A stretch of DNA of 49,503 bases, from assembly GCA_016197155.1 (NCBI GenBank), contig JACPWF010000013.1, forward strand, positions 1 to 49,503, in the 5' to 3' direction. Position 1 is the stretch's first letter; each line of letters opens with the position of its first letter. Below, in pieces: positions 1 to 49,503 of this stretch. Both the position numbers and the translations under genes were made by a program. Below the pieces are notes generated by a model. It was not told the origin of the DNA. It made no database searches and saw nothing but the letters and a program-made list of their open reading frames with translations. This stretch comes from Candidatus Omnitrophota bacterium (GTDB lineage: Bacteria > Omnitrophota > Gorgyraeia > 2-02-FULL-51-18).

Positions 1-247
1 GTTGGGGTTAGAGAGACGGCTGGCAAGGACTTGCTCGAGAGCGATGGTGTGAGACATTGGTTCAAACGGCGCCGAGGGAAGCGGTTGACCGGATAACTTT
101 TGATTCAAAAGAAGGGTCTCGTACCGTCTTTGGTTTGTTTCATTCAGGATCTGCGGCGTGAGGACGATGTAGGAGATGTTTTTTTGTTTGAGTAAATATT
201 TTAGATTAGGCGTGTGGTAGCCTCCCGCGATGAGGACTGCGGTTTGG

Positions 248-278
248 GGATCGTGGATGGTGGGTCGTGGATGGTGGA
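248..278 (+). repeat. TGGAnnn heptamer array F (arm of IVP insert)
   Basis: The plus strand reads as TGGATCG/TGGATGG-type heptamers with one degenerate unit. It is inverted relative to the array at 592-624 and shares GGATCGTGGATGGTGG with it, so the two arms can pair in RNA. In the host frame it translates as a HHPRPTIHDP-type segment. Confidence 0.85.
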
Positions 279-290
279 AAATTGGTAAAT

Positions 291-578
291 CTAGGGCCTT
301 AGATAGTTGATCAGGCTGTTGATCTGTCTTAATAGAGAAAAAATCTCCTCGCGAATCTGAAGCGCCTCCTTCTCCTGCAAATACTCTTCCCCCAAACGGC
401 TGGCCCTGCCCTGACCTTCCGCTATATTCAGAGGCACCGAAACCGCCGCTCGTCGCAGTTGATTTGTCAACCCATACAGCTCTTCTTTGGGAAATTTTTT
501 TGTGATTTTGTAAATCATTTTCACGAAAACTATCGCTTGTTGATAAACCCTCAGTTTCTCGAAATTGGTTTTTTCCAC
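291..578 (-). CDS. Four-helix-bundle (S23/IVP-family) protein nested in another gene, shortened
   Basis: About 95 residues. The N-terminal half matches the family of proteins encoded by 23S rRNA intervening sequences: [13 protein letters not shown], then [20 protein letters not shown] and [10 protein letters not shown]. After GRASR the usual third helix (EFLRFLxxARGSLxELETQL type) is missing and the protein resumes in a last helix ending in [10 protein letters not shown]. Roughly 30 residues are gone compared with the family as I know it. The GTG start at 578 is preceded by GGAGAGGGAG six bases upstream; ATG 599 in the heptamer array is an alternative. The gene is shifted by one base relative to the host frame, on the same strand, and the host frame stays open across it. 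Flanking heptamer arrays are inverted, so the transcript can fold into a long stem with this gene in the loop. The molecular role of the family is unknown; the DGR accessory protein Avd shares the fold. Confidence 0.75.
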
Positions 579-591
579 TTTTTTCTCCCTC

Positions 592-624
592 TCCACCATC
601 CACCATCCACGATCCACCATCCAT
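592..624 (-). repeat. TGGAnnn heptamer array E (arm of IVP insert)
   Basis: Minus-strand TGGATCG, TGGATGG, TGGATGG, TGGA units. In the host frame it encodes [11 protein letters not shown] and in the nested frame [14 protein letters not shown]. It supplies the purine-rich ribosome-binding region of the nested gene. Confidence 0.85.
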
Positions 625-1038
625 CTTTTGAAGCGCATTCTCCACAAACTTCTGGTCCCTCCGGTAGGTGAGGGAGTAAAAGGCCTCGCACTTTTGAATG
701 ATGTCCCCGTAGCCCGTCTCAAGGAACACCGCCCTCTCGTAGTCGGTGCGGAGGTCCATGATCTTGCGGTTGAGGAATCCCGTGATCTGGGTGATGTCGA
801 AGCTCTTTGGGTCTTTCCGGTAGGCCTCGTATTCGTCGGGGGTGACGGTGAGGCGGAGGAGTTTCTTTAGGACCTTGATATTTTGGGAAGCCCGGACAAG
901 GGTCTCTTCGTCTGAGTTTGTGGAGAGGGCTTTAAAGACGGCCTCTTCCAGCGTTTTTTGTTCAGACAGCACCTTTTGGAGATCAAGAGACTGCGCTTTT
1001 TTCAAATAGTGAAAATAATGAAATAAGTTGGGGTATCC

Positions 1039-1069
1039 GGATCGTGGATGGTGGGTGGTGGGCGGTGGA
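1039..1069 (+). repeat. TGGAnnn heptamer array D, in frame
   Basis: GGATCGTGGATGGTGGG followed by degenerate units. The host frame reads SPPPTTHHPRSG between LLQEKL and YPNLFHYF, which looks like an insertion into ordinary helical sequence. It is inverted relative to the array at 1282-1312. Confidence 0.8.
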
Positions 1070-1281
1070 GAGAGCTTTTCTTGCAAAAGGGCAAAGAAGG
1101 CTTTTTGGGTTTTATTATCCAGTGAATATAAAGGTGCGGTTTTTGGAGCACCCGCTTCCATCAACTCCTTCTGATCTTTGTCAGAAAGCGAAGCAATGGC
1201 TTGAGACTCTTCTTGAGCGGCCTTGGAAAAATCAATTTTAGACTCAAGAATTTTAAGAGACTTTAAAGTTCTTAAGTTTTC

Positions 1282-1312
1282 CCCACAATCCACCATCCAC
1301 GATCCACGATCC
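1282..1312 (-). repeat. TGGAnnn heptamer array C, in frame
   Basis: The minus strand reads GGATCGTGGATCGTGGATGG and on to TTGTGGG. The host frame gives LDRGSWMVDCGE between DSLMKCVDG and NLRTLKSLK. No stop codon or frame change results. Confidence 0.8.
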
Positions 1313-1720
1313 AAGCCATCGACACATTTCATAAGGCTGTCGATATAATCCGTGATGGAGATTTCATTCTTCAGGAATTTCTCATGCTTTCTGTCAAAGT
1401 CTAAGAGAACGGGGTTGTAGAGCTTGGTCTTCAGAGACTCAGAGGTGCCGCGCACACGCTCCAGGTAGTCCTCCAGGCGCTCTCTATCCTTGGCGATGGA
1501 TCTGTAGGTCTCAAGGGCTTCCTGATAGAGGGCCATGTCCTCTACCCCATAGAGGGTGAAGTCATGGCGGTCCTGGGTGAGGTCGGCGTACTCGGAGCCC
1601 TGGAGAAGGCCTCTCAGGAGGTACTTCTCGGCGACTTGTTTGCGATGGGACAAAGAAGACTGACTGCGGAGGTAGGAGAGGGATTCGTTGCCACTGCCTG
1701 CTTCGAGGAAGACGAAATGC

Positions 1721-1751
1721 GGATGGTGGATGGTGGATTGTGGATTGTGGA
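1721..1751 (+). repeat. TGGAnnn heptamer array B, in frame
   Basis: Four heptamer units (GGATGGT twice, GGATTGT twice) plus GGA. The host frame reads FHNPQSTIHHPH directly before the conserved FVFLEAGSG, so the array sits next to a conserved motif without breaking it. Confidence 0.8.
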
Positions 1752-1826
1752 AAAGAAGATCTAAAAGCTTTGCGGTGTTAAGCTGGCCTGAATTATTGGT
1801 GTGGGCGTCCTGGATGAGGATAGCCC

Positions 1827-1866
1827 GGGGTCGGAGGCCTCTGACCCCACCGACCCCTCTGACCCC
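1827..1866. repeat. GC-rich repeat with GGGGTCAGAGG/CCTCNGACCCC palindrome at the frameshift
   Basis: Forty bases made of GGGGTC/GACCCC units, including a palindromic core GGTCGGAGGCCTCTGACC. The host frame changes across it. The 44 bases between the codon for W (EDAW) and the codon for A (AILIQD) are not a multiple of three. It reads as an inserted repeat that broke the frame. Confidence 0.65.
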
Positions 1867-1954
1867 TTCCAGGCGTCTTCAATGGTGGCGACAGAGTCGG
1901 GGATTTCGGGGAGAACGGACCTGGCCCAGCGGAGCGAATTCTTTCTTTGGGTTT

Positions 1955-1979
1955 CCCCATTCTCCATTATCCATTTTCC
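1955..1979 (-). repeat. TGGANAA heptamer array A, near signal peptide
   Basis: The minus strand has TGGAAAA, TGGATAA, TGGAGAA, TGGGG, a second flavour of the same TGGAnnn heptamer. It is read in frame as GKWIMENGE about 33 residues into the secreted protein, just after the mature N-terminus. Confidence 0.65.
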
Positions 1980-2136
1980 GACATCCAGCTTTTGAAGATC
2001 GGGATTGGCGAAGGAGAGTTGTTCGGAGAGAAAACTTAAAACGAGCGCCAGCGAAATACTTTTTAAAATCTTTCGCAAAATCATCTCCGAATTCGTTAAA
2101 CGTTGACAGAGAAAATGGCTACAAAAGGGCTTCGAA

Positions 2137-2165
2137 AGTTTACTCTATGAGGAAATAACGGTCAA
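2137..2165 (-). promoter_or_regulatory. Sigma70-type promoter for the secreted-protein gene
   Basis: Minus strand TTGACC (2165-2160), a 17-bp spacer, then TAAACT (2142-2137), about 55 bp before the start codon at 2084. Confidence 0.65.
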
Positions 2166-2234
2166 GATGGTAAAAACATATGAATTTAAGCGGATTTAAA
2201 TAAATTTAAATTTTGGGCGAATTTTTTCGAAGCG

Positions 2235-2307
2235 TGGACCTGGCCGGGCTCGAACCGGCGACCTCGTCGTTGCGAACGACACGCTCTACCAACTGAGCTA
2301 CAGGCCC
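2235..2307 (-). tRNA. tRNA-Ala (anticodon CGC)
   Basis: A full 73-nt cloverleaf. The acceptor stem is GGGCCTG/CAGGTCC with the G3-U70 wobble that identifies alanine tRNAs. The D arm is GCTC/GAGC, the anticodon stem TGTCG/CGACG with loop TTCGCAA (anticodon CGC, reads GCG), and the T arm GCCGG-TTCGAGC-CCGGC. The discriminator is A. CCA is not encoded (the next bases are CGC), so it must be added after transcription. I see no strong terminator after it. Confidence 0.95.
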
Positions 2308-2392
2308 TATTTCACGCCAGCCGTGTGGTGAGCTCTCGTCGAACCACAGGCCCTATTTCACGCCAGCCGTGTGGTGAGCTCTCGTCGAACCA
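2301..2392 (-). repeat. Two 46-bp tandem copies abutting and copying the tRNA-Ala 5' end
   Basis: Copies begin at 2301 and 2347 with a 46-bp period; the next block at 2393 diverges. Read on the minus strand, each unit starts G(A/G)GCCTGT, like the tRNA itself, and contains TGTGGT...ACCACA, a hairpin around GAGCTC. The core GTGGTGAGC/GAACCAC resembles a dispersed repeat known from many bacteria. The units lie immediately upstream of the tRNA and would form its leader. The remaining stretch 2393-2455 holds only a small hairpin, GCTCC-GAA-GGAGC, at 2428-2440. Confidence 0.8.
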
Positions 2393-2455
2393 CAGGCTCT
2401 ACTTCGCATTAGCCTAGTTCCTTCGAAGCTCCGAAGGAGCGTAGAAGAACAGGCC

Positions 2456-2474
2456 CAAAAATTGCTTCGCAATT
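2456..2474 (-). terminator. Rho-independent terminator of cutA
   Basis: Minus strand AATTGC-GAA-GCAATT followed by TTTT. The stem begins inside the cutA stop codon. Confidence 0.7.
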
Positions 2475-2778
2475 AATGATTGATCCAGGAAAGATATTTG
2501 GCTGAACCCACCGACACGCGCCATCCGATGATCTCGGGCGATTCGTAGGGATGTTTCTTCTCCATCCACCGGCGGAGGGCTTGAAATTTTCCCTCCGTCG
2601 TCTTGATCAAAAGCTGAACCTCCGGCGCTTTTTCGATTTTCCCGCGCCAGCGGTAAACGGAAAATGCCCCTTTCAAAACGGTCACGCACGCGGCCAGGCG
2701 CTTTCGGACCAGGCCCTCGGCGATTTTCCGGGCGGAGGACGCATTCGGCGCCGTCGTCAGGACGACCAGAACCGCCAT
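2473..2778 (-). CDS. cutA: CutA-family divalent-cation tolerance protein
   Basis: A 101-residue protein of the usual CutA length. It opens with VLVVLTTAPNASSARKIAEGLVRKRLAACV and has the central YRWRGKIEKAPEVQLLIKTT and C-terminal HPYESPEIIGW blocks that define the family. CutA forms trimers of ferredoxin-like folds. It was first linked to copper tolerance, but its actual role is unsettled. The stop of the upstream winged-helix gene directly abuts its ATG, so the two are almost certainly co-transcribed. It is the last protein gene of a long run and is followed by a hairpin terminator. Confidence 0.93.
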   Translation of the reverse strand: MAVLVVLTTAPNASSARKIAEGLVRKRLAACVTVLKGAFSVYRWRGKIEKAPEVQLLIKTTEGKFQALRRWMEKKHPYESPEIIGWRVSVGSAKYLSWINH

Positions 2779-2979
2779 CTAAAAACGCAGGGTGATTTTG
2801 TAGTCGTTCTTTTCTCTCTCAAGGATCACGTGCCCCTCGCGCGCGAGCCATCCGATGCTCATCAGGATCACATCACGCGGCTTGTCAATCCCGGGGACGA
2901 GCTGACTGAGCGTGGACTTTTTATGCTGGTCCAAATAATGCCAAATGTCTCCCGCGACAATTCCTATTTCGGTGATCAT
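2779..2979 (-). CDS. Small winged-helix protein (DUF2582-like)
   Basis: About 66 residues from ATG 2979, chosen because GGAGGG lies a few bases upstream; longer in-frame starts lack such a site. The sequence (EIGIVAGDIWHYLDQH, STLSQLV, ILMSIGWLAREGHV) matches the short winged helix-turn-helix domain family with a conserved GWLAREGK/H motif. DNA binding is likely from the fold, but no target is known. It sits between a membrane zinc-ribbon protein and cutA in a tight run. Assignment is by motif only. Confidence 0.75.
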   Translation of the reverse strand: MITEIGIVAGDIWHYLDQHKKSTLSQLVPGIDKPRDVILMSIGWLAREGHVILEREKNDYKITLRF

Positions 2980-3036
2980 TCCAGACCCTCCAGTGGCGTC
3001 ATTATAAAACAATTCAAACCCCTTGTCATCCCAAGC

Positions 3037-3282
3037 CTAAACGAGCCGCTCCTCCGGTAATTTTTTATTGTAGCTCTTGCACTGCGGGCACTGCGAAATT
3101 TCATGATGCGTCGAGTCCACGTACGTGTACGCGCAGATCGTGCATTCCCACACGTCGGCCTCCTCGCGCACAAACTGGGGGAGCGCGGCCTTTCGCTCAA
3201 AGAATATCCACAGGAAGAAAATGATGACGAGCGACGACATCACGTACAAAAAAACGGCCATGGAAACATCCAGGCGAAACAT
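3037..3282 (-). CDS. Membrane-anchored zinc-ribbon protein, unknown function
   Basis: An 81-residue protein with one N-terminal membrane segment (AVFLYVMSSLVIIFFLWIFF) followed by a short soluble domain with two cysteine pairs, CTIC and CPQC, about 20 residues apart: a rubredoxin-like or zinc-ribbon knuckle. With the helix inserted first, the ribbon would most likely face the cytoplasm. The start could be ATG 3282 or the internal ATG at 3261. I recognise no specific family. It follows the ExbB/ExbD cluster by 4 bases and is probably co-transcribed with it. Confidence 0.7.
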   Translation of the reverse strand: MFRLDVSMAVFLYVMSSLVIIFFLWIFFERKAALPQFVREEADVWECTICAYTYVDSTHHEISQCPQCKSYNKKLPEERLV

Positions 3283-3286
3283 GGCG

Positions 3287-3784
3287 CTAGCTCCCCGCCG
3301 ACGGGTGAGGCCGGTGTTTTCTTTTTTTCAATTCCTCGATCTCTTCGCGGGACATTCCCCGGAAATCATCCGATCCCGGCCAGAGGTCGAGTTCGGGAAA
3401 GGCCTTGGAACCTCCGACCCAATCGCGGAGAGACGTGAAAAATTTCCGGCTGAAAGGCACGCTCACCACTTCCCCGGGCGCGTGGCGCTCGATCGTCTGC
3501 GCCTTTGGCTCGATGACTTGCGAAAAATCGGACGCGTCGCGGTAAAAAGCCCGCGAGAGCTGGGGCTTGGTCTCCACGAGTGTGCGAAAGATCGTGTCAT
3601 CCAAAACGGGCCCGAGCGAAACGATCCGGGGCCGGGTTTTGAAGAGCTTTTTTTTCGGCGTCACCACGATCGAAATCGAAAAAAACCAGAAAAAATGCCA
3701 GAGAAGCGAAAGCGCGACCGCGAACGCGAACGGGCGGTTCCGAAAAGTCCAGCCGGGATTGGCGCCGGAATAAATGGAGTTCAT
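3287..3784 (-). CDS. Single-pass membrane protein in TonB/TolA position, unknown function
   Basis: The ATG at 3784 overlaps the exbD stop as ATGA, so translation is coupled. About 165 residues: a short cytoplasmic start, one membrane helix (FAFAVALSLLWHFFWFFSI), then a charged soluble part with no visible TonB C-terminal or TolA helical domain. Its place after exbB and exbD, and its one-helix-plus-periplasmic-tail layout, are what a TonB/TolA partner would have. The tail carries a PFSRKFF motif and ends in a basic, proline-containing stretch. I infer an accessory or divergent energy transducer; the sequence alone does not prove it. Confidence 0.6.
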   Translation of the reverse strand: MNSIYSGANPGWTFRNRPFAFAVALSLLWHFFWFFSISIVVTPKKKLFKTRPRIVSLGPVLDDTIFRTLVETKPQLSRAFYRDASDFSQVIEPKAQTIERHAPGEVVSVPFSRKFFTSLRDWVGGSKAFPELDLWPGSDDFRGMSREEIEELKKRKHRPHPSAGS

Positions 3785-4203
3785 GCCGTGTTTTGACCCG
3801 CTTTCGTATTCGTCGCGATATTGATCTGCGCGATTCCCTCCTGGCGGCACAGATCCCAGATTTCCACCACGCGCCCGAGAGAAGCGCCCGTGTCGGCCTT
3901 GAGGAGCAGGCTCTTATTCTGATCCGAGGCCTCTTTCAATTTCATCGCCAGTTCATTCACCGTGATCGGCGTGTCGTTCAGGAAAAGAAGGTCCTGTCCC
4001 GTGACGGTCACGACCAGATTTTCGCTCGAGATCACTTCGCTCGTCACGGCCCGGGGCAGGCTCACGCGGATGCCGGGCTGGAATACGAAATTGGACGTGA
4101 GCATGAAAAAAATGAGGAGCTGAAACACGACGTCAATGAGGGGCGCGATGTCGAGCTGTCCCTTTTTGATTTCGGTGCGGCGTTTCAGCCTTTTAAAGCG
4201 CAT
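3781..4203 (-). CDS. exbD: ExbD/TolR-family proton-channel subunit
   Basis: A 140-residue protein with a basic N-terminus, one membrane helix and a periplasmic domain. The helix carries the conserved aspartate (Asp24 in LDIAPLIDVVFQLLIFFML) that ExbD and TolR use for proton translocation with ExbB/TolQ. It overlaps the end of exbB by 11 bases and is coupled to the next gene by ATGA. Sequence alone does not separate ExbD from TolR. The neighbouring secreted TPR protein and the absence of a visible TonB receptor gene leave a Tol-Pal-like envelope role open. Confidence 0.9.
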   Translation of the reverse strand: MRFKRLKRRTEIKKGQLDIAPLIDVVFQLLIFFMLTSNFVFQPGIRVSLPRAVTSEVISSENLVVTVTGQDLLFLNDTPITVNELAMKLKEASDQNKSLLLKADTGASLGRVVEIWDLCRQEGIAQINIATNTKAGQNTA

Positions 4204-4825
4204 TTTCTTCCCTCTTTTCGCCCAGGATGTTCAAAAGGTCCGTGGCGCTGCGTTCCATTTCAAGGACAAAACCGTCCACGCGGCTGACGAGATAATTGTA
4301 AGCCACGAACGTCGGGATCGCCACGCACAGTCCGAACACCGTCGTCAGGAGCGCCTCCCAGATGCCGCCGGCCAGATCCCCGGGGTTCACGGGATTGAGC
4401 GACGAGGCCTTCGCCTCGATCACCTGAAACGCGGCGACCATTCCGGTCACGGTCCCCAAAAGTCCCAAAAGCGGCGCCACGTGCGCGACGGTCGCCAGGA
4501 CCGGCAGGTTTTTTTCGAGGCGCGGCACTTCATGGATGCTCGCGTCCTCGATGGCCTCCCGGACTTCATGGCGGGGACGATCGTGCTTCAAAATCCCCGC
4601 CTTTAGGATATTCGCGATCGGGCCGCCGGTGTGCTCGCAGAGCTCGAGCGCCTCCATGATCTTGTTACGCTTGAGGGATTTCGAGATCTGCTCCATGAAA
4701 GATTTGGTGTCAATCTCTTCCTGACGCAGTTTGATGAGGCGCTCAATCACGATCGCGAACGCGAGCACCGAGCAAAACAGAATCGGCCACATGATCGGGC
4801 CGCCCTTCGACATGAATTCCCACAT
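4193..4825 (-). CDS. exbB: ExbB/TolQ-family proton-channel protein
   Basis: A 210-residue protein with three membrane helices (about 12-28, 110-130 and 152-175) and the MotA/TolQ/ExbB core, including LEKNLPVLATVAHVAPLLGLLGTVTGM and the LLTTVFGLCVAIPTFVAYN helix. It forms the multimeric channel that couples proton flow to a TonB/TolA-type transducer. The start at 4825 is backed by a strong AAAGGAGGAAG site. It follows the TPR gene by 16 bases and overlaps exbD, so the TPR-exbB-exbD-3784 block should be one operon. Confidence 0.92.
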   Translation of the reverse strand: MWEFMSKGGPIMWPILFCSVLAFAIVIERLIKLRQEEIDTKSFMEQISKSLKRNKIMEALELCEHTGGPIANILKAGILKHDRPRHEVREAIEDASIHEVPRLEKNLPVLATVAHVAPLLGLLGTVTGMVAAFQVIEAKASSLNPVNPGDLAGGIWEALLTTVFGLCVAIPTFVAYNYLVSRVDGFVLEMERSATDLLNILGEKREENAL

Positions 4826-4841
4826 CGGGTCTTCCTCCTTT

Positions 4842-7049
4842 TTATCTTTTTAATTTCGCCGCGCGAAGCCTCGCCTCGGCGGCCTGCGCGCCTTTGGGGC
4901 ACGCGTCGCTGACTTTTAGAAATTCGGCCGCGGCCTTGGGATTGTCCCCCTCGGTTTCGTAGACCTCGGCGAGTTCAAAGCGTGCCGCGCAGGCCGCCTC
5001 TCCCTCCAGGCGCTTCAAGGCCTCCCCAAAGTGAAACGCGGCTTCGCGCAAACGGCCTTCCGTTTTTAAAATTTCGGCGAGTTTTTTTTCGGCGGACGAG
5101 CGCGCGGGCTCGGCCTCAAAATTATTGATGATCTTCATGAGCTCGGTCTTGGCCTCTTCGGTCTTTCCCTGTGAAACCAAAAAGTCGGCGGCCTTTGCCA
5201 TACCCTTGGCGGACCATTCGCTTTTCGGAAACCGCTCGGAAAGGAGGTCCAGCTCCCGCACGGACGCCCAGAGATCCCCCTCGCGTTCGTAGCCCAGCGC
5301 GGTCCGGAAGAGCGCGTCGGCGGCGGCCGCGTGCGTGGGAAATTTCGCGGCGATCCCCCCGAAATATTCCCGCGATCGCGCGTACTGCCCGCGGTCAAAA
5401 TAATATTGTCCGAGCCCAAACTCCACATCGGCGGCGGCCGCGCTCTCGGGATAACGTTTCAAATAATCCTCAAACTCCGCGATCCCCTCTTTCTCCCGGT
5501 GCGTGCGGAAATAGCACCAGCCCATCCGGTATTTCGCGAGCTGTCCCACTTCCGATCCGGGCGAGCGGGAATTCAGTTCCTTAAAAATGACCAGCGCCTT
5601 TTCATATTCCTCCAAATGAAAACGGCAGTTTCCCAGCTCAAAGGCGGCTTTGTCCTTCAGAGGGCTTTGGGGAAAAAGGACGGCGAATTTTGTGAACTGA
5701 GCGGCGGCCTCGGCGAAATTATTTTTCTGAATGAGCGTCGTGCCCAGCCGGTAAAGGGCCTCGTCGCAAAAATGGCTGTCCGGATAATTCACCAAAAGAC
5801 TTTGAAAACTCAAAACCGCCGCGTCCAGCCGCCCCAGATGCGAAAGGGTCACGCCCGACTGGTACTGGGCGTAGTCCGAATAAATACTGCCCGGAAAATC
5901 TTTCAGCACCGTGTCGTACTGCTCGAGGGCCCCCTCCGGATCCCCCTTCTCAAGGGCCGTGTCGCCGATCCGGCAGAGAGCGCTCACCTTCAGCGTCTCG
6001 TCGTGGCCCTCGGAAACGACCGTTCGAAAATGTTCGATCGCCTGGTCGGGTTTGTCGAGCCGCAGGTACGCCCAGGCCAGATTGTACTGGATGTCGTCGG
6101 TCAGATCGCCGGCCGGAAACCGGCGCGTCATTTCCTCGTAAAGATCGGCCGCCTCGCGGGCGCGTCCCAGGTCGTAAAGCGTCTCGGCCTTCCAGAAAAA
6201 CGCGTTGTCCAAAAGTTCCGACTGCGGAAAATCTTTGATGATTTGGTCGTAAATGTCAAGCGCCTCGGCGTGGCGGCCGAGCCGGGTCAGCGCGCGCGCG
6301 CGGCCGAAAAGGAAAGAGTCCGCCAGGCCCGCGGCGGCAGGCTCCTCCGCAAAGGAGGCGAAGGTTTCAAGCGCCTCCGGATATTTCCCGATCTGAAAAT
6401 AAGACCAGGCCAGCCCGTGAAGCGCCCAGGCGTGAAAACCCGTTTTGCCGCCCAGTTCGATGCTTTTTTTGAACGACTCGAGCGCGGCGCCGTATTGCCC
6501 GAGATTGTACTGGCATTCGCCCAAAAGATAGGCCGCATTCGGGATTTTGGGATTCAGAGGATTTTCCTGAATGAATTTTAAAAATGCCTGCGCGGCGGAA
6601 TCGTATTTTTTCAATTCGTAAAGCGCCTGGGCGATCTTGTATTTGGACTCGACCGCGAACGCGTGCGAGGGGAAATCCTCGATGACCCGCTTGAATTCCA
6701 GGATCGCGTCGTCGACATTCTCAAGCTCGAACAGGCACCAGGCCTTCGAGTAGCGCGAATACACGTAAAAACGCGAGGTGGGATAATGCTCGATGATGTC
6801 GTTGTAAAATTTGAGCGCCGACAAATAATCTTTGGCCTTGAAATAAGACTCGGCCGTCCAATAGGCCGCCGCCTCGCGGACGGACGCCCCTTCGGCGTCG
6901 CGGGACAAGGCCTCAAACTCCCTGGCCGCGTTTGAAAAATCATTCGAATGAAAATAGGCCCGCGCCTCGCGCACCCGCGCGTCATCCGCCGCGCGGGCAA
7001 AAGGGGCAACCAAATTAAAAAAGAGAAAAAATGAAAAGAACGCCTTCAA
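4842..7049 (-). CDS. Secreted TPR protein (CpoB/BamD-like repeats), probable separate product from internal TTG start
   Basis: Starting at TTG 7049 the product would be about 735 residues and open with a textbook signal peptide: Lys, the hydrophobic [14 protein letters not shown], and cleavage after ARA before ADDARVREA. The rest is a chain of tetratricopeptide repeats of the outer-membrane type (AxxxYxxxIxxFPxSxxxxxAxYxxG), like those in CpoB/YbgF and BamD. A signal peptide buried 930 residues into a cytoplasmic ATPase makes no sense for export, so I expect the TPR part to be made separately. No strong ribosome-binding site precedes the TTG, which is a weak point. The following genes are exbB and exbD, matching a periplasmic Tol-Pal or TonB-linked role. 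Confidence 0.75.
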
Positions 7050-9845
7050 AAAACGGCCCGTGTACGACCGCGGATTTTTCGCGACCGCTTCGGGCGGCCC
7101 CGCGGCCACGAGCTCCCCGCCTTTGTCTCCGCCCTCGGGCCCGAGGTCGATCAGATAATCCGCGGTTTTGATGACGTCGAGGTTGTGCTCGATCACCAGC
7201 ACCGTGTTTCCCTGGTCGACCAGGCGCTGTAAAACTTTTAAAAGTTTGTCGATGTCGGCGAAATGGAGCCCGGTGGTCGGCTCGTCCAAAATATAAAACG
7301 TCCGGCCGGTGGCGCGCTTGGAGAGCTCGGTGGAAAGTTTCACGCGCTGGGCCTCGCCGCCGGAAAGTGTCGTGGCCGCCTGGCCGAGCTCGATGTAGTC
7401 GAGGCCGACGTCGTGCAGAGTCTTCAGCTTCGACCGGATCATCGGGACATTTTCAAAAACGCCGAGCGCCTCTTCCACGCTCATCGAGAGCACGTCCGAA
7501 ATGGATTTGCCCTTGTAACGGACCTCGAGGGTTTGATCGCTGAAGCGTTTGCCCTTGCACACCTCGCAGGTGACGTACACGTCCGGCAAAAAATGCATCT
7601 CGATCGTTTTCACGCCGTCTCCCTCGCACGCCTCACAGCGCCCGCCTTTGACGTTAAAGCTGAAACGGCCCGGCACGAATCCCCGCACCCGGGATTCCGG
7701 CAATTTCGCGAAGAGGTCGCGGATCGGCCCGAAAACGCCCGTGTACGTCGCGGGGTTCGAGCGCGGGGTGCGGCCGATCGGCGACTGGTCGATTTCGATG
7801 ACCTTGTCGATTTCTTCGGCGCCCAGGATCGCCTCGTGCCGGCCGGGTTTTTCTTTGGATTTGTAAAGCCGCCGCGCCAGGCCCTTGAATAAAATTTCAT
7901 CCACGAGCGTGCTCTTGCCGGACCCGGAGACGCCCGTGACACAGGTGAAAACGCCCAGCGGAATCTCCACGTCGATATTTTTCAAATTGTTCTCGGCGGC
8001 TTTTTTGACGGTCATTTTTTTCCGGCGGGCGATCGGACGGCGCTCGGAGGGCAGTTCGATCCGCCGCTTGCCGGTCAGGTACTGGCCCGTGAGCGACTCG
8101 GGATTTTTCATCACTTCTTCGGGCGTGCCCGCCGCGACGATGCGGCCGCCGTGTTTGCCCGCGCCGGGGCCCAGGTCGACGAGATAGTCCGCGCGCTTCA
8201 TCGTGACCTCGTCGTGCTCCACCACGATCAGCGTGTTTCCCAAATTCCGGAGCGCGACGAGCGCGTCGAGCAATTTTTCATTGTCACGCTGATGCAGGCC
8301 GATCGAGGGTTCGTCGAGCACGTACAAAACGCCCATGAGCCCCGAGCCGATCTGGGTCGCCAGGCGGATCCGCTGGGCCTCGCCGCCGGAGAGCGTGCCG
8401 CTCGGGCGGTCGAGCGACAGATACCCGAGCCCGACGTTTTTCATGAACCCCAGACGCTCAGAGATTTCCTTTAAAATGGGGCGGGCGATTTTTTCCTCGC
8501 TCGGCGTCAAACGGATCCGGCGAAAAAACCCCTCGGCCTCCTCGATCGAGAACGCGGTGATCTCGATGATATTTTTTTCCTCCACCTTCACGGAAAGGGC
8601 CTGGGGCTTCAGCCGTTTGCCCCGGCATTCCTCGCAGGGCTTGAGGCTCATGTATTTGTGGATTTCTTCTTTCATGAATTCGGATTCGGTTTCTTTGAAA
8701 CGCCGCTCAAGATTCGGAATGACTCCCTCGAATGATTTCCACCCGCTTTCGTCCGCGCTCCCGTGCAAAATGATTTCCCGGTGTTTTTTACTCAAATCCT
8801 TAAACGGCACGTCGAGGCTGAATCCCAGGTCCCCGGCCAGATGCCTCAAAAGCCGCCGGAGATAAATCACGAGCGAGCGGCCGCCGCGGTTCCAGGGCGC
8901 GATCGCCCCGCCGCGGATGGGTTTGTTTTTGTCGGGCACCACGAGCTCCGGATCGATCTCGAGACAATTTCCCAGCCCGTCACAACTCGGGCACGCGCCG
9001 TAGGGACTGTTGAAAGAAAAAAGGCGCGGCTCCGGCGGCTGAAAACTCAACGCGCAGTGAACGCACGCGTGAAGCTCCGAAAAAACTTTCTCGGTCTTTT
9101 TTTCGCGCTCAAATTCCACCCTCACCGTTCCCCGGCCGGTTTTGAGCGCCGCCTCGACCGAATCCGCGAGCCGTTTTTTTATCCCCTCTTTCAAAACGAG
9201 CCGATCGACGACGATCTCGATCACGTGCTTTTTCTTTTTATCCAATGTAGGGGCGACCCGGCGGGTCGTCCCCACGAGATCGGATATTTCCCGCACCTGT
9301 CCGTCCACGCGCACGCGCACAAAGCCCTCTTTTTGAATGTTTTTGAATATTTCCCGGTACTCGCCTTTGCGGCCCTCGACGACGGGGGCGAGAATCTGCA
9401 GTTTCGTTCCCTCGGGCTCCTTCAAAATCTGCTCGACGATTTCCTGCGAGGTCTGCCGGGTGATCCGGCGGCCGCACCGGTAGCAGTGCGGGATGCCGAT
9501 CTTCGCGAAAAGAAGCCTCAGGTAATCGTAGATCTCGGTCGCCGTGCCGACCGTCGAGCGGGGATTGGACCCGGCGACGCGCTGTTCGATGCTGATCGCC
9601 GGCGACAACCCCTCGATGGTTTCGACGTTCGGTTTTTGCATCTGGTCGAGGAATTGGCGGGCATAGGCCGAGAGGCTCTCGACGTAGCGGCGCTGGCCCT
9701 CGGCGTAGATCGTGTCGAACGCCAGCGACGATTTTCCGGACCCCGACAGGCCCGTGAAGACGACCAGCGCATTCCGGGGGATTTTTAAATCGACGCCCCG
9801 GAGATTGTGCTCGCGGGCATTTTTAACGAAAATAAAATCTTTCAA
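4842..9845 (-). CDS. uvrA: UvrA excinuclease subunit, open in frame into a downstream TPR protein (1667 codons)
   Basis: Residues 1-934 are a normal UvrA, the damage-sensing ABC ATPase of nucleotide excision repair. It has Walker A GLSGSGKS (32-39), a second GVSGSGKST in the C-terminal half, two LSGGEAQR signatures and cysteine-pair zinc modules ([17 protein letters not shown]). Bacterial UvrA normally ends a few residues after YTGRFLK. Here no stop appears and the frame enters a signal-peptide-like stretch and a TPR protein. The joint contains a run of six Ts (7047-7052 region). With one T fewer the frame would read TTT TGA and UvrA would stop, overlapping a TTG start. So either a true fusion, a stop lost by slippage, or a sequence error. 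An in-frame palindrome adds about 8 residues near residue 190. The ATG overlaps the preceding stop as ATGA. Confidence 0.9.
9247..9275. repeat. Palindromic repeat inserted in frame in uvrA
   Basis: An imperfect palindrome, GGGGCGACCCG-GCGGGTCGTCCCC, of a dispersed family also seen between genes in many bacteria. It is read by UvrA as [10 protein letters not shown] between REISDL and [10 protein letters not shown], where E. coli UvrA has only about three residues. Confidence 0.75.
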
Positions 9846-10501
9846 CTTTTCAAAATTTCCGGTATGGGGCGGGTGTCAATGCGGATCCCGCCGTGATGCT
9901 CGATGATGAGCGTGTAAATCGTGCCCGGCACGAACACCGAACCCGGCGCCTCGATCTGCGCGTTCTTCAGTCCGATTTTTTCTCTCGCGGCCGGCTCGAG
10001 CGCGACTTTCCAAAAATGCCGCCAGATCTCCCTCTCCAAAGCGTTCGGCGGATCCCCCACGCGGTAGCCCTCCGGGATCTCGTCGACCGGCGTGATCGTG
10101 AATTCCTGCGTGCGCGCGCCGTCCAACACGAACGCTTCGAGAAACAGGTAAACGCTTTTTCCCTTCAGGCGATGGCCCTGCTCGACGTATTTGTCGTCGA
10201 AGCGCGCGACGAGCGTTTGAAATTGAATGAGATTCCCCTTAAACGTGAAAAAGCGCGGCTTCATCGGCCGGCCCTTCACGTCGTATTCGAGAAATTTGAT
10301 CGTCGTCGTGTACTTGCGCGTGTATTCGTCGAGGCTCGAGTCCGTCACGAGCACCTCGGCGATGCGCGATTCGGCTTTCAGATTGTGAATAACCTGCCGG
10401 AGGAGGAGAAAATCCCTGAATTTAAAATAACCGATGAATAATAGAAAAAAAACGGCCAGGATAATGAGATTTCGAAGGGCTTTTTTGATCCAGGTGAACA
10501 T
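9842..10501 (-). CDS. Membrane-anchored protein, unknown function
   Basis: About 219 residues: one N-terminal membrane helix ([15 protein letters not shown]) and a soluble, probably periplasmic domain rich in beta-type sequence, with [28 protein letters not shown] and a C-terminal [10 protein letters not shown] segment. I do not recognise the family. ATG 10501 overlaps the upstream antiporter stop; a GTG one codon earlier (10504) is also possible after GAGGGT. Its stop overlaps the uvrA start as ATGA, so it is co-transcribed between an ion antiporter and uvrA. Confidence 0.7.
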
Positions 10502-11649
10502 CACACCCTCTTAGAGAGGTGCTCCGCGCACAATTTTTTGAAAACCGAAAAGGCGTTCCGCCGGGCGCGATGACGGATCAATTTCCATGTTTCAAAAAAA
10601 GCCCACACCGCGTAAACCCACGTGAGAGGCCCGCGCAGGGCGGGCACGAAAAATTGAGCGGCCCACAGTCCGAAGAGCCCGAGCGCTTCCTGCCAGTCAA
10701 AATCCATGCCCGCCAAAAATAAAAATCCCAGATACGACTGCGCGATCGTGAGCAGGATCTCCACCTTTTGCCGCTGGTCAAACACCACCGGCGCCGGATG
10801 GCCCAAACCAAACGCGTAAATGAACGGCACCGTCGCCACGAGGATCGTCCATTGATTGAGCGACGAAGAAACGAAATTCACCAGCGCCATCGGCGCCTTC
10901 TCGACGGTTTTCGCCCAGTGGAACGCGGACAGCTTTTCGGGAAATTCGCTTAAAAACGGCGCGATCCATTGAACGAAAACAAATTGGGAAATCCCGGCCG
11001 ACGCGGCCACGGCCAGCATCGATTCCAAAAACGGATGCGCCGCAAACCAGAGCACCAGCGCCCCCGCGGCGAAAAGCGCGGCGATGCCGGCGACGCTCAG
11101 AGGCTTCGGCAGGCGCATGATCCGCCGCGGGATCCGGCCCAAATCCTCGATGCCCTCGGCGTCCTGCGGCGGCATCTTCGTCAGAAGCCAAAGATAGCCC
11201 GCGTAAATGAGCGCCAACACCGCGCCGTCCCCCATCGTGAGCGTTCCCTTGAAATAGATGACCAGAAAATAAAACAGCGCCGGCAGAAGCGAGAGAACGG
11301 CGATCGCGTGCTCGTCTTCGAGATGGATCGTCCAAAAACCTTTTTTGCCCTGGCGTTTCCTGCCGAAAAAAACCGCCACAAAATAAACCATCGGCCACCC
11401 CAGCCCCACAAAAAGCCGGAGCGAGCCCGTGAAATTGGCCGTGATGAGGTGCGCTTGGGCCGGATTTTTGGCGGCCTCGAGAGCGATGACGGCCTCGACG
11501 GCAAACTCCGGCAGGGTCTGCGCCCAGGCGAGCGCCGCGAGCGCAAGTCCTTGGGAAATAAAGAATTGGCCGCATTCGGCCGCCCAGGCAATCAAAAATG
11601 CGGCGAGAATGACCGCGGGAAATGTCCACAACGCGTGAAGGGCTTCCAT
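10501..11649 (-). CDS. Sodium/calcium exchanger-family (CaCA) membrane protein
   Basis: A 382-residue protein with about ten hydrophobic segments. Two related blocks resemble the alpha repeats of the CaCA superfamily: TLPEFAVEAVIAL...ITANFTGS in the first half and FLSEFPEKLSAF...LVNFVSSSLNQWT in the second, with the acidic residue and the N-x-x-(G/S)-S pattern that line the ion path in known exchangers. A hydrophilic loop with a PPQDAEGIEDLG stretch separates the halves. The ion is not predictable from this. It follows ksgA by 12 bases. Confidence 0.72.
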   Translation of the reverse strand: MEALHALWTFPAVILAAFLIAWAAECGQFFISQGLALAALAWAQTLPEFAVEAVIALEAAKNPAQAHLITANFTGSLRLFVGLGWPMVYFVAVFFGRKRQGKKGFWTIHLEDEHAIAVLSLLPALFYFLVIYFKGTLTMGDGAVLALIYAGYLWLLTKMPPQDAEGIEDLGRIPRRIMRLPKPLSVAGIAALFAAGALVLWFAAHPFLESMLAVAASAGISQFVFVQWIAPFLSEFPEKLSAFHWAKTVEKAPMALVNFVSSSLNQWTILVATVPFIYAFGLGHPAPVVFDQRQKVEILLTIAQSYLGFLFLAGMDFDWQEALGLFGLWAAQFFVPALRGPLTWVYAVWAFFETWKLIRHRARRNAFSVFKKLCAEHLSKRV

Positions 11650-11661
11650 AACAGGGCGTTA

Positions 11662-12501
11662 TTATAACATCTCGGACAAACGGTTCCAATCAGGAATCCC
11701 GAGAGTTTCGGGCCTGCGCGAGGGATGAATGCCGATCTTTTCGAGCGCGGCCTTTAAGGAAGGCTTGGAAAATCCCGCCAGGGCCGCGTCTTCCAAAGCA
11801 TTCACGAGGGTTTTGCGCCTTTTCTGAAACGCGCGGCGGACGATGCGGAAAAATTTGGCCTCGTCCCTGACCGGAAACCGCGGCGCGGCGGAAAAAACGA
11901 GCCTCACGACGGCCGAATCGACCCTCGGGGCGGGATAAAAAGCGGCGCGGTTTATCTCTTTAAGAATTTCCGCCTCGGCATAAACCTGCACAAAAATGGA
12001 CAAGGCCCCCCAATTTTTACCGCCCGGCGCGGAGGCCAGGCGCCCGGCCACCTCGCTCTGCACCGTGAGAACGGCCTCGGAAATCCGCGCGCGATTTTGG
12101 ATGAGCCATTCGAGAAGGGGGCTGGTGATGTTGTAGGGAATGTTGCCCACAACTTTGATACGACCGGCGACACCCAGGTCTTTTTCCGGATCGACCCGAA
12201 GAATGTCTTTTTTAATTATTTTTATTTTGTCATTCCCGTGAAAGCGGGAATCCGTCGAAGAAGCCATTTTGTCGTCTTTTTCAACGGCAATAACCTGAGC
12301 CTGCCTTGAAAGCAGTTCGCGCGTCAAAAAACCCAGGCCCGGCCCGATCTCGAGAACCGTCTCCCCTTTTTCCGGAGACAGCGCGTCGGCGATGAAGGCC
12401 AGCGCCTTTTCATCGATCATGAAATGCTGTCCAAATTTTTTTCTGGGGGAAACTCCGAGGCGGCCGAGCGCGGCTTTAGCTTCCTGGGTGAGACTGGGCA
12501 T
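11662..12501 (-). CDS. rsmA: 16S rRNA adenine dimethyltransferase KsgA/RsmA
   Basis: A 279-residue enzyme that dimethylates two adenines near the 3' end of 16S rRNA. The N-terminus has KKFGQHFMID, the SAM motif is VLEIGPGLGFLT (49-60), and the catalytic NIPY is at 120-123, followed by NITSPLL. ATG 12501 starts it inside the end of pdxA (26-base overlap), a common pairing. Residues about 80-91 (SSTDSRFHGND) are encoded by a dispersed palindrome (12229-12260), yet the spacing between VEKD and the following IKKD matches the family, so the repeat seems to replace rather than add sequence. Confidence 0.95.
   Translation of the reverse strand: MPSLTQEAKAALGRLGVSPRKKFGQHFMIDEKALAFIADALSPEKGETVLEIGPGLGFLTRELLSRQAQVIAVEKDDKMASSTDSRFHGNDKIKIIKKDILRVDPEKDLGVAGRIKVVGNIPYNITSPLLEWLIQNRARISEAVLTVQSEVAGRLASAPGGKNWGALSIFVQVYAEAEILKEINRAAFYPAPRVDSAVVRLVFSAAPRFPVRDEAKFFRIVRRAFQKRRKTLVNALEDAALAGFSKPSLKAALEKIGIHPSRRPETLGIPDWNRLSEML
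12229..12260. repeat. Palindromic repeat read in frame inside ksgA
   Basis: ATTCCCG-TGAAAG-CGGGAAT with flanking TGTC and CCGTCGAAG. This is the widespread element whose translation gives SRFHGND. It lies in the loop after the SAM-binding acidic residue of KsgA. Confidence 0.8.
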
Positions 12502-13486
12502 ATTTTTTTCGGTTGCGCGACAGAAGAGCGGCCAGGCGAATCGCTTCCAGCATCGACCCCGGGTCCGCGCGGAATTTCCCGGCGATGTCGTAGCCCGTGC
12601 CGTGATCGGGCGAGGTGCGGACAAAAGGAAGGCCGAGCGTCACGTTCACCCCCGACCCGCGGGAGATCATTTTGAGGGGAATGAGCCCCTGATCGTGATA
12701 CATGCAGATCTCGGCGTCGTACGCGCCGTGATACGCGTCGTGAAAAAGCGCGTCGGGTGACAGAGGGCCCGCGATCACCGCGTCGGTCTTTTTTTTCGCG
12801 GCCAGGACCGCGGGGCGGATGATTTGCGTTTCCTCGCGCCCGATCGTCCCCTCCTCGCCCGCGTGGGGATTCAGGCCGCACACGACAAGCCGCGGCCGCC
12901 GGATCCCGAACGAGCGGCGGAGTTCCCTATCCGCGGTCAAGATCGTTTCCTCGACGCGATTTTTGGTAAGCAGGCGCGGGACATTTTTTATCGATTCGTG
13001 CCGCGTCACCAGAACCACGCGCAGTTTTCCGCCGACGAGCATCATTTCAAAATGTTTTGCCCCGGAAAGCTCCGCCAGATATTCGGTGTGGCCCGGGATA
13101 TTCAAACCCGCCTTTTTCATTCCCGCTTTATGGATGGGAGGCGTCACGATCGCGTCGACTTCTCCCCTCATCGCCATCGACGCGGCCAGTTTAATGGAAT
13201 GGGCGGCCAGGCGCGTCCACTCGTTGTCGGAGCGGCCATATTTTATTTTTTTGGGAAAAGGCCGGTCAAAAACACAATTCAAATCCAGTTTGAGACCCAA
13301 TCGCCCGGCGAGGGTTCGGTAGAAAGCGGCTGGGCCGATCAAAAAACAGGAGGAGCGGTCTTTGGCCGGCAAGCGGCCGAGGGCCTTCAGCGCCACCTCG
13401 GGGCCGATGCCCGTGGGATCACCGAGCGTGATGGCGAGTGTTTCGGAGAGACGGCCGGCGGCCCTACCGGATGGAGATATAGGCAT
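12476..13486 (-). CDS. pdxA: 4-hydroxythreonine-4-phosphate dehydrogenase PdxA
   Basis: A 336-residue NAD-dependent enzyme of DXP-independent-from-PLP-synthase (PdxA/PdxJ) vitamin B6 synthesis. Family blocks: AITLGDPTGIGPEVALKAL near the start, VTPPIHKAGMKKAG, the metal-ligand histidines in PGHTEYLAEL, GLNPHAGEEG and CMYHDQGLIPLK, and the C-terminal FVRTSPDHGTGYDIAG. ATG 13486 lies inside the end of the preceding isomerase gene (23-base overlap), behind AAAGAAG; no later ATG, GTG or TTG fits before the conserved start. No other B6 gene is in the window. Confidence 0.95.
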   Translation of the reverse strand: MPISPSGRAAGRLSETLAITLGDPTGIGPEVALKALGRLPAKDRSSCFLIGPAAFYRTLAGRLGLKLDLNCVFDRPFPKKIKYGRSDNEWTRLAAHSIKLAASMAMRGEVDAIVTPPIHKAGMKKAGLNIPGHTEYLAELSGAKHFEMMLVGGKLRVVLVTRHESIKNVPRLLTKNRVEETILTADRELRRSFGIRRPRLVVCGLNPHAGEEGTIGREETQIIRPAVLAAKKKTDAVIAGPLSPDALFHDAYHGAYDAEICMYHDQGLIPLKMISRGSGVNVTLGLPFVRTSPDHGTGYDIAGKFRADPGSMLEAIRLAALLSRNRKKYAQSHPGS

Positions 13487-14420
13487 TCTTCTTTAAATTT
13501 TTCATCCAGGCGTCGAGGCGCACACCCAACTTTTCCTTGAATAATTTGTCCTGAACCTCGCCGCGGACTTCCGAAAGCGGCTTCACGGAAAATTTCTGCC
13601 TTTCCACCACTTTGAAAATGTGATAACCGAGCGAACTTTTAATCGGGTCGGTGATCTGGCCGGGTTCGAGCGCGAACACCTTTTCGTCGATCTCGCCCAT
13701 GAGCTGGCCCTTTTCCATCCATCCCATGTCGCCGCCGTCCTTGGCCTCGGAGGCCTCGGACGTGGATTTGGCCAGGTCCTCGAACGGCCTTCCCCCGCGG
13801 ATCTCGGCCACGAGCGACTCGGCGAGCGATTTGGCCTCGTCTTCGAAACGCGCGTCCGCGCGGATCAGGATGTGCCGGAGTTTGACGCGGTCGCCCTGAG
13901 CGAACTCATCGGGATGAGCCTTGTAATATTCATTCACCTCGCCCGGCGATACGGAGACCCTGGACTTGACCTCATAACCCACAAGCTTCTGGCCCATGAG
14001 CTGGTCCCGGAAGCGGTTCCATAATTTTTTCTCGGTGAGCCCCTGCTCCCCGATCGCCTTTAAAAAAACCTCGCGGCTGGGGAATTTCGCGCGGACGTCG
14101 GCCATGACCTCGTCCACCTCTTCGTCCTTCACGATCACCTGGCGGTGTTTGGCCTCGCTCAAAACGACTTTGTCCTCGATGACTTTGTTCAAAAAGTCCC
14201 GGCTGAGCTCCCTGACCTTCTCGTCAAATTCTTTCCCGGTGTACCGCGTACGATACTGGGCGACGACGGGGGCCATGGCGACCTCGAGGTCCTGTTCCGT
14301 GACGACCTCGTCGTTCACGACGGCCAGGATCCGTTCGATCACCTCGGCGGACAAGGCGGCGGGGACTCGCGTCAAAACCAAAAACACCGAGAAGATGACG
14401 AACGATTTTAAAAATTTCAT
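13464..14420 (-). CDS. SurA-like periplasmic peptidyl-prolyl isomerase/chaperone
   Basis: A 318-residue protein with a signal peptide (FLKSFVIFSVFLVLTRVPAALSA), then the SurA N-terminal opening VIERILAVVNDEVVTEQDLE, a helical chaperone domain, and one parvulin domain (VKLRHILI... GGDMGWMEKGQLMGEIDEKVF... SSLGYHIFKV). SurA-type proteins escort outer-membrane proteins across the periplasm. One parvulin domain instead of two is common outside Proteobacteria. It overlaps its paralogue upstream by 4 bases. Confidence 0.9.
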   Translation of the reverse strand: MKFLKSFVIFSVFLVLTRVPAALSAEVIERILAVVNDEVVTEQDLEVAMAPVVAQYRTRYTGKEFDEKVRELSRDFLNKVIEDKVVLSEAKHRQVIVKDEEVDEVMADVRAKFPSREVFLKAIGEQGLTEKKLWNRFRDQLMGQKLVGYEVKSRVSVSPGEVNEYYKAHPDEFAQGDRVKLRHILIRADARFEDEAKSLAESLVAEIRGGRPFEDLAKSTSEASEAKDGGDMGWMEKGQLMGEIDEKVFALEPGQITDPIKSSLGYHIFKVVERQKFSVKPLSEVRGEVQDKLFKEKLGVRLDAWMKNLKKNAYISIR

Positions 14421-15277
14421 TCCGATTTTTCCGAAGGATCGATCGAAACCGCATCCAGCGCTTTTTCGTCGATTTCGATTTTTGAACCGCCTTTCAATTT
14501 TTCCACAAACGCCTTAAAACTCTGGGAACGCTTCCGGCCTAAAATCCTCTCCTCCACAAAGCGCCGCACGGATTTGAAATCGCGCAAGGAGGGCTCCACG
14601 CGGTCCGTCAGACGGATCACGTGATAACCGAAAGCGGTCTTGACGGCATCGCCGGTCTGGCCTTTTTTCATCCGAAAGGCCGCCTCCTCAAACTCCGGCA
14701 CAAGCTGTCCTTTCTGAAAATAACCCAGGTCCCCGCCGCGCGCGGCCGTCGTGTCGACGGATCGCGCCTTTGCCAATTCCTCAAAATCCGCGCCGGCGTC
14801 AAGCTTCGCTTTGATGTCGCCCGCCTCGTCGGCGGTTTTCACGAGAATGTGCGAGGCCCTGAGGAGAAGCGGCGTCATGAATTCGGGCTTGTGCGCCTGG
14901 TAATAATCCAGCGCCTCGTCCGGTTCGATTTTGATCTTCCGGTCCACTTCGATTTCGATTAATTTGGCAATGATGATCTTCTTCTTGGCCGCCTCGATCA
15001 GATTTTTCACGTCCTTGCGGTCCTCCAGATGCCGGCGCCTGGCTTCCCGGAGGAGAAAATGCTCGGCCGTGATGTCTTCCAAAAAGTCTTTTTTTCGTTT
15101 GGCGGCGATACTGCGCAGGTCCCGGGGCAGGGTCCCGACTTTTTCCTTAAACTCCGCCGCGCGGATCGTCGTGCCGTCAAAACGGGCCAGCACCGGGTCT
15201 TCGGATTTCTTTGAAAGGCCACAGCCGGAAACCAGGCACATCGCGCAAAAAATAAAAAAACGGGTCCAAAATTTCAT
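14417..15277 (-). CDS. PpiC/PrsA-type foldase lipoprotein
   Basis: A 286-residue protein. The signal peptide ends in a lipobox, LVSGC, so it should be lipidated by the Lgt/LspA pair encoded further upstream. After a helical region comes a parvulin domain with RASHILVKT, GGDLGYFQKGQLVPEFEEAAF and TAFGYHVIRL. It forms a tandem with the soluble SurA-like gene, giving one anchored and one free foldase. It starts 21 bases after the mfd stop. Confidence 0.88.
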   Translation of the reverse strand: MKFWTRFFIFCAMCLVSGCGLSKKSEDPVLARFDGTTIRAAEFKEKVGTLPRDLRSIAAKRKKDFLEDITAEHFLLREARRRHLEDRKDVKNLIEAAKKKIIIAKLIEIEVDRKIKIEPDEALDYYQAHKPEFMTPLLLRASHILVKTADEAGDIKAKLDAGADFEELAKARSVDTTAARGGDLGYFQKGQLVPEFEEAAFRMKKGQTGDAVKTAFGYHVIRLTDRVEPSLRDFKSVRRFVEERILGRKRSQSFKAFVEKLKGGSKIEIDEKALDAVSIDPSEKSE

Positions 15278-15298
15278 AAGTTTCTGACTATACCATAA

Positions 15299-17167
15299 TC
15301 AGGATGCCTTGCAAAGGGCTATGCTTTCCTTAAGAATCCGGCAATACAAATCGAAGCCGATCCCGGAAATGGCGCCGTGCTGTTCGGTCCCGAGCACGTT
15401 TCCCGCCCCGCGGATTTCGAGGTCCTCCATGGCGAGGCTGAAGCCGGAACCCAAATAAGTGAAGCGTTCCATCGCCTTCAGGCGCTGGGCCGATTCGGCG
15501 GTCAGGGCCGCCCCTTTGGGAATGAAAAGATAGGCCGCCGCGGAGCGGTTGAAACGCCCCACGCGGCCGCGGAGCTGGTAAAGTTCGGACAGGCCGAAGA
15601 GGTCCGCGCGGTCAATGAGAATCGTGTTGGCGTTGGGAATGTCGATGCCCGATTCGACGATGGTCGTCGAAACGAGCACGTCGACCTCGCCGTGAATGAA
15701 CCGGTGCATCACCTCCTCGAGGGCCTTGGCGGGCATCTGCCCGTGTCCGACGGCGACGCGCGCCTCGGGAACGAGCGTCTGAATTTTTTTGGCGAGGGCC
15801 CCGACCCCTTTCACGCGGTTGTGAATGAAAAAAACCTGCCCTTTTCGGGCCAGCTCTTTCCGGATGGCCCGGCAAATAAGGTCATCGCTTTTTTCCACGA
15901 CGAATGTCTCGACGGGCCGGCGGTCCCGCGGAGGGGTGTTGATCGTGGATAGGTCCCGGGCGCCCATGAGCGACAGATAGAGGGTTCTCGGGATCGGCGT
16001 CGCCGTGAGCGTCAACACGTCCACCAAAAGCCGCAGTTTTTTCAAATGCTCTTTGTGCCTCACGCCGAAGCGCTGTTCTTCGTCGATGACCACGAGCCCC
16101 AGGTCCTTAAACGCGATGTCTTTGGAAAGGAGGCGATGCGTCCCGATCACGATATCGCACCCGCCGTTTTTGAGCGACTCCACGATCTTTTTCTGCTCGC
16201 CCTTGGACTGAAAACGAGAGAGCATTTTGATCTCGACGGGAAAATTCCTCATCCGTTCGGTGAATGTCTCAAAATGCTGTTCGGCCAAAAGCGTGGTCGG
16301 CACGAGAACGGCCGCCTGTTTTCCATTCATCACGGCCTTAAACACCGCGCGCAGGGCCACTTCCGTTTTGCCATATCCGACGTCGCCGCACAGGAGGCGG
16401 TCCATCGGGACCTCGGACTCGAGGTCTTTTTTCACGTCCTCGACGGATTTTTTCTGGTCGGCGGTTTCTTCGTAGGGAAATTCTTTTTCGATCCGTCCCT
16501 GCCACTCGGTGTCTTTTTGGAACGCGAAACCGTGCAGGGCCCGGCGCTTGGCCTGCATCTCCAAAAGCTCCGCCGCGAAGGATAAAACCCCTTTTCGCGC
16601 TTTCGCCTTCAGCCGCTCCCAACGCTTCGACCCCAAGCGCGAAAGCGCGGGGCGCGCCTTTCCGAGAGCGATGTAGCGTTGGATCAGGTGAAGGTCGCGC
16701 GTGGGGACGTACAAGATGTCTTTGTCCGCGAACTCGAGCGTGAAATGACCGTCTTTTATTCCCCGGAAACGGGCAATGCCGTGAAGGACGTGGACCACGA
16801 GGTCGCCGATTTCGATGTCCACAAACGGATCGATCGGGGACTCATAGGCCTCCATGAAAGCCACCGGGCCTTTGCGCGGACGCCCCGCCTCTTCTCTCGG
16901 CAGGATCACCGCCATCCGGTGGGGCTCGAGCGCGCGGCCGGTTTCGGGGTCAAACGTGTGAATGGTTTCGATCGAGTCGCCGGCCAGCTCCACGCGAACG
17001 GGAAGGGAAAAATGAACGGGAAAGATATCGAGAATGCCGCCGCGGACGCTGAAGTCGCCGCGCGCGCCCACGCGCGCCTGGCGGCGGTAGCCAAAATCCG
17101 TGAGGCTTCGCGCCAGCGAATCGAAATGGATTTCTTTGCCCGTGTAAAATTCGAGGGTTTTGAACAC
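15299..17167 (-). CDS. mfd: Minimal Mfd-like transcription-repair coupling translocase
   Basis: Only 622 residues against roughly 1100-1150 for typical Mfd. It begins with a fragment of the UvrB-like module ([21 protein letters not shown]). It then passes almost directly to the RNA-polymerase-interaction domain (about 118-185, [15 protein letters not shown]) and a full RecG-like translocase: Walker A GDVGYGKT (261-268), DEEQ (362-365), [18 protein letters not shown]. It ends at [18 protein letters not shown], so the C-terminal autoinhibitory domain is absent, as are domain 3 and part of the UvrA-binding surface. The GTG start at 17167 is preceded in frame by TGA, so no longer form exists here. 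Polymerase displacement could remain; UvrA recruitment is doubtful. Confidence 0.88.
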
Positions 17168-17175
17168 GCTTACCT

Positions 17176-17216
17176 GTCATCCTGAGGCCGCCACAGGCGG
17201 CCGAAGGATCTCATTC
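17176..17216. repeat. Dispersed GTCATCCTGAG...GAAGGATCT repeat between argS and mfd
   Basis: The widespread element GTCATCCTGAG-GAAGGATCTCATTC with an extra palindrome, GGCCGCC-ACA-GGCGGCC (17186-17202), in its middle. It fills the whole gap between the argS stop and the mfd start. Confidence 0.75.
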
Positions 17217-18894
17217 ACATCTTGAGAGGCGCGGAAACTCCTAAAAGTCCAAGCCCGGATCGAAAAACCGTCTGGATGGCGGTCACCAGGCGCATGCGCG
17301 CGTGGGTCAGCGCCGCATCATCGGAGACGACGCGGTTTTCGGCGTAAAATTTATGAAACGCCGCGGCGAGTTCCTCGAGATACGCGACCACGCGATAGGG
17401 CTCGAGCGTGCGCTCGGCGGCGATCACGACCTCGCGATACTGCGACAAAAGCCGCAGGACTCTCCGTTCGTGCTCATTCGTGAGCCTCTCCGAGGAATCC
17501 GCCGAGGGCGCCGCGCCGGACGTTTCGCGGTGATGATTTTTGATGCTCTCGATCCGCGCGTGCGCGTACTGAATGTAAAAAACGGGGTTGTCGGGGGTCT
17601 GGCTTTTGGCCAGCGCCAGGTCAAAATCCAGATGCGCGTCGAATTTGCGCACGAGAAAGAAAAAACGCCCCGCGTCGCGGCCCACCTCGTCCAGGATTTC
17701 CCTCAAAGTGACAAACTCGCCCGCGCGCGTCGACATCCGCACCTGTTTCTCGCCTTCGAAGAGGGTCACGAGTTGCGCGATCAGCACGCGCAGGCGCGAA
17801 GGGTCATGCCCCAGCGCCTCCTGCGAGGCCTTCAGCCGCGCGATGTACCCGTGATGGTCCGGTCCCAGAATATTGATGAGCTCGTCAAAACCCCTTTCAA
17901 ATTTGTGGTGATGATAGCTGATGTCCGGCGTGAGGTACGTGTAACTCCCGTCGCTTTTTTTGAGGACACGGTCCTTGTCGTCGCCGAAATCCGTCGAACG
18001 AAACCACAGGGCCCCTTCGCTTTCATAGACGACGCCTTTTGCTTTGAGCGTCTCAAGCGTTTTTTCCACGCGGCCGGACTTGCCGAGAATTTCCTGGCTA
18101 TAATAACTGTCAAACGCGACGCCGAAATCCTTCAGATCCTTTTGGATGCCCTCCATGATTTTATCTCTGGCGAAGATCCGGCATTTTTCTTCAAAATCTT
18201 TCGGGTGAGGCGGTTTGGGATTGAATTGTTTGATGAATTCCTTGGCGATCCCGACAAGGTACTCGCCGCGGTAATAATTTTCGGGCATCTCGCGCGCGGC
18301 GTCTTTTTCCAGGATCTGCTTCACCCGAAACGCCAGCGACTGGCCGAGGGTGTTGATCTGCACGCCTTCGTCGTTGTTGTAGTATTCGCGCGTCACGCGG
18401 TGGCCGCAGAATTCGAGGATCCGCGCGAGCGAGTCCCCGAGCGCCGCCTGGCGCCCATGCGCCACCGTGAGCGGGCCCGTGGGATTGGCGCTCACGAATT
18501 CGAGCAGGATCTTTTTTTTCTTTTCGGGCGCGGACCGGCCGAAGCGCTCCCCCTCCTTTTCGATTCGCTCGAGCACCGACGCCTGCTCGGCGCGCGTCCG
18601 GTAAAAATTGAGAAACCCGGGACCCTCCACCGCGATCCGCTCGACGCGGCGGGCAAGCGGCGGGTCTTTTAATCCCTCCTCCAATTGTTTTTTAAGGTCC
18701 TCCGCGAGCGCGCGCGGCGGACGTTTGTGTTCGCGGGAAAGTTTGAGCGCGATGTTTGACGAGAAATCGCCGAAGCGTTCCTCGCGGGGAATTTCAAACG
18801 AGGCCTCGACGTCGGCCGCCGGCGGCGGGACACCGATCGTTTTCTCGATCGCGAGGGCCAATCTTTCGGTCAGGGATTTTTTAAGATCGCTCAT
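17215..18894 (-). CDS. argS: Arginyl-tRNA synthetase
   Basis: A 559-residue class I synthetase. The N-terminal Add-1 domain is followed by the catalytic core with SANPTGPLTVAHGRQAALGD, in which the HIGH motif has the reduced form VAHGR seen in one ArgS subgroup. EYYNNDEGVQINTLGQSLA follows, then the KMSKS counterpart VRMSTRAGEFVTL, and finally the DALR anticodon-binding domain with YAHARI. ATG 18894 overlaps the rsfS stop as ATGA. Confidence 0.96.
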   Translation of the reverse strand: MSDLKKSLTERLALAIEKTIGVPPPAADVEASFEIPREERFGDFSSNIALKLSREHKRPPRALAEDLKKQLEEGLKDPPLARRVERIAVEGPGFLNFYRTRAEQASVLERIEKEGERFGRSAPEKKKKILLEFVSANPTGPLTVAHGRQAALGDSLARILEFCGHRVTREYYNNDEGVQINTLGQSLAFRVKQILEKDAAREMPENYYRGEYLVGIAKEFIKQFNPKPPHPKDFEEKCRIFARDKIMEGIQKDLKDFGVAFDSYYSQEILGKSGRVEKTLETLKAKGVVYESEGALWFRSTDFGDDKDRVLKKSDGSYTYLTPDISYHHHKFERGFDELINILGPDHHGYIARLKASQEALGHDPSRLRVLIAQLVTLFEGEKQVRMSTRAGEFVTLREILDEVGRDAGRFFFLVRKFDAHLDFDLALAKSQTPDNPVFYIQYAHARIESIKNHHRETSGAAPSADSSERLTNEHERRVLRLLSQYREVVIAAERTLEPYRVVAYLEELAAAFHKFYAENRVVSDDAALTHARMRLVTAIQTVFRSGLGLLGVSAPLKM

Positions 18895-19235
18895 GGGGTA
18901 AAATGAACCTTCGGGGCGTCGCCCCACAACTGTTCGAGGCCGTAAAACAGCCGCGTGTCTTCCTGAAAGACGTGCACGACGAGGCTTCCGAAATCCAGAA
19001 GCACCCAGAGCGCGGCGTCGACGCCCTCCTTGTGGAGCGCGGGCGAGCCTTCTTTTTCCATCGTCTCTTCAATGTGGTCCACGATGGTCTTCACCCGCAC
19101 CGTCGAAGGCGCGCTCATCACGACGAAAAACTCGCAGATATTCGACCGGTGCCGCATGTCCATGACCACGATGTTTTCCGCTTTTTTTTCCAGGGCCGTG
19201 CGGCAGACTTTTTCTATTTTTGGATTCGAGTCGAT
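18891..19235 (-). CDS. rsfS: Ribosomal silencing factor RsfS, apparent AUC start
   Basis: RsfS binds ribosomal protein L14 and blocks subunit joining. The conserved body is clear: KKAENIVVMDMRHRSNICEFFVV, VDHIEE, ALWVLLDFGSLVVHVF, FYGLEQLWGDA. The only ordinary start in frame is GTG 19169, inside the first conserved strand, which would remove a helix. Upstream the frame is open back to a TGA, with no ATG, GTG or TTG. ATC 19235 sits five bases after GGGAGGA and gives a family-like N-terminus (DSNPKIEKVCRTALEKKAE) and a normal length of about 114 residues. I annotate from there. It overlaps the nadD remnant by 22 bases and argS by 4. Confidence 0.85.
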   Translation of the reverse strand: MDSNPKIEKVCRTALEKKAENIVVMDMRHRSNICEFFVVMSAPSTVRVKTIVDHIEETMEKEGSPALHKEGVDAALWVLLDFGSLVVHVFQEDTRLFYGLEQLWGDAPKVHFTP

Positions 19236-19483
19236 CGGGTCCTCCCGAAATAATTTTTTAAATCTTTTTCAATGACGGCCGGGACCAGGCGCTTCACACT
19301 TTTGCCGCTCTCGAGGCGCCGGCGGATGTCCGACGCCGAAATGCCGAGCGCGTCGAACGGCGCGAACCGGACCGCCGCCGGCGCTCTCCGGCGCGCGGCG
19401 CCCGGACGGCTAAAGACCACAAACCGGCACAGCCGAACGTTGTGAACAGGATTAAAACTGCCGCCGAATATTCCGATCCTCAT
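19214..19483 (-). pseudogene. nadD: NadD (nicotinate-nucleotide adenylyltransferase) with large internal deletion
   Basis: The frame encodes 89 residues where NadD usually has about 190-215. It begins correctly with MRIGIFGGSFNPVH, then jumps to NVRLCRFVVFSRPG, a late-core segment, and ends with ISASDIRRRLESGKSVKRLVP, matching the ISSTxIR motif and C-terminus. About 100 central residues are missing, including the second histidine of the H-x-G-H nucleotidyl-transfer motif. The reading frame, start (ATGA with proA) and overlap with rsfS are all intact, so the gene survives as a translational link but is unlikely to make NAD. A second adenylyltransferase elsewhere in the genome, or a mis-assembly, would explain viability. 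Confidence 0.8.
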
Positions 19484-20730
19484 CCGCGGGTCTGCCCGTC
19501 TCCCAGCACCACGTACTTGTAGGACGTGAGCTCCTCGAGCCCCATCGGCCCGCGCGCGTGAAGTTTGTCCGTGGATATCCCCATCTCCGCGCCCATGCCG
19601 AATTCGCCTCCGTCGGAAAAACGCGTCGAGGCGTTCACGAAGACGCAGGCCGAGTCCACCGCGCGCGTGAAAACTTCCGCGGTTTTTTTATTTTCCGTGA
19701 CGATCGCGTCCGAGTGATGCGAGCCGTGGGTCCCGATGTGCCGCACGGCCTCTTCCAGATTCTTCACGACGCGGATCGACAAAACCAGGTCCAGATATTC
19801 CGTCGTCCAGTCCTTCTCGCTCGCTTTTTTGACGCCCGGCACGATCGCGCGCGTTCTGTCACAACCGCGCAGTTCGACTTTTTTTTCGCGCAGGGCCGCC
19901 GCGACGCGCGGGAGAAATTTTTTGGCCGCCGCCTCGTGCACGAGAAGCGTTTCCATGGCGTTGCACACCGCGGGATTCTGGACTTTCGCGTTCACGACGA
20001 TGGCCTCGGATTTTTCAAGGTCCGCGTCCTTGTCCACGTACACGTGGCAGATGCCCTTGGTGTGTTTGATGACGGGAATTTTGGAGATCCGCGCGACTTG
20101 GCGGATGAGCCCCTCGCCTCCGCGGGGAATGACGAGGTCTATCCACTCATTCAACCGCAAAAGCGTTTTCACCGCCGCGCGCGCGCCCGTCGCGACAAAT
20201 TCAAACGCCCCCTCGGGAACGCCGGCTTTGAGCGCGGCGCCGTTCATCACCCTGTAAATCGCGCGGTTTGAAAAAAGGGCCTCGCTCCCGCCTTTCAGAA
20301 TGACGCTGTTGCCCGATTTCAGGCACAGCGCCATGCAATCGGCCGTCACGTTCGGGCGCGATTCGTAAATGATGAGGATGACGCCGATCGGCACGCGCAC
20401 TTTTTGAATGACAAGCCCGTTCGGCCTTTTTCGCGCCGAGAGGACACGCCCGACGGGATCCCCGAGTTTGGCGATGAGCGCCACGGACCCGGCGATTTCA
20501 ACGAGCTTCGCCTCGCTCAGCAAAAGACGATTCACGAGACTCGGGGCCAGCCCCTTTTTCCGGGCAGCGGCCACATCTTTTTTGTTTTCCGAGAGAATGA
20601 ATTTTTTATTTTTGGACAGGGCGCGGGCCATGGCCTCAAGCGCCCCGTTTTTTTTCGAGGCGGAGAGAACCGAAAGGCCGGCGGCCGCGCGCCGGGCGCG
20701 GCGGGCGATGTCCAAAATGGGTGTGTTCAT
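19480..20730 (-). CDS. proA: Gamma-glutamyl phosphate reductase
   Basis: A 416-residue NADPH-dependent aldehyde dehydrogenase-fold enzyme, second step of proline synthesis. Visible blocks are VRVPIGVILIIYESRPNVT, GNSVILKGGSEA, the catalytic cysteine in NAKVQNPAVCNAMETLLVHE, and the C-terminal FVNASTRFSDGGEFGMGAE. It directly follows proB (3 bases between stop and start), so the two successive enzymes are made together and the labile phosphate can be passed on. Confidence 0.96.
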   Translation of the reverse strand: MNTPILDIARRARRAAAGLSVLSASKKNGALEAMARALSKNKKFILSENKKDVAAARKKGLAPSLVNRLLLSEAKLVEIAGSVALIAKLGDPVGRVLSARKRPNGLVIQKVRVPIGVILIIYESRPNVTADCMALCLKSGNSVILKGGSEALFSNRAIYRVMNGAALKAGVPEGAFEFVATGARAAVKTLLRLNEWIDLVIPRGGEGLIRQVARISKIPVIKHTKGICHVYVDKDADLEKSEAIVVNAKVQNPAVCNAMETLLVHEAAAKKFLPRVAAALREKKVELRGCDRTRAIVPGVKKASEKDWTTEYLDLVLSIRVVKNLEEAVRHIGTHGSHHSDAIVTENKKTAEVFTRAVDSACVFVNASTRFSDGGEFGMGAEMGISTDKLHARGPMGLEELTSYKYVVLGDGQTRG

Positions 20731-20733
20731 TTT

Positions 20734-21582
20734 TCAGAGCCTCTCCTGCGCGCGGATGTGGGCGGTGAAGTGCGTGACCCAATCTTTCCGCGCGGAACGC
20801 TTTTTAAGATGCGGCGCAAAAAAAGTCCCGATGTCCTCGCCCGCGAAGATCCGTGTCAGGACTTTCGGCGAGCGGCCGCCGGCCAAAAACACGGGGATGC
20901 CGGAGCTGACACTCATCCGGATCGCCTTCAGCTTCGAAGCCATGCCGCCGACGGTGAAGTCGTTCTTATTTTCCTTCGCGTGCGAAAAAATTTCCCCGTC
21001 CGTTTTTTCGACGACCGGGATGCGCGCGCCGTGCCTCCCGCCGCGGCAAAGTCCGTTCGTGTCCGAGAGGATCACGAGCGCGTCCGCCTCGACCAGGATC
21101 GAAAGGAGGCTCGAGAGGCGGTCGTTGTCGCCGAAGCGGATCTCGTCGGTCGCGACGGTGTCGTTTTCGTTGATCACCGGCACGCGGCCCCAGTCCTGGA
21201 TCTGTTTCAAGGTGCGTTTCGCGTTCAGAAACCGTTTCGGCGACGCCAGGTCGTCCCAGGTCAAAAGGACCTGCGCGGTCGAAAAACCCCTCCGCGCGAA
21301 CGCCTCTTCGTAGCCTTGCATGAGGTGGCGCTGTCCGACCGCCGCCGCGGCCTGCAGGCCCTGCATGGAAACCGGGCGTTTTTTCAAATTCAAAAGCGTC
21401 ATGCCCGCGCCGATGGCCCCGGAGGTGACCACCCAGACGCGCGTGCCCCTTTTTAAAAATCCGGCGATCTCCGCGGCCAGGTCCCCGATGATGGTTTTGT
21501 CAAAACGGCCGCCGCGCGTCAGGACCGACGTGCCGACCTTGATCACCACGCCGCGGATGTCTTTGATAAAATTTTTTCTCAC
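20734..21582 (-). CDS. proB: Glutamate 5-kinase, short form without PUA domain
   Basis: A 282-residue amino-acid kinase: VVIKVGTSVLT at the start, VTSGAIGAGMTLL, QVLLTWDDL, the substrate loop VINENDTVATDEIRFGDND and GLCRGGRHGARI, then GGMASKLKA. The family core is about 260 residues. The C-terminal PUA domain of E. coli ProB is absent here, leaving a basic tail of some 35 residues. GTG 21582 overlaps the obgE stop as GTGA. First enzyme of proline synthesis, paired with proA. Confidence 0.95.
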   Translation of the reverse strand: MRKNFIKDIRGVVIKVGTSVLTRGGRFDKTIIGDLAAEIAGFLKRGTRVWVVTSGAIGAGMTLLNLKKRPVSMQGLQAAAAVGQRHLMQGYEEAFARRGFSTAQVLLTWDDLASPKRFLNAKRTLKQIQDWGRVPVINENDTVATDEIRFGDNDRLSSLLSILVEADALVILSDTNGLCRGGRHGARIPVVEKTDGEIFSHAKENKNDFTVGGMASKLKAIRMSVSSGIPVFLAGGRSPKVLTRIFAGEDIGTFFAPHLKKRSARKDWVTHFTAHIRAQERL

Positions 21583-22532
21583 TGAATTTTCCTCAATCGC
21601 TGCAAAAGGGCCTCCACCCCCTCGCCCGTCACGGCGGAAATGGGATAGACCTCTTTTCTGATTTTTTGCTCAAATTTTTTCAGGTTCCCGCGCGCCTCGG
21701 GGATGTCCATTTTGTTGGCCGCGAGGATCTCTTCCTTCGCCGCCAAAAGCGGCGAATAGGCCGCAAGTTCCTCATTCAGCTTCTCATAATCGGAAACCGG
21801 ATCGCGCCCGTCCACCCCCGCCAGGTCCACGAGGTGCAGAAGCGCTTTCGTGCGCTCGACGTGCTTCAAAAACTCGATGCCCATCCCGCGCCCCGAGTGC
21901 GCGCCCTCGATGATGCCGGGAATGTCCGCGAGGACCTTGGTTTGGCCATCGTCAAATTTTACCACACCCAGAATCGGATTTTTAGTGGTAAAGGGGTAGG
22001 CCGCGATCTTGGATTTGGCGTTCGACACGCGGGAAATGAATGTCGATTTGCCGGCATTGGGAAAACCGACGATGCCAATATCGGCGATGAGCTTGAGCTT
22101 AAGGAGAATTTCTTTTTCCTCGCCAGGCTCGCCCTCGACCGCCGCGTTTTTTTTGTCGTTGCCGTGCCCGCCGGCGCCGCCCCGGCACACCACGACCGAC
22201 GCCCCGACGCGGTCGAGGTCCCGCAAAAGCTCGTTCGTGCGCCGGTCGATCACCTCGGTGCCGGGCGGCACGCCGACCGTCCGGTCGGCGCCGCGGCGGC
22301 CCGTCTTGTGGTTGCTCGAGCCATGCGCGCCGTGCTCGGCGCCAAACGCGCGGTGAAACTGAAAATCCAGAAGCGTCTGGATATTGCCCTGCGCCTCGAG
22401 GATCACCGATCCCCCGTCCCCGCCGTCGCCTCCGTTGGCGCGCGGATGCCGCGGATGGGTGCGGTCAAAGCTGTGACACCCCTTGCCGCCGCGGCCGGCG
22501 GCGCAAACAATCACCGCTTCGTCAACAAACAT
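21579..22532 (-). CDS. obgE: Obg-family GTPase ObgE/CgtA
   Basis: A 317-residue ribosome-assembly GTPase. The glycine-rich Obg fold has GRGGKGCHSF, GGDGGDGGSVIL and GRRGADRTVGVPPGTEV. The G domain has G1 GFPNAGKST, G3 DIPGIIEGAHSGRGMG and G4 NKMD. It lies after rplU and rpmA, the standard arrangement for this gene. The C-terminal Obg domain found in some lineages is not present; the protein ends soon after the G domain. Confidence 0.97.
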   Translation of the reverse strand: MFVDEAVIVCAAGRGGKGCHSFDRTHPRHPRANGGDGGDGGSVILEAQGNIQTLLDFQFHRAFGAEHGAHGSSNHKTGRRGADRTVGVPPGTEVIDRRTNELLRDLDRVGASVVVCRGGAGGHGNDKKNAAVEGEPGEEKEILLKLKLIADIGIVGFPNAGKSTFISRVSNAKSKIAAYPFTTKNPILGVVKFDDGQTKVLADIPGIIEGAHSGRGMGIEFLKHVERTKALLHLVDLAGVDGRDPVSDYEKLNEELAAYSPLLAAKEEILAANKMDIPEARGNLKKFEQKIRKEVYPISAVTGEGVEALLQRLRKIQ

Positions 22533-22549
22533 GGGAAAACCGTTTAATT

Positions 22550-22798
22550 TTAATTCTCAGAAGGAACGATATGGATGCGATAGGAAGGCTTGAAATTGAC
22601 GACGCCGTCTTTCAGAGCAAAAAGAGTGAAATCCCGCCCCTGGCCCACAAAACGGCCCGGGAGAAAATGGGTGCCCTTCTGCCGGACGAGGATACTGCCG
22701 GCTTTCACGAACTCGCCGGCGAAGCGCTTGATGCCGCGCCGTTTGGAATTCGAATCGCGGCCGTTTTTGGAACTGCCTAAACCTTTTTTATGCGCCAT
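22550..22798 (-). CDS. rpmA: Ribosomal protein bL27
   Basis: An 82-residue protein with the typical [20 protein letters not shown] start whose N-terminal tail reaches the peptidyl-transferase centre. [15 protein letters not shown] and [12 protein letters not shown] follow. No cleavable N-terminal extension is present. It overlaps the end of rplU by 11 bases. Confidence 0.98.
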
Positions 22799-23105
22799 TT
22801 TTTATCGCTTTTATTTTGACCATGAGATATTTCTGCCGGTGGCCGATCTTCGTGGCCGACTTCTCGCGCCGGATGTATTTGAAGGAAATGACCTTCGGGC
22901 CCTTGGTTTCGCGGACCAGCTCCGCTTCGCAGTAGGCCCCCTTCACGAAAGGCCTGCCGATTTGAACGGAATCCTTCCCGGACAGAAGCAGGACCCGGTC
23001 GAGTTTGAGGGTCTTGGCCTTGCCCAGGTCGAAACGTTCGATTTCGAGCGATTCGCCTTCCCTGACTTTATACTGTTTTCCGCCGCTTTGAATGACCGCA
23101 AACAT
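22788..23105 (-). CDS. rplU: Ribosomal protein bL21
   Basis: A 105-residue protein with [17 protein letters not shown], then [17 protein letters not shown], and the basic [20 protein letters not shown] tail that contacts 23S rRNA. Only 12 bases separate it from the rng stop, so there is no room for an L21 leader RNA and it must be read through from rng. No clear ribosome-binding site is visible before its ATG. Confidence 0.98.
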
Positions 23106-23117
23106 AAGGGAGAGAAT

Positions 23118-24674
23118 CTACCAAAGCCTCTTACGCCTGTCAAGTATTCTCTTGATTCGGACCTCTTCCACGTGCAGGTGCGCGTCCCCCACGAGGCTGA
23201 CGCGGTTTTGGGTCTGGGACTCGAGAGACCGGATGGCGCGCGCGTTGTCCCGCCCCAGGACATCGACCACTTCCGGGCACACCGTGACCTCAAAATGCTC
23301 ACGCTTGGCCGCTTTGAGCGTCTGGGAGAGCTTCATGAGCGCCTCCGAGGCGACGGTTTCTTTGGATTTCACGATCCCGCGGCCCTGGCAATAGGGACAG
23401 TTTTGTGTCGAGGCCCCTTCGAGGCTCCGGCGCATCCTCTGGCGTGTCATTTCGACGAGGCCCAGCTGAGAAAGGTTCAGGACGCTCGTCTTGGCCCGGT
23501 CGCGTTTGAGCGAATCCTCCAAAATTCTCAAAACCGACCGCCGGTGGTCGTGCTGTTCCATGTCGATGAAATCGATGATGATGATGCCGCCCAGATCCCG
23601 CAGGCGGATTTGTTTGGCGATCTCGCGCGCGGCCTCGCAGTTGGTGCGGTACGCGGTCTCCTCGAGATTTTTCGTGCCGGTGAATTTCCCGGTGTTGACG
23701 TCAATGGCGACCAGGGCCTCGGTCTGCTCGATCACGATGTGCCCGCCGCTTTTTAGGGACGCGCGGGGGTCATAGATCTTGTCGATCTCGCGCTGAATGC
23801 CGTGCGCCGCGAAAAGCGACGCGTCCTGCGTGTAAAGGGAAAGTTTGGGCCGCAGGTTCGGCACCGCCGCGCGCATGAAGCGGTCCACGCGCTTAAATTC
23901 CTCGCGGTCATTGATCACGATCCGGTCAAAATTTTCCGTTAAAACATCGCGGACCATGCGAAGCACCAGGCCATATTCCTCATGCACAATCGCCGGCGCC
24001 TTGCGCGTGGCACAGCGGCGCTGGATGAGCCGCCACTGGTGGATCAAAAACCGGATGTCCCTTTCCAAGACCTTCGCCTCACAGCCCCAGGCGGCCGTGC
24101 GCACGATGAGGCCCGCGTCTTTGGGAAGGGCGATGTTCTTGATGATCTGCCGGATCCGGTCTCTTTCTTTCCGGTCGTCGATGCGTTTGGACAAACCGAC
24201 ATGCGGATGATGCGGCATGAAGACCACGAAGCGCCCGGCCAGAGAAATTTGGCAGGTGAGCCTGGCCCCCTTGGTGCCGAAGGGTTCTTTCACGACCTGA
24301 ACGAGCACCTCCTGATCTTTTTTTAGGACGTCTTGAATCAGCGGCGTGGGTTCATGCCGGTGGTCGCGCCGCGGCGGGGGCGGCGGGGGCGTTTGCGGCT
24401 TGTCGCCGTTTTCGACATACACCGCTTCCTCGGTGTCGATCCCGCCGTGTTCGGTCACGTCCGTCACGTAAAGAAAACCGTTTTTTTCCAGACCCATGTC
24501 GATGAACGCCGCGCCGATCCCCGGCACGATCGAGCTCACCTTTCCCTTAAAGATCGAGCCCACCAACTGCTTGTCCGTCGGGCGTTCGACGTAAAATTCC
24601 TCCAGATGGCCGTCTTCGACGACCGCCACTTTGCGGAATTGAAATTCCAAATTGACCAGTATTTCTTTTTTCAT
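23118..24674 (-). CDS. rng: Ribonuclease E/G family endoribonuclease
   Basis: A 518-residue catalytic-core-only form (RNase G size). The S1 domain (about 38-140) is split by a proline run (PPPPPPRR) at about 96-103, a region that is variable in the family. The catalytic part has [16 protein letters not shown] and IIIIDFIDM, which carry the metal-binding aspartates, and the zinc-link NCPYCQGRG that joins dimers. It takes part in mRNA decay and rRNA/tRNA processing. It is relevant here because processing enzymes would meet the structured repeats seen across this genome. GGAGAGG precedes the ATG, and a hairpin with a T tract lies just upstream. Confidence 0.95.
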
Positions 24675-24685
24675 TTTTTCCTCTC

Positions 24686-24734
24686 CAAAAATAAAACGGA
24701 CCGCGTGGATCCCGGGTGAGGATCGGCAGTCCGT
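24686..24734 (-). terminator. Hairpin plus T tract between pilQ and rng
   Basis: Minus strand: ACGGAC (24734-24729), inner pairs GATCC/GGATC, closing GGTCCGT (24702-24696), then TTTTATTTTT. It fits a terminator for the pilus operon, or an attenuator/cleavage site in the rng leader, since the rng start lies only 12 bases past the T tract. Confidence 0.65.
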
Positions 24735-24769
24735 GTCGGATAAAGCTTACTTTTTTAAAAAATTAAAAC

Positions 24770-26230
24770 TTAAACCCTGTGCCCCTGAGGCAACGGCATT
24801 TTCTCGTCCACGACGTTGACCGTCATGAAAAATAAAAGATCCGTCTTTTGAACCGTCTTATCCGTATGCGTAAAAAGATTTTCGAGCAGGGGGATGTCAC
24901 CCAGAATCGGAACTTTCGTTTTGGTATCAACCGTATTTTCTTTAATCAATCCTCCAATAGCAATGGTTTGACCGCTTCTAATGCGAACCTGCGTCACCGC
25001 CTCCCGGGTGGAGAAGCGGGGAACTTTGATGTCCGTCGTTAAATCATCGAAACCCAGGAGACTGCTGATCTCCGGGTGAATATCGACCACAATGTCATTG
25101 GCGCTGTTCACTTGAGGCGTCACCGACAGGCGGATGCCCAGATCCCGGTTCGAGTAGCCCGTGATCTCCATCTTGCCGGTTGTGCCGTTCCTTTCAAAGG
25201 TGGGAATGGCGATGACCTCTCCCACTAAAATCTTCGCTTCTTTATTGTTGAGCGTCGTCACATGCGGTTCGGAGAGAATTTTCGCGTCGCTCCGGGTTTT
25301 GATCATGTCGAGCACGGCCTGAAACTGCGTGAAATCCAGCGCCCCAAATCGGAATTCGCCTTTATCCGCGACGGGAAAAGTCGCCGCGTGCCCATGGTCC
25401 GGAGTGGGAAAATCCTGAACGGTAGTGGAGGTAGTGGTGCTCGAGGTGCCGATGCTCGTCGCCGAGCTTTGAGATCCCCGCCCCTCCGGTAAAAATTCCC
25501 TCAGGGTTTTGGACAATTGCTCGCGGGCGGGAAACGGAAATGTGTTGGGCCTCGAGGCGCCGTTCACCGCGATGTGCGCATTCCACTTGATGCCGAGCTT
25601 TTCCGAATTGCCGAGCGTCGTCTCGATCACCTTGGCCTCGATCACCACCTGCGGCGTGGGCCTGTCCAGGCGTTCGATCACCTTCGCCGCGCGCTGAAGC
25701 GACGTCGGCATGTCGGTGACGATGATCATGTTCGAACGCGCGTCCGATCGCGCCCTTCCCCGCTCGCTCAAAATATCTTTCAGGGCTTTTTCCACTTCCG
25801 ACGCCTGCGCGTAGTTGAGCGTGTAAACCTCGGTGGACAGTTCTTCCTTTTGCAGGGTTTCGAGTGTCGCCACGCGGATGATGTTGCCGTCGCGGTCGTA
25901 TCCGTAGCCGTAGGTTTTTAAGACCACATCGAGCGCCTTTTCCCATGGCACGTCCACCAGGCGCATCGTGACGGCGCCGGTCACGTCTTTTCCGGCGACG
26001 ATGTTGACGCCGCTTTTCATCGAGAGGATCCTCAACACATTCTGGATGTCGGCGTCTTTGAAATCGATCGTGACGTTTCCGGGGGAAGAAATCACGCCAG
26101 TTGTCTCTTGAGCCGGTTCAACGGGCGCCGCCGTGGCCGTCGGGGCAGGGGCGGGATCGCCAAACCCTTCCCGGCACACCAGAGACAGAGCCAAAACGGC
26201 GCCGAACACGAGCGGCGCGTAATTTTTCAT
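24770..26230 (-). CDS. pilQ: Type IV pilus secretin PilQ
   Basis: About 486 residues: signal peptide, a Thr/Pro/Ala linker, then N domains starting NVTIDFKDADIQNVLRILSMKSGVNIV, a second N1-type domain (VYTLNYAQASEVEKALKDIL), and the secretin barrel ending VRSGQTIAIGG-type sequence (RIRSGQTIAIGGLIKE...VPILGDIPLLENLF). A Ser/Thr-rich loop (SSATSIGTSSTTTSTT) lies between N3 and the barrel. No N-terminal AMIN domains, so it is shorter than proteobacterial PilQ. ATG 26230 is preferred to the in-frame TTG 26242. Forms the outer-membrane pore for the pilus. Confidence 0.93.
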   Translation of the reverse strand: MKNYAPLVFGAVLALSLVCREGFGDPAPAPTATAAPVEPAQETTGVISSPGNVTIDFKDADIQNVLRILSMKSGVNIVAGKDVTGAVTMRLVDVPWEKALDVVLKTYGYGYDRDGNIIRVATLETLQKEELSTEVYTLNYAQASEVEKALKDILSERGRARSDARSNMIIVTDMPTSLQRAAKVIERLDRPTPQVVIEAKVIETTLGNSEKLGIKWNAHIAVNGASRPNTFPFPAREQLSKTLREFLPEGRGSQSSATSIGTSSTTTSTTVQDFPTPDHGHAATFPVADKGEFRFGALDFTQFQAVLDMIKTRSDAKILSEPHVTTLNNKEAKILVGEVIAIPTFERNGTTGKMEITGYSNRDLGIRLSVTPQVNSANDIVVDIHPEISSLLGFDDLTTDIKVPRFSTREAVTQVRIRSGQTIAIGGLIKENTVDTKTKVPILGDIPLLENLFTHTDKTVQKTDLLFFMTVNVVDEKMPLPQGHRV

Positions 26231-26246
26231 GAATTTTCTCAAAAAA

Positions 26247-26630
26247 TCACTTCCCTTTTTTCTCTTCCTCGTACACGGGCTTAAAGGCCTCGACCCCGTT
26301 CACAAGGAACGTGGCCCCCTCCGGCGCGATCTTCAGAACCTTGACACTGCCGGATTCCTCACCCTCTTTCAAAACGGAACCGTTCACGATCACGATTGAA
26401 CCTTTTTTGGGATCGTAGACAACCCCTTGCATTTCCAGGTCTTCCACGTTTTGGACGCCCAAAAGGCCCGGGGACTCACGGCTCGTCAGCGAGACCAGCG
26501 GCATAAACGGGTCCCGTTTCCCGTGGGAATTGTACAAATCCTCCGCCGCGGAGAAAGCCCTCGTGGAAATCATACCAAAAGCCATGAAAAGAATCCACAA
26601 AAAGAATTGAATTTGGCGCCTTTTACGCAT
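26247..26630 (-). CDS. pilP: PilP-like pilus assembly protein
   Basis: A 127-residue protein with an N-terminal hydrophobic segment (signal peptide or anchor, IQFFLWILFMAFGMISTRAFSA) but no lipobox cysteine. A RDPFMPLV motif follows, then a small beta domain (LEMQGVVYDPKKGSIVIVNGSVLKEGEE) typical of PilP, which links PilN/PilO to the secretin PilQ. It lies between pilO (4-base gap) and pilQ. Confidence 0.85.
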   Translation of the reverse strand: MRKRRQIQFFLWILFMAFGMISTRAFSAAEDLYNSHGKRDPFMPLVSLTSRESPGLLGVQNVEDLEMQGVVYDPKKGSIVIVNGSVLKEGEESGSVKVLKIAPEGATFLVNGVEAFKPVYEEEKKGK

Positions 26631-26634
26631 GTCT

Positions 26635-27246
26635 TTAACCTTTTCGATAAGCCTCTATGCCGAGCTCGATCAGATGCCTCTTTTCGTCGGAAAAGTTTGT
26701 GGAAACCCGGATGTCCGTCACCCTGAAAAAAGTGCTCCCGCTTTCCAGAGTGGCCAAAAAACGCCCAAATTCGTGCGTGCCGGCCACGGCGCTGATTTTG
26801 ATGGGAATGGGGGCGTAAGCATTCCCGGCCTGGCCCTTCGGCGGCTCCGCCGGATTCAGGGACATGATTTTGAGTCCGGCGCCATGCGCGAGCTGAGAGA
26901 GGTTCTCAAGGAGCGCGGGCACCTCGTTCGGCGCCACAAAGGCCTTTTCCCCGTCCGTCAATGCCGCCCGGCTCCCCTCCCATTTTTTGTGAATGGCGCC
27001 CTCGTTTTTCGCGTCCTCTCTCAAATCCGCCAGATTCTGTTTGGCGCCGCGCAATTCCGGTAGCGTGCGCACGAGTCCCGAAAAGGTCGGCAGAACCACC
27101 GCCATGATGTCCAGCGACAAAACCACAGCGGCGGCCAAAAAGATAATGAGCATCTTTTCGCGCGGGTTGCGCTTGTTCAGGAAATCCCCCGCCTTGCCGG
27201 CCATTGTCCCGACGAACGCGGGCACTTTAAAAGAGGGCAGTTTCAT
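26635..27246 (-). CDS. pilO: PilO-like inner-membrane pilus protein
   Basis: A 203-residue protein: a short cytoplasmic start, one membrane helix (MLIIFLAAAVVLSLDIMAVVL), a coiled-coil-prone stretch, and a ferredoxin-like periplasmic domain ending in FLATLESGSTFFRVTDIRV. PilN and PilO pair through these regions to form the alignment subcomplex. ATGA overlap with pilN. Identified mostly by layout and position, since PilO sequences diverge widely. Confidence 0.87.
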   Translation of the reverse strand: MKLPSFKVPAFVGTMAGKAGDFLNKRNPREKMLIIFLAAAVVLSLDIMAVVLPTFSGLVRTLPELRGAKQNLADLREDAKNEGAIHKKWEGSRAALTDGEKAFVAPNEVPALLENLSQLAHGAGLKIMSLNPAEPPKGQAGNAYAPIPIKISAVAGTHEFGRFLATLESGSTFFRVTDIRVSTNFSDEKRHLIELGIEAYRKG

Positions 27247-27833
27247 GCCTTATCCTTTCGGAAAGCGCAGACGAGCGTAAAATCATACACGTCGAACTCT
27301 TTAATTTTTTTCTGATTCATCGTGGACAACTGGATTTCGGAAAAAAGTTCGCCCAGGAGCGGGTGGGCCTTCAATTCCTTGATGAACTTGCCAACATACG
27401 CGGTTTCCTGCCCCGCCCCCACCACACTGCCCTCCATTTTTAGAATGCGGCTATTCTGCGCGGCCGGTTCCACGCCCAGATTCCTGAGCCAAACCCCCCT
27501 GGTCATCGAATCCGAAACCGCGTTCAAAAGCGATGCCCAATAAAATTTCCTCGTCGTCAAGACCTGAATCTGCTTGAGTTTGGCCTGGACCGCGGCGGTT
27601 TCCGATTTCTCGGCGGCGATGGTCTTGTTGGCCAATGTGAGTGACTGGATTTCCCTTCGCGTGGCAAAGAGCTCGAGCCTCTGGTAGAACGCGAAAACAA
27701 AGAGCAGGATCTGAATCGCGGCGAAAATCCCAATCGCGGCAACGGCCGTTTTTTTGATCGGAATGTCCGGCAGGACGATCCGCGACGGTTCTTTTTCCCG
27801 CAGTTCCTCAGGCAGTAAATTGATCTCGATCAT
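27243..27833 (-). CDS. pilN: PilN-like inner-membrane pilus protein
   Basis: A 196-residue protein starting MIEINLLPEELREK, the PilN INLLP peptide that docks into PilM. One membrane helix (about 31-50), a coiled coil, and a periplasmic fold follow. ATGA overlap with pilM makes the pair translationally coupled. Confidence 0.93.
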   Translation of the reverse strand: MIEINLLPEELREKEPSRIVLPDIPIKKTAVAAIGIFAAIQILLFVFAFYQRLELFATRREIQSLTLANKTIAAEKSETAAVQAKLKQIQVLTTRKFYWASLLNAVSDSMTRGVWLRNLGVEPAAQNSRILKMEGSVVGAGQETAYVGKFIKELKAHPLLGELFSEIQLSTMNQKKIKEFDVYDFTLVCAFRKDKA

Positions 27834-28858
27834 TTCCCGCGCGCCTTTCCCCGAAGCGCCATCCCCAGAACCACGGCCAGCTCCGGGTAATGCTCGGCCA
27901 AAACCTTCTGGTCCACGCCGGGTACGGCCTGGATTTTTTGGATGCTGTTCCAGAGCGCGGCCGGCCGTCCCAGTTCCGCCGACAAGTGTTCGGCCACGCC
28001 CACCGACAGGGCCCCTCCCCCGCTCATCCAGATGGTTTTCAGCTCCTCGCTCGTTTCATTTTCAAAATAATCGATCGAATGTTTGAGCTCCTCCGTCAGA
28101 GACTCGAAACCCTTCTGCGTGGCGATTTTTAAATCGTTCATGTTCTGGGGGTCGCGGTTTTTTTTCAGCGCTTCCGCCTGGTCTTCGGGGATCGCCCGCA
28201 TCTGGGCCAGGGCCCGGGTGACTTCGAGACCTCCCGTCGGGACCTCGCGCACAAAGCCGGGGAGCTTGTCCTTCACGATCGCGAAAGAACTCCCCCCGTG
28301 CCCAATATTCAAAAGCCCATAAACGGATTCGCCGCGGCCGTCGCCGAGCGACTGAAAGGCGTTCACCAGACAAAAAACATCGACATCGATGAACTCCGGC
28401 TGAATGCCGATGTCGGAAAGCATCTTCACCCGGCCCTGGATCAAATCCCGTTTGGCGGCCACAAGAATCACGTTCATCGCGTTTTTCTCCGGGATCTGAT
28501 TCAAAATTTGAAAATCGAGCACGCAATCATCCACCGGGAACGGGATGTGGCCTTCGGCCTCGAAACGGATGGCGCCTTTGAGTTCCAGATGGGACATGAC
28601 GGGGAGCGCGATGCGGCGGACCAAAAGCGACGGGCCCGAAACGGCGACCCGCGCGCGGCGCGGCAAGGGAAGAAGCGGGTCAAAACACTGGCGTAGGGCC
28701 GCGGCCGTGTCCTTGGCGAATTTTTCGAAAAGAGGAACGATCGACACCCGCGTGAGCTCCGGGTTCTCCTGGCCTTCGCGGCGCGCCATCTCGACGCACT
28801 TGATGGAGGAAGCGCCGATATCCAGCGCGACAATGACTTCGTCCCTGATTTTCTTCAT
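27830..28858 (-). CDS. pilM: Actin-like pilus assembly ATPase PilM
   Basis: About 342 residues of actin fold: phosphate-1 loop ALDIGASSIKCVEM, LPVMSHLELKGAIRFEAEGHIPF, LLNIGHGGSSFAIV, and the adenosine motif WMSGGGALSVG. It binds the PilN N-terminus in the cytoplasm and signals to the pilus ATPases. ATG 28858 is chosen; the TTG one codon earlier is less likely. It starts 12 bases after the membrane TPR gene. Confidence 0.93.
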   Translation of the reverse strand: MKKIRDEVIVALDIGASSIKCVEMARREGQENPELTRVSIVPLFEKFAKDTAAALRQCFDPLLPLPRRARVAVSGPSLLVRRIALPVMSHLELKGAIRFEAEGHIPFPVDDCVLDFQILNQIPEKNAMNVILVAAKRDLIQGRVKMLSDIGIQPEFIDVDVFCLVNAFQSLGDGRGESVYGLLNIGHGGSSFAIVKDKLPGFVREVPTGGLEVTRALAQMRAIPEDQAEALKKNRDPQNMNDLKIATQKGFESLTEELKHSIDYFENETSEELKTIWMSGGGALSVGVAEHLSAELGRPAALWNSIQKIQAVPGVDQKVLAEHYPELAVVLGMALRGKARGK

Positions 28859-28870
28859 CAATGTATAAAT

Positions 28871-30910
28871 TTACCCGCTTTTGTTAAAAATTGCCAGCGC
28901 TTTCTCGGCCCTGGCCAAAATCTTTTCGACGATCAGGGTGTCTTCGGCTTCCTTTTGGATTTGGATTTTATGTTCCGACAGATCCTCGGACAAATCCGCC
29001 CGTTCGCGGTTCAACACGTGCCTCATCAAAATGTAGTACCGGGCGGTTTTTTCGTTGAACGCGTACTTCCGCGAAACCAGGCCCCGGTAGGCCTCCAAAC
29101 TCATGCGGCCTCTCAAAAATCCCGCCGTGTCCGCAAACCATTCGAGCTTGGGATATTTTTGGAGCAACGTGTCGAGCTTGGCGCGCGCCAGGTCGTCCCA
29201 TTCGTTCAGGTAGGCCAGAAGCACGGTCTCCAAAAGAAGGGCCGCGTGTTCCTTGTCTTTCGCCGGACTGTCCAAAATCGCCAGGCCTTTCTCGGCCCAC
29301 TCAAGCGCTTTATCGGGTTTTCCCCAAAGTTCGTACGTGCGGATCAGATTTTTATACACGAGCGCCGAGTCCGGCAATTTCGCCTGCGCCTCCTCCAGGA
29401 TCTGCGCGGCCTCCCCGTACTTTTCCAGCCGCGTCAGGCACAGCGCCAGGCGGACCCGGTGAATGAGCTGATGCTTGCCGTCGGAGGTCTCATACGCTTT
29501 TTTAAAATAACCCGCGGCGGTCTCGTATTTTTTTTTATTGAAATAATAAAGGCCGAGATTGTAATTATTCGACTCCGCCTCGGGAGACATCGCATAGGCG
29601 GTCCTGAGCGGGACAAACGCGTCGTCCCAGGAACCGTTCAAAATCGCCATGATCCCCAGATTGACATACCCGTAGTACGCGTAGGGCGACGCGCTTCTGG
29701 CGAGCGTGCGGTAATACCGCTGGATGTCCGTGTAGGCGGAGTTCCGCTCGAACGTGCGCAGAGAGACGAATAAAAAAAACGGCGCGTAAAAAACGAGAAA
29801 CAGGGTGATGAGAATTTTCCGGCCGGCCGTTTTCAGGCTGTCGAGGAGCGCGCCGAAAAGAATGACCAGTCCCATGGAGGGGATGTAAAGGTAGTGCTCC
29901 GCCCACTCCGGATAAAAATGAACGATTTGGAGCGACGGCGCGAAGCTCGCCAGAAAAAATCCCAGGCCGAAAAACGCCGCCCCGCGGCGGCGCAGGGTCA
30001 GAATCCCGCCCAGCGCCAAAAGAAAAATCACGCCGAGCGTCGTGAACACGCGGGGGTCGGTGAAGCGGCTTGCGAATTCGACACTGTCGCAAAATTTAAA
30101 AGGCTCCGGGAAAAAAATCGCGGTGAGGTAGCTCAAAAACGGAGGCCCCATCGACAAAAACCTTAAAAGGGCCTCGCGCGCATGAAATTCCGGCGGGCCG
30201 AGCGGGACGGGCGAGAAAAATTTCCGGAAGACGATGTAAGCAAGCGCCACTGTCAAAAAAGGGAGCAAACGGCGCGCGAGCGTCTTAAAAGGCGTTCTCA
30301 CAAACGCGGCGTCCAAAAGCGCCAGGTACACCGGGACCAGAATACAGCTCTCCTTGAATAATAAGGACGCGCCGTAAACCAAAAGGGCCGCGCCGAATTT
30401 TGATTCCCAGTAAAAAAGAAGCGCGGCCAGCGCGGCCAGCGCGCCGAGCAAGTCCCCGCGGCTGGCGATGTAGGTCACCGCTTCGGTGTGGATCGTGTGC
30501 ACCGCGTAAATTAGGGCCGGCAGGAACGCGACCAGATTATTTTTAAAAATTTTTTTTAAAAGACGGAAAAGCAGGATCGTCACCGACGCGTGAAGCAAAA
30601 GATTGGTGAGGTTGTAGCCCAGAGGGTTCACGTTCCACACGCGGTAGTCCAGCGCGAACGAGAGAAGCGTGAGCGGCCGGTAGTACTGCTCCCATATCGT
30701 GTCGACGCCGACACCCTTCTGAAAAAAACCCGCCCCGAAAAAACCGGGAAGGTTCCCCAGATTTCTCATGAGCGGATTCAAAAGGATGATGTCGTCTTCG
30801 TCGAATAAAAAATTATGGCCCAGCGAAACGCTGTAAAGACAAAAGAGCGTAGCGACGAGGCCAAGCGCCCCGACGAAGCCCGGGTGCCGAAACGAAAAGG
30901 GATTTTTCAT
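28871..30910 (-). CDS. TMTC-like multi-pass membrane protein with C-terminal TPRs (possible O-mannosyltransferase)
   Basis: About 679 residues from ATG 30910. The first two-thirds hold roughly ten membrane helices, with the first periplasmic loop carrying an acidic motif, FDEDDIILLNP. A WEQYYRPLTLLSFALDY segment and HTEAVTYIASRGDLLGALAALAAL follow: the signature of the TMTC/GT-C family of lipid-linked sugar transferases. The C-terminal third is TPR repeats (for example NNYNLGLYYFNKKKYETAAGY). It is placed between the pilin genes and pilM. Glycosylation of pilin is a reasonable inference from position; the sugar and target are unknown. Confidence 0.82.
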   Translation of the reverse strand: MKNPFSFRHPGFVGALGLVATLFCLYSVSLGHNFLFDEDDIILLNPLMRNLGNLPGFFGAGFFQKGVGVDTIWEQYYRPLTLLSFALDYRVWNVNPLGYNLTNLLLHASVTILLFRLLKKIFKNNLVAFLPALIYAVHTIHTEAVTYIASRGDLLGALAALAALLFYWESKFGAALLVYGASLLFKESCILVPVYLALLDAAFVRTPFKTLARRLLPFLTVALAYIVFRKFFSPVPLGPPEFHAREALLRFLSMGPPFLSYLTAIFFPEPFKFCDSVEFASRFTDPRVFTTLGVIFLLALGGILTLRRRGAAFFGLGFFLASFAPSLQIVHFYPEWAEHYLYIPSMGLVILFGALLDSLKTAGRKILITLFLVFYAPFFLFVSLRTFERNSAYTDIQRYYRTLARSASPYAYYGYVNLGIMAILNGSWDDAFVPLRTAYAMSPEAESNNYNLGLYYFNKKKYETAAGYFKKAYETSDGKHQLIHRVRLALCLTRLEKYGEAAQILEEAQAKLPDSALVYKNLIRTYELWGKPDKALEWAEKGLAILDSPAKDKEHAALLLETVLLAYLNEWDDLARAKLDTLLQKYPKLEWFADTAGFLRGRMSLEAYRGLVSRKYAFNEKTARYYILMRHVLNRERADLSEDLSEHKIQIQKEAEDTLIVEKILARAEKALAIFNKSG

Positions 30911-30923
30911 AAATGGATTTTTT

Positions 30924-30953
30924 AAAAAATAGGGGGGCGGCCCGGAGGGCCGC
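30924..30953 (-). terminator. Hairpin with T run after the promoter-driven pilin gene
   Basis: Minus strand GCGGCCC-TCC-GGGCCGC, then CCCCC and TATTTTTT. The T run is about seven bases from the stem, so termination may be partial. The palindrome resembles dispersed repeat families and may be a captured repeat. Confidence 0.55.
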
Positions 30954-30984
30954 ACCCACCACAATCAATCGATCAACCGAACGA

Positions 30985-31353
30985 TCAGTCTAGCCGATGG
31001 CTCTTCGGTGTCGCGCCTGCCGCTGCGCCCGACAAAGAACAAACGGGAAGCGTACCGACGGCGTTGACCGTGTACGTCCCGGCTCCCGGACAAGTCGGGA
31101 AGGTGTTGTTCTTCAGATACGGCGTACAGCTGGCCGAGGTCATCGCCGCGCCGCTGGCAAGGTTATTCTCGATGGCGCTTTGCTCTTTGGACGAATCGAT
31201 GAGCCTCAGGTTATTGATACACGTGTTGCTCCGCGCGGAGTTTCTGGCCTGCACGAAGTTCGGCACCGCGATGGCGGCTAAAAGACCGATGATTGCCACA
31301 ACGATCATGATTTCCACAAGGGTAAAACCCTTGGTGTTTCTTTTGATGACCAT
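30985..31353 (-). CDS. Type IV pilin-like protein with own promoter
   Basis: A 122-residue prepilin: short basic leader ending in G, cleavage before FTLVEIMIVVAIIGLLAAIAVPNF with Glu5, then INNLRLIDSSKEQSAIEN, cysteines at CTPYL, CPG and VCSL, and the C-terminus ATPKSHRLD. AAAGGAGC precedes ATG 31353; longer frames lack a site. A strong separate promoter (31431-31459) and a downstream hairpin suggest this is the highly expressed major pilin. The prepilin peptidase is not in the window. Confidence 0.92.
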   Translation of the reverse strand: MVIKRNTKGFTLVEIMIVVAIIGLLAAIAVPNFVQARNSARSNTCINNLRLIDSSKEQSAIENNLASGAAMTSASCTPYLKNNTFPTCPGAGTYTVNAVGTLPVCSLSGAAAGATPKSHRLD

Positions 31354-31384
31354 GTGATGCTCCTTTATATATAAATAAAACCCC

Positions 31385-31409
31385 TGATAAGAATTACCAC
31401 CTCTTATCA
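31385..31409 (-). promoter_or_regulatory. Leader hairpin upstream of the pilin gene
   Basis: Minus strand TGATAAG-AGGTGGTAATT-CTTATCA, a perfect 7-bp stem between the promoter and the ribosome-binding site, possibly an mRNA-stabilising 5' structure. The start-site GGAGC lies outside it. Confidence 0.5.
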
Positions 31410-31430
31410 AGTCTTCCTATTTCTATGCAA

Positions 31431-31459
31431 AGTGTAGCATACACCATTACTTTTGTCAA
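31431..31459 (-). promoter_or_regulatory. Sigma70-type promoter of the pilin gene at 31353
   Basis: Minus strand TTGACA (31459-31454), 17-bp spacer, TACACT (31436-31431). The start codon follows about 80 bases downstream. The rest of the 116-bp gap holds only the leader hairpin. Confidence 0.8.
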
Positions 31460-31469
31460 ATTTTAAAGA

Positions 31470-31829
31470 TCAGTCCAAACGGTGGCTTTTCGGCGTTGCG
31501 CCCGGAGCCGAACCGGCCAACGCGCAGGTCGGGAAAGTCCCGACGGGATTGGTGGTGTACGCCGTGGAGGTGCCGGGACAAATGGGGAACACGTTGTTGC
31601 TCAAATAAGGCGTGCAGTCCGCGGACGTGGTGGCCGTGCCGCTTGGCAGGCTGTTTTCAATGGCGTACTGTTCCTTGGCCGCGTCGATGAGCCGCAGGTT
31701 GTTCACGCAGACACTGCTACGGGAGGCGTCCCGCGCGTGCTCGAAACCGGGCACGGCGATCGCGGCCAAAAGTCCGATGAGGGCCGTGACCATCATGATC
31801 TCCAAAAGCGTAAAGCCTTTTCTGCTCAT
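31470..31829 (-). CDS. Second type IV pilin/pseudopilin
   Basis: A 119-residue prepilin: MSRKG cleavage site, FTLLEIMMVTALIGLLAAIAVPGF, VNNLRLIDAAKEQYAIENSL, three cysteines in the same relative places as its neighbour, and the same C-terminal GATPKSHRLD. The two pilins are clearly paralogues from a local duplication. It follows pilC-type genes in the main operon (GAGGAAAAA before ATG), so it probably follows operon expression, unlike the promoter-driven copy. Confidence 0.9.
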   Translation of the reverse strand: MSRKGFTLLEIMMVTALIGLLAAIAVPGFEHARDASRSSVCVNNLRLIDAAKEQYAIENSLPSGTATTSADCTPYLSNNVFPICPGTSTAYTTNPVGTFPTCALAGSAPGATPKSHRLD

Positions 31830-31836
31830 TTTTTCC

Positions 31837-33048
31837 TCACTGCACCAGCGTTGAAATTTTGAATATCGGCAGGAACATGCAGATCACGATGCCGCCGATC
31901 ACAACCCCGAGAAACGCGATGACGAGCGGTTCAATGAGGCTCGTCAGCCCTGAAACGGCGGCGTCAACCTGGTCGTCATAGAAATCCGCGATCTTGGACA
32001 GCATTTTTTCGAGTTCCCCGGTCTGCTCGCCGACGGCGATCATGCGGACCACCAGCGGCGGAAAAACGTTACTGCGTGAAAGCGGGGCGGTGATGCTCTC
32101 CCCTTCCCGTATCCCGGCTCTCACCTTCTCCACCGCGTTCTCGATCACCTTGTTTCCCGCCGTTTTTCCCACGATCTCCAAGGCGTTCAAAATGGGCACG
32201 CCGCTTTTCACGAGGGTCGCGAGTGTCCGGGAAAATTTGCTCACCGCGACTTTCCGGAAGAGCACGCCGAACACCGGCATTTTCAGTTTGAAAGTGTCGA
32301 GGACCATGACCCCTTTTTCCGTCGAGAGATAGCGTTTGAGTAAAAAAAGCGCGGCGACCGAAGCGCCCGTCCAGATAAAAAAGGTGTGGATCAACAGATC
32401 GCTGATCGTGACGAGGACCTGGGTGGGCAAAGGGAGCTGGCCGCCAAAATCCTGAAACATCGACTTGAATACGGGCACGACCTTGAGCATCAAAACGAGC
32501 GTGATCAAAACCGCCATCGTCGTCACGACGGCCGGGTAGATCATCGCGGCGCGCACCTTCCGGACCAGGTGATCGGTTTTTTCGAGATAACCGGCCAACC
32601 GGTCCATGATGTCGTCGAGAGAGCCGCTGGATTCGCCGGCCTTGACCATTTGCACGAAAAGCGGCGAAAACGCCTTGGGGTGTTTGGCGAGAGCCTCGCA
32701 AAAAGAGGCTCCGGCCGAGACATCGCGTTTCACATCGGAAATAATTTTTTTAAAGGTGTGGTTCTCGATCTGTTCGGACAAAATTTCAAGCGCCTGAACC
32801 AGAGGGATGCCGCTGTCGATCATCGTGGCCAATTGCCGCGAAAATAAAACCAGCTCCCCAAGCTTCACCTTCCCGCCCATCCTAGCGGCAAAAGGAACCT
32901 TCTCCTGCTTTTTCTCCTCTTGAATGGACAGGATCACAAGCGCTTGTTTCCTCAAAAGATCGATGACGGCGCGCTGGTCCATCGCGTCTGAAATTCCCGT
33001 CACGTTTTTGCCGGTGACGTCTTTGGCCGTGTAGCGATAGGTGGGCAT
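31837..33048 (-). CDS. pilC: Type IV pilus inner-membrane platform protein PilC
   Basis: A 403-residue GspF/PilC protein. The N-terminus is MPTYRYTAKDVTGK, followed by two T2SSF repeats (FSRQLATMIDSGIPLVQALEIL and FSRTLATLVKSGVPILNALEIV) and membrane helices, ending AFLGVVIGGIVICMFLPIFKI. It forms the platform on which the ATPases act. ATG 33048 is two bases past the pilB stop. Confidence 0.95.
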   Translation of the reverse strand: MPTYRYTAKDVTGKNVTGISDAMDQRAVIDLLRKQALVILSIQEEKKQEKVPFAARMGGKVKLGELVLFSRQLATMIDSGIPLVQALEILSEQIENHTFKKIISDVKRDVSAGASFCEALAKHPKAFSPLFVQMVKAGESSGSLDDIMDRLAGYLEKTDHLVRKVRAAMIYPAVVTTMAVLITLVLMLKVVPVFKSMFQDFGGQLPLPTQVLVTISDLLIHTFFIWTGASVAALFLLKRYLSTEKGVMVLDTFKLKMPVFGVLFRKVAVSKFSRTLATLVKSGVPILNALEIVGKTAGNKVIENAVEKVRAGIREGESITAPLSRSNVFPPLVVRMIAVGEQTGELEKMLSKIADFYDDQVDAAVSGLTSLIEPLVIAFLGVVIGGIVICMFLPIFKISTLVQ

Positions 33049-33050
33049 GG

Positions 33051-34778
33051 TTACTCGTCCTCCGACGTCACGCGCGCGATCTCGTCCAGCGTGGTCAGTC
33101 CCTGGCAAAATTTTTTGAGCGCGTCGTCCCTCAAGGTCGTCATTCCCTTTTTCACCGCGTAGTCCTTGATCTCGTAGGAGGACGCGCGGCGCACCACGAG
33201 GTCCCGGATCACGTCGTCCACGAGCAGGGTTTCCAAAATACCCATGCGGCCCCGGTAACCGGTCTTGCCGCACTTCTCACAGCCGCGGCCGCGGTAAAAA
33301 ACGCGGGTCTTGGGGTCCGGCGCGATTTTATTCAAAGAAATATTCATGCGTTCGAACACTTCCTTGGGAATGTCGATCTTTTCTTTGCAGGAAGAACAAA
33401 TTTTTCGGCACAACCGCTGGGCGGCCACGAGGATGACGCTTGAGGCGATGAGAAACGGCTCGACGTGCATGTCCATGAGACGCGTCATGGCACCCGCCGC
33501 GTCGTTGGTGTGAAGCGTGCTCAAAACCAGCTGTCCGGTCAACGAGGCCTTGACGGCGATGTCCGCGGTTTCCGCGTCGCGGATCTCTCCGACCATCACG
33601 ATGTCCGGACTCTGCCGCAGGACCGCGCGCAGGCCGCTGGCGAAGTCCAGGCCGATCTCGGATTTGGTTTGGATCTGGGTGATCCCTCCGACCTGGTATT
33701 CGATCGGGTCTTCGATGGTGATGATGTTTTTTTCGGGCGTGTTGAGCTGGCTCAAAATCGAATAAAGCGTCGTTGACTTTCCGCTCCCGGTGGGGCCGGT
33801 GATGAGGAGCATGCCGAAGGGTTTGGTAATGGCGGTTTTCAAATTTTTGAGGGCCTCCGGCGAAAAACCGAGATTGTCGAGTCCCACGGTGATGGCGCTT
33901 TTGTCGAGGAGCCGCATGACCACCTTGCTTCCGAAATGCACCGGCAGAATGGACACGCGAAAATCCACCTCTTTTTCGCGGAACCGGATCTTGAACCGGC
34001 CGTCCTGCGGCACGCGGTTCTCGGTGATATCAAGTTTGGACATGATCTTGAGGCGCGTCAAAACGGCGTTCTGCTGTTTTTTGGGGATCGTCAACACTTT
34101 CTCGAGGGATCCGTCGATCCGGTAGCGCACGCGCATGGCCTCTTCGAACGGCTCGATGTGGATGTCGCTGGCCCTTTTGGCGAGCGCCTCGCGCAGCATG
34201 AGGTCCACGATCTTGACGACGGGCGCTTCGGTCCCACGGCCGCCGACGACGTGCGCCTCGAGCTCCTCGTCGCTTTTTAAAAATTTCACCTCGTCGCCGG
34301 ACGCGCTGATCGAACTGGCCACGTCGCTCATCGTCTCGCTCTCGGCCGCATACAGCCGGTCGAGCGCTTCCTGGATGTCTTTTTCGGAACTGATCACGCA
34401 TTCGATTTTCTCGTGCGTGAGAAGCGTGATGTCGTCGATCGCCAGAACGTCGAGCGGGTCGGCCATCGCCAGCGTCAGCGTTTTGCCTATTTTGGAAACG
34501 GGGACGATTTGATGTTTTCGCGCCAGTTTCTCGGGAATCATTTTGGCGATTTCGGGATTGATTTTGTATTTGGCCAGATTGAAAAACGGGATTTTGAGCT
34601 CTTCGCCGAGAAGCGAGACGAGTTCCTTCTCGGTCACCAGGTTCATCTCGACCAGGACGTCGCGCAGTTTTCCTTTTCCCTCTTTTGCGTAGGCCAAAAG
34701 CGCCCTTTCGAGGTCCGTCTCACTCACGCGCTTGGTTTTTTTTAAAAGTTCGATGACCCGCTCGCTCAAGTTCTTCAT
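33051..34778 (-). CDS. pilB: Pilus extension ATPase PilB with MshEN domain
   Basis: A 575-residue GspE/PilB ATPase. An MshEN-type N-terminal domain (about 1-140: LVEMNLVTEKELVSLLGEELKIPFFNL) is a known c-di-GMP-binding fold. Then come the N2 domain with RASDIHIEPFE, Walker A GPTGSGKST, Asp box IITIEDPIEY, Walker B VMVGEIRDAETADIA, and a four-cysteine zinc module (CRKICSSCKE, CEKCGKTG). ATG 34778 overlaps the preceding ATPase stop as ATGA. It lies directly before pilC. Confidence 0.94.
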   Translation of the reverse strand: MKNLSERVIELLKKTKRVSETDLERALLAYAKEGKGKLRDVLVEMNLVTEKELVSLLGEELKIPFFNLAKYKINPEIAKMIPEKLARKHQIVPVSKIGKTLTLAMADPLDVLAIDDITLLTHEKIECVISSEKDIQEALDRLYAAESETMSDVASSISASGDEVKFLKSDEELEAHVVGGRGTEAPVVKIVDLMLREALAKRASDIHIEPFEEAMRVRYRIDGSLEKVLTIPKKQQNAVLTRLKIMSKLDITENRVPQDGRFKIRFREKEVDFRVSILPVHFGSKVVMRLLDKSAITVGLDNLGFSPEALKNLKTAITKPFGMLLITGPTGSGKSTTLYSILSQLNTPEKNIITIEDPIEYQVGGITQIQTKSEIGLDFASGLRAVLRQSPDIVMVGEIRDAETADIAVKASLTGQLVLSTLHTNDAAGAMTRLMDMHVEPFLIASSVILVAAQRLCRKICSSCKEKIDIPKEVFERMNISLNKIAPDPKTRVFYRGRGCEKCGKTGYRGRMGILETLLVDDVIRDLVVRRASSYEIKDYAVKKGMTTLRDDALKKFCQGLTTLDEIARVTSEDE

Positions 34779-36520
34779 GTCTTCAAATCCTCGTCGCACA
34801 CGGTCACGCGCAGGACCTCTTCCGGCGTCGTGACGCCCTGGAGGATCTTGGCGATGCCGTTCTCGCGGAGCGTTTTCATTCCCTCCTCGAGACCCCGTTT
34901 TTTAATCTCATGCTCCTGCGCGCATTTTAAAATCAGGTCCTTCACGGCGGGGGACAGCGTCAGCGCCTCGAGCAGCACCGCGCGGCCCGCGTAGCCGCTT
35001 TTGCCGCAGGCCTCACAACCTTTCCCGCGATAAAACAGGGCGCGCTTGTGAGCGCCCAGGTGTTTTTCCGTGACGGCGAGCTCCCGCATCAATTCTTTGG
35101 AGGGCTCATAACTTTCCCTGCACTTGAGACAGATTTTTCGGACCAGCCTCTGAGAACCGGCGAGCAAAACACTCGAGGTGATCAAAAAAGGTTCGATGCC
35201 CATGTTCACGAATCGCGTCACCGCGCCCACGGCCGTCGTCGCGTGCAGGGTGCTCAAGACCAGATGCCCCGTGAGAGCCGCCTTGATCGCCACGTCCGCG
35301 GTTTCCGAATCGCGGATCTCCCCGACCATGATGACGTCCGGATCCTGCCGCAAGATCGAGCGCAGGGCCGCCGCGAACGTCAGCTCCACCTCCGACCGGA
35401 TCGCCACCTGATTGATCCCGTCGATCTGAACTTCCACCGGGTCCTCCACGGTCACCAAATTTTTGTCGGGCGTGTCGATGAGTTTCAATACCGAATAAAG
35501 TGTCGTCGTTTTTCCCGATCCGGTCGGGCCGCAGATCACGATCATCCCGTGAGGGTGCGAAGCAGCTTTTTTGAGCTGGGCCAGCGGCTCCGGTTCAAAA
35601 CCCAATTTTTCGATGTCCAGCATCGCCTGGTTTTTGTCGAGCACGCGCAGCACGACTTTTTCTCCGAAATACGTCGGCAGGACAGAAACGCGAAAATCCA
35701 CTTCCCGGTCCCGCGTGCGGATCTTAAAGCGGCCGTCCTGCGGGACACGGTGTTCGGCGATGTCGAGATTCGACATGACCTTGAGCCGCGACACGACCCC
35801 CGGGTGCATCGCGCGCGTCGTCAAAAGCCCTTCCTGCAGAAGGCCGTCCACCCGCAGGCGCACGCGCAGGGTTTTTTCCTCGGGCTCGATGAAAATGTCG
35901 CTTGAGCGCCGGCGCACGGCCTCCGCTAAAATGGAATTGGTGAGCTTCACCACCGGCTCTTCCTCGGTCAAGCGCAGAAGTTCCTGCGCGGATTTTTGAG
36001 AAGGGCCCACGCCGCTGTCCTGGACCTCCAGATTCTCTTCCTCCATACCCTTGACCACGTCGTTCAGGGAGGACGAGAGATTCTCGCCGTAGTATTGTTC
36101 AATGGCCTCGCGGATTTCTTTGTCCTGCGCGATGAGCGTGCGCGTCTCCATTTGCGTGAGACGCCGGACGTCGTCGAGCGCTTCGATGTTCATCGGATCG
36201 GCCATGGCGATCGTCAGCGTGTTTCCAAAAACCGAAACGGGAACGAGGTTATAAAGCTCGGCCATCTTGCGGGGAATGAGGGAAAGCGCCTTCGCGCTCG
36301 GCTTGTAACGGTGAATGTGAATGGCGGGAATGCCCAGCTCCGCGCTCAAGACCTCGATCAAATTGTCGGGCGAGATATAGCCGAGCTTCACGAGAAGTTC
36401 GCCGATCCGCTCTTTCCTCTGCTTCTGGATTTTGAGCGCCTCGTCCAGTTTTTCCTGAGTGAGGATGTTGCCCTTCACCAAGAGGGCCGTCAACCGTTCC
36501 CGCAGAGCCGAGCTCATCAT
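34775..36520 (-). CDS. Second PilB/GspE-type ATPase with MshEN domain
   Basis: A 581-residue paralogue of the next gene: MshEN domain (LGELL-type helices KERIGELLVKLGYISPDNLIEVL), a linker around VVKGMEEENLEVQDSGVG, SSDIFIEPEE, Walker A GPTGSGKTT, VTVEDPVEVQ, VMVGEIRDSETADVA, HATTAVGAVTRF, and zinc cysteines (CLKCRE, CEACGKSG). Two extension-type ATPases in tandem before one PilC suggest either alternative motors or one regulatory copy. Start codons ATG 36520 and 36517 are adjacent. Confidence 0.93.
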   Translation of the reverse strand: MMSSALRERLTALLVKGNILTQEKLDEALKIQKQRKERIGELLVKLGYISPDNLIEVLSAELGIPAIHIHRYKPSAKALSLIPRKMAELYNLVPVSVFGNTLTIAMADPMNIEALDDVRRLTQMETRTLIAQDKEIREAIEQYYGENLSSSLNDVVKGMEEENLEVQDSGVGPSQKSAQELLRLTEEEPVVKLTNSILAEAVRRRSSDIFIEPEEKTLRVRLRVDGLLQEGLLTTRAMHPGVVSRLKVMSNLDIAEHRVPQDGRFKIRTRDREVDFRVSVLPTYFGEKVVLRVLDKNQAMLDIEKLGFEPEPLAQLKKAASHPHGMIVICGPTGSGKTTTLYSVLKLIDTPDKNLVTVEDPVEVQIDGINQVAIRSEVELTFAAALRSILRQDPDVIMVGEIRDSETADVAIKAALTGHLVLSTLHATTAVGAVTRFVNMGIEPFLITSSVLLAGSQRLVRKICLKCRESYEPSKELMRELAVTEKHLGAHKRALFYRGKGCEACGKSGYAGRAVLLEALTLSPAVKDLILKCAQEHEIKKRGLEEGMKTLRENGIAKILQGVTTPEEVLRVTVCDEDLKT

Positions 36521-36536
36521 TCACCCGCCGTTTCCA

Positions 36537-36974
36537 TTAAACTTTGTAACACCGTTTGATCGCCTCGTTCACATCCGTCGTGGTCGCCACAAAAATCTGC
36601 AGTTTCAAATGCGTGATCATCTCCACGTCTTCGACGGCGGAGGTGTTGAGGGGGTTCGACATCGCCACCGTCAGGATACCCCCCACGCGGTCCACGGCGA
36701 TCAGGCCATACTGCTTGGCCACCTGTTCGGGGATTAATTTAGCCGTTTCGCCGTCTATTTCGTAGCCGCCCAGCGGCAGATACGGAAAACCGTACTGCGC
36801 CGTGAGCGCCTGGGCGATCGCCTCTTCCGTGGTGTGCCCGAGCGCCACTAGGATCTGCCCGATCAGCCCGCCTTTCTCCTTTTGAACCCTGAGCGCCTCG
36901 GCCAGATTTTCGGGAGTGATGAGCTTGCTTTCGATTAAAAGCTCCCCGAGTTGTTTGGGATTGATTTTTTTCAT
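36537..36974 (-). CDS. Standalone MshEN/GspE N-terminal domain protein
   Basis: A 145-residue protein made only of the ATPase N-terminal domain: LGELLIESKLITPENLAEALRVQ, then IGQILVALGHTTEEAIAQALTAQ with the paired L-G-x-x-L helices of MshEN, then LIPEQVAKQYGLIAV and LTVAMSNPLN as in the full ATPases. No P-loop, so it cannot hydrolyse ATP. It could act as a free c-di-GMP sensor or compete with the ATPase N-termini. It overlaps pilT by 4 bases. Confidence 0.87.
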   Translation of the reverse strand: MKKINPKQLGELLIESKLITPENLAEALRVQKEKGGLIGQILVALGHTTEEAIAQALTAQYGFPYLPLGGYEIDGETAKLIPEQVAKQYGLIAVDRVGGILTVAMSNPLNTSAVEDVEMITHLKLQIFVATTTDVNEAIKRCYKV

Positions 36975-38035
36975 TTCATCGCCAAAAGCCTTTCCAATTC
37001 CTGAAAATCAGAGGTGCGTTCGAGCGCGCTCTCGCGCGAAATTTTTCCCGACCTCACCAGTTCCGCCAGGCTCATGTTGAGTGTGCGCATCCCTTCTTTT
37101 TGGCCCATTTGAATCGACGAATAAATCTGGTGGGATTTCGAATCCCGGATGAGCGTGCGGATCGCGGGGTTGGCGATCAGGATCTCGGCCGCCAGCGCCA
37201 GGCCCCCGCCGGTTTTGGGAATGAGTTGCTGGCAGATCACCGCCTGCAGGACAAATGAAAACTGGACGCGGATCTGCTGTTGCTGGTGCGCCGGAAAAAC
37301 GTCGATCACGCGGTTCACCGACTGGACGGCGTCCGGCGTGTGCAGGGTCGCGAAAACCAGGTGGCCCGTCTCGGCGGCCATGAGGGCGGTTTCGATCGTC
37401 TCCAAATCGCGCATCTCGCCGATCAAAACCACATCGGGGTCCTGGCGCAGGACGTGCTTGAGCGCGGCGTGGAACGACTGCGTGTCGCCGCCCACTTCTC
37501 TCTGGTGAATGATCGCTTTTTTATTTTGAAAAATGAATTCGATCGGGTCTTCGACCGTGACGATGTGACAGGCCTCGTGGCGGTTGATGTGATCGATCAT
37601 CGACGCGAGGGTCGTGGTCTTGCCGCTGCCGGTGGCGCCGGTCACGAGAATGAGCCCGCTCGGACGCGAAACCAGGCTCTCGGCCACCGCAATGGGAAAG
37701 CCGATCTGTTCGAACGTCATCGGGTCAAACGGCAGGGCGCGGATCGCCGCGGCGATCGCGTTTCTCTGATAAAAAAGGTTCGCGCGAAAACGGCCCACCC
37801 CCGGGATGCCAAAGGAGGTGTCGAGCTCCTTTTCCTTCTCAAAAATTTTAAACCGGTCTTCCGACACGCACTGCGCCAAAAGGGCCATGACCTGGCCGCG
37901 CGTCAACACCCCCTCGAAGAGAGGCACGAGGTCCCCGTCCACGCGCATCACAACGGGCGCGCCTTCACTGATATGCACATCCGAGGCCCTTTTAGAAACG
38001 GCGTACTTTAAAAGTTCGGTCAGCGATTCTTTCAT
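36971..38035 (-). CDS. pilT: Pilus retraction ATPase PilT
   Basis: A 354-residue hexameric ATPase with RASDVHISEGAPVVMRVDG, Walker A GATGSGKTTTLASMIDHIN, VEDPIEF, the PilT-type DPDVVLIGEMRDLETI, HTPDAVQSVNRVIDVFP, and the AIRTLIRD-like C-terminal region that marks retraction motors. It confirms a dynamic type IV pilus rather than a type II secretion system. Confidence 0.95.
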   Translation of the reverse strand: MKESLTELLKYAVSKRASDVHISEGAPVVMRVDGDLVPLFEGVLTRGQVMALLAQCVSEDRFKIFEKEKELDTSFGIPGVGRFRANLFYQRNAIAAAIRALPFDPMTFEQIGFPIAVAESLVSRPSGLILVTGATGSGKTTTLASMIDHINRHEACHIVTVEDPIEFIFQNKKAIIHQREVGGDTQSFHAALKHVLRQDPDVVLIGEMRDLETIETALMAAETGHLVFATLHTPDAVQSVNRVIDVFPAHQQQQIRVQFSFVLQAVICQQLIPKTGGGLALAAEILIANPAIRTLIRDSKSHQIYSSIQMGQKEGMRTLNMSLAELVRSGKISRESALERTSDFQELERLLAMK

Positions 38036-38066
38036 CGCGATCCCCCATCCTTCCTGTTTTAATTTC

Positions 38067-38966
38067 TTAAGAAGCGAATGCTTCGACTAAGTTGGCTCCG
38101 CGCTTTTTCGCCTCCAGCATCCGGCCGTGGGCTTTCAAGAAAAGCTCTTCCCCCGACACGCCGTCTATCGGATTTTCGCTGATCCCGATCGACACGGTGA
38201 ACCGGACCTTTGAACCGCCCACCTTTGCGGAAAGATGATCCGCCACCCCCCGCCGGATCTTCTCCACAAACTCGATGGCGCTTTTCTTATTCTTCTCGGG
38301 AAGGATCACCGCGAACTCTTCCTTTGTGATCCGCGCCGCGCGGTCAAATTCGGACAGATGCCTGCCGAACACCTTGGCCATGGATTTCAGAAGCTCCCCG
38401 GACACCTCTTCGCCGTGTTGTTTGGAATAGGCGTCAAACCCGTCGATCGCCAAATACGCGAACGCGCAGGGCCGCTGGTAATGGATGGACCGCTGGATCT
38501 CCTCATCCAGGCGCTCGCGGATGTAGGTGGCGTTGTAAAGCCCCGTGAGTTTGTCCTTCATGGAAAGCTTTTCCACTTTCTCAAGAAGTTCCCTGGCATT
38601 TGCGGAGATGGTCCGAAGACTATGCGAGAGGTCCTCCAATTCGTCCGCCCCTTTGATTTCCCGGATCTGCCGCTCGATATCCAGTTTCCCGTCGGCGAGG
38701 CTTTGAGCCGCCACCGTCGCGCCCACAATCGGGTAGACGAGCTGTTTGGCCAGCAAATAGCCGAGCACGGCCAAAACGATGCTCCCCACCATGACAAGGG
38801 ACACGATCCCGAGGTTAGCCGAATTGATCTCAAAGGGAAACTTAATGAAGAGCGAGGCCACATACACACCGCCTAAAATAGGCAGTAACGACATCAGGCA
38901 AAACGCAACCACCAGCTTATACCTTAACTTAGTGGGCAGAAAAGCCAGTTTTGAGAGGATTAGCAT
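38067..38966 (-). CDS. Membrane HAMP-GGDEF protein with degenerate active site
   Basis: A 299-residue protein: two membrane helices (about 18-41 and 52-72), a HAMP-like linker (YPIVGATVAAQSLADGKLD), a short coiled coil, then a GGDEF fold beginning MKDKLTGLYNATYIRERLDEE. The signature that should read GGDEF is ITKEEF, the substrate-binding YND/GD positions read YSK and SGE, and the RxxD inhibitory site is lost. Probably not a diguanylate cyclase but a sensor or c-di-GMP/GTP-binding regulator. As first gene of the pilus operon it is well placed to control the MshEN-bearing motors. Confidence 0.85.
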   Translation of the reverse strand: MLILSKLAFLPTKLRYKLVVAFCLMSLLPILGGVYVASLFIKFPFEINSANLGIVSLVMVGSIVLAVLGYLLAKQLVYPIVGATVAAQSLADGKLDIERQIREIKGADELEDLSHSLRTISANARELLEKVEKLSMKDKLTGLYNATYIRERLDEEIQRSIHYQRPCAFAYLAIDGFDAYSKQHGEEVSGELLKSMAKVFGRHLSEFDRAARITKEEFAVILPEKNKKSAIEFVEKIRRGVADHLSAKVGGSKVRFTVSIGISENPIDGVSGEELFLKAHGRMLEAKKRGANLVEAFAS

Positions 38967-38989
38967 ATTTTTGTCCTTTCTTGATTAAA

Positions 38990-39018
38990 ATAATATACTA
39001 ATTATTAACATTAGTCAA
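38990..39018 (-). promoter_or_regulatory. Sigma70-type promoter of the pilus operon
   Basis: Minus strand TTGACT (39018-39013), 17-bp spacer, TATTAT (38995-38990), in an AT-rich block about 25 bases before the GGDEF-protein start. AAGGA lies before that ATG. Confidence 0.8.
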
Positions 39019-39043
39019 TAGTAGTTAAGAATAATTATGATAA

Positions 39044-39070
39044 ATTAATCGATTAAAAATTTACAATTAA
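39044..39070 (+). repeat. 27-bp direct repeat, copy 1
   Basis: ATTAATCGATTAAAAAT plus TTACAATTAA. It matches copy 2 at 39126-39152 with about three mismatches. The copies bracket the palindrome at 39081-39122. Confidence 0.8.
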
Positions 39071-39080
39071 TAAGATTCAA

Positions 39081-39122
39081 AAGGGGACTGTCCCTTTTTG
39101 GGCTAAAAGGGACAGTCCCCTT
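39081..39122. repeat. Perfect 18-bp palindrome (GGGGACTGTCCC family), likely rodA terminator
   Basis: AAGGGGACTGTCCCTTTT, loop TGGGCT, then its exact complement. This GGGGACTGTCCC element is a dispersed repeat in many bacteria. In the minus-strand transcript it follows rodA by about 28 bases and is followed by TTTT, so it can serve as terminator. With the direct repeats it fills the gap 38967-39149, together with the promoter. Confidence 0.85.
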
Positions 39123-39125
39123 AAT

Positions 39126-39152
39126 ATTAATCGATTAAAAATCTATAATTTA
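39126..39152 (+). repeat. 27-bp direct repeat, copy 2, overlapping the rodA stop
   Basis: ATTAATCGATTAAAAAT plus CTATAATTTA. The last three bases are the rodA stop codon on the other strand. Confidence 0.8.
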
Positions 39153-40244
39153 AAAAAGAGGCTTGTGGAGGTGGATATTAAGGAGAAGGCCAATGGCGAG
39201 CATGGTCGTGATAACCGAGGTGCCTCCGTAGCTGACTAGAGGAAGCGGGACCCCCACCACCGGCAAGAGGCCCATTGTCATGCCGATGTTGATAAAAGCC
39301 TGGAAGCCGATCATCGTGGTGATCCCGCAGGCAAGCCCACTGCCAAACCGGTCCGGTGTTTGGCCGCATAGGGCGTAGCCTTTTTTGACGATCACGCCGA
39401 ATAGAAAAAGGAGGGCCAGACAAGCGGCCAGCCCTCCCTCTTCGGCCACGACGCTGAAAATAAAGTCCGTGTGTTTTTCCGGCAAAAACTGCAAATGGGT
39501 TTGGGTGCCGCCCATGAAACCCCTTCCCAACAAGCCCCCCGACCCGATCGCGATTTTAGACTGAATGATCGTGTAGCCCGCTCCCAAAGGGTCGAGATTG
39601 GGGTTCATGAAAACCAAAAGTCTCGTGCGTTGGTAATCCTTGAGAAAGAAAAAAAGAAGCGGCGAGGCCAAAACTCCGATCGCCAAAAAAATCAGGAGCG
39701 CGCGCGCCCTGAATCCCCACCCATAAAGCATCGCCAGAAAAATGGGCACGAGAATGACCGCGGTCCCCAGATCCGGCTCTTTTAAAATCAAAAGGAAGGG
39801 CACGCCCACGATGATGAAGGGCATCAGGCGATCCCGCTTGGAGAGGGATTCGACCCGCTTGTGAGAAAAAAGGTGAGCCAAGACCAGAATGACCGACAGC
39901 TTCGCCAACTCCGAGGGCTGAAAATTGAATCCGCCCAAATCGATCCAGCGCCGGGCCCCCAGCCGCGGCGGTGTGAAAAGAACCGCGACCAAAAGGAAAA
40001 CACTGACAAAATAAAGCGGCCAGGCCCAGTCCCGCAGGCGGAAGGTGTTCACGCGAAGGATCAAAAACACGAGCAGGATCCCGATGCCCATCCAGAGGAT
40101 CTGCTTGACCACGAGCGTGTGAACCAGAAGCTCGCGCGATTTGAAAGACGCGCTGTAAACGCTGAAGACCCCGATCAAAAAAATGAGGATCGGCGCCGCG
40201 AAAAGGCCTTTATCCAAATTCCGGAAGTTTAATTTAGAACTCAT
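39150..40244 (-). CDS. rodA: SEDS peptidoglycan polymerase RodA
   Basis: A 364-residue, ten-helix protein: FSVYSASF, RRWIDLGGFNFQPSELAKLSVIL, the catalytic-region LKEPDLGTAVILVPIF, AIGSGGLLGRGFMGGTQ, FLPEKHTDFIFSVVAEEGG and PLPLVSYGGTSVI. It polymerises glycan strands for side-wall growth together with PBP2. ATG 40244 overlaps the PBP2 stop as ATGA. Last gene of the mre operon. Confidence 0.96.
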   Translation of the reverse strand: MSSKLNFRNLDKGLFAAPILIFLIGVFSVYSASFKSRELLVHTLVVKQILWMGIGILLVFLILRVNTFRLRDWAWPLYFVSVFLLVAVLFTPPRLGARRWIDLGGFNFQPSELAKLSVILVLAHLFSHKRVESLSKRDRLMPFIIVGVPFLLILKEPDLGTAVILVPIFLAMLYGWGFRARALLIFLAIGVLASPLLFFFLKDYQRTRLLVFMNPNLDPLGAGYTIIQSKIAIGSGGLLGRGFMGGTQTHLQFLPEKHTDFIFSVVAEEGGLAACLALLFLFGVIVKKGYALCGQTPDRFGSGLACGITTMIGFQAFINIGMTMGLLPVVGVPLPLVSYGGTSVITTMLAIGLLLNIHLHKPLF

Positions 40245-41974
40245 AAATAGGAGGCCTTTTTGAGCCATTGAAAAAGAAGGGCGGCCAGGCTCGCCGCGCT
40301 CACTCCCCCGCGCCCGCCGTTTTCCAGAAAAACCACGACGGCCACTTTTGGATTTTCCTCGGGGGCAAATCCCACAAACCACGCGTGCGTGCGGTCCTGC
40401 CCCGATTGCGCGGTGCCCGTTTTTCCCGCGATGCGGATCCCCTCGACGCGGGCCAGCCTGCCGGTCCCCGTGCCCGATTGGATGACGGCGTCGAGGCCGT
40501 CGATCACGGCCCGGAGATCCGACGGGTCGATGGTCAGCGTGCGGGACGAGCCGTCCGCCACTTTGACATTTTCGATCCGGTCGACGACATGCGGTTTGAA
40601 GATCCAGCCGTGCGCGGCCACACCCGCGATCATCCCCAGCGCCTGAATCGGGGTCACCTGGAGATAACCCTGGCCGATGGCGAAATTCGCGGTCTCCCCT
40701 TCATACCAGGGCGCGTGATAAACTTTTTTCTTCCATTCGCGGGAAGGGACAAACCCCTCTTTTTCGCCCGGCAAATCGATGCCGGTGAGTTTTGAAAAAC
40801 CAAATTGGGCGGCCTTTTCCGCGATCGCGTCCACCCCCGCCAAAACGCCCGCTGAGTAGAAATACACGTTGCACGAGTGGGCGAATCCCTCGGCCAGACG
40901 CTCGTCGCCGTGCCCCGTCAAATTCCAGCAGTGAAACGCGTTCCCGCCGATCGTGAGAACGCCTCCGCATTTAAAAACCGTCGCGGCGGTTATTTTTTTC
41001 TGTTCGAGCGCGGCCAGGGCCGTCACGATTTTAAAAATCGATCCGGGCGGATAAGCGCCGCGGATCGCGCGGTTCACCATCGGGGCGCGCTCGTCGGTCA
41101 AATAGTCCCCCACTTTTTTCCGGCCCTCGCGCGTCGCAAAAAGATTCGGGTCGAAGGAGGGGGAGCTGTTGAGCGAGAGGAGCCCGCCGTCCTCGAGGTT
41201 CATGACGATCACCGCCCCTTTTTGAGCCCGTAAATATTCCTGAACCGTGGATTCCAGTTCGGCGTCCACGGTGAGGCGGATATCCTTGCCGCCGGTGGGC
41301 CGCTCGAAACCGAGCGTCCGGACGAACCGGCCGCGGCTGTTGACTTCCATTTGAATGCCGCCGGACCGGCCGCGAAGGTAGGACTCGTAGAATTTTTCCA
41401 CACCGTCGCGGCCGACCCAGTCAGCCGGCTTGTACCCGCCGATCTCCATTAAATCTTCCTCATCGTCACGGATCGGCCCGACAAAACCCACCAGATGCGC
41501 CGCGGATTCTCCCAGGGGATAGGTCCGTTTCGAATGCGTCTCCACGAGAAACCCCGGCAATCTGTCGAGACGCTCTTCGATCGCGATGGCTTTTTGGGAA
41601 CCGATGTCTTCGGCCATGAGCACGGTATGAAAGGCGCCGGGCGGGCGTTCGTAAAAACGTTTTTCGAGCGTCCAGGCGTCTTCGCCCAGGATCGGCGCGA
41701 GAACGCGGCAGCTTTGCTGAATCGCCCCTTGGGCTTCCCAGGGAATGGCGGAACAGTTGAAACCCAGGCGGCTGGTCGCCAGCACCCGGCCGCGGCGGTC
41801 GAGGATTTTTCCGCGCGCGCCTTCCAGATAAATCACGCGCAGGCGGTTTTTTTCGGAAAGCGCCCGGTAGGCGTCTCCTTTAATGACCTGCATCCAGACG
41901 AGATTTACACCCAGGAACGCGAAGAGCGCGGTCGTGACGAATAAAAGCCGTTGGGCCTTATCCGAAACGCTCAT
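40241..41974 (-). CDS. mrdA: Penicillin-binding protein 2 (peptidoglycan transpeptidase)
   Basis: A 577-residue protein with one N-terminal membrane helix, a dimerisation/pedestal region starting LRVIYLEGARGKILDRRGRV, and a transpeptidase domain with Ser312-IFK315, SCN at 367-369 and KTG at 518-520. It cross-links peptidoglycan in the elongasome with RodA. Slightly shorter than E. coli PBP2. ATGA overlap with mreD. Confidence 0.96.
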   Translation of the reverse strand: MSVSDKAQRLLFVTTALFAFLGVNLVWMQVIKGDAYRALSEKNRLRVIYLEGARGKILDRRGRVLATSRLGFNCSAIPWEAQGAIQQSCRVLAPILGEDAWTLEKRFYERPPGAFHTVLMAEDIGSQKAIAIEERLDRLPGFLVETHSKRTYPLGESAAHLVGFVGPIRDDEEDLMEIGGYKPADWVGRDGVEKFYESYLRGRSGGIQMEVNSRGRFVRTLGFERPTGGKDIRLTVDAELESTVQEYLRAQKGAVIVMNLEDGGLLSLNSSPSFDPNLFATREGRKKVGDYLTDERAPMVNRAIRGAYPPGSIFKIVTALAALEQKKITAATVFKCGGVLTIGGNAFHCWNLTGHGDERLAEGFAHSCNVYFYSAGVLAGVDAIAEKAAQFGFSKLTGIDLPGEKEGFVPSREWKKKVYHAPWYEGETANFAIGQGYLQVTPIQALGMIAGVAAHGWIFKPHVVDRIENVKVADGSSRTLTIDPSDLRAVIDGLDAVIQSGTGTGRLARVEGIRIAGKTGTAQSGQDRTHAWFVGFAPEENPKVAVVVFLENGGRGGVSAASLAALLFQWLKKASYL

Positions 41975-42420
41975 GAAAATCGTTTGAGAATTTGAAAAAC
42001 AAACGGCGAGAGAATAGCCGTGATCAAGAGGTCCCGCGGCAGGAAGGCCTCGCGAACAAGCGATAAGCCGAAGGCGTGATTTCCAAGGTTGAAAAAAGTC
42101 ACGAGGTACAGGGCGATCACGGGCAGAAGGATCTGCGTCCACAGGCTGTCGCGAAAAACTTTTTGGGCCGCCAGGCCCGCCAAAAAACCGATTCCGCCAA
42201 AAATCGCCGACTCGTAACCGATGCGTCCCACTCCAAAAACTTCGAGCAGGCCGCCCGCGGCACCTCCCAGCGCTAAACCAAAAACCGGTCCCCGGGAAAG
42301 CGCGTAGAAAAGGACCCCCAACAGGACCAGCGGCAGGTCCTGCCCAAAAAAAATAAACCCCGCGGCGTTTTGAATGAGAAAAAGAAAAAAGATCACCGCG
42401 AACGCTAGGACCCCGCGCAC
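41971..42420 (-). CDS. mreD: Rod-shape protein MreD
   Basis: A 149-residue protein almost entirely of membrane helices, with the family-like FFGQDLPLVLLGVLFYALSRGPVFGLALGGAAGGLLEV. A GTG start at 42420 overlaps mreC by 16 bases. Between mreC and mrdA, the usual place. MreD diverges strongly, so position carries much of the weight. Confidence 0.88.
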   Translation of the reverse strand: MRGVLAFAVIFFLFLIQNAAGFIFFGQDLPLVLLGVLFYALSRGPVFGLALGGAAGGLLEVFGVGRIGYESAIFGGIGFLAGLAAQKVFRDSLWTQILLPVIALYLVTFFNLGNHAFGLSLVREAFLPRDLLITAILSPFVFQILKRFS

Positions 42421-43187
42421 GTGACTTCCTCCGCCCGGCCCGGATCCGCGAAGGGCTCGAGCTCCGCCTCCTGATAATTCTGACCCGCGTCTTTCCGGAC
42501 GCGGACGATTTTTCCCACGCGCACCCCTTTCGGAAAGAGCCCGCCGAAGCCCGCTGTTTCCACTTCGTCACCGATTTTGATTTCTTCGTCCTTTGAAAGA
42601 TAACGGATGGCGCAGCGGCCGGACAACGAACCCGTCAAGACCCCCTCCTGGCGCGTGCGTTGGACGAGGACCCCGATGCGAAAATTGGGATCCTGCATCA
42701 GAAGCACCTTGGAGACCGAAGGGCCCGATTCGACGATTTTTCCCACGAGCGAAAAGTCCGATAGGACAACCCTATTCATCTTGACGCCATCTTTGGTCCC
42801 CTTGTCGATCAGAAACACCCGGTTCCACGCCGACGGCGAGCGGCCGATGACACGGCTGTGGATCAAACGCTTAAACGAAAGGGACTGCGGAGGCACAAGC
42901 CCTAAAAGTTTGGTCAGCCGCGCGTTTTCCAGGGCGAGTTCGCGGGAATCAAACGCCTTCGAATCGATTTCCGCGAGCCGGGTTTTGAGCGCGCGGTTTT
43001 CGCGGGCGTTTTGCCGGAAACGGTAAAGGTCCGTGACGAACGCGGCCGTCTCTTTGGACAAGACAAGCGGCCATTCGAGAAATGAGGCGGCCGAGCCTTT
43101 AATCGAAACGGCTTGGGAAACAGGGAGAGTGGTCAGGAAAAAAAGGAAGGACGCGACACCGATGACAACGGACGTTTTTTTCAGCAC
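42405..43187 (-). CDS. mreC: Rod-shape protein MreC
   Basis: A 260-residue protein: one N-terminal helix, a coiled coil (about 60-95), then the periplasmic beta domain with VIGRSPSAWNRVFLIDKGTKDGVKMN, VLLMQDPNFRIGVLVQR, GDEVETAGFGGLFPKGVRVGKI. It bridges MreB filaments to PBP2. It uses a GTG start and follows mreB by 12 bases. Confidence 0.95.
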   Translation of the reverse strand: MLKKTSVVIGVASFLFFLTTLPVSQAVSIKGSAASFLEWPLVLSKETAAFVTDLYRFRQNARENRALKTRLAEIDSKAFDSRELALENARLTKLLGLVPPQSLSFKRLIHSRVIGRSPSAWNRVFLIDKGTKDGVKMNRVVLSDFSLVGKIVESGPSVSKVLLMQDPNFRIGVLVQRTRQEGVLTGSLSGRCAIRYLSKDEEIKIGDEVETAGFGGLFPKGVRVGKIVRVRKDAGQNYQEAELEPFADPGRAEEVTCAGS

Positions 43188-43199
43188 ATCTTTAAATTT

Positions 43200-44273
43200 T
43201 TAATTCTCGATCGTGCGGTTGGCCGAAACCGTGACCCGTTTCAGGTAATGCAGTTCACTTAAAATTTTTCCCGTGCCCAGCGCCACCGCCAGAAGCGGGT
43301 TTTCCGCCACGTGCACCGGCAGGCCCGTCTCTTCGGAGATAAGTTTGTCAAGCCCCCGGATCAGGGAACTGCCGCCGGCCATCACGATGCCGCGGTCGAT
43401 GAGATCCGCGCAGAGTTCGGGCGAGGTCCGTTCGAGCGTGACCCTCACCGCTTCGATGATGTATTGAATGGGTTCGGCCAGCGCCTCGCGAACTTCTTCG
43501 GAGGTGATCTTCACGGTTTTCGGCAGGCCCGAAACCAAATCGCGGCCGCGGATCTCCATTGAAAGTTCCTCTTCCAGAGGATACGCAGACCCGATCCGGA
43601 TCTTCACCTCTTCGGCGGTCCGCTCGCCGATCATGAGGTTGTACGTTTTTTTCACGTGTTCGATGATCGCCTCGTCCATTTCGTCGCCGCCGATGCGGAT
43701 GCTCTTGGAAAAAACGATGCCCGCCAGTGAAATCACGGCCATCTCCGCCGTGCCGCCGCCGATATCGATCACCATGCTGCCGGCGGGTTCCTGAATCGGC
43801 AGGCCCACGCCGATCGCCGCGGCCATCGGCTCCTCGACCAGGTACACCTCGCGCGCGCCCGCGTGAAGCGCGGAATCGCGGACCGCGCGCTTCTCCACTT
43901 CGGTGATGCCGGAGGGGATCGCGATCACCATGCGCGGCCGGACAAAACGTTTGCGCTGATGGACTTTATTGATGAAATAACGGAGCATGCTCTCGGTGAT
44001 TTCAAAATCGGCGATGACGCCGTCCTTCATCGGACGAATCGCGACGATGGATCCGGGCGTGCGGCCGAGCATGCGCTTGGCCTCGTCGCCCACCGCGAGG
44101 ACTTCGCTCGTGCCTTTTCGGATCGCGACGACGGAAGGTTCGCACAGGACAATGCCCTGGCCCTTGACGTTCACGAGCGTATTGGCCGTGCCGAGGTCGA
44201 TCCCCATGTCATTGGAGAAAGACCCGAGGACCCAATCCGTGAATTTATGAAAAAAATTGACTGATTTGCGCAA
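43200..44273 (-). CDS. mreB: Actin-like rod-shape protein MreB
   Basis: A 357-residue protein with [70 protein letters not shown] and [13 protein letters not shown]. It makes membrane-bound filaments guiding wall synthesis. No ATG gives the full N-terminus: the frame starts at TTG 44273 and adds an amphipathic-looking [15 protein letters not shown] that could serve as the membrane anchor. First gene of the operon, about 50 bases after the promoter. Confidence 0.96.
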
Positions 44274-44328
44274 AAGGCTGTCTCAAAGAAAAAACGATTT
44301 CTCTTAAAGTGGCTGAATGAAACGGCTA

Positions 44329-44357
44329 ATTATAACAATGGCCCCAAGGCCTGTCAA
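44329..44357 (-). promoter_or_regulatory. Perfect consensus sigma70 promoter of the mre operon
   Basis: Minus strand TTGACA (44357-44352), exactly 17 bp, TATAAT (44334-44329). The aroA stop codon TGA is embedded in the -35 hexamer. The spacer contains the small palindrome GGCC-TTGG-GGCC. Confidence 0.92.
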
Positions 44358-45667
44358 CAAATGGCTGTCCCGCATTTCTTCAGGAGTTCAAAAAAATCCG
44401 GGAAGGACGTGCGGACGCACTCGGTGTCTTTGACGGTGGTTTTCCCTTCGGCGACCAGACCCGCGATGACCAGCGCCATCGCGGTGCGATGGTCCCTGAA
44501 AGAATCGACCGGCGCCCCGTGAAGCGGAGTGGGGCCTTTGATCACGAGCGAATTTCCCTCGGCGGCGATCGAGGCGCCCATTTGCGAAAGGGTGGTGACC
44601 ATCGAATGGATCCGATCCGTTTCCTTGACGCGCAGTTCTTCCGCGTCGTGAATGATGCTCGTGCCCTCGGCCTGCGTCGCCAGCACCGCGAGGATCGGGA
44701 CTTCGTCGATGAGCGCCGGCAATTCATTTTTTTCAATTTCAAACGCGCCGAGCGCGCGGCGGGTGAGCGTAAAATCCGCGGCGGGCTCGGGTCCCCCGGC
44801 GTGAAGCCGGTCCACGCGGACGTCGACGCCCATTCTTTTTAAAACCGCGAGGAGGCCGGTGCGCGTGGGGTTCCACAAAACGGATCGGAATTGAATGGAA
44901 GACTTTGGAACAAGAATCGAAAGAGCGATAAAAAACGCCGCACTCGAAATGTCGCCGGGGATCTCAAAACTTTTCGCCCGGAGAGGCCCTTTGCCGGGCG
45001 CGGAGCCATTCACGGAAACCCTCAGCCCTTTTTGTTCGATCGGGGCGCCGAAATATGAGAGAAATTTCTCGGTGTGGTCTCGCGAACGCGCGGGCTCGGT
45101 GACCGAGGTTTGGCCCTCGGCGTACAAACCGGCCAAAAGCAAAGCCGATTTCACCTGGGCGCTCGGAATCGAAAGTCGCGCGTCGATCGCTTTTAAGTTG
45201 CCCCCATGAATTTTGATCGGCGCGAAATTTCCGTCCTGGCGGCCTTCGATCCGGGCGCCCATCGCTTTCAAATGATCCGTGACGCGCCGCATCGGCCTCG
45301 AAGACAAAGAGGGGTCGCCCGTCAAAACGGCGTCGAAATCAAACCCCGCGAGAATCCCCAAAAGAAGCCGCATCGACGTCCCGGAGTTTCCGAGATAAAG
45401 CTCTTTTTTAGGCGCTCTCAGGGAACGCAGGCCCCGCCCTTTTATTTTCAAGTGCGTGGGACTTAAACCTTCGATCGCGACGCCCATGGCTTCAAAGGCC
45501 TTTCGCGTGCGCACGCAGTCCTCGCCGGCCAGGACGTTTGTGAATTCCGACACTCCGTCGGCCAGCGATCCGAACATGATCGCGCGGTGAGACAGCGACT
45601 TGTCGCCGGGAAAGGCCAAGCTTCCCGATAAGGGGGTCAGGGTTTTTTGAACAGTGACGGATTCCAT
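44354..45667 (-). CDS. aroA: 3-phosphoshikimate 1-carboxyvinyltransferase (EPSP synthase)
   Basis: A 437-residue shikimate-pathway enzyme. PGDKSLSHRAIMFGSLADG, LYLGNSGTSMRLLLGILAG, LTGDPSLSSRPMRRVTDHL, SAQVKSALLLAGLYAEG and the C-terminal EELRVKETDRIHSM and FRDHRTAMAL are all present. The second block carries the NSGTSMR form associated with class II, less glyphosate-sensitive enzymes; I note this only as a sequence class. Its stop lies inside the mre promoter. Confidence 0.96.
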   Translation of the reverse strand: MESVTVQKTLTPLSGSLAFPGDKSLSHRAIMFGSLADGVSEFTNVLAGEDCVRTRKAFEAMGVAIEGLSPTHLKIKGRGLRSLRAPKKELYLGNSGTSMRLLLGILAGFDFDAVLTGDPSLSSRPMRRVTDHLKAMGARIEGRQDGNFAPIKIHGGNLKAIDARLSIPSAQVKSALLLAGLYAEGQTSVTEPARSRDHTEKFLSYFGAPIEQKGLRVSVNGSAPGKGPLRAKSFEIPGDISSAAFFIALSILVPKSSIQFRSVLWNPTRTGLLAVLKRMGVDVRVDRLHAGGPEPAADFTLTRRALGAFEIEKNELPALIDEVPILAVLATQAEGTSIIHDAEELRVKETDRIHSMVTTLSQMGASIAAEGNSLVIKGPTPLHGAPVDSFRDHRTAMALVIAGLVAEGKTTVKDTECVRTSFPDFFELLKKCGTAIC

Positions 45668-45673
45668 GGAGTA

Positions 45674-46594
45674 TCAGTTTACCAACCGCTGTCCGCGAAT
45701 CAAAGCCTCAAAATCATCGGGCAATTTGCTTTCGAACTCCACCGATTCCCCGGTCTTGGGGTGGGTGAATCCGATCTTCGACGCGTGCAGTCCCAATCTC
45801 ACCGAAGACCCGGGCTTCCCGGAACCGTAGAGAACGTCGCCGACCACGGGATACCCAAGGCAAGCCAGGTGAACGCGGATCTGATGAGTGCGGCCCGTCA
45901 AAATCTTCACTTCCAAAAGGGTCGCGTGCGAAAATCGTTCTAAAACACGGTAGCGCGTCTCGGCCTCCTTGGCCGACGCGTCGCTCGAAACCGCCCTTTT
46001 GCGCCGCACCTTCGGATCGCGGCCGATGGATTTTGAAATGCGCCCCTCCTCGAACTCCACCCTTCCCTTCACAAGCGCGGTGTACGTTTTGGAAAAAGTC
46101 CGCGAGGCAAACTGCGCCTGCAAAAAACGGTGCGAGACATTGTCCTTCGCCACGACCATGAGCCCGGACGTGTCTTTGTCGAGCCGATGAACAATCCCCG
46201 GCCGCTCGGCGCCGCCCGCCGTCGACAGAGCCGAGTCCCGTCCCAAAAGCGCGTGAACGAGCGTGCCCTTTTTATTTCCGGCGCCCGGATGCACGACCAT
46301 GCCCGCGGGTTTGTCAATGACGAGCAGGCACTCGTCTTCGTAAACCACCGAAAGAGGGATCGATTCGGCCAAAAGCGGCGAATGTTTTTGGGAAATCATT
46401 TCACCGGTGATGCGGTCGCCCTCTTTCACGAGAAGCCGGGGCTTGGCGGGCCTGGCATTCAAAAGGATCCGCCCCTCATCGAGGGAACGTTTCACTTCCT
46501 GCCGTGAAAATTTCCCGACGAGCGCGCGCGCCAAAAACACGTCGATGCGCGTGGGTTCCCTTAAGGCGGGAACCACCTGATCCAGAGAGGCCAT
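45674..46594 (-). CDS. rluD: RluD-family 23S rRNA pseudouridine synthase
   Basis: A 306-residue protein: an S4 RNA-binding domain (IDVFLARALVGKFSRQEVKRSLDEGRI...VKEGDRI), then the RluA/RluD catalytic domain with GMVVHPGAGN, the catalytic aspartate in PGIVHRLDKDTSGLMVVAK, KTYTALVKG and GRTHQIRVHLACLGYPVVGD. Three bases separate it from lgt. The exact uridine target is not certain from sequence, but the S4 domain and length fit RluD best. Confidence 0.92.
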   Translation of the reverse strand: MASLDQVVPALREPTRIDVFLARALVGKFSRQEVKRSLDEGRILLNARPAKPRLLVKEGDRITGEMISQKHSPLLAESIPLSVVYEDECLLVIDKPAGMVVHPGAGNKKGTLVHALLGRDSALSTAGGAERPGIVHRLDKDTSGLMVVAKDNVSHRFLQAQFASRTFSKTYTALVKGRVEFEEGRISKSIGRDPKVRRKRAVSSDASAKEAETRYRVLERFSHATLLEVKILTGRTHQIRVHLACLGYPVVGDVLYGSGKPGSSVRLGLHASKIGFTHPKTGESVEFESKLPDDFEALIRGQRLVN

Positions 46595-46597
46595 GGG

Positions 46598-47278
46598 TTA
46601 AACAATTTTTCTTTTTGAAAAGCGATTGAGAAAAAAAGCGGCAAAAATCAGAACGAGGCTGATCCACTGGGGGAGCGTGAACATTCCGAAAAGCTCCTGA
46701 TCGCCGCGGAGAAATTCGACCAGAAAGCGAATGGCGCCGTAGCCGCCGAGATACGCCGCAAAGACCTGCCCGTCACGGTGTTTTTTAAACGACCCCAGAA
46801 GAAGAAAAATGGCGAGCGCAAAAAGCAGGCTCATCTCATAAAGCTGGGTCGGGTAGCGGGTGCCCGCGCCCGTCAATTTTCCGTAGCAACAGCCGTTCAA
46901 AAAACAGCCCACTCTTCCGATGCCCTGGCCAAGCGCCAGGATCGGGGAGAAATAATCCGCCCATTTTAAAACGGATCCTTTCCGGGCGCGCACCGCGAGG
47001 GCCCCCACGGCCACGGCCGTCAAAAAACCGCCGTACCACACGAGCCCTCCCTCTTGGATCCAAAACACGCGCCACGGGTGCAGGCGATAGTCGCCCGGGT
47101 GCTGGGCCACGAAAAATAAACGCGCGCCCGCGAGGCCCGACAAAAAAAGCAGAAACAAAAGGTCCTGCGCCTCCCTGTTTTTGCGCGTGTAGAAAAACGC
47201 CGCGAGCATGGCCAGGGCCACACAAACGCCGTACGAATAAATCGTGAAAGGACCCAAGCGGAAAAGGATGGGATGCAT
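46598..47278 (-). CDS. lgt: Prolipoprotein diacylglyceryl transferase
   Basis: A 226-residue, seven-helix protein: IYSYGVCVALAMLAAF, GARLFFVAQHPGDY, GGLVWYGGFLTAV, and the signature GRVGCFLNGCCYG (GRxGNFxNGExxG form elsewhere), then YPTQLYEM and FLVEFLRGD. First step of lipoprotein maturation. ATG 47278 overlaps the lspA stop, so two successive lipoprotein enzymes are coupled; a client (the PpiC lipoprotein) is encoded at 14417-15277. Confidence 0.95.
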   Translation of the reverse strand: MHPILFRLGPFTIYSYGVCVALAMLAAFFYTRKNREAQDLLFLLFLSGLAGARLFFVAQHPGDYRLHPWRVFWIQEGGLVWYGGFLTAVAVGALAVRARKGSVLKWADYFSPILALGQGIGRVGCFLNGCCYGKLTGAGTRYPTQLYEMSLLFALAIFLLLGSFKKHRDGQVFAAYLGGYGAIRFLVEFLRGDQELFGMFTLPQWISLVLIFAAFFLNRFSKRKIV

Positions 47279-47772
47279 CAGGAGCGGCGACCGGTTAAAA
47301 ATTTTAAAAGGATGAGGAAAACACCGACGGAAATGGCGGCATCGGCCACATTGAACACCGGCCACACGCGAAAATCGAGGAAATCGACCACGTAGCCGTA
47401 TCGCCAGCGGTCAAAACCGTTGCCGAGGGCGCCCGCCAGGACCAGGGCCCACGCGACACCGTCGAGCGACCAAAGCCTTTCCCGTTTTTTTACCCCGCTC
47501 CAAAAAAGATAAACGGCCAATAAAACCGCGCAGGCCCACGTCACACCCATTAAAAATGGGGCCGCGCCCTTCAAGATCCCAAACGCCGCGCCGGTGTTGT
47601 TCACGCGCGTGAGGTGAAAAACCCCCGGCCACACCGCGCGGCTCTGGCCTTCGGCGAACGCGCGAATGATTTGGGCTTTGGTTAAACGGTCAAGAATAAA
47701 AACGGAAGGAACGATGAGAAAGAAAAGGCGTTTTTTTATTTTTTCTTTTTCTTTTCCTGTTTTTCCTGGCAA
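47278..47772 (-). CDS. lspA: Lipoprotein signal peptidase
   Basis: An aspartic membrane peptidase with four helices: VPSVFILDRLTKAQII, VNNTGAAFGIL, the first catalytic aspartate region GALGNGFDRWRYGYVVDFLDF, and the second in FNVADAAISVG. No ATG fits the family start. The frame extends far into dksA; TTG 47772, eleven bases after GGAG, is my choice (about 164 residues), with GTG 47781 as alternative. It overlaps the dksA end by about 37 bases. Confidence 0.9.
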   Translation of the reverse strand: MPGKTGKEKEKIKKRLFFLIVPSVFILDRLTKAQIIRAFAEGQSRAVWPGVFHLTRVNNTGAAFGILKGAAPFLMGVTWACAVLLAVYLFWSGVKKRERLWSLDGVAWALVLAGALGNGFDRWRYGYVVDFLDFRVWPVFNVADAAISVGVFLILLKFLTGRRS

Positions 47773-48116
47773 GGGACGCACAGCTCCGCGTAGGGAACGG
47801 CCTTTAAGCGCACTTTGGAGATTTTTTTGCCGCACAATTCGCAAAGACCGAACGTGCCGCCGTCTATCTTTTCAAGCGCCTCGTCGATCCGGTTCAAAAT
47901 TTTCTGCTCGTTGTCCGCCAGACCGAGGGAAAACTCCCGGTCGTAGTTGTCCGTCGCCATGTCCGCCATGTGGAGACTGTAGGCCGACAGGTCGCCGGCG
48001 GCGTCGCGTTGGGAAGTTTTGAGCGCGTCTTTGGCGATGTGCTCGATGCCCTTCGAGAGGGCGTCTTTTTTCTTGAGCAAAAGCTCCTTAAAGATTTTGG
48101 CTTCCTTTTTATCCAT
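47736..48116 (-). CDS. DksA/TraR-family zinc-finger protein
   Basis: A 126-residue protein: an N-terminal helical hairpin with coiled-coil character, then a four-cysteine zinc finger (CELCGKKI and CVPCQEK) and a poly-lysine tail. DksA relatives enter the RNA polymerase secondary channel; the tip motif of true DksA (DxxDxA) is seen here only loosely as MADMATDNYD, so I call the family, not DksA itself. It overlaps the ileS stop by 8 bases and precedes lspA, a common order in several phyla. Confidence 0.88.
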   Translation of the reverse strand: MDKKEAKIFKELLLKKKDALSKGIEHIAKDALKTSQRDAAGDLSAYSLHMADMATDNYDREFSLGLADNEQKILNRIDEALEKIDGGTFGLCELCGKKISKVRLKAVPYAELCVPCQEKQEKKKKK

Positions 48117-49503
48117 TCAAAACTCCTTTGACCGCTTCGAGACAGCGTCCGCAAAGCGCGGGGTGTTCTTTGTCCTTCCCGACCGACTCGCGGTAGTTCC
48201 AACAGCGCCCGCACTTCAGGTTTCGCGCCCTCTTGACGGTGACGCGCAAGCCGTCCGCGGACGGTGACGCCTCTTCCGTGACATTCACGTCTGACACCAG
48301 GAGAAGCGCCGGCAAATCTTTTGTAAAATTTTTCAAAAAATCAAAATCGCCGGTTTTGGAAAGAGTCAATTCTACCTCAGCCTCCAGCGAATTGCCAATT
48401 TCTTTTTTCTCGCGTTTTTCTTCAATCGACTTCAGCACCTTTTCGCGCACGAGGAGAAACTGTTCCCACTTGGCCTCGAGAAGCGCGTCCCTGTTTTTCG
48501 GTTTGGCCTTGGGCCAGCTCTCCAGATGGACGCTCTCCGGAAATCCCAAATGCCCCCACACCTCTTCGCAGGTGAAACTCAAAACCGGCGCCAGCATCCG
48601 GACCAGGTCCGTCAAGATTTCATGGAGAACGCTCCGCGCCGCGCGGCCCGAAACAGACCCGCGCGCGTCGGTGTAGAGCCTGTCCTTTAAAACATCCAGA
48701 TAAAAAGAGGACATCTCTTTCACGCAAAAGTTGTACACCGCGTGATAGATCCGGTGAAAGGCGTAGTTTTCGTAAGCCTCGCCCACTTCCTGCTTCAGGA
48801 GCTCGAGCTTCGAAAGCGCCCAGCGGTCCACCTCAAAAAGTTCGTCGCGCTCCAGCGCGTCCTTTCGGGGATCGAAACCGTTCAAATTTCCCAGGAGAAA
48901 TTTGAACGTGTTGCGGATCTTCCGGTAACCTTCGGCCAGGTGCGTGAGGTGGTCTTTGGAAAGCCGGATGTCATCGGAGGTGTCGCTCGATGCCACCCAC
49001 AGCCTCAGGATATCGGCGCCGTATTTTTCCATGACATCGAGCGGCGAAATCACGTTGCCCTCGGACTTGGACATTTTTTTGCCTTCGCCGTCGACGATGA
49101 AGCCATGCGTCAAAACCGCGTGGTAAGGCGCCTTTCCCAAAATTCCCAAAGAAACCAAAAGCGAGCTCTGAAACCACCCCCGGTGCTGGTCACTGCCCTC
49201 GAGGTACAGGTCCGCCGGAAAGTGAAGCGTTTCATTTTCCATCAAAACCGCCAGCCAGCTCGAACCCGACTCGAACCAGACGTCCAAAATATCCTCGCCC
49301 TTTTTCAGGTCCTTTCGCCCGCAACGCGGACAGGCAAACCCGCCGCCGAGGTCGAGCGCCGATTTTAAAAACCAGGCGTCCGAGCCTTCCTTTTTGAAAA
49401 TGTCGCGCACGCGGCGGATGAGCGCCGGATACAGGATCGCTTCGTCGCACGCCGAACAATAAAAAACGGGTACCGGCACACCCCAGTAGCGTTGGCGGGA
49501 GAG
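48109..49503 (-). CDS. ileS: Isoleucyl-tRNA synthetase, C-terminal part (5' end outside window)
   Basis: The reading frame is open to the window edge and starts here within LSRQRYWGVPVPVFYC, an internal class Ia motif, so the gene is only cut by the window. Present: WFESGSSWLAVL, YLEGSDQHRGWFQSSLL, the KMSKS loop GKKMSKSEGNVISPLDVM, the anticodon-binding domain, and the C-terminal zinc finger CGRCWNYRESVG...CGRCLEAVKG typical of bacterial IleS. About 464 residues are visible of an expected 900 or more. Confidence 0.96.
   Translation of the reverse strand, partial: LSRQRYWGVPVPVFYCSACDEAILYPALIRRVRDIFKKEGSDAWFLKSALDLGGGFACPRCGRKDLKKGEDILDVWFESGSSWLAVLMENETLHFPADLYLEGSDQHRGWFQSSLLVSLGILGKAPYHAVLTHGFIVDGEGKKMSKSEGNVISPLDVMEKYGADILRLWVASSDTSDDIRLSKDHLTHLAEGYRKIRNTFKFLLGNLNGFDPRKDALERDELFEVDRWALSKLELLKQEVGEAYENYAFHRIYHAVYNFCVKEMSSFYLDVLKDRLYTDARGSVSGRAARSVLHEILTDLVRMLAPVLSFTCEEVWGHLGFPESVHLESWPKAKPKNRDALLEAKWEQFLLVREKVLKSIEEKREKKEIGNSLEAEVELTLSKTGDFDFLKNFTKDLPALLLVSDVNVTEEASPSADGLRVTVKRARNLKCGRCWNYRESVGKDKEHPALCGRCLEAVKGVLNG

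Follow-up and report, generated by a model that had tools for sequence, protein, structure and literature searches.

Layout of the pilus operon

A type IV pilus operon lies on the minus strand of the window (the whole stretch of 49,503 nucleotides analysed here), downstream of mreB-mreC-mreD-pbp2-rodA (Table 1). PilB, PilT, PilC, pilins, PilM and a secretin are all found together in it, which identifies a type IVa pilus. The packing is tight, with PilT and the free MshEN gene overlapping by 4 bases and the two PilB genes by 25. Several assignments rest on matches below the NCBIfam equivalog cut-offs, namely PilB1 (630.7 bits) and PilB2 (639.0 bits) against 675.65, and PilQ (273.6 bits) against 284.35; the PilN-like, PilO/GspM-like and T2SSB-like matches were weak or below cut-off. 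MreB and RodA were recognised by length and homology, while the names PBP2, MreC and MreD are our own. The window belongs to Candidatus Omnitrophota, as do the related loci in the named records, and the genome assembly that holds it is 1.43 Mb in 40 contigs and 93% complete.

Table 1. Features of the pilus operon and its upstream neighbours, with window positions
Feature	Position	Strand	Basis
rodA, pbp2, mreD, mreC, mreB (cell elongation)	39150..44273	-	same order before pilus genes in relatives
rodA-GGDEF gap, 183 bp	38967..39149	.	promoter-like TTGACT-17-TATTAT (39018-38990)
Pseudo-GGDEF, 299 aa, predicted membrane pseudo-diguanylate-cyclase	38067..38966	-	hydrophobic segments, HAMP-like region, degenerate GGDEF
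PilT/PilU-family ATPase, pilus retraction	36971..38035	-	TIGR01420 464 bits, cut-off 319
Free MshEN, 145 aa	36537..36974	-	Pfam MshEN, NCBIfam NF053729, site residues
PilB1, PilB-type ATPase, N-terminal MshEN	34775..36520	-	Pfam/NCBIfam matches, residues
PilB2, PilB-type ATPase, N-terminal MshEN	33051..34799	-	Pfam/NCBIfam matches, residues
PilC platform protein	31837..33048	-	start chosen by us inside reading frame 31837-33273
Pilin-like protein 1	31470..31829	-	N-methylation motif
Pilin-like protein 2	30985..31410	-	N-methylation motif
Large protein of the pilus operon, TPR repeats at its C-terminus	28871..30964	-	
PilM	27830..28861	-	TIGR01175 152 bits, cut-off 133
PilN-like, PilO/GspM-like, short T2SSB-like frame, PilQ secretin	24770..27833	-	

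The preliminary description of this DNA had named a membrane GGDEF protein with lost residues, a standalone MshEN protein and two tandem PilB-type ATPases with MshEN domains, and all of these genes are present. Its span for the set, 34775–38966, leaves PilB2 outside, and PilT, which sits between the GGDEF and MshEN genes, was overlooked. That the operon opens with the GGDEF gene, as it had supposed, is plausible given the promoter-like sites in the gap behind rodA, although the upstream mre-rodA genes are co-linear as well. The same gap also holds a repeated palindrome pair, GGGGACTGTCCC. Control by a c-di-GMP riboswitch was considered and rejected, since Rfam at gathering thresholds returned a single tRNA and no such riboswitch in the window.

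Site residues of the three MshEN domains

The rule for an intact binding site follows the papers cited in this paragraph. The MshEN domain carries the motif RLGxx(L/V/I)(L/V/I)xxG(L/V/I)(L/V/I)xxxxLxxxLxxQ twice, 5 residues apart, giving a 53-residue double motif; the ligand is bonded by the backbone amides of Gly3 and of the next residue and by the Gln24 side chain (PMC5013675). c-di-GMP fails to stabilise the MshE variants G11L and G40I, and XpsE, which does not bind it, is without Gly11, Gly40 and Gln61 (PMC5013675). Position 1 of the motif may be R, K or L, and it is Leu in motif II of GSPII-B, which binds with a KD of 6 nM; a single Gln-to-Glu change raises this to 950 or 460 nM, and binding is lost when both are made (PMC11731258). 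In GSPII-A, which does not bind, H, A and R occupy three of the four site positions, and Ala at the motif glycines costs about tenfold in constructs of this domain (PMC12002112). When sequences were compared here for the G3 and Q24 positions of both motifs, Thermus thermophilus PilF GSPII-B and M. xanthus PilB had 4/4 and GSPII-A had 1/4, which fits the reported binding of the first two and non-binding of the last (PMC11731258, PMC12002112, PMC11656802).

By this rule, the free MshEN protein of the window is intact at all four positions (QLG...Q and LIG...Q). PilB1 keeps two of four (RLT...Q and RIG...E), with Thr for G3 of motif I and Glu for Q24 of motif II, and PilB2 keeps none (RVI...Y and KLR...E). 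These residues argue strongly for loss of the site in PilB2 and moderately for its loss in PilB1. The fold of the free protein is well supported, by Pfam (62.3 bits, cut-off 23.1), by the NCBIfam c-di-GMP-motif model NF053729 (60.0 bits, cut-off 38) and by an AlphaFold2 model (pLDDT 90.9) whose best Foldseek match in the PDB is MshE with c-di-GMP (5htl, TM 0.85 by target length).

Related loci were collected as a first set of 35 and a further 60, making 95, of which 93 have a free MshEN frame (L103 and L104 do not). The order (mre-rodA)-GGDEF-PilT-MshEN-PilB1-PilB2-PilC recurs across the class, in loci of 40 families by our count from locus and genome labels, with GGDEF or PilT sometimes lost; the preliminary description had proposed checking the gene order for conservation, and the recurrence is not a matter of chance. 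Among the 93 loci, PilB1 follows the free MshEN gene in 88, a second PilB is present in 81, a GGDEF gene lies upstream in 68, and PilT is found in 43; contig ends account for many of the missing neighbours. PilT is often absent between GGDEF and MshEN (for example L080 and L083), and the genome G006 has neither GGDEF nor PilT there.

The residue pattern of the window recurs in this set. All four positions are kept in 88/94 free MshEN proteins, 2/88 PilB1 and 0/79 PilB2, and both glycines in 92/94, 4/88 and 0/79, respectively; PilB1 of L099 and PilB2 of L099, L078 and L227 are left out of these counts, as the motifs could not be placed in them. Three positions remain in four PilB2 and three PilB1. 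PilB1 retains motif I Gln24 in 85/88 cases, as well as the hydrophobic positions. Motif II position 1 is Leu in 93/94 free MshEN proteins, as in GSPII-B, while motif I begins with Gln in 57/94, that of the window among them, a residue outside the R, K and L tested. In the first set alone, the four positions were kept in 31/34 free MshEN proteins, 2/29 PilB1 and 0/27 PilB2. Of the other MshEN frames in these genomes, lying outside the operon, 11/20 keep them, so that site loss in the motors of the operon exceeds the background. Fisher's test on the first set gave P values of 3e-12 for free MshEN against PilB1, 3e-14 against PilB2 and 0.005 against the other frames, all of which the relatedness of the loci makes too small.

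The motors themselves appear sound. A dead motor was rejected as an explanation, as Walker A is present in 75/75 PilB1 and 75/75 PilB2 (GPTGSGKTT and GPTGSGKST in the window). The His box differs by motor, reading STLHTTTA or STLHATTA in PilB1 and STLHTNDA in PilB2; that of the window's PilB1 is STLHATTA and that of its PilB2 is STLHTNDA. Identities and family scans cover 75 of the 93 loci; these carry all three genes, and ten others that also do so were set aside for broken, short or distinct genes. Mean pairwise identity in the site-bearing N-subdomain (76 sequences each) is 59% for free MshEN, 41% for PilB1 and 34% for PilB2, and in the ATPase domain (76 sequences each) it is 60% for PilB1 and 64% for PilB2.

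The NCBIfam motif model was rejected as a test of the site. At E 1.5e-9 it matches 75/75 free MshEN, 72/75 PilB1 and 41/75 PilB2, and because the family profile fails to separate the groups, they are told apart by the site residues alone. In the window, PilB1 passes the NF053729 cut-off of 38 with 53.3 bits, and PilB2, at 23.3, falls short of it; the family-model matches of PilB1 count against the reading that its site is lost. The window's PilB1 combines one Gln-to-Glu change with a Gly-to-Thr change. It might still bind weakly, because GSPII-B with a single Gln-to-Glu change keeps a KD of 460–950 nM (PMC11731258).

Exceptions to the pattern are few. In two loci of one genus, L075 and L079, the free MshEN protein has lost two positions through Gly-to-Thr and Gln-to-His changes in motif II, and these are the only two loci whose PilB1 keeps all four. 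The site has apparently been swapped between the free protein and PilB1 there, to be counted as one event in one genus, and the pattern is what would be expected if one site per operon is needed. In three loci of one family (L240, L247 and L249), the free MshEN protein has Lys or Arg at Q24 of motif I, and no intact PilB1 was seen in them; L249, with three other loci, has a second free MshEN gene after PilB2 that is intact at four positions. L100 has a free MshEN protein with one position lost and a degenerate PilB1. An apparent PilB1-PilB2 fusion of 1170 aa in L229, which would have spoken for contact between the two, was rejected, as the join consists of a run of N.

The loci had been chosen for a free MshEN match, and prevalence was therefore taken from a class-wide profile search alone, in which the free-MshEN profile was run against 286 genomes of the class. 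The protein is present in at least 149 genomes, the 150 matches listed (E up to 5.0e-64) all lying in open frames of 145–250 aa. By our count, the best match reaches E 1e-41 or better in 250/286 genomes, with frames seen for the listed matches only. As MshEN domains inside ATPases reach E 4.7e-48 with this profile, the true number of genomes with a free MshEN protein lies between 149 and about 250. Short-frame matches also occur in other classes of the phylum (for example in G293, G292, G299 and G291), while in five genomes of other groups, too few to call the arrangement confined to Omnitrophota, the best matches were mostly in long frames.

The degenerate GGDEF protein

The GGDEF protein of the window has two hydrophobic segments, a HAMP match just below the Pfam cut-off and a strong GGDEF match. 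As the preliminary description had proposed, it is non-catalytic by its residues: TKEEF stands in place of the GGDEF signature, and A, S and G stand at the three positions where active cyclases have a metal-binding Asp, an Asn and a further Asp (roles after PleD). The position of the upstream RxxD motif, presumably the c-di-GMP-binding I-site of GGDEF domains, reads SEFD. Among 70 sequences from the locus (69 relatives and the window), the full catalytic set is found in 0/70, RxxD in 0/70 and a GGDEF signature in 4/70. Both in the window and across this set, the locus GGDEF thus lacks the residues expected of an active diguanylate cyclase and those of an I-site receptor. GGDEF domains elsewhere in the relatives have an intact signature and DxDxFKxxND in 20/20 cases, and the window's own genome encodes four intact GGDEF domains. 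Since domains elsewhere are intact and none of the 70 here is, the loss is specific to this gene and old.

The gene is not decaying, because Cys167, Pro266, Asp268 and Gly269 are invariant in 70/70 sequences, within YQRPCAF and SENPIDG (PxDG). The position equivalent to Cys167 is Leu, Phe or Ile in 23/24 intact GGDEF domains and Cys in 1/24. The protein is about 440–510 aa long in most families and about 290–300 aa in the window's family, the longer versions carrying a further stretch of ~160 aa, placed after the HAMP region and before GGDEF, that looks like a candidate GAF domain. An AlphaFold2 model of the protein (mean pLDDT 83.4) has GGDEF domains, that of FimX included, as its best Foldseek matches in the PDB. 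No EAL domain match was found in the 299-aa protein, which sets it apart from the FimX type. On its residues, the locus GGDEF is judged to be a non-catalytic membrane pseudo-enzyme without the usual RxxD binding site.

A proposed control circuit and its alternatives

The residue pattern is best explained if the free MshEN protein is the candidate c-di-GMP receptor of the operon. The preliminary description had envisaged three c-di-GMP-reading MshEN domains, and by residues the free one alone has an intact site. Absence of the contact residues had been named there as evidence against the idea; they are absent from PilB2, partly absent from PilB1 and present in the free protein. Taken together, we see an even prospect that the extension motors of this type IVa pilus operon have given up c-di-GMP sensing to the free MshEN protein and that the circuit set out next operates.

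A circuit can be proposed that builds on what is read directly from the sequences, namely the gene order, the residues kept and lost, the Walker A motifs and the intact cyclases elsewhere. These cyclases would supply c-di-GMP, and the cells can be taken to have the nucleotide to sense, because matches to PilZ (39/39 genomes) and EAL (17/39) are present as well. The free MshEN protein, acting as receptor, would bind c-di-GMP and, once loaded, would dock on PilB1 and/or PilB2, directly or through the pseudo-GGDEF protein. Docking would license extension, our proposed direction of effect, by motors whose MshEN domains keep the fold and have lost the site, and PilT would drive retraction. The pseudo-GGDEF protein would most likely work through contacts with other proteins, standing in the membrane between an envelope signal and the motors and serving as an anchor or a gate. 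In the most far-reaching form, which takes in the class as a whole, a detachable receptor with the only intact site and a pseudo-cyclase would together control two motors in trans, and evolution would keep one intact site per operon, able to move between the receptor and PilB1; we hold this tentatively, somewhat short of an even chance. Switching between the two motors is possible.

A two-step motor response to c-di-GMP, with the free MshEN protein as a high-affinity receptor and PilB1 as a weak one, would account for the retention of Gln24 of motif I and of the hydrophobic positions in PilB1, for the acceptance of the window's PilB1 by the NCBIfam motif model, and for the submicromolar binding of single Gln-to-Glu mutants of GSPII-B (PMC11731258). 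It is nevertheless unlikely, as just four PilB1 have both glycines, and the glycine changes reported in two studies are costly, with Leu or Ile preventing stabilisation of MshE (PMC5013675) and Ala weakening GSPII-A constructs (PMC12002112). In the earlier proposal, all three domains would work, and the free MshEN protein would be a decoy that competes for c-di-GMP and so tunes the choice of motor. All three domains do belong to the MshEN family, but it is the free protein that retains the site residues, the motors having lost them, and motors that do not bind, if that is so, would leave a decoy nothing to compete with. The decoy was therefore rejected and is given very little probability, the least of any reading here; with the sole intact site of the three by residues, the protein looks like a receptor instead.

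Conservation for folding alone could be put forward for the residues kept in the free protein, whose C-subdomain is well kept too (58% mean pairwise identity) and whose motif I begins mostly with Gln. However, the same residues have been freely lost from PilB1 and PilB2, which still show a recognisable MshEN fold; folding by itself therefore does not require them, and the apparent swap in one genus would be hard to explain; we consider this improbable. Slightly less probable still is a different target, with the free MshEN or the pseudo-GGDEF protein acting on MreB-RodA or on PilMNO and so tying c-di-GMP to cell shape or pilus placement. It draws on the position of mre-rodA before the pilus genes in many loci. 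Against it, the free MshEN gene always adjoins PilB1, which could be assigned in 88 of 93 loci, and it is GGDEF and PilT whose presence varies.

Among known systems, MshE of Vibrio cholerae shares the fold and the 53-residue double motif and is the closest solved structure to our model, but its domain is fused to the ATPase that it regulates, whereas here the site-bearing copy is separate and the fused copies are without the site (PMC5013675). PilF of Thermus thermophilus carries a series of three GSPII (MshEN) domains and resembles the operon in having several MshEN domains per pilus system, some of which bind and one of which does not, and a stepwise response to c-di-GMP has been proposed for them (PMC11731258, PMC12002112). 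The domains of PilF lie in one polypeptide, while those of the operon are divided among three genes and two motors. In the FimX(-PilZ)-PilB systems of Pseudomonas and Xanthomonas, FimX has its own c-di-GMP-binding EAL domain (PMC5595344; PMC8389850); here, in contrast, an MshEN protein is the candidate receptor, and HAMP and membrane segments, with no EAL, accompany the degenerate GGDEF domain. PilB-TfpB of Acinetobacter baylyi likewise provides two extension ATPases per pilus system, but the pair found here are both PilB-type, adjacent, in tandem and conserved across the class (PMC11656802), and no TfpB match of note was found among them (1/75 PilB2 at E 1.5e-9). Our literature search found no standalone MshEN protein in the role of receptor, and nothing relevant on mre-pil gene clustering.

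Two of these papers describe as unknown how binding of c-di-GMP by MshEN is transmitted to the motor of the pilus (PMC11731258, PMC11656802). With receptor and motor as separate proteins, the receptor can be added or withheld and the effect of its bound form asked directly. Type IVa pili of Omnitrophota have been discussed as tools with which these bacteria attach to other cells and prey on them (PMC10066038), and for these uncultured and mostly tiny bacteria the proposed circuit would be a concrete means of pilus control, open to reconstruction in a laboratory host.

Sequence motifs of the motors and the pseudo-GGDEF protein

The two tandem PilB-type ATPases of the pilus operon carry different His boxes, the sequence being STLHTTTA or STLHATTA in most of 76 PilB1 sequences and STLHTNDA in PilB2. 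Judged by these motifs, the His box is a lasting distinction between PilB1 and PilB2. In the pseudo-GGDEF membrane protein (window 38067-38966) and its relatives, the cysteine of the motif YQRPC[SAG]F was invariant (70/70), while a cysteine occupied the matching position in 1 of 24 intact GGDEF domains. This residue is a lead, and may point to a contact surface or to redox sensing.

Repeat in the gap that separates rodA from the pseudo-GGDEF gene

The two copies of GGGGACTGTCCC in this gap are spaced 26 bases apart, start to start. When counted genome-wide, the 12-mer of GGGGACTGTCCC was present in 36 copies versus 0 for its reversed control, and the commonest arrangement of these copies was the same 26-base pair. 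Because of this copy number and arrangement, GGGGACTGTCCC looks like a repeat family of the REP/REPIN type.

Further genes

Features of the window outside the motor genes
Feature	Window position	Description
1667-aa frame	4842-9845	UvrA domains in first 900 residues; many TPR repeats beyond residue 990
Large TPR protein	28871-30964	Hydrophobic N-terminal part and TPR repeats; inside pilus operon, between pilins and PilM
Palindrome pair GGGGACTGTCCC	39083-39120	Two copies, oppositely oriented; between rodA and pseudo-GGDEF gene

If its frame is sound, the 1667-aa product would be a UvrA-TPR fusion. The large TPR protein has a counterpart in the nearest relative, L070, and is unassigned in the other loci.

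In some families, the gene downstream of PilB2 looks, when read by eye, like a response-regulator receiver protein (L202:8390-9301, L237:3-707). In some families (related loci L246, L249, L250 and L253), an additional free MshEN gene lies downstream of PilB2. All four site positions of this second free MshEN were intact in these loci, and the GGDEF gene was absent from its usual place in at least three of them.
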